21,498 nucleotides of DNA, from positions 1 to 21,498 of the forward strand of contig USNZ01000003.1 in assembly GCA_900556255.1 (NCBI GenBank). The letters run 5' to 3'. Made by a program: the position numbers and the translations under genes. Source of the DNA: an uncultured Oscillospiraceae bacterium (GTDB lineage Bacteria; Bacillota; Clostridia; Oscillospirales; Ruminococcaceae). Position 1 is the stretch's first letter. Every line of letters begins with the position of its first letter. The notes below the pieces were generated by a model, which was not told the DNA's origin, did not search any database, and saw only the letters and a program-made list of their open reading frames with translations. This document shows, piece by piece, positions 1-21,498 of this stretch.

Positions 1-58
1 GTGCCGCAGCCGCCGAAGCGGTGCTTAAGCCGTAAGGCGGGAATTGTGCGGTGTTACC

Positions 59-835
59 TTAGGCAATCAGGTTAAAGCCCATGATAGCCAGCCCCAGCAC
101 GACCAGTACCACACCCGTCGCACGGTTCAGCGTGGCAGGCTCTGCCTTGTTGGCAAATACGGCGGCGATGCGCGCCCACAGCAGCGTGAACACGACACAC
201 AGCACAAAAACCAGCCAATCCGGCGCTCCGCCGATGGCAAAGTGTGAGACTGCGCCCGTCAATGCCGTAAATGTCATAATAAATACGCTGGTACCCACGG
301 CGGTTTTCAGCTCATAGCCCAGAACAGCGGTCAGAATCAGCAGCATCATCATACCGCCGCCCGCGCCCACAAAGCCGCAGATAAAGCCGATAAGCATCCC
401 GCACAAAACCGACTGTACGGCGCGTTTTTTGGCAGAAACATTCTGCATGGCTTCCTTGGTGGTCATGACGGGGCGCACAATAAACTTGACGCCCAGCAGG
501 AAGGTCATAAACACCGAGAAGCTGCCCATGGTTGCCGACGGCAGCAGGCTGGCAATATAGCTGCCCACCACGGTAAAGGTCAGCACACTGGCCATCATGA
601 TCAAGCCGTTTTTGATGTCCAGGTTTTTGTTTTTATGGTAAGTGTAGGCAGAAACTGCGCTGGCCAGCACGTCGGAGGAAAGCGCAATGCCAACCGCCAT
701 GTACGGATCCATGTGCAAAAAGGTGATAAGCATCGGGCTGATGACCGCCGCCGCACTCATACCCGCAAAGCCTGTACCGAGGCCGGCCCCCATGCCGGCA
801 AAAAAGGTGACCAACAGGGTAATGATAAACTGCAT
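59..835 (-). CDS. TauE/SafE-family membrane permease (sulfite/organosulfur anion exporter-like)
   Basis: This 258-residue protein is almost entirely hydrophobic, with about seven or eight predicted membrane segments. It has the two-fold repeated glycine-rich arrangement of the TauE/SafE (DUF81) family: GMGAGLGTGFAGMSAAAVISP near residues 15-35 and GFVGAGGGMMMLLIL in the second half. Family members move sulfite, sulfoacetate or related anions across the cytoplasmic membrane, but the substrate cannot be read from this sequence. The start is well set. The ATG directly follows the stop of the MarR gene (TAAATG), and an AAGGAG ribosome site lies about 8 bases upstream inside that gene. The pair is therefore a translationally coupled operon, and the regulator probably controls this permease. 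The length is normal for the family. Confidence 0.85.
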   Translation of the reverse strand: MQFIITLLVTFFAGMGAGLGTGFAGMSAAAVISPMLITFLHMDPYMAVGIALSSDVLASAVSAYTYHKNKNLDIKNGLIMMASVLTFTVVGSYIASLLPSATMGSFSVFMTFLLGVKFIVRPVMTTKEAMQNVSAKKRAVQSVLCGMLIGFICGFVGAGGGMMMLLILTAVLGYELKTAVGTSVFIMTFTALTGAVSHFAIGGAPDWLVFVLCVVFTLLWARIAAVFANKAEPATLNRATGVVLVVLGLAIMGFNLIA

Positions 836-1270
836 TTAACCGTTCTCCTTCATGATTTCGTCAAGATTTTTTTCGATGCTGCGCAGCGTTTCAGAAAATG
901 CCTCACGGCTTTGCGCATCGATGCCGCCAAACAATGCAGCCTGAAAATCTGCCTGCTTTTGCCGCCCGCGCGCAATGACTGTCTGCGCCTTTTCGGTGCA
1001 GGCAAGCTCGGTCTTACGGCGGTCGCCCTGCACAGGCAGGCGGACAAGATATCCTTCATCGACCAGCCGATTCACATTGACCGACACAAGATTTGCCTTG
1101 ATATGCCGCACCTCCACCACATCGCGGGCTGTCTTATAGCGGGGGTTATTGGCCAGAAACAGCAGGATATCCAGCGCTGTCTGCGGCAAACCCAATTCGC
1201 TGCACAGCGGCTTGCAAAAGGCGTTGTAGGCAAGCGATGTTTTTTGCAGGATTTCTATGCCGGCATGCAT
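836..1270 (-). CDS. MarR-family winged-helix transcriptional regulator
   Basis: This 144-residue protein shows the MarR layout. A helical dimer region is followed by a winged helix-turn-helix (around LPQTALDILLFLANNP and HIKANLVSVNVNRLVDEGYL) and the wing motif QGDRRKTEL. MarR proteins bind palindromic operators as dimers and usually repress a neighbouring gene until a ligand releases them. I chose the ATG at 1270 because AAAGGA lies 9 bases upstream. The ATG at 1276 has a spacing of only about 3, and the ATG at 1324 lies inside the promoter. It is the first gene of a two-gene unit with the TauE/SafE permease. The ligand is unknown; a sulfur compound would fit the permease but is only an inference. 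Confidence 0.88.
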   Translation of the reverse strand: MHAGIEILQKTSLAYNAFCKPLCSELGLPQTALDILLFLANNPRYKTARDVVEVRHIKANLVSVNVNRLVDEGYLVRLPVQGDRRKTELACTEKAQTVIARGRQKQADFQAALFGGIDAQSREAFSETLRSIEKNLDEIMKENG

Positions 1271-1294
1271 TTGCATCTTTCCTTTCATTTTTGG

Positions 1295-1314
1295 ATAGTT
1301 CATTTTTGAAGTAT
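1295..1314. promoter_or_regulatory. candidate MarR operator (imperfect palindrome)
   Basis: ATAGTTCA and TGAAGTAT flank a four-T spacer, giving 7 of 8 matched positions in an inverted repeat. It lies immediately downstream of the -10 box and upstream of the MarR ribosome site, where binding would block transcription. Size and AT-richness fit a MarR dimer site. Autoregulation is inferred from position only. Confidence 0.5.
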
Positions 1315-1343
1315 ATAGTAACACGTTTTCCCGTTCCTGTCAA
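1315..1343 (-). promoter_or_regulatory. sigma-A type promoter of the marR-tauE operon
   Basis: Reading the minus strand, a consensus -35 TTGACA (plus 1338-1343) is separated by exactly 17 bases from a -10 TACTAT (plus 1315-1320). It lies about 45 bases upstream of the chosen MarR start and rules out the upstream in-frame ATG at 1324. Confidence 0.75.
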
Positions 1344-1354
1344 GCGCGGGACAC

Positions 1355-1400
1355 AAAAAAAGGCCTCTCTGCCGAAATCGGCAGGGAGCACCTTTTTCAT
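1355..1400 (-). terminator. rho-independent terminator after the exporter remnant
   Basis: A roughly 10-bp stem (CTCTCTGCCG against CGGCAGGGAG, loop AAAT) is followed on the minus strand by seven T residues (plus 1355-1361). On the minus strand one pair becomes A-C. On the plus strand the same pair is a wobble and a five-T run follows, so it could work in both directions. It isolates the marR promoter from upstream transcription. Confidence 0.65.
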
Positions 1401-1404
1401 CACA

Positions 1405-1644
1405 TTATTCTTTGAATAAGCCTTCCACCCTGCTGCGCAGTGCCACGACCCGCGCCCGCGGCAAAAAGTAGTTTACCGCAAACGCCGCGATCACGCCGAC
1501 ACCCGTATCAAAAATACGGTTCAGCGCATAACTGACATAGGTGTCAATGGGGGTGCTGAACAGCACAATGCACAGCACCACGCCGCCCCACATGAGGTCG
1601 AAAATTCGGATGCTGTAACGGTTGCATGGTTCCGTTCCCCTCTC
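1405..1644 (-). pseudogene. 5'-truncated aromatic acid exporter (ArAE/FUSC-like) remnant
   Basis: The open frame ends in a 62-residue piece (from the ATG at 1593) that looks like the C-terminal membrane part of ArAE/FUSC exporters: two hydrophobic segments, the phrase ALNRIFDTGVGVIAAFAVNY, then a basic tail. Upstream, the frame can be read for only 18 more codons (including NRYSIRIFDLMW) before an in-frame TAA at 1645-1647. The whole N-terminal membrane region of the family is therefore missing. A ribosome site-like AGAGAGGGG and an ATG at 1627 exist, but that ATG is one base out of phase and terminates early. A promoter and terminator remain around it. I read it as a decayed gene; expression of a small membrane peptide from 1593 cannot be excluded. 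Confidence 0.5.
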
Positions 1645-1659
1645 TTACAAGCTGCTTTT

Positions 1660-1689
1660 AGTATAGCAAAGGGTGGTGGCCCTGCACAA
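1660..1689 (-). promoter_or_regulatory. possible promoter of the exporter remnant
   Basis: On the minus strand, a good -10 TATACT (plus 1660-1665) is preceded by a weak -35 TTGTGC at 18-base spacing (plus 1684-1689). It is placed correctly for the ribosome site at 1634-1646. The -35 matches consensus at only three positions. Confidence 0.35.
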
Positions 1690-1731
1690 GGATTTTTGCG
1701 TAAGTAGATAAATTAACCGGAATACTTTGTG

Positions 1732-1950
1732 TCACTTCTTTTTCCTGTAAAAGTATACACAGGCCGCAGCCACGGCGGCAAGCGGCAACAAAAGCCATGG
1801 TTCCCATATTGTTGTGATAAAAATTGCTGTCGGGCCGTCAGCCCCGCCGATAACTCCCACCGTGTTGGCCTGTGTGACGCAAAGCGCCATGACCGCGCCA
1901 ATCGTAATGGCAGCAAGCAAAACGGCAGCAAGCAGTTTTGTCTTTTTCAT
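1732..1950 (-). CDS. 72-residue membrane protein with the GGADGPT signature of Na+-translocating decarboxylase beta subunits
   Basis: The start at 1950 has an ACGGAGG ribosome site 8 bases upstream. The protein has a charged start (MKKTK), a hydrophobic segment at about residues 5-25, the phrase VGVIGGADGPTAIFITT at residues 31-47, a second hydrophobic segment at about 52-68, and a basic RKKK end. The central phrase matches the most conserved motif of OadB/GcdB/MmdB, the membrane subunits of biotin-dependent sodium pumps, where its aspartate takes part in Na+ transport. Those proteins are several times longer. This gene has its own promoter and ribosome site and no neighbouring decarboxylase gene, so it is not simply a broken oadB. 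Its function is unknown. The topology suggests a two-span membrane peptide with the motif in the loop between the spans. Confidence 0.72.
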   Translation of the reverse strand: MKKTKLLAAVLLAAITIGAVMALCVTQANTVGVIGGADGPTAIFITTIWEPWLLLPLAAVAAACVYFYRKKK

Positions 1951-1977
1951 GGCTGTATCCTCCGTTTGTTTTGTACC

Positions 1978-2006
1978 ACTATACCGCATTTGCAGGCGGC
2001 TGTCAA
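1978..2006 (-). promoter_or_regulatory. strong sigma-A type promoter for the 72-residue gene
   Basis: On the minus strand, TTGACA (plus 2001-2006) and TATAGT (plus 1978-1983) are separated by 17 bases, matching the consensus at nearly every position. The -35 box begins just past the cbiC stop codon. The small gene can therefore be transcribed independently of the cobalamin operon. Confidence 0.8.
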
Positions 2007-2008
2007 TT

Positions 2009-2677
2009 TCACTGCCAGCCGCGTGCTTTGGGATCCAGCATTTCGGCGGCAGAGTAAAGCAGCGCATTGCATATCGCCGCCGCCACATTGCTTCCGCCCT
2101 TGCGCCCCATAGCCGCAATGGCAGGCACACCGTATCGGGTACAGGCAGCAAACAGACGCTGCTTACTTTCCACCACATTTACAAATCCCACCGGCACCGC
2201 AATAACCAAGGCCGGGCGCAACCCGGCCTCAATTTCCTCGGCAATGGTCAAAAGTGCTGTGGGCGCATTGCCCACCGCCAGCACTGCGCCGGGGTATTCC
2301 CGCGCCGCCTTGTGCATGGCAGCTACCGCCCGCGTGGTGCCTGCGGCTGCAGCCGCCTCGGCCACGGCGGGGTCTGCCATAAAGCAAAGTGCCCGCCCGC
2401 CCAGCTTGGCAAGCCCCGCCTTGCTAATGCCCGCCAGCGCCATGTTGGTATCGGTGATGATGGTTCCGCCGCGCACAGCCTGCCCGCCGATCGTCACGGC
2501 ATCGGGCGTAAATCGCAGACTTTCGGCGTAGTCGAAATCCGCCGTCGTGTGGATAACGCGCTTGACTACCGCCGCATTTTCGGGTGCGATAACCAGCCCG
2601 CGCGCGGCCAACTCGGCTGTGATAATGGCCATGCTGGTGCGCTCAATATCGGCGGGCAGATGATGCTGCGGTGTCAT
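2009..2677 (-). CDS. cbiC: cobalt-precorrin-8 methylmutase
   Basis: CbiC/CobH moves the methyl group from C11 to C12 of cobalt-precorrin-8, giving cobyrinate, the last ring-building step in the cytoplasm. The 222 residues match the family length. Visible signatures are VIHTTADFDY with the conserved histidine at position 43, the ITDTNMALAGISK region, AVGNAPTAL, and PVGFVNVVESK near residue 170. AGGAGG stands 7 bases before the ATG. The ATG overlaps the TGA of cbiP as ATGA, so cbiC is coupled to the last reading frame of cbiP. It is the final gene of the long cobalamin run. Confidence 0.93.
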   Translation of the reverse strand: MTPQHHLPADIERTSMAIITAELAARGLVIAPENAAVVKRVIHTTADFDYAESLRFTPDAVTIGGQAVRGGTIITDTNMALAGISKAGLAKLGGRALCFMADPAVAEAAAAAGTTRAVAAMHKAAREYPGAVLAVGNAPTALLTIAEEIEAGLRPALVIAVPVGFVNVVESKQRLFAACTRYGVPAIAAMGRKGGSNVAAAICNALLYSAAEMLDPKARGWQ

Positions 2678-4166
2678 ACATGTTCCTCCTGTTCTATTCC
2701 CATAGCGGCATAAACAGCGCGCATATCCAGCGCCGCCCGTACACTGTCGGCCAGCAAATCAAACTGCTGCCGGCGGTATTTTTCCATGGATATCGGTTCA
2801 GCGGTTTCGGGGGCAAGGCCCTTTCTTTCACAGAGGAATGTCGCCAGTTTTTCTGTCAGCTCTCCGCTGTCAAACAAACCGTGCAGGTAGGTGCCAAAAC
2901 GTCTCCCTGCACACAACCCTCGGGCGTACCGTCCGCCAGCGTGCAGAACGGTGCCCCCCGCACATTCGTGCGGCCCGTGTGTATTTCATATCCCGTCAGT
3001 GCTGCCCCTGCCAAGGGGTCGCACGTCACGGCAGTAACCTGTGCGCGGCGCTTTTCGGCGGTAAAGACCGTGTCCGTCGGCAGCAGTCCCAGCCCACGCA
3101 GCGTCTGCGGAAGTCCGCCCTCACGGCCCAGCGTATCGTCGAGCGTACATCCCAGCATCTGATACCCGCCGCAGACACCTAAAATCGGCGTACCGCGCTT
3201 CGCCAGCTTTTGCACCGCCGCTTCCAGCCCACTCTGCCGCAGCCACAGAAGGTCATCGACGGTGTTTTTGGTTCCGGGCAAAACCACAAGGTCCGGCGTT
3301 CCCAGTTCCCGCGCGTTCTGCACATAGCGCACCCCTAAAAGCGGATGCTGCTCCAGCGGTATAAAATCTGTAAAATTGGAGATATGCGGCAGACGCACAA
3401 CGGCAATATCCAGCGGCTTGACCGCCTTGCTGCTTTGCAGCCGTTCGGATAGCGAGTCCTCGTCCTCGATATCCGCGCGGGTGTACGGCACGACACCCAG
3501 CACAGGCAGGTTTGTCTTTTGCTCCAGCATGGCAAGGCCCGGCCGCAAAATCTCCACATCCCCACGAAATTTATTGATGACAAGCCCACAGATACGCGCC
3601 CGTTCGTCCTCATCCAGCAGGGCTACCGTGCCGTACAACTGGGCAAACACTCCGCCGCGGTCAATATCCCCGACCAGCAGTACAGGCGCATCGACCAGCT
3701 TTGCCAGACCCATGTTAACGATGTCATCAGCCTTCAGGTTGATTTCTGCCGGGCTGCCTGCCCCTTCAATGACCAAGATGTCATTTTCCTGCGCAAGGCT
3801 TTCGTAGGCACACAAAATATCGGGAATCAACTCTTTCTTATGGCGGAAATATTCCCGCGCGGGCATGTCACCGCGCACCTCACCGTTGACAATGACCTGG
3901 CTGCCCACATCACTGCTGGGTTTCAGCAAAATGGGGTTCATTCGCACATCCGGCTCGACACCGGCGGCCTGGGCCTGCACCACCTGGGCACGGCCCATTT
4001 CCAGCCCTTCGCGCGTCACAAAGCTGTTCAGCGCCATGTTCTGACTTTTGAAGGGGGCGACCTTGTAGCCGTCCTGCGCAAAAATACGGCAAAGCGCCGT
4101 GCACAACAGGCTTTTGCCCGCGCCACTCATCGTGCCTTGCACCATGATACATTTTGCCTTGCTCAT
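2674..4166 (-). pseudogene. cbiP: cobyric acid synthase, interrupted by a one-base frameshift
   Basis: CbiP/CobQ amidates four side chains of adenosylcobyrinate a,c-diamide using ATP and glutamine. From the ATG at 4166 (AAAGAGG about 8 bases upstream, ATGA overlap with cobD) the frame shows the synthetase domain ([11 protein letters not shown] at 9-19) and the glutaminase nucleophile in [10 protein letters not shown] (Cys332). After codon 423 (GDV) this frame runs into an early stop at 2856. The missing C-terminus, beginning [10 protein letters not shown] and containing the glutaminase histidine, continues one frame over to 2674, where its TGA overlaps the cbiC start. One extra T in the TTTT run at 2896-2899 restores a 497-residue protein of normal length. 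Either a sequencing error or a recent inactivation fits. The intact downstream coding and the ATGA overlap favour a sequencing error or a very young mutation. Confidence 0.9.
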
Positions 4167-5215
4167 GCCAGTACCTCTTTCATCAGACACAATAGCCGGC
4201 GATTTTCCTTCTCGGTACGCACAGCCGTGCGATACCAGGTATCGTCAAGTCCCGTATAATTGCCGCAACTGCGCACAACCGCCCCCTTTTTTCGCAGCTT
4301 TTGCCCAAAATCGGCAGGTGCACGGAACAGCAGGAAATTGGCGTTGCCCTCTATGACGCGCAGCCCCAAGGCGCGCAGCCCGGCAGCCAGCATCGGCCGC
4401 TGTTCCGCAACCAGGGTGCGGACTGCATCGGCGTAAGCTGTCTCGTTCAGGGCGGCCACGCCCGCCGCCTGGGCCAAGCTCGACACAGCCCACGGCTGCC
4501 CCGCCGTACGCATTTTGTCAAGAAGTTCCGTGTCGGAACACAGCGCGTACCCCAGCCGCACCCCAGCCATGGCATACAACTTTGTGAACGCTTTCAGAAT
4601 GATAAGATTCGGGTACTGCCGCAAAAATGCCTTAGCTGTCAGCGCCTCACGCCCTGCCGAAAAGTCCAGAAAACATTCGTCCACCACCAGCACCGTACCG
4701 TTTTCCGCACAGCGCTGCAGCAGCCTTTCCACGACCGAAGGCAGGGTGATGCGCCCCGTGGGGTTATTCGGCTGGCAGAGAAAAACCATGTCCGTGTCCC
4801 GCGTCACAGCGTCTATAAAGGCATCCGTCAAGGCAAAATCGTCAGCCTCGCTCAACACATAGTACGTTATATCGCAGTTTACCGTATGCAAGGCAGCCGC
4901 ATACTCGGCAAAGGTCGGCGCCGGGATCAAGGCGCGGCGGGGGCGAAGTGCCGCTGCCAGCCGAAAAATCAGATCTGCCGCACCGTTGCCGCACAAAATG
5001 TGCTCCTCTGCCACGCCCTCGGCTTCGGCCAGCTTGGCACACAGTGCGCGGCACAGCGGGTCAGGGTAGCGATCCGCCGTGGAAAGCGCCGCCGTGATGG
5101 CTGCTGCCACCCCGGAAGGAAGTCCCAACGGGCTGACGTTCGCAGAAAAATCCAGCGCATCCCGCCCGAATTCCGCGCGGTAGCCTGCCCAATCTCCACC
5201 GTGTACTAACTCCAT
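4163..5215 (-). CDS. cobD: threonine-phosphate decarboxylase (PLP-dependent)
   Basis: CobD makes (R)-1-amino-2-propanol O-2-phosphate, the linker that joins the corrin ring to the nucleotide loop. The 350-residue protein is a fold-type I aminotransferase relative. It begins MELVHGGD and shows [32 protein letters not shown] near residue 150, VVDECFLDF near 178, and the PLP-lysine segment [16 protein letters not shown] with Lys212. The start at 5215 was chosen because family members begin with this HGGD segment and because GAGGAAGG precedes it. It lies 10 bases after the cbiB stop. It ends with an ATGA overlap into cbiP, and cbiB, the user of its product, sits directly upstream. Confidence 0.92.
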
Positions 5216-5225
5216 TTTCCCTTCC

Positions 5226-6185
5226 TCACAAGACAAAAATTGCCCGCACGGCAAGACCCAGCGCCAATGCCAACAGGCTTTCGGCATACATCATGCGGTT
5301 TGCCCGCAGGATATCCTCAGGTTCCACGGCCCGCTGCGCATCGCCGATGGTCGGCTTGTCGTAATACTCTCCAAAATAGTAGGCCGGCCCCGCCAGCTGC
5401 ACACCCAGTGCTCCCGCACAGGCACTTTCGGTCTGAGCACTGTTGGGGCTTGCGTGGTTGCGGCGGTCACGCCGCCAGATGCGCCACGCATCCTTGGCAT
5501 CGCCGCCTGTAAGCGCCGCAGCCGCCACCCACAAAAGTGCAGCCACGCGGCTGGGCAGCCAGTTGGCGGCGTCGTCCAATTTGGCGGCACAACGTCCAAA
5601 ATACAAATATTTGCTGTTTTTGTACCCCAGCATACTGTCCATAGTATTGATGGCCTTGTAGGTCAGCGCCAGCGGTGCCCCACCAACCAGCATGTACAAA
5701 AGCGGGGCGATCACGCCGTCGCTTGCGTTCTCGGCAACCGTTTCGATGGCGGCCTTGGTCACGCCCTCGGCCGTCAAATTTTCCGTATCACGCCCCACAA
5801 TGCGCGCCACAGCCTGTCGCGCGGCAGACAAATCCTTTTTGACCAGCTCGCGGTAAACCCTGCCGCTTTCCTGCGCAAGCCCCTTGGCAGCCAGCGCCTG
5901 GGCACACCAGAACACCTGCAGACCCAGCCCCAGCATCGGGTGCAGCCGTGCGGCCGCCGCACAGGCCAACGATGTCAGCATAAATGTTCCCAGCGGCAGA
6001 ACCGCTGCCACAAGGCAACCTCCTGCCCATTCACCGCGCGGTGTTTTGGGCAGAACGGCACGCAGGGCTTTTTCCAGGCGGGAGATGCAGCGTCCCATAA
6101 ATACCACCGGGTGGGGCAGCCATGTCGGGTCTCCAAACAGGGTATCCAGCAAAAAGGCAGCGGGCACCGCCATAAGAATCAACAT
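5226..6185 (-). CDS. cbiB: adenosylcobinamide-phosphate synthase (membrane)
   Basis: CbiB/CobD(Pden) attaches aminopropanol phosphate to cobyric acid at the cytoplasmic membrane. The 319-residue protein starts with a hydrophobic segment and the family hallmark LLDTLFGDPTWLPHPVVFMGR. It then shows several membrane segments, the phrase ETVAENASDGVIAPLLY, and AINTMDSMLGYKN, all typical of CbiB. The start at 6185 has AGGGGG just upstream and overlaps the end of cobC by 7 bases. Its position next to cobD and cbiP follows pathway order. Confidence 0.93.
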   Translation of the reverse strand: MLILMAVPAAFLLDTLFGDPTWLPHPVVFMGRCISRLEKALRAVLPKTPRGEWAGGCLVAAVLPLGTFMLTSLACAAAARLHPMLGLGLQVFWCAQALAAKGLAQESGRVYRELVKKDLSAARQAVARIVGRDTENLTAEGVTKAAIETVAENASDGVIAPLLYMLVGGAPLALTYKAINTMDSMLGYKNSKYLYFGRCAAKLDDAANWLPSRVAALLWVAAAALTGGDAKDAWRIWRRDRRNHASPNSAQTESACAGALGVQLAGPAYYFGEYYDKPTIGDAQRAVEPEDILRANRMMYAESLLALALGLAVRAIFVL

Positions 6186-6778
6186 TCTGCCCCCTTGGTG
6201 TACTGCACCGTTTTGACCAGATGCAAAACACGCTTTTCTGCCCAGTCCCGTGCGTCCAACACAAAGCCGCCGGCATTGGGGCCGCACCAGTCGTAGTAAT
6301 CCCGATGCGGCAGGGCAAAGCGCTCCATCGCTGCCATCTGGGTACCGCCGTGCGCCAAAATGACAAGCATCGGTTCACCGTCGGCCAAGGCCTTGTCCAC
6401 CAGTGCGGCAAACGTCGCGCAGATGCGCTGCGAAAATTCATCCTTGCGCTCCCCGTCGGGGCATTGGCTTTCGCAGTTGGCTGCCACCCAGGCCAGATAA
6501 TCCGGGTCATGTTCCATCTCTATGTAGTTGCGGCCCTCAAAGCTGCCAAAGTTCATTTCCTTCAGCCCGTCCACCGCCACGAGCTTTGCACAGGGAAACA
6601 GCACGCGTGCGGTTTGCTGTGTGCGCTGCAGGGTGGAAACATAGACAACCTTAGGCTCGATATCGGCGCGGCGCAGCTGGGCGCGTCCTTGCGCCGACAG
6701 TGGGATATCCCGCTGCCCTTGGTAGCGTTTTTCGGCGTTATATTCGGTTAATCCATGGCGCAAAAGATACACTAGCAT
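6179..6778 (-). CDS. cobC: alpha-ribazole phosphatase, histidine phosphatase family
   Basis: This 199-residue histidine phosphatase has the RHG motif at residues 7-9 (His8 would carry the phosphate), the STLQRTQQTA segment, the acidic GSFEGR segment and a second catalytic histidine in VILAHGGTQ. CobC removes the phosphate of alpha-ribazole phosphate or of cobalamin phosphate in the nucleotide-loop branch. The superfamily is broad, so the assignment rests on its place between cobS and cbiB. The start at 6778 follows an AAGGAG site and overlaps the end of the CobU-like gene by 7 bases. Confidence 0.87.
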   Translation of the reverse strand: MLVYLLRHGLTEYNAEKRYQGQRDIPLSAQGRAQLRRADIEPKVVYVSTLQRTQQTARVLFPCAKLVAVDGLKEMNFGSFEGRNYIEMEHDPDYLAWVAANCESQCPDGERKDEFSQRICATFAALVDKALADGEPMLVILAHGGTQMAAMERFALPHRDYYDWCGPNAGGFVLDARDWAEKRVLHLVKTVQYTKGAEC

Positions 6779-7089
6779 GTAGGCAGGTCTCCTTTCAAAA
6801 CAGTGGGCAGACCGCAAAACATATATACAACGCAGTCGGCGCGTTCTGCCAGCAGGCAGGCAAGCCGCCCTGCCTTTTCCCGTGCAGCGCGCTGTGCGGC
6901 CTCCACGGGCACGACACCGCCGCCCACCTCGGTAGCGGTCACAACATCATAGGCGGCCAGTTCCTCGGCCAAGGCTTGCAAATCCGCCGCATCGGCTGCC
7001 AGCTCCTGCACCTCAAACCGCTTTGTGCCGTTAAATTTTTGCGCAAAGGTGCGCTTTCCGCTGTACAGCGGCCCTGTGACAAACAGCAT
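6772..7089 (-). CDS. short CobU-like protein (internally deleted paralog)
   Basis: This 105-residue protein has a P-loop (GPLYSGKRT at 6-14). It also has a clear counterpart of the C-terminal end of CobU: VTATEVGGGVVPVEAAQRAA, AREKAGRLACLLAERAD, and a final GLP-x-x-LKG element. Compared with a typical CobU of about 180 residues it lacks the central section with the guanylate-accepting histidine (HRxxR and TxE) and the Walker-B-like acidic segment. It cannot be a complete kinase/guanylyltransferase. It may be a partner or regulator of the full CobU encoded two genes upstream, or a nucleoside-binding remnant kept in frame. Its ATG directly abuts the cobS stop (TAAATG), with a G-rich ribosome site inside cobS. 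Confidence 0.75.
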   Translation of the reverse strand: MLFVTGPLYSGKRTFAQKFNGTKRFEVQELAADAADLQALAEELAAYDVVTATEVGGGVVPVEAAQRAAREKAGRLACLLAERADCVVYMFCGLPTVLKGDLPTC

Positions 7090-7842
7090 TTACAGCACCC
7101 CCAACCAAAGACAGGCTGCCAGCGCCGCCAGCATCCAGATCTCGCATTTTTGCAAAAACCACCCTGCCAAATCCCCTGTGATGCCGCCGAACTGCCGCTT
7201 TGCCACAAAGGAATACCGCGCAAACACACATCCGGCCGCCAACACCAGCGCGCCGCCGTGCAGGGCAAAAAGTGCCGCCGATACAGCCACGCACAGCGCC
7301 GTCAGAATTTTTTTCACGCGAGCACGATCCGCCGCCGTGGCAAAGGTGTGCGCAAGGCCGGTGTTCTTTGCCATCGGGAACGCCGCAATCGCCAACGCCG
7401 ACAATGCCCGTTCCCCTACCAGAGCCAATGTCCACACCGCACCGACCCGCGGGGTAAACGGCACACAGGCGCACAGCGCCGCATAGGCCACAAAATAACT
7501 GCACAGCCGTATGACCGCAAATGCCCCGCAGTGGGGGTCCTTCAGGATTTCCAATTTTTTGGCGGGTTCTCCGTAACTGGCGAGTGCATCGCAGGTGTCG
7601 GCATAGCCGTCCAGGTGGATGCCGCCGGTCACCCACACAGGCAAAAGACACAGCCCCGCCGCCTTGACCGCCGCAGGCAGCGGCAGCAATCCGCAAAGGC
7701 TGCAAAGCGCCCCGCAAACCACACCCACCAGCGGGAAAGCACACAGCGCATAGCGCATGTTTTTTTCGTTCCAATCAAATTGCGGCATCGGCAATGCCGA
7801 AAACATGGCAAACGCCACCGCGACAGTCTGTAAAACAATCAA
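7090..7842 (-). CDS. cobS: adenosylcobinamide-GDP ribazoletransferase (cobalamin synthase)
   Basis: CobS/CobV is the membrane enzyme joining adenosylcobinamide-GDP with alpha-ribazole (phosphate) to make adenosylcobalamin (phosphate). The 250 residues carry the family features: LPMPQFDW near the start, FPLVGVVCG, then the signature GGIHLDGYADTCDAL followed by LEILKDPHCGAFAV, and several membrane spans. The start appears to be TTG at 7842, because the family-like N-terminus IVLQTVAVAFAMFSALP lies upstream of the first ATG (7806). AGAGGGA precedes it. The TTG overlaps the cobU stop as TTGA, the rare-start equivalent of the ATGA junctions seen elsewhere here. Confidence 0.92.
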   Translation of the reverse strand: MIVLQTVAVAFAMFSALPMPQFDWNEKNMRYALCAFPLVGVVCGALCSLCGLLPLPAAVKAAGLCLLPVWVTGGIHLDGYADTCDALASYGEPAKKLEILKDPHCGAFAVIRLCSYFVAYAALCACVPFTPRVGAVWTLALVGERALSALAIAAFPMAKNTGLAHTFATAADRARVKKILTALCVAVSAALFALHGGALVLAAGCVFARYSFVAKRQFGGITGDLAGWFLQKCEIWMLAALAACLWLGVL

Positions 7843-8366
7843 AATGATTCCCTCTTACCTTTATAATAGCAGGGTATGCCACATATCACGCGTATTACCC
7901 TGTCCGCGCGGGCGGCTGCCGCATTGTTGACCGCAGCCAACACCCGCAGGTAGTGCAAGGTGTCCCCCGCGTAGTCTGCCCCGCCGCTGAACACCTCATT
8001 TGTAACCAAAATCAAGTCCTCGCACTGCGCGTATACATTGTCGATCCCCTGCAAAATGGCAGCTGCCGTCTGTTCCCCCGCGCCGTTTGGGTCATACAGT
8101 TCGTTGGCAGTCAGGTTTCCCAAATCCTCCAACAGCACCGTACCGCGCACAGACAGCTGCAAATTTTCCAGATGCAGCGGACATTCCACGGTCTCAAATC
8201 GCTTTTCCGCGCGCATGGCACGGTGCTTTGCCACGCGGGCCGCACACTCGGCATCCCAAATTTGCATTGTGGCCAGGTAGGTGCGGGGGGCGTCATTTTT
8301 CAGGCAGAGGGATTCCGCATAGGCGCTTTTCCCGCTGGCCGCACCGCCGATAACCAGCGTCAGCAT
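7839..8366 (-). CDS. cobU: adenosylcobinamide kinase / adenosylcobinamide-phosphate guanylyltransferase
   Basis: CobU phosphorylates adenosylcobinamide and then transfers GMP to it. The 175-residue protein has a Walker A motif (GGAASGKS, 7-14) and a central KHRAMRAEKRFETVECP segment, where His48 is the probable guanylate acceptor. An acidic VLLEDLGNLTANELY stands in the Walker B position. VTNEVFSGG follows near residue 121, and the C-terminus contains ARADRVIRVICGIP. The start overlaps the cobT stop by 7 bases. No convincing ribosome site precedes it, so it probably relies on translational coupling. A second, shorter CobU-like gene lies just beyond cobS. Confidence 0.92.
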   Translation of the reverse strand: MLTLVIGGAASGKSAYAESLCLKNDAPRTYLATMQIWDAECAARVAKHRAMRAEKRFETVECPLHLENLQLSVRGTVLLEDLGNLTANELYDPNGAGEQTAAAILQGIDNVYAQCEDLILVTNEVFSGGADYAGDTLHYLRVLAAVNNAAAARADRVIRVICGIPCYYKGKRESF

Positions 8367-9424
8367 TGCGGGGTGTACGGCGTGATGCCGCCCTCCGCAA
8401 AGGAATAGCAGCCCTCATAAACGGCCAAGGCCATATCCCAAAGAGGCAGCGAGGCCACGGCTCCCGTGCCCTCCCCCAGATGAAATCCCGCGTTGAGCAG
8501 CGGTTTTTTGTGCAATTCTTCCAGCACAAGGCGGGCGGCAGGTTCGCCGGAAAGATGGCTGGCAAAGACCGCCTTTCCCGCCTTGGGGCACATCCGCACA
8601 GCGCAAAGTGCCGCTACACTGCTGATGAACCCATCCATAACGATCGGCAAATTCTCCAGCGCGCCGCCCAAGAAAACACCGCACAACCCGGCAATATCCA
8701 ACCCACCCAGCTTGGCCAACACATCCAGCGGATCGGCGGCATCCGGTGCGTTGACCGCAATGCCTGTTTCTATGGCGCGTATTTTCCGCTGTAGCCCGGC
8801 ATCGGAAAGCCCTGCTCCGCGTCCGGTCATCTCTGCCACGGGGCGGCCCAGCAGCACGCTTGCCACGGCACTGGAGGTGGTCGTGTTGCCGATGCCCATC
8901 TCCCCTGTCGCCAAAATTTGCATACCATCACGTTTTTGCTCGCGTACCAGCGCTATGCCGGCCGCAATGGCCTGCACAGCCTGTGCGCGGGTCATGGCAG
9001 GGCCACGGGTAAAGTCCCGCGTACCGGGGGCAATGCGGCGGTCTATCGCACCCGCCACAGGCTTTCCGGCAATGCCCATATCCACCGCAACGACCTTGCA
9101 ATGGGCCGTCTCGGCCATGCGGCAGACGCTGGTGCGGCGGGCCACCAGATTTTTCAATACAGCGCGCGTAACACAGGCATCGGTCTGGCTGACCCCCTGC
9201 GCAACCACGCCATTGTCGGCGCACAGCACCAACAGGGCGCGGCGCTCAAAATGCAGTTTTTCCGTACCCGTCAGGGCGGCAGCATCCTCCAGCATGGTTT
9301 CCAACTGTCCCAGCCCTCCCAAAGGCTTTGCCAGTGCCGCCCAATGGGCATGGGCAGCGGCACGGGCGGTTTCCCTCGGCGGGGTGATCGTGTTCAGCAG
9401 AATTTTCAATTCGGTTTCGGTCAT
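8360..9424 (-). CDS. cobT: nicotinate-nucleotide:dimethylbenzimidazole phosphoribosyltransferase
   Basis: CobT activates the lower-ligand base to alpha-ribazole phosphate using nicotinate mononucleotide. The 354-residue length is standard. The sequence shows KPLGGLGQLE near residue 35, the CADNGVVAQGVSQT segment, ATGEMGIGNTT at about 172-182, GRGAGLSD, and the catalytic-base segment FHLGEGTGA with Glu318. ATG overlaps the cbiA stop as ATGA and has AAGGAAAA upstream. No dimethylbenzimidazole-forming gene (bluB or bza type) is visible in the window, so the base used cannot be told. Confidence 0.95.
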   Translation of the reverse strand: MTETELKILLNTITPPRETARAAAHAHWAALAKPLGGLGQLETMLEDAAALTGTEKLHFERRALLVLCADNGVVAQGVSQTDACVTRAVLKNLVARRTSVCRMAETAHCKVVAVDMGIAGKPVAGAIDRRIAPGTRDFTRGPAMTRAQAVQAIAAGIALVREQKRDGMQILATGEMGIGNTTTSSAVASVLLGRPVAEMTGRGAGLSDAGLQRKIRAIETGIAVNAPDAADPLDVLAKLGGLDIAGLCGVFLGGALENLPIVMDGFISSVAALCAVRMCPKAGKAVFASHLSGEPAARLVLEELHKKPLLNAGFHLGEGTGAVASLPLWDMALAVYEGCYSFAEGGITPYTPQC

Positions 9425-10767
9425 AGCTTTTCCTTTTTATAGCGGCAGGCAGCAGCCACAAATCGCTGCGGCAGCGGCGTACCCGCCCAATACAAATGCG
9501 GGAACCCCGCATACAAATGCGCGTCGGCAAAGCCGCACGTCCACTGCCTGCCATTTGCCTTGGCGGCCGTAAAGGCCGTACCGTTTTGTGTAGAATCCCA
9601 GTGGTGGAACTCATGCATCGGCAGTGTCTCGCCCGCCGCGAACAGCATACTGTCCGTATGCGCCGTCAGGTTTGCATACCCAAAGCGCACGAGTTTTCCC
9701 ACCTTGAACCCCTGCCCCGACAAAACACCGGCCATGGGGTACACTTTGCCATCGGCGGCTTCCAATGCCTGGCCCAGATACAAAAAGCCGCCGCACTCGG
9801 CCACCGTGGGCAGCCCCACCGTCACTGCATCCCGCACTGCCTTCCGCATAGCGGTATTGGCCGCAAGGGCTTGCGCATACAACTCCGGATAGCCGCCCGG
9901 CAGGTACAGCCCGCCGATGTCCTGCGGCAGCTGCGTATCGGCCAGCGGGCTGAAAAAGCATAACTCTGCCCCATTTTGCCGCAACGCATCCAGCGTTTCG
10001 GCGTAGGTAAAGCAGAACGCTGCGTCCCGCGCCACCGCAATGCGCGCCTGCGTGGGCGGATCCTGCGGTATGTCTGCCGCCTCTGTCGGGCGGTCAAACA
10101 GCGTTTGCATAAGCGGCCAGTCTATGGTTTTTTGTGCCGTGTCGGACAGGATACGGATTTTTTCTTGCAGATCTCCGATCTCCGCAGCGGTTTTCAGCCC
10201 CAAATGTCGGCTCTCCAAGTGGGCCTGCGGTATAGGCGGCAGGTACCCCACCACGGGCAGTCCGGTCTCGTGCTGCAGCATCGGTTTCAGCAGGCTATAC
10301 AAAGATTCACTGCAATCATTGAGCAATATGCCCGTTATGTGGTGGGGCGTGCGAAAAGCCATCAGCCCGCGCAGCTCTGCCGCCAGGGTCAGGCTTGCCC
10401 CTTTGGGCCGCAAAACAAGCAGCACGGGCAGGTCAAGCGTATCCGCCAGATGCCATGCGCTCGCAGTATCTCTTGTGCCGCCCAGGCCGTCGTAGTAACC
10501 CATTGCGCCCTCGCAGACAGCGGCACCGTGTCCCGCTGCATACTGCGCATACAGGCAGCGAACTGTTTCGGGCGGGGAAAAAAACAGATCCAGATTGTGG
10601 CTCTGCACCCCCAAAACCGCGCGGTGGAACATGGGGTCAATGTAGTCAGGCCCTGCCTTAAAGGCGCAAGGCGTCAGACCCCGCGCTTTCATGGCCGCAA
10701 GCAAGGCACATGTCACCGTCGTTTTTCCGCTGCCGGAGTGTGGCGCAGCCAAAAGCATTTGCAGCAT
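9421..10767 (-). CDS. cbiA: cobyrinate a,c-diamide synthase
   Basis: CbiA amidates the a and c side chains of cobyrinate with ATP and glutamine. The 448 residues comprise an N-terminal dethiobiotin-synthetase-like domain (APHSGSGKTT at 8-17, FKAGPDYIDPMFH at 36-48, CEGAMGYYDG near 85) and a C-terminal class I glutaminase domain. That domain has the nucleophile in AECGGFLYL (Cys325), YLPGGYPEL before it, and the histidine in HEFHHW (385-390). GAGGGA lies 6 bases upstream, and the gene starts one base after the cbiET stop. It ends with an ATGA overlap into cobT. Confidence 0.95.
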   Translation of the reverse strand: MLQMLLAAPHSGSGKTTVTCALLAAMKARGLTPCAFKAGPDYIDPMFHRAVLGVQSHNLDLFFSPPETVRCLYAQYAAGHGAAVCEGAMGYYDGLGGTRDTASAWHLADTLDLPVLLVLRPKGASLTLAAELRGLMAFRTPHHITGILLNDCSESLYSLLKPMLQHETGLPVVGYLPPIPQAHLESRHLGLKTAAEIGDLQEKIRILSDTAQKTIDWPLMQTLFDRPTEAADIPQDPPTQARIAVARDAAFCFTYAETLDALRQNGAELCFFSPLADTQLPQDIGGLYLPGGYPELYAQALAANTAMRKAVRDAVTVGLPTVAECGGFLYLGQALEAADGKVYPMAGVLSGQGFKVGKLVRFGYANLTAHTDSMLFAAGETLPMHEFHHWDSTQNGTAFTAAKANGRQWTCGFADAHLYAGFPHLYWAGTPLPQRFVAAACRYKKEKL

Positions 10768-10768
10768 T

Positions 10769-11959
10769 TTATTCCCTCGTAATCAAAAATACCGGGTTGT
10801 TCGCCATCAGCAGATGGAGTTCACCTGCTGTTTTTGTACGGCTGACAGAAATCTGTGTGACCTGCGCGGTCAGCCCGCGCGCCGTCAAGGCCGCAACCGC
10901 CTGCTGCAAGGTTTCCAGCGCAATGGCACTGACGCAAAGCCGCACAGTCGGGTTTGCGGCCAACGCTGCCTCCACGATAGCGTCCAGTTTGCCTTTACTG
11001 CCGCCGATGAATACCGCATCGGGGGCGGGCCAGTTGGTCAAAGCCGCAGGGGCAGTGCCTTTTGTCAGGTGCAGATTTTGCACTGCAAATTTTGCGCGGT
11101 TTTGGGCTATCAATTCACAGGCATCCGGGTCACACTCGGCGGCATATACCTGCCCCTCCGATGCTGCCAACGCCATCTCCACGCTGACACTGCCCGTTCC
11201 TGCCCCTACGTCCCATAAAATGTCATCGGGCTGTATCGCCAGCTTTGCCAGTACGGCAGCGCGCACCTCCTGCTTGGTCATAGGTGTTTTACCACGGATA
11301 AACGCATCATCCGGCAAACCGTGTGTGCGCCGCGGCAGGTTGCAGCGTTCCACCAGCAGTACGCTGAGTGGCGCAAAACTTTGCTGTGCTAATTGTTGCA
11401 CTGTACCCCGCACAAGACGCTGTGACGCAAGGCCCAGATTTTCCCCGACAACCCCCTGCACAGCCCCGCATCCGGCAGCCGCCAGCGCAGCACAAAGTGT
11501 GGCGGGGGTCTCACGGCCGCCGGTCAGGAAAAAGGTCGGCTTTCCTTTTCGGCAGGCCGCCACAGGGTCACAGGCGCACCCGTGGGCCGAGACAAGCTCC
11601 CAATCCTGCCAGGGTCTGCCAAGCGCTGCCGCCAGCAGCTGCACACTGGAAACACCGGGCAGCACCGTATAGGGCAGACCCTGTTGTTCCAGCGCCCGCC
11701 CCAGCGCTGCCGCACCGGAGTAAAATCCGCAGTCCCCGCTAAAAACAACCGCTACACGCTTGTTTTTGTGTACTTGTATCTCTGCAAGAATTTCGTCCGT
11801 CTTATACAGCGCCGAGCGCTGCTGTCCGCCTATCTCAGGCAGAGCCTGCAAAAGACGCCGTGCGCCGAGGACACACTCTGCCTCCTCCAACGCTTTTACG
11901 CCCATCAGCGTCAGCCCGGCATAGTCGCCGCAGCCCATACCGACCAGTGTTATTTTCAT
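10769..11959 (-). CDS. cbiET: fused cobalt-precorrin-7 C5-methyltransferase / cobalt-precorrin-6B C15-methyltransferase (decarboxylating)
   Basis: Both enzymes are joined in one 396-residue protein, like CobL of aerobic organisms. CbiE spans about residues 1-208, a tetrapyrrole methylase with VGMGCGD at the start and FSGDCGFYSG at 73-82. CbiT spans about 215-396, a Rossmann methyltransferase with PMTKQEVRA and the SAM-binding DVGAGTGSVSVE at 250-261, then AAECDPDA. Together they methylate C5 and C15 and decarboxylate the acetate at C12. The start at 11959 is preferred because the family opens with this segment, AGGGAG precedes it, and it overlaps the cbiJ stop as ATGA. Confidence 0.94.
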   Translation of the reverse strand: MKITLVGMGCGDYAGLTLMGVKALEEAECVLGARRLLQALPEIGGQQRSALYKTDEILAEIQVHKNKRVAVVFSGDCGFYSGAAALGRALEQQGLPYTVLPGVSSVQLLAAALGRPWQDWELVSAHGCACDPVAACRKGKPTFFLTGGRETPATLCAALAAAGCGAVQGVVGENLGLASQRLVRGTVQQLAQQSFAPLSVLLVERCNLPRRTHGLPDDAFIRGKTPMTKQEVRAAVLAKLAIQPDDILWDVGAGTGSVSVEMALAASEGQVYAAECDPDACELIAQNRAKFAVQNLHLTKGTAPAALTNWPAPDAVFIGGSKGKLDAIVEAALAANPTVRLCVSAIALETLQQAVAALTARGLTAQVTQISVSRTKTAGELHLLMANNPVFLITRE

Positions 11960-12690
11960 AGTAGCTCCCTGCATCGCTGCAAAATCACCTCAGCGGTCTC
12001 GCCCTGTTCCGCAGGGCGGCGCAGCACCACAAGCTGTACGCCGCACTGCGCGGCAGCCAGAACTTTTTCGGCAAAACCGCCCGCCGCACCGCCGTCCTTT
12101 GTGACCATGTATCGAATGTTGTATTGTTGCATCAGCGCCGTGTTCATTGCCACCGTGAACGGCCCCTGCATCGCTATAATATTGCGGTGCGGAATCCCCG
12201 CCGCCTCACACGCGGCAATGCCCGCAAGGGTAGGCAGCACACGCGGATACAACCGCATAGGAGCAAGGGCGGAAAATGCGGGCAGTTCTTTGGCCCCCGT
12301 AGCAAGCAGTACATTGCCGTGTTTTTCGGCCAGATACTGCGCCGCCTGTGCTGCGCTTTGCAGCACGACACAGCCTGCGGGCAAGGCGCCGGCCGGGCGC
12401 AGAAGGCGGCGATACTCCACCCCTGCCGCCGCTGCTGCCGCGCGGATATTGCACGTTGCCTCGGTCGCATAGGGATGGGTCGCATCCACGCAAAGCACGG
12501 AATCTTGCAGCAAGGCCGTCATTTCGGCGGCATCAAGCCGCCCCGTATGCACAGCCACGCCCGCTGTCACGCCCTGTTCCTCGGCTCCCAGCTCGGTCGC
12601 CACGCAGACCGTTACCTCTGCCCCCAGCGCCGCCAGCTTGCGGGAAAGTTCCCGCCCCTCTGTCGTTCCGCTGAAAATCACGATCCTCAT
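11956..12690 (-). CDS. cbiJ: cobalt-precorrin-6A reductase
   Basis: CbiJ/CobK reduces the macrocycle of cobalt-precorrin-6A with NAD(P)H. The 244 residues show GTTEGRELSRKLA at 8-20, the hallmark DATHPYATEA at 69-78, LLATGAKEL in the middle, YPRVLP, and MVTKDGGAAGGFAEK near the end. All are family landmarks. The ATG at 12690 has an AGGGGGT site upstream and overlaps the cbiH stop. The length is normal. Confidence 0.93.
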   Translation of the reverse strand: MRIVIFSGTTEGRELSRKLAALGAEVTVCVATELGAEEQGVTAGVAVHTGRLDAAEMTALLQDSVLCVDATHPYATEATCNIRAAAAAAGVEYRRLLRPAGALPAGCVVLQSAAQAAQYLAEKHGNVLLATGAKELPAFSALAPMRLYPRVLPTLAGIAACEAAGIPHRNIIAMQGPFTVAMNTALMQQYNIRYMVTKDGGAAGGFAEKVLAAAQCGVQLVVLRRPAEQGETAEVILQRCRELL

Positions 12691-13424
12691 ACGCCGTGAT
12701 ACCCCCTTGGCGTCACCATGCAGCCGCGCACCCTGCGGGTGACGCTATTGCCGATAAACACTGTTGTAAACATGTCCGCCTGTGTTTTTTTCAGTTCCGC
12801 AAGCGTCATCAGGTGCTTTTCCTGGCCTGTGCGGCCGATATTGCGTACCGTGCCGCACAAGGTTTCGGGGCTTTTGCCGTTCGCCAACAGAATCTCGGCT
12901 GCTCTTTGCAGATAATCTGCCCGTCCCTTGGAGGATGGATTATACAGGGCGACGCAGAAATCGCCCATTGCCGCACAGATCAGCCGCTTTTCAATGATTG
13001 CCCAAGGTGTCAGACGGTCCGACAGCGAAATCACGCAAAAATCGTGCCCCAGCGGTGCCCCCAGCACGGCCGCACCGCTTAACGCCGCCGTCAGCCCCGG
13101 CACAATTTCTATTGTCACATCATCAAAATCAACACTCAATTCCAGCAGCGGTGCCGCCATGCCGTACACGCCCGCATCGCCGGAGCAAACAAGCGCCACT
13201 GTCTTGCCGGTCTGCGCGGTTTGCAGCGCCCAGCGGCAGCGGTCTATCTCCCGTGTCATGCCGGTGGTGTAGGTCAGCTTTTCGGGGTACAGCGGGCGTA
13301 TCAGATCGATATACACCGTGTAGCCGCAGAGCACGTCGGCCTTCTGCAAGGCGCTGCGCGCCTGCGCTGTCATAAAGCGGGCATCTCCGGGGCCAAGCCC
13401 CACCACATAGACAAGCTTATCCAT
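12687..13424 (-). CDS. cbiH: cobalt-precorrin-3 C17-methyltransferase
   Basis: CbiH methylates C17 and drives ring contraction of cobalt-precorrin-3. The 245-residue protein is a SAM-dependent tetrapyrrole methylase with VVGLGPGD at 7-14, TTGMTREIDR near 53, CSGDAGVYGMA at 80-90, PGLTAALSGAAVLGAPLGHDF, and ALYNPSSKGR. These phrases separate CbiH/CobJ from the other methylases of the pathway. The start at 13424 (MDKLVYVVGLG) overlaps the cbiG end by 8 bases, with a GGAG element upstream. The longer in-frame extension has no family similarity and lies inside cbiG. Confidence 0.94.
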   Translation of the reverse strand: MDKLVYVVGLGPGDARFMTAQARSALQKADVLCGYTVYIDLIRPLYPEKLTYTTGMTREIDRCRWALQTAQTGKTVALVCSGDAGVYGMAAPLLELSVDFDDVTIEIVPGLTAALSGAAVLGAPLGHDFCVISLSDRLTPWAIIEKRLICAAMGDFCVALYNPSSKGRADYLQRAAEILLANGKSPETLCGTVRNIGRTGQEKHLMTLAELKKTQADMFTTVFIGNSVTRRVRGCMVTPRGYHGV

Positions 13425-14418
13425 CGGTTTTCCATCTCCAATCAGGGGCAAAGGGGCGCAGTGCCACCGCAAAAGTCACCCCGTTGTACGCCCACTTGGG
13501 CACAAACAGTTTCCCACCCGCTGCTTTGACCGCTGCACGTTCGCAGACATTGTCCACACCCGTAACTCCCTTTACAAATTGCGATGCCGTAAAATGTCCC
13601 CGCACGGTGCGCAGTGTCTCGGCCGTGTAAAACTCCGTCGTCCAGCCGTTGTTTTTTGCAAAGTCCAGCAAACCCTGCTCGTCCTTTTTCAGGTCTATGC
13701 TTGCCGCTGCCGCAACGCTTTGCGGAGCCAGGGCATTTGCCGCACAAAAAACGGAAAACGCCTCCTGCAGCCGACACTCACTTATGCCGCGCTTGCAGCC
13801 GATACCCAGCACTGCGATACGTGGCACAATGTGCAGGGCCTCGCCCTCCGGGGTCAATGTCAGTACAAAATCTGCCTGTGCGGCGGTCGCGGCGGGTTCC
13901 AACCCTGCGGGCGGTTCGCCTTCTATCTGCCAGTCGCTGAAATAATGCACCCGCTTGCCAGCCAACAGGGTACCGCTGATGTATTTGATGCGCTCCGGCT
14001 CGGCCACGGCGCAGTGCTGGCGCACCGCCCACTCGTCCACGGCAAAGATACCCCGACCATCGGTGGCCGTTGTAATAACCGGCACCGCGTGGCAAGCGGC
14101 CGCAAGCTGCCGTGTCAAATCGTTCGCCCCGCCCAGATGTCCCGACAAAAGCGAAACCGCAAACCGCCCCTGCTCGTCCAACACAACCACCGCAGGGTCA
14201 ACAGCCTTGCCCCTGCAATGGGGTGCAATCGCCCGCACGGCAATGCCCACAGCCCCCACAAACACAAGGGCATCGGCATTGGAAAACTGCTTTGAAGTCC
14301 AGGCAGCCAAGCTGACACCGTCGGTACCGCACCGCGTCACCGTACCGGGGCAGGTCCGGGCCAGATGTTGTGCCAGCACAAGCCCCTTGGCAGTAAAGGC
14401 AAGGTAGGCACATTTCAT
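13417..14418 (-). CDS. cbiG: cobalt-precorrin-5A hydrolase
   Basis: CbiG opens the delta-lactone of cobalt-precorrin-5A and releases acetaldehyde, a step specific to the anaerobic pathway. The 333 residues show the N-terminal domain with LVFVGAVGIAVRAIAP (51-66) and SGHLGGANDLTRQLA (92-106). The C-terminal domain begins near 200 with VLGIGCKRGIS and ends with FVKGVTGVDNVCERAA and a serine-poor tail. AAAGGAG lies 8 bases before the ATG, and the start overlaps the cbiF stop as ATGA. Its presence shows that the operon uses the cobalt-early route. Confidence 0.94.
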   Translation of the reverse strand: MKCAYLAFTAKGLVLAQHLARTCPGTVTRCGTDGVSLAAWTSKQFSNADALVFVGAVGIAVRAIAPHCRGKAVDPAVVVLDEQGRFAVSLLSGHLGGANDLTRQLAAACHAVPVITTATDGRGIFAVDEWAVRQHCAVAEPERIKYISGTLLAGKRVHYFSDWQIEGEPPAGLEPAATAAQADFVLTLTPEGEALHIVPRIAVLGIGCKRGISECRLQEAFSVFCAANALAPQSVAAAASIDLKKDEQGLLDFAKNNGWTTEFYTAETLRTVRGHFTASQFVKGVTGVDNVCERAAVKAAGGKLFVPKWAYNGVTFAVALRPFAPDWRWKTDG

Positions 14419-15173
14419 GGTGTGGCTCCTTTGCGGTACTCGGTGGTAAAGGCAGGGTCATACAGTTTGCTGCGCTCGTACTTTACGGCAAGAAAATCCC
14501 CCACCACGATCAACGCGGTCTTGGCAATGCCCGCCGCATGGGTGCTTTCCGCCAGAGTGCCCACGGTACAGTGCACAATTTTCTGCTGCGGCCAGCTGGC
14601 CTTATACACAACAGCAGCAGGGGTATCGGGCTTATAAGCCCCCTGTAAAAGTGCTTCCTGCACCCTGCCGGCCATGCCGACGGAAAGAAAAATCACCATC
14701 GTCGCCCCATGTGCGGCCAGGGCTGCCAGTTTTTCGCGCTCAGGTACGGGGGTGCGGCCCTCCATACGGGTGATAATGACCGTCTGGCTGATGCCGGGCA
14801 GTGTGTACTCAGCGTTCAGTGCCGCTGCCGCACCGCAAAAGCTGGATACGCCGGGGGTATCGTCATAGGCGATGTTCCAAGCATCCAGAGCATCCATCTG
14901 TTCGCGGACAGCGCCGTACAGGCAGGGGTCGCCGGTGTGCAGGCGCACCGTGGTTTTATGCGACAATTCGTTTGTTTTTATGACATCCAGTACCTGCTCC
15001 AGCGTCATTTCGGCACTGTTATAAATGGAACAGCCACCCTTGGCAAGCCCCAGCAGCGCCGGGTTGACAAGGCTGCCCGCGTAGATGATGCAGTCGGCCT
15101 TTTGCAGCAGCGCCGCACCGCGCTGTGTAATAAGGTCTGGCGCGCCGGGTCCTGCCCCCACAAAATGTACCAT
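14415..15173 (-). CDS. cbiF: cobalt-precorrin-4 C11-methyltransferase
   Basis: CbiF methylates C11 of cobalt-precorrin-4. The 252 residues are a tetrapyrrole methylase with VGAGPGAPDLIT (5-16), YAGSLVNPALL near 31, RLHTGDPCLYGAVREQM (77-93), DDTPGVSSFCGAAAAL and VIITRMEGRTPVP. These are the distinguishing phrases of CbiF/CobM. GGAGGG lies upstream, and the gene starts one base after the stop of the ATPase-CbiD gene. No CbiL-type C20-methyltransferase is found beside it. Confidence 0.95.
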   Translation of the reverse strand: MVHFVGAGPGAPDLITQRGAALLQKADCIIYAGSLVNPALLGLAKGGCSIYNSAEMTLEQVLDVIKTNELSHKTTVRLHTGDPCLYGAVREQMDALDAWNIAYDDTPGVSSFCGAAAALNAEYTLPGISQTVIITRMEGRTPVPEREKLAALAAHGATMVIFLSVGMAGRVQEALLQGAYKPDTPAAVVYKASWPQQKIVHCTVGTLAESTHAAGIAKTALIVVGDFLAVKYERSKLYDPAFTTEYRKGATP

Positions 15174-15174
15174 A

Positions 15175-17076
15175 TCAGCTTTCCCTCCAGGTTTTCAACA
15201 ATACATCGGCAGATTTTGTTGTGCCCAGGCTGCCGTCTCGGTTGGAAAACACCACCGCGCCCACCGTAAAGGCCCCCGCAGCACGGCGCTGCAAATGCAG
15301 CTGCACAGCGTCAAGCAGGCTCTCCAAAACTGCTGCGCGCAGGTTGGCTGCCTGCAGAATTTCAAGGCAGGCGTCCGTTGTGGCGGCATTCATCAGGGCG
15401 CGGCAGGTAGCCGTGTCAGCCCCGCACAGTGCCGCATGGGCACAGAACAGCTCGGTACGGCAATCTGCCTGCTGTGAGTGGGTATTCATAATGCCGCCCG
15501 CCAGCTTGACCAGCTTGCCGACATGCCCCACAAGCAGCACTTCGGCAAAATCCTCGGCTGCCGCCATATCCAGCGCATCCCCGATGAAATTCGAGATTTT
15601 AACAACGGGTATCTTGCGCAGTTCCGAAAGATTTTCGGCAAGGAAATCCAACCCGTAGTTGCCCGGTGTCAGAATCAGGCGGTTGCTTTTCAGGGCGGCC
15701 TGGTGAATTTCCAATTCCAATGTATCCAGCAGTGCCTGACGGCTCATCGGCTCCACAATGCCGCTTGTGCCCAATACCGACAGCCCGCCCTCGACCCCGA
15801 TATGCGGGTTAAAGGTACGTTTGGCGGCCTCCTTGCCGCCGTCAATGGAGATAACCACCGCAAAACCACCGTTGTAGTCTGCCGCATCGGCCTCCCTGAG
15901 CAGGGCGTCGGTAATCATTTGGCGCGGCACACGGTTGATGGCCGCCGCCCCCACAGGCTGATCCAGCCCCGCCTTGGTCACCCGACCCACACCGACACCG
16001 CCGTCTATCGTCACGGTGCGCGGTGCATCAGGCAGCAGGGTCACCTCAGCCACGACAGGCAGACCCGTGGTGGCGTCCACATCATCACCGCCATCCTTTA
16101 CGATGGCACACTCGGCCCCCGTCTCGGTTGCGCGGCAAAACAAGGGGGCGACCTCCACCACAACCCCCTTTGGCGTGCGCAGCCCCACGGTTTCGGGGGC
16201 GTGTCCGGTCAGCAGCAGACGTGCCGCCCCCGCTGCAGCCAAAGCGGCGCAGGTGCCTGTGGTGTAACCGCAGCGCAGCATTTTTTGTCCGCTGCGAATA
16301 TAGTGTTCAAACTTCGGTGCCGCGTCGGATTTTCCGAACAGTGTTTCGTATTGTATATCGTCCAGAGCAAACAGGCGGCATACGTTTTTCTTGGCAAAAG
16401 CCTCCTTCGGCGTCAAGACGCCGGACACCTTGTGCGGAAACACACAGACCACCGCGTCGGCCAGCTTTTGGGCCAACTCCAGTTCATGCAGTGTCACAAT
16501 AACGGCCACATTTTTTTCAGCCGTCAAACGGCGCAGCACCGCTGTAAGCTCCGCCTTACCCTTTACGTCCAAAAAGGACGTCGGTTCGTCCAGCAGCAGG
16601 ATCTCCGGCTGCTGGCATACCGCCCGCGCCAACAATACGCGCTGCCGCTGCCCGTCACTGATTTTTGCAAAATCACGCTCTGCCAGGGCATCGGCCTGCA
16701 CCAGCCGCAGTGCATCCAGCACCTGCCGCTTATCTTCCTGCGACAAAATCCCCAGTCGCCCCGTGTAGGGGTAGCGCCCTGCCGCCGCCACGTCAAAACA
16801 GCTGGTCAGCTCGGTGCGGGTGCTGTGGGGAAGCATCAGCGCCAGCTTGCGGGCGCGCGCGTTGGGGGAGTATTCCGCCAGACCCTGCCCGTCCAGCAAA
16901 ACGGTGCCGCCCTGCGGAGCCAACTGCCCCGCCAGCGTTTTTAACAAGGTAGACTTACCTGCACCGTTAGGGCCGATCAGCGCCAGAATTTTTCCTCGCT
17001 CGGCATGCAGCGCAATATCCCGCAAAAGCGGGGCTGTGTAGCCGATTGCCAAATTTTTCGTTTCGCAGTAACTCAT
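15175..17076 (-). CDS. cbiD: fusion of FecE/BtuD-type ABC ATPase with CbiD (cobalt-precorrin-5B C1-methyltransferase)
   Basis: One 633-residue frame holds two proteins that are normally separate. Residues 1 to about 250 are an importer ATPase: Walker A GPNGAGKST at 35-43, signature ISDGQRQR at 139-146, Walker B LLLDEPTSFLD at 160-170, and H-loop VTLHELE near 194-200. No glutamine is seen at the Q-loop position (LMLPHSTRTE at 80-89). Residues of about 256-633 are CbiD: LRCGYTTGTCAA from 267, DGGDDVDATTG at 328-338, then NPHIGVEGG and LGTSGIVEPMS at 423-445. CbiD methylates C1 in the anaerobic pathway. GGGGAGGG precedes the ATG at 17076, which overlaps the permease stop as ATGA. An internal ATG at 16281 (residue 266) could start CbiD alone, but only a poor ribosome site stands before it and it begins inside the conserved N-terminus. 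Confidence 0.9.
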   Translation of the reverse strand: MSYCETKNLAIGYTAPLLRDIALHAERGKILALIGPNGAGKSTLLKTLAGQLAPQGGTVLLDGQGLAEYSPNARARKLALMLPHSTRTELTSCFDVAAAGRYPYTGRLGILSQEDKRQVLDALRLVQADALAERDFAKISDGQRQRVLLARAVCQQPEILLLDEPTSFLDVKGKAELTAVLRRLTAEKNVAVIVTLHELELAQKLADAVVCVFPHKVSGVLTPKEAFAKKNVCRLFALDDIQYETLFGKSDAAPKFEHYIRSGQKMLRCGYTTGTCAALAAAGAARLLLTGHAPETVGLRTPKGVVVEVAPLFCRATETGAECAIVKDGGDDVDATTGLPVVAEVTLLPDAPRTVTIDGGVGVGRVTKAGLDQPVGAAAINRVPRQMITDALLREADAADYNGGFAVVISIDGGKEAAKRTFNPHIGVEGGLSVLGTSGIVEPMSRQALLDTLELEIHQAALKSNRLILTPGNYGLDFLAENLSELRKIPVVKISNFIGDALDMAAAEDFAEVLLVGHVGKLVKLAGGIMNTHSQQADCRTELFCAHAALCGADTATCRALMNAATTDACLEILQAANLRAAVLESLLDAVQLHLQRRAAGAFTVGAVVFSNRDGSLGTTKSADVLLKTWRES

Positions 17077-18092
17077 GCCGCGCCCTCCCCGCTGTGGCGG
17101 TGCATCAGCAGCCAGATGACCACAGGCGCACCGAAAACCGCTGTGACCGAGCTGATGGACAGTTCGGTCGGCGCAAACAGGCTGCGGGCCAGCAAATCGC
17201 ACAAAAGGCAGAACGCCGCCCCGCCCAGGGCACACCCCGGCAGAACATGCAGGGGCTTGGCGCTGCCCAGTGCCTGCTTGACAAGATGCGGCACCGCAAT
17301 GCCCACAAAGGAGATCGGCCCCGCAAACGCCGTTACACAGGCCGCCAGCAGGCTGGACAGCAATACCAGCACCGCCGAAAACGCCCGCACAGGGACGCCG
17401 ACGCTGGCCGCATAGCTTTCGCCCATTTGGTAGACCGCAATGGGTTTGGAAAGTAAAAACGCCGCCGCCAGACACGGCACGACCAGCACAGCGGCAGCCG
17501 TCACATTGCCCCAGGTCATGCCGGAAAAGCTGCCCATGGACCAGTTGTGCAGGTTGACAATGTTGGAGTCCTGGGCAAAGGCTACCACAATGTCGGTAAC
17601 AGCCGAGCAGATATAGCCGATCATCACGCCGCAGATGACCAAAATGCTCATCCGCCGCACACGCCGCGCCACTGCCAGCACAAACAGCATAGCCGCCATG
17701 GCTCCTGCAAAGGCCGCCAAAATCAGTGTTAGCGAATTTGTCAGCAGGCCGCTGTTCAAAAAGACGACCATTGTCAGAGCTACCGCCAGCTTGGCACCGC
17801 CTGAGATACCCATAACAAAGGGCCCGGCAATGGGATTGGCGAAAAACGTTTGCAGCAGATACCCCGCCACAGACAGCGCCGCCCCCAAAAGCACAGCCAT
17901 GACAGCGCGCGGCAGGCGAAATTGCAGCAAAATGGTTCGGGCCAGTGGGTCTGCCGCGCGGCCCAGCAGGACCTCTGCCACCGCGGCGGGCGAAAGTGCC
18001 ACACTGCCCCAAAGCAGGTTGAGTGCCAGCAGCACCAGCAATGCTCCTGCCATAGCCGCATATGCGATTGTAAGGCGCTTTGTTGTGTGCAT
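17073..18092 (-). CDS. FecCD/BtuC-family ABC importer permease
   Basis: This 339-residue polytopic protein shows the FecCD hallmark RLPRAVMAVLLGAALSVAGY (59-78), followed by LLQTFFANPIAGPFVMGIS. It also has the late cytoplasmic FVGIAVPHLVK segment that contacts the ATPase. FecCD permeases work as homodimers to import iron chelates, haem, cobalamin or cobinamide. The start at 18092 was chosen for the AAAGGAG site 7 bases upstream, in the 11-base gap after the binding-protein gene. The longer in-frame extension is inside that neighbour. The next gene supplies the ATPase. Substrate is inferred as corrinoid, cobalt complex or tetrapyrrole from the operon only. Confidence 0.92.
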   Translation of the reverse strand: MHTTKRLTIAYAAMAGALLVLLALNLLWGSVALSPAAVAEVLLGRAADPLARTILLQFRLPRAVMAVLLGAALSVAGYLLQTFFANPIAGPFVMGISGGAKLAVALTMVVFLNSGLLTNSLTLILAAFAGAMAAMLFVLAVARRVRRMSILVICGVMIGYICSAVTDIVVAFAQDSNIVNLHNWSMGSFSGMTWGNVTAAAVLVVPCLAAAFLLSKPIAVYQMGESYAASVGVPVRAFSAVLVLLSSLLAACVTAFAGPISFVGIAVPHLVKQALGSAKPLHVLPGCALGGAAFCLLCDLLARSLFAPTELSISSVTAVFGAPVVIWLLMHRHSGEGAA

Positions 18093-18103
18093 AGCCACTC
18101 CTT

Positions 18104-19207
18104 TTATTGCAGCTGCGTCAAAAATGTGAAATCCCCGCCGTCTGAGGCAAAGACCTTGTGCATATCCAGAATCAGGGCGGGCAGATCCATACTTTGCTGA
18201 AAAAGACTTTGCGCCGTGCAATACACCTGCCTGTTTTGCACGGCTTTGCATTCTGCCAGTGCCGGGCATTTGGCCACAAGTTCATCCAGTGTGTGCAGTT
18301 CCCCCTCGATGGTACTGTTGTAAAACAGCACATCGGCATCCTTGGCAGCGGCGTAAAATTCTTCCAGCGAGATATTGACGGTCGCCAGGTTGTTGCCGTC
18401 ATCGGTCAAATCAGAAAAGACGTACTGCCCGCCCGCCAGTTCTATCATTTTGGCAACGTAATCATTCCCCTTGCGCACGGTGGCGAGGTTGTTGGAGGTG
18501 ATGGAGAAAAACGCAGCCGTTTTTCCCGTGGATTTCTGCCCGGCCAGGGGCGCGATCTGCTGTACAGCGGCATCAAACAGCTGTTCCGCCTGCTGCCGTC
18601 TGTCTAAGAGAATGCCGTACAGCTTGACCCACTCCATCCGAGCCAGGGGGTCGCTCTCATAGCTGGAACGCTCGACCAGCACGGGGATACCGCAGCTTTC
18701 CAGTTGCTCTTTTACCTTGGGAGTATGGTAGATCATCGTGTTTTCCAGGGCCAGGTCACAGCCCGCAGACAAGATCGTCTCATAATCAGGGGTGCTGTAC
18801 CGCCCGGCATAAGCGATCTCACCGTTCTGCATGGCTGCGCGGGCTTCGGGCAGATACCACCCCTCTGCCTGTGTACCGGACAACGCCACCTTATCCAGCC
18901 CGCCGATGCGAATGATGGGATCCATCGCGGAGGTGGAAACCAGATAGATGTTCTGCAGCGGCAGCTGCAAAATCGTTATGTCGGCGTCCAATCCATTCGG
19001 CACGGCGGCGCCTGCGGGCACCGTCAGATAACGGCTGCCGTCTATGGTAAGTAAATTGTATCCGCCCGCACACTCGTCCACCGTAAACTCCCGTGCATAG
19101 GATAGCGGGTAGCTGCCCGTCACGGTCAGAGCGTTTTGTGCCGTTTTCGGGGCTGCAGTGCAGCCCGCCAGCAGCGCAGCAAACAGCAGGGTCAGGTATT
19201 TTCTCAT
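18104..19207 (-). CDS. FecB/BtuF-like substrate-binding lipoprotein
   Basis: This 367-residue protein starts with a lipoprotein signal ending LLAGC, with the lipidated cysteine at 16. It continues with the two-lobe FecB/BtuF layout: the GLDKVALSG and GRYSTPDYETILSAGCDLAL regions in the first lobe, a long linking helix around ARMEWVKLYGILL, and the second lobe with GGQYVFSDLTDDG and SLEEFYAAAKDADVLFYN. It would be anchored outside the membrane and deliver substrate to the adjacent permease. The start overlaps the previous gene's stop as ATGA, and I see no ribosome site before it, so translation is probably coupled. The ligand cannot be told from sequence. Confidence 0.9.
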   Translation of the reverse strand: MRKYLTLLFAALLAGCTAAPKTAQNALTVTGSYPLSYAREFTVDECAGGYNLLTIDGSRYLTVPAGAAVPNGLDADITILQLPLQNIYLVSTSAMDPIIRIGGLDKVALSGTQAEGWYLPEARAAMQNGEIAYAGRYSTPDYETILSAGCDLALENTMIYHTPKVKEQLESCGIPVLVERSSYESDPLARMEWVKLYGILLDRRQQAEQLFDAAVQQIAPLAGQKSTGKTAAFFSITSNNLATVRKGNDYVAKMIELAGGQYVFSDLTDDGNNLATVNISLEEFYAAAKDADVLFYNSTIEGELHTLDELVAKCPALAECKAVQNRQVYCTAQSLFQQSMDLPALILDMHKVFASDGGDFTFLTQLQ

Positions 19208-20034
19208 TGTGCGGCCAGCGTAGCGCTGTCAAAGGTCAGGGTATAGTCAATTTCGTGCGGGGTGCTCATGGCGACGGTGTCTGCCGTAACGGCCAGCGCC
19301 GTGTCCAGTGCAGCTACGGGAATTTCAAAAACCGAGTTGCCCTCGGTGTTCACAGGCAGATATTTTTCGCCATCCACCAGCATGTAGTCGTAGTTGGGGC
19401 TGCTCCACACAAGGGTCGCGGTCATGACACCGTCGTGCACCGTCAGCATGGCAGGGCTTTCCACGGAAGCGCGGCCGCTGCCGCCCTCCAGCGTGACGGC
19501 GCAGGTATAGATGCCGTCCGCAGGTGTTTCGGCGGCGGCAGGCACGGCGTTGGCCACCTGCACGGTATGGTCATACCAGGTGCCTTTGGTGCCGATCAGC
19601 GCCAGGGCAAAATCGGTGTCCAACTCCTGCACGGGGATATCGTAGCCATATACCTCCTCGGTGGTTCCGTCGGCGTAGGTCACAGTGTCCACCGTGGGCT
19701 GCAGCCAGTCCGCTGCATGGTCGGGGGCTTCGGCCGCCGTACCGAGATAGAGGTTGACGATTTTCTTGGATGCCAAGCTGACGTGAAACACCATCTCGCC
19801 GTTCTTAACGGTCAGGGTGCCTTTGCCGTTGCAGCTCTCGTTGGCGTGCAGCATGCTGCTGTCGGTGTTGAAATCGGCGGTGTACTCACCATCCGGCAGG
19901 ACATTCTGCTGCTCCGTCGGCTCGGCTGCCGATACCGCCGTGCTTGCGCTGTCTGCCTTGCTCTGCGGTGCGGTTGTCCCACAGCCGACAAGCAGCAGCG
20001 CAGCCAGGCTCAGGGTCAAAAACTGTTTCTTCAT
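19204..20034 (-). CDS. lipoprotein with two tandem beta-sandwich-like repeats (NEAT-like?)
   Basis: This 276-residue protein has a lipoprotein signal (LLVGC, Cys18), a low-complexity linker to about residue 45, and two related domains. Repeat 1 is about 48-160 and repeat 2 about 173-272. Both open with DGxYT (DGEYTADF, DGIYTCAV), carry an LTVxxGxM strand (LTVKNGEM, LTVHDGVM), and contain an IPVxxLDT segment (DIPVQELDT, EIPVAALDT). Repeat 2 adds WSSPNYDYMLVDGEKY. The strand pattern recalls NEAT haem-binding domains, but I cannot confirm membership. The position just before a binding protein and importer suggests surface capture of a ligand, perhaps a tetrapyrrole. AGAGGG lies 8 bases upstream of the ATG, and the gene begins just after a terminator hairpin. 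Confidence 0.78.
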   Translation of the reverse strand: MKKQFLTLSLAALLLVGCGTTAPQSKADSASTAVSAAEPTEQQNVLPDGEYTADFNTDSSMLHANESCNGKGTLTVKNGEMVFHVSLASKKIVNLYLGTAAEAPDHAADWLQPTVDTVTYADGTTEEVYGYDIPVQELDTDFALALIGTKGTWYDHTVQVANAVPAAAETPADGIYTCAVTLEGGSGRASVESPAMLTVHDGVMTATLVWSSPNYDYMLVDGEKYLPVNTEGNSVFEIPVAALDTALAVTADTVAMSTPHEIDYTLTFDSATLAAQ

Positions 20035-20055
20035 ATACGTTTCCCTCTTAAGCTC

Positions 20056-20085
20056 AAAAATTGCCCGAAGGTTTTTCCTCCGGGC
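20056..20085 (-). terminator. rho-independent terminator between cbiK and the downstream operon
   Basis: Minus-strand GCCCGGAGG and CCTTCGGGC form a 9-bp stem without mismatches (one G-T pair) around an AAAAA loop. AATTTTTG follows. It sits 13 bases beyond the cbiK stop and about 22 bases before the next ATG. There is no visible promoter in between, so it probably acts as a partial terminator that lowers expression of everything downstream relative to cbiK. Confidence 0.75.
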
Positions 20086-20097
20086 GAATCGGTAAAA

Positions 20098-21327
20098 TCA
20101 GCCGTTCCGCTGTTCCATGGCAGCGGCGGTGTGGGCGGCATACAGGGCCTGTACTTCAGCAATGCCGCCAAGGCCGGCAATCTGGGTGTCTACACTCTCA
20201 AAGCAGTCGGCCGCCTTGAATTGGCTCAGCCAGGAATCATCATCCTCACCGGCCATGTCGTTGTTGGCGTGGTCACCGGCCACGACCATCAGGGGGCGCA
20301 GAACGACCTTGGTATACCCGGCGTCCCGCACCTTTTTAATGACTTCCTCACAGGCGGTATCCTCCGGCTCGCCTTCGACCGTGCCGATAAACACATTGTC
20401 GTAGCCCAGGGTCTGCATGGTAGCCTGCATCTGTTGGTAGCTGACCTTGGCTGTGTGGGAGGTTCCATGGCCCATGAACACAAAAGCAACGCCGTCGGCG
20501 GCGGCAGCAGAGGCGTCGGCATAGCCGGCATTCTTGACAGCCTCAGCGGTGATGGCCTCAGCTACCGCCATTTTATCTTCGTTGATAACGGTGGCATCAC
20601 TGCCCACCTCGCCCAGCAGCGGCTCAGCGATGGCAACATGCTCAAACTTATCCTTGTAGTTCTCGATGGTTTCGCACATTTCGTCGTACTCGGCACCGTG
20701 CATCAGATGGGTGGGCTGTACAACCAGGTTTTTCACACCGTTGGCAACCGCGCGATCCAGAGCCTGCTCCATATTGTCGATTTTCTCGCCGTCGCGCGCC
20801 TGCACATGGTTGATGATGATCTGTGCGGTAAAGGCACGGCGGACGCTCCAATCGGGGTTGGCTGCCTGCAGGGCGTCTTCAATGCCCTTGATATCCTCGA
20901 CGCGGCTGCCGTTGAAGGAGGTTCCGAAGCTGACGACCAGCAGCTCGTTTTCGCCGATATCATCGGCGTTGCGGGGGTCATCGTCAGCGGCATCGCCGGT
21001 GTCGCGGCCAAAGTAATCGGGGTCGGCGTTTTCGCCTTCCACCAGTTTCTTTTGGGCATCGGTCAGGGCATCCCATGCTGCCTTTGCGGCCTCACATTGG
21101 GCATCGGTATCGGCCGTGCGGGTCTGCACATAGATGGCGTCGATCAGATCCGCGCAGTTGCGGGCGGCAGCCTCGTCGGACGAAACTTCCTCCGTCGGGG
21201 CGGCGGAACTCTCGGCAGAGACACTGGTGACTTGGCTTTCGCTAACGGCAGTGCTGCCGCAGGCGGTCAGCAGGGCGGCGCAGAGTGTCAGGGCAACGGC
21301 GGATTTTTTCATGCTGTTCTTTCTCAT
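20098..21327 (-). CDS. cbiK: exported lipoprotein CbiK-type sirohydrochlorin cobaltochelatase-like protein
   Basis: This 409-residue protein starts with a clear lipoprotein signal (lipobox LTAC, Cys23). A serine/acid-rich linker follows, then a helical segment with AKAAWDALTDAQKKLV (81-96), a phrase type common in Gram-positive surface proteins. From about residue 128 comes a CbiK domain: ELLVVSFGTSFNGSR, QPTHLMHGAEYDEM with His207, AEPLLGEVG, and FMGHGTSHTA with His287. These histidines match the metal and tetrapyrrole site of CbiK. CbiK inserts Co2+ into sirohydrochlorin, usually in the cytoplasm. Here the enzyme should sit outside the membrane. Metal removal from, or handling of, external tetrapyrroles is an alternative. 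The start at 21327 has GAAAGGA about 7 bases upstream; the longer in-frame extension has no such support. Confidence 0.88.
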   Translation of the reverse strand: MRKNSMKKSAVALTLCAALLTACGSTAVSESQVTSVSAESSAAPTEEVSSDEAAARNCADLIDAIYVQTRTADTDAQCEAAKAAWDALTDAQKKLVEGENADPDYFGRDTGDAADDDPRNADDIGENELLVVSFGTSFNGSRVEDIKGIEDALQAANPDWSVRRAFTAQIIINHVQARDGEKIDNMEQALDRAVANGVKNLVVQPTHLMHGAEYDEMCETIENYKDKFEHVAIAEPLLGEVGSDATVINEDKMAVAEAITAEAVKNAGYADASAAAADGVAFVFMGHGTSHTAKVSYQQMQATMQTLGYDNVFIGTVEGEPEDTACEEVIKKVRDAGYTKVVLRPLMVVAGDHANNDMAGEDDDSWLSQFKAADCFESVDTQIAGLGGIAEVQALYAAHTAAAMEQRNG

Positions 21328-21498
21328 GTTTTTTTCCTTTCTTAACGTCGAATTGCACGGGAGAGAACAACAGCCGACACCTTCCCACCAAAAAACGAGG
21401 CCTTTTTGCGTGCAGAACGGCAACACAAAAAGACCCCGTATTCAGCAGGTTCTTTGCGGTACAACCAATTCCTCGTGATTTGGAGCTGTGCGCCCCCG
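21328..21498 (-). promoter_or_regulatory. cbiK leader with attenuator-like structure (window-truncated)
   Basis: The 171 bases upstream of cbiK hold an intrinsic terminator but no clear promoter after it. The minus-strand element CAAAGAACC (plus 21448-21456) can partly pair with the GGGGTCTTTTTG 5' arm of that terminator, which would give an alternative, antiterminating fold. This layout fits a riboswitch- or T-box-like expression platform. A cobalamin riboswitch is expected by context, but neither its core nor a convincing B12 box is seen, and the aptamer could lie beyond the window. A T-box-like phrase, TGGTTGTACCGC (plus 21456-21467), matches 10 of 12 positions but spoils the tRNA-end pairing bases. 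Confidence 0.35.
21390..21435 (-). terminator. rho-independent terminator in the cbiK leader
   Basis: Minus-strand GGTCTTTTTG pairs with CAAAAAGGCC over 10 bp (one G-T pair) across a 17-base loop. Six T residues follow (plus 21390-21395). It ends 62 bases before the cbiK start. It either ends a gene beyond the window or acts as an attenuator for cbiK; the alternative pairing described for the leader favours the second. Confidence 0.7.

What the first reader, a model, noticed from the sequence alone, without database searches (positions are those of the whole stretch)
15175..17076. ABC importer ATPase and CbiD encoded as one polypeptide
Seen directly: a single uninterrupted frame carries a full FecE/BtuD-type ATPase (Walker A, signature, Walker B and H-loop) and then a full CbiD with its GYTTGT and LGTSGIVEPMS landmarks. 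The CbiD part has no start codon with a good ribosome site near its native N-terminus, which argues for a real fusion. An importer ATPase covalently joined to a corrin-ring methyltransferase could tether an early B12 enzyme to the membrane importer, or link transport to pathway flux. I do not know this fusion as a standard architecture.
Basis: partly seen in the sequence, partly recalled or inferred. Interest (0 to 1): 0.85.

Follow-up and report, generated by a model that had tools for sequence, protein, structure and literature searches.

The report
Transporter motor fused to B12 enzyme
In a group of gut bacteria the ATP-burning motor of a nutrient importer and an enzyme of vitamin B12 synthesis are encoded as one protein, and a similar joining seems to have arisen at least twice more elsewhere, which suggests that uptake and B12 synthesis can be physically linked.

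Summary
Window 15175-17076 (-) is one 633-aa frame (67 kDa): a FecE/HmuV-type ABC ATPase, a short linker and a complete CbiD. It is no artefact: all 120 listed database hits carry both halves, and 17 of 40 CbiD-bearing Gemmiger and Faecalibacterium genomes have the same frame. Both halves are under purifying selection; the fusions form one clade. Unfused relatives have an accessory C-terminal ATPase domain (PF27219) and a separate, overlapping cbiD; in the fusion CbiD sits in that domain's place, with Pro where its start Met was. Further joins exist: ATPase/Cys-rich domain/CbiD, and CbiO-like ATPase-CbiD in at least 8 of 178 CbiD genomes of one draw. The operon also encodes a CbiK lipoprotein, a NEAT-like protein, a binding protein and a FecCD permease. 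HemB is missing from 28 of 28 genomes with this importer, also from 8 of 8 relatives without it, but present in 8 of 8 CbiO-CbiD genomes. Best reading: a tetrapyrrole-salvage importer with a B12 enzyme tethered to its motor. Substrate and benefit are inferred; a neutral join is not excluded.

The parts
15175..17076 (-). ATPase-CbiD fusion ORF, 633 aa plus stop
16357..17076 (-). ABC ATPase domain (residues 1-240), FecE/HmuV/BtuD type
   Evidence: domain edge judged from the alignment and model
16312..16356 (-). linker (residues 241-255): helix to about 247, then low confidence; in unfused relatives the PF27219 accessory domain follows about here
   Evidence: relatives
15175..16311 (-). CbiD domain (residues 256-633 and stop); begins at FEHYI, the native CbiD N-terminus without its Met
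16279..16281 (-). in-frame ATG (M266), the only ATG near the CbiD start; not conserved
17083..17090 (-). GGGGAGGG ribosome site before the ATPase start
17073..18269 (-). FecCD permease ORF; its stop overlaps the ATPase ATG; the FecCD match begins at residue 77, so the true start may lie further downstream
18104..19207 (-). Peripla_BP_2 binding protein; lipoprotein signal judged by eye
19204..20034 (-). NEAT-like protein (26 bits, Pfam cut-off 32.8); lipoprotein signal judged by eye
20098..21426 (-). CbiK-family chelatase with lipobox and N-terminal extension
14415..15173 (-). CbiF
   Evidence: over cut-off
13417..14418 (-). CbiG
12687..13472 (-). CbiH
   Evidence: over cut-off
11956..12690 (-). 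CbiJ
10769..11974 (-). CbiE-CbiT
   Evidence: both domains over cut-off
9421..10767 (-). CbiA
   Evidence: over cut-off
8360..9424 (-). CobT
   Evidence: over cut-off
7839..8366 (-). CobU (93 bits, below cut-off 161)
7090..7842 (-). CobS (92 bits, below the TIGR00317 cut-off 110)
6179..6817 (-). CobC-like phosphatase (below cut-off)
5226..6287 (-). CbiB
   Evidence: over the TIGR00380 cut-off
4163..5287 (-). CobD
   Evidence: over cut-off
2856..4190 (-). CbiP; its C-terminal end seems to lie in another frame
2009..2677 (-). CbiC

Best explanation
One mRNA gives one 67-kDa protein. Its N-terminal half is the ATPase of a FecCD-type (type II) importer; its C-terminal half is an active CbiD hung on a short linker. 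Two copies should sit under the FecCD permease dimer, so each importer would carry two CbiD domains at the inner membrane face. The importer is proposed to bring in a tetrapyrrole for corrin synthesis: the surface CbiK, NEAT-like and binding lipoproteins would capture and perhaps cobalt-load it, the permease would pass it in, and CbiD and its pathway partners would use it near the entry point. The fusion arose once in the lineage of Gemmiger and Faecalibacterium, from a gene pair in which an ATPase with an accessory C-terminal domain overlapped cbiD: the accessory domain was lost and CbiD took its place. Shown by sequence: the single frame, conservation, selection on both halves, one clade, domain replacement against relatives, parallels, operon context, missing HemB. 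Inferred: one intact protein in the cell, assembly on the permease, tetrapyrrole as substrate, benefit from tethering.
For: Single frame without stops in the window and 18 further fused loci. 120 of 120 listed hits have both halves. Each of the 40 CbiD-bearing genomes of the two genera has one CbiD; in the 17 fused ones it is the fused one. dN/dS 0.06-0.18 for the ATPase and 0.085-0.17 for CbiD in 9 pairs; Walker A, signature, Walker B, H-loop, GYTTGT and LGTSGIVEPMS kept in 19 of 19. The 19 fusions form one clade, SH-aLRT 100. Unfused relatives: ATPase with extra C-terminal part, overlapping cbiD, aligned to the corrinoid ATPase model through that part; PF27219 in the 120 relatives listed and in none of the 120. 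Pro at the place of the native CbiD Met in 19 of 19. Model: two confident domains (mean pLDDT 89), weak linker; the best three fold matches are haem importers HmuUV and BhuUV. CbiK lipobox in 19 of 19 loci read with this importer. HemB absent in 28 of 28 genomes with this importer; HemC absent in 18 of the 19 of them examined. ATPase-CbiD joins elsewhere.
Against: No protein-level data. HemB is also missing from 8 of 8 unfused relatives with a different operon, so lack of tetrapyrrole synthesis is a trait of the wider lineage and does not explain the fusion. CbiO-CbiD genomes have HemB (8 of 8), so a tetrapyrrole importer cannot be the reason for those fusions. CbiD is also joined to CobU, CbiE and a VTT domain, which fits chance joining of neighbours. 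23 of 40 CbiD-bearing genomes of the same genera have a separate CbiD. pTM is 0.55: the placing of the halves to each other is unsure. dS is above 1 in two of the nine pairs, and the linker's dS could not be estimated in five. Rank 4 of the fold matches is the cobalt importer CbiMQO, and BtuCD is at rank 47, so the fold does not settle the substrate.
Confidence: 0.45

Rival explanations
1. Opportunistic fusion: two overlapping neighbours in one operon were joined by a deletion. Both halves work as before and the link has little or no function beyond fixed stoichiometry.
For: In unfused relatives the ATPase gene overlaps cbiD (L014, L046); CbiD has several unrelated fusion partners; the linker varies in length and sequence.
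Against: In the two genera every locus in which this importer was seen beside cbiD is fused (17 of 17); ATPase-CbiD joins seem to have arisen at least three times. Neither point excludes neutrality.
Confidence: 0.3
2. The importer carries cobalt, haem or iron, or finished cobamide rather than a corrin precursor; the fusion links the pathway to its metal or its end product.
For: ATPases of unfused relatives align to the corrinoid-transporter ATPase model almost over their whole length, below cut-off; the nearest folds are haem importers, then CbiMQO; in other genomes the ATPase joined to CbiD is CbiO-like, with CbiM or CbiQ seen next to it in 6 of 8 loci; CbiMNQO genes stand at the same operon place in L026-L028.
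Against: Genomes with this importer lack HemB (28 of 28) and 18 of the 19 examined lack HemC, so they need a tetrapyrrole from outside, and this importer sits in the corrin operon, mostly beside a lipoprotein CbiK. The same lack in relatives without this importer (8 of 8) weakens the argument.
Confidence: 0.3
3. The CbiD half acts as an accessory or sensing domain of the ATPase, as the replaced C-terminal domain may have done, and catalysis is secondary.
For: It sits where PF27219 sits in relatives; three proteins read (P0180, P0189, P0200) have a full CbiO-like ATPase followed by only the N-terminal part of CbiD.
Against: In the fused genomes it is the only CbiD, complete and with low dN/dS, while the pathway needs a CbiD.
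Confidence: 0.12
4. Internal initiation or proteolysis yields a free CbiD, so that the fusion is only on paper.
For: An in-frame ATG (M266) near the CbiD start in the window, and some ATG, GTG or TTG near that start in 10 of 19 fused loci; the linker is short and of low model confidence; one contig with a CbiO-CbiD frame seems to carry a public CbiD record of 370 aa that begins inside the frame (P0122).
Against: These codons lie at differing places and nine of 19 loci have none; the window's ATG is Met in 6 of 120 relatives; I saw no strong ribosome site there (by eye); the native start codon is gone in 19 of 19.
Confidence: 0.12
5. Assembly or sequencing artefact.
For: The window is of unknown origin and another gene (cbiP) looks frameshifted.
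Against: The same join in many independent genomes, two of them complete chromosomes among the named loci (L005, L010).
Confidence: 0.01

Closest known systems
CbiO-CbiD fusions (e.g. P0152 Natranaerofaba carboxydovora; P0155, named by its source CbiD/energy-coupling factor transporter ATPase)
   Same: importer-type ATPase in front, CbiD behind; the loci read lie in cobalamin operons
   Different: ATPase is of the CbiO kind (L166 over the TIGR01166 cut-off), HemB present in 8 of 8 genomes, CbiD of another part of the tree
Corrinoid ABC transporter ATPase, model NF007082/PRK09536 (recalled: haloarchaeal BtuD), and PF27219-bearing ATPases
   Same: same ATPase type; unfused relatives of this locus align to the model into the C-terminal part
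   Different: the fusion has CbiD in place of that part; all scores are below the model's cut-off
Haem importers HmuUV and BhuUV
   Same: best solved fold matches of the ATPase half (36% identity to a HmuV chain)
   Different: no fused enzyme in those entries as listed; substrate here untested
CbiD of Archaeoglobus fulgidus (1sr8)
   Same: fold match of the C-terminal half (rank 50)
   Different: a single-domain chain of 282 residues
FetB (9b86) and the chelatase 2xvx (recalled: periplasmic CbiK of Desulfovibrio)
   Same: CbiK-like proteins matched by the lipoprotein of this operon
   Different: FetB is titled a haem-binding protein; here the gene lies in a corrin operon
Tetrapyrrole precursor salvagers (Shelton et al., PMC6461909; passages and section 13 read)
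   Same: corrin pathway without the early tetrapyrrole genes
   Different: no fusion is mentioned in the main text, and neither Faecalibacterium nor CbiD occurs there; supplements not seen

Membership tests
CbiD (cobalt-precorrin-5B C1-methyltransferase) | full-length match above the curated cut-off | tested here: met
   TIGR00312 382 bits, cut-off 200, model 1-343 of 346; PF01888 1-254 of 254
CbiD (cobalt-precorrin-5B C1-methyltransferase) | methyltransferase activity on cobalt-precorrin-5B | not testable with these tools
   no assay possible; GYTTGT and LGTSGIVEPMS kept in 19 of 19 fusions
ABC importer ATPase, FecE/BtuD/HmuV group | Walker A, signature, Walker B, H-loop | tested here: met
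   (signature in SDGQ form)
ABC importer ATPase, FecE/BtuD/HmuV group | Q-loop glutamine | tested here: not met
   His in 18, Arg in 1 of 19; the place is judged from the recalled LPQ pattern; unfused L014 reads MTD there
ABC importer ATPase, FecE/BtuD/HmuV group | FecCD permease and binding protein next to it | tested here: met
Corrinoid ABC ATPase NF007082 (PRK09536) | score over cut-off 537 and the C-terminal part of the model | tested here: not met
   159.6 bits, residues 7-231 only
ECF ATPase CbiO | score over the TIGR01166 cut-off 211.8 | tested here: not met
   124 bits in the window; met by L166 with 236 bits
Tetrapyrrole precursor salvager | early tetrapyrrole genes missing | tested here: met
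   HemB and HemC each absent in 17 of 17 fused genomes of the two genera; the window's own genome is not held; HemA, HemL and HemD not searched
Tetrapyrrole precursor salvager | complete corrin ring pathway after the precursor | tested here: inconclusive
   10 of these 17 genomes show only 4 tetrapyrrole methylases, none at the place of CbiL; 7 have it
Tetrapyrrole precursor salvager | cobamide made only when a precursor is supplied | not testable with these tools
   needs culture

The most novel reading that the evidence does not exclude
A membrane-bound salvage assembly for vitamin B12: a surface lipoprotein chelatase loads cobalt into a scavenged tetrapyrrole outside the cell, a dedicated FecCD importer brings it in, and the ATPase carries CbiD so that the intermediate enters the corrin pathway at the membrane. 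In the fused species without CbiL the scavenged compound would already carry the C20 methyl group (a factor-III-type compound), a kind of cross-feeding not described in the passages I read.
Probability: 0.2. Interest if true: 0.88.

Novelty: new variant of a known kind. Interest (0 to 1): 0.62.

Why it matters
As far as I recall, fusing an importer's motor to a pathway enzyme is rare. Here the same enzyme seems to have been joined to importer-type ATPases at least three times, including in gut genera that are (recalled) very common in people. If the link works, transport and corrin synthesis are physically coupled. The surrounding operon is a concrete candidate for the unknown importer of bacteria that make cobamides but cannot make the tetrapyrrole ring, which makes a question about gut cross-feeding testable.

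Tried and rejected
Artefact or chance frame: rejected by relatives and selection. Longer open frames of unfused CbiD genes in G287 (646 aa), G143, G575, G086, G074, G1017, G612, G183, G329 and G530 as further ATPase fusions: rejected after reading them, since CbiD has its own start there and no BLAST query and 48 hits upstream in that frame; these ten were not scanned against Pfam. Other partners found on the way: CbiD-CbiE (L163, L164, by BLAST and reading only), CobU-CbiD (L169) and VTT-CbiD (L171). Rfam scan of the window: nothing over a gathering score, so no riboswitch was found. Solved-structure searches with the binding protein (one weak hit) and the NEAT-like protein (no sensible hit) did not tell the substrate. 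Paper searches for the fusion and on related questions: passages were read of PMC6461909, PMC4403557, PMC6593275 and PMC2700814; the others were seen only in listings, so a mention inside them is not excluded. The accessory C-terminal domain was modelled with its ATPase (small alpha/beta domain) but not searched, because the ATPase would dominate. PF27219 did not turn up in the local Pfam scan, so I do not know its name. My notes call the non-conserved Met M264; the right number is M266.

Full report
CHECK OF THE OBSERVATION. The frame at 15175-17076 (-) translates to 633 residues without a stop. Pfam and NCBIfam place a FecE-type ABC ATPase at the front and a complete CbiD behind. The ATPase start has a strong ribosome site (GGGGAGGG, 17083-17090) and overlaps the stop of the FecCD permease. 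The CbiD half begins at FEHYI, which in unfused L014 follows on the start as MAFEHYI. The place of that Met is Pro in 19 of 19 fused loci. The ATG at M266 is shared by few: of 120 listed database relatives 6 have Met and 114 Leu there. Some ATG, GTG or TTG lies near the CbiD start in 10 of 19 fused loci, at differing places; 9 have none.

IS IT REAL. The protein search listed the best 120 of 7722 hits (only 7999 candidates were scored); all 120 hold both halves. A scan of named genomes kept the best 80 of 196 loci; ten of the 80 (L001-L010, Gemmiger and Faecalibacterium, two of them complete chromosomes) have ATPase and CbiD in one frame with no stop. Of the held genomes of the Gemmiger genus 16 of 35 carry CbiD and 3 are fused; of the Faecalibacterium genus 24 of 31 carry CbiD and 14 are fused (read with 24 and 34). 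Each of these 40 genomes has one CbiD match. Nine pairwise comparisons give dN/dS of 0.06-0.18 for the ATPase and 0.085-0.17 for CbiD (dS above 1 in two pairs); the linker could be measured in four pairs (0.09-0.33). Walker A, signature, Walker B, H-loop, GYTTGT and LGTSGIVEPMS are kept in 19 of 19; the Q-loop Gln, as I place it, in none. The 19 fusions form one clade (SH-aLRT 100), with the window and three Gemmiger loci (99) and 14 Faecalibacterium loci (99) as sub-clades and L160 (G571, in neither genus set) beside them (quick tree of 103 rows, one row dropped before).

WHERE IT CAME FROM. In Evtepia (L014), Dorea (L046) and other loci the same importer genes stand before cbiD, but the ATPase has about 110 further residues and its gene runs into a separate cbiD with its own start. 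Three such ATPases (L014, L046, L155) align to the corrinoid ABC ATPase model NF007082 into this extra part (to residues 335-348), far below its cut-off of 537. The 120 relatives listed carry precomputed PF27219; the 120 fused proteins do not. So CbiD occupies the place of an accessory domain. The linker varies in length and is rich in Pro, Glu and Lys in many species. The model gives two confident domains and a weak linker (mean pLDDT 89.4, pTM 0.55, residues 250-256 and 260-266 under 50). Of the 23 unfused CbiD loci in the two genera, 21 show a distant CbiK next to cbiD, 10 a distant ATPase and 1 CbiO in the short stretches held; in two (L127, L130) nothing was seen upstream.

PARALLELS. A draw of 394 genomes of the order had 85 with CbiD; four have an ATPase-CbiD frame: G003, G184, G571 and G425, the last with a Cys-rich PF04071 domain in between. 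A family draw of 297 had 93 over the cut-off, two of them fused (G003 and G184 again). A draw of 398 from the phylum of the Dorea genome had 178 with CbiD, of which at least 8 have a CbiO-like ATPase and CbiD in one frame (the listing was cut); six of these eight were scanned with Pfam and confirmed, and CbiM or CbiQ was seen beside six of the eight. A protein search with one of them listed 120 hits, 63 with both domains, one of these with a partial ATPase. The FecE clade, L158 and the CbiO-type fusions lie apart in the CbiD tree, so the most economical reading is at least three joins; losses between them are not excluded, and many deep forks are weak. Against a special meaning: CbiD is also joined to CbiE, CobU and a VTT membrane domain.

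WHAT THE IMPORTER MAY CARRY. Upstream of the fusion are the permease, a binding protein, a NEAT-like protein and a CbiK-family protein. The CbiK has a lipobox in 19 of 19 loci of this type that were read; of 23 other CbiK genes in cobalamin operons one pattern match (L030) looks spurious and the rest have none. One of those 23, L022, resembles the lipoprotein kind (46%) but shows no signal. The window's CbiK matches 1qgo (cobalt chelatase), FetB 9b86 and 2xvx. Each of the 17 fused genomes has one CbiK; its lipobox was read in 11 of them (L001-L010, L157) and is assumed in the other six from position. HemB is absent in 27 of 27 genomes (17 fused, 2 unfused with this importer, 8 with the other operon) and in 9 of 9 further genomes with this importer, but present in 8 of 8 CbiO-CbiD genomes and in 2 of 2 unfused relatives (L026 with CbiMNQO genes; L030, whose upstream region is not held). 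HemC is absent in 26 of 27; the exception, Dorea, does carry this importer. Ten of the 17 fused genomes, and G571, show only four tetrapyrrole methylases: by position CbiF, CbiH, CbiE and one elsewhere (taken as RsmI), so no CbiL and no CobA. The other seven have five, with CbiL in the operon and again no CobA. One of the ten, G005, is the genome of a complete chromosome (L005), so the gap is not just missing sequence. In Shelton et al. (PMC6461909; passages and section 13 read) CbiL/CobI is found in 99.2% of predicted producers and 87.1% of tetrapyrrole precursor salvagers, so this loss is odd. These facts make a tetrapyrrole the likeliest cargo to my mind, but they are correlations within related lineages, and HemB is also missing from relatives without this importer.

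MECHANISM. By analogy with BtuCD and HmuUV (general knowledge; fold matches, with CbiMQO at rank 4) two ATPases serve one permease dimer, so two CbiD domains would hang below each importer. Tethering could raise the local supply of intermediate, or fix the ratio of importer to enzyme. None of this is shown. CbiD is not the first enzyme after uptake, so direct hand-over is unlikely unless the partner enzymes gather there too.

PRIOR REPORTS. Searches for CbiD with fusion and ABC transporter (9 papers), CbiO with CbiD and fused (1 paper) and cobalt-precorrin-5B with ABC transporter ATP-binding or fusion protein (15 of 140 listed) showed no paper on this architecture. They were judged from listings and, for PMC2700814, one passage. 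One database source names a CbiO-CbiD protein by both functions, so the architecture is visible to annotators even if I found no discussion. Of PMC4403557 and PMC6593275 I read passages only.

VERDICT. The fusion is real, conserved, and part of a wider, recurrent pattern. Its function as a tether, and the importer's substrate, remain open. New variant of a known kind, interest 0.62.

Noticed in passing
genomes G001-G003, G005-G007, G009, G339, G346, G347 and G571 (fused), and G425, G051, G1112: No CbiL (and no CobA) found among tetrapyrrole methylases although the rest of the corrin operon is kept; how C20 is methylated there is unexplained. Some of these genomes may be incomplete.
   Followed up: partly
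window 20098-21426: CbiK as a lipoprotein; each of 17 fused genomes has one CbiK only, so cobalt insertion may happen outside the cell.
   Followed up: partly
P0180, P0189, P0200: Full CbiO-like ATPase followed by only the N-terminal part of CbiD (ends near ILGTTG); P0189 is named as a Dehalococcoidia MAG: perhaps a non-enzymatic CbiD domain, or truncated records. P0182 and P0230, of like length, were not read.
   Followed up: no
L158:5134-8295 (-): Three-part protein: FecE-type ATPase, Cys-rich PF04071, CbiD.
   Followed up: partly
L169, L171, L163, L164: CobU-CbiD, VTT-CbiD and CbiD-CbiE joined frames: CbiD has several fusion partners.
   Followed up: partly
window 2674-4190: cbiP seems split by a frameshift: its C-terminal end is in another frame. 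Could be an indel in this assembly.
   Followed up: no
window 6772-7089: A 105-aa reading frame matching only the C-terminal part of CobU, beside another CobU at 7839-8366.
   Followed up: no
residue 84 of the fusion: The usual Q-loop glutamine (place judged from recall) is His (Arg in one) in 19 of 19 fusions and also altered in unfused L014.
   Followed up: partly
P0007: A database fusion of 821 aa with an internal repeat of part of the ATPase and linker; may be an assembly error.
   Followed up: no
P0122 against L166: A public record starts CbiD inside the CbiO-CbiD frame on a contig of the same length, so such fusions may be trimmed in annotation.
   Followed up: no
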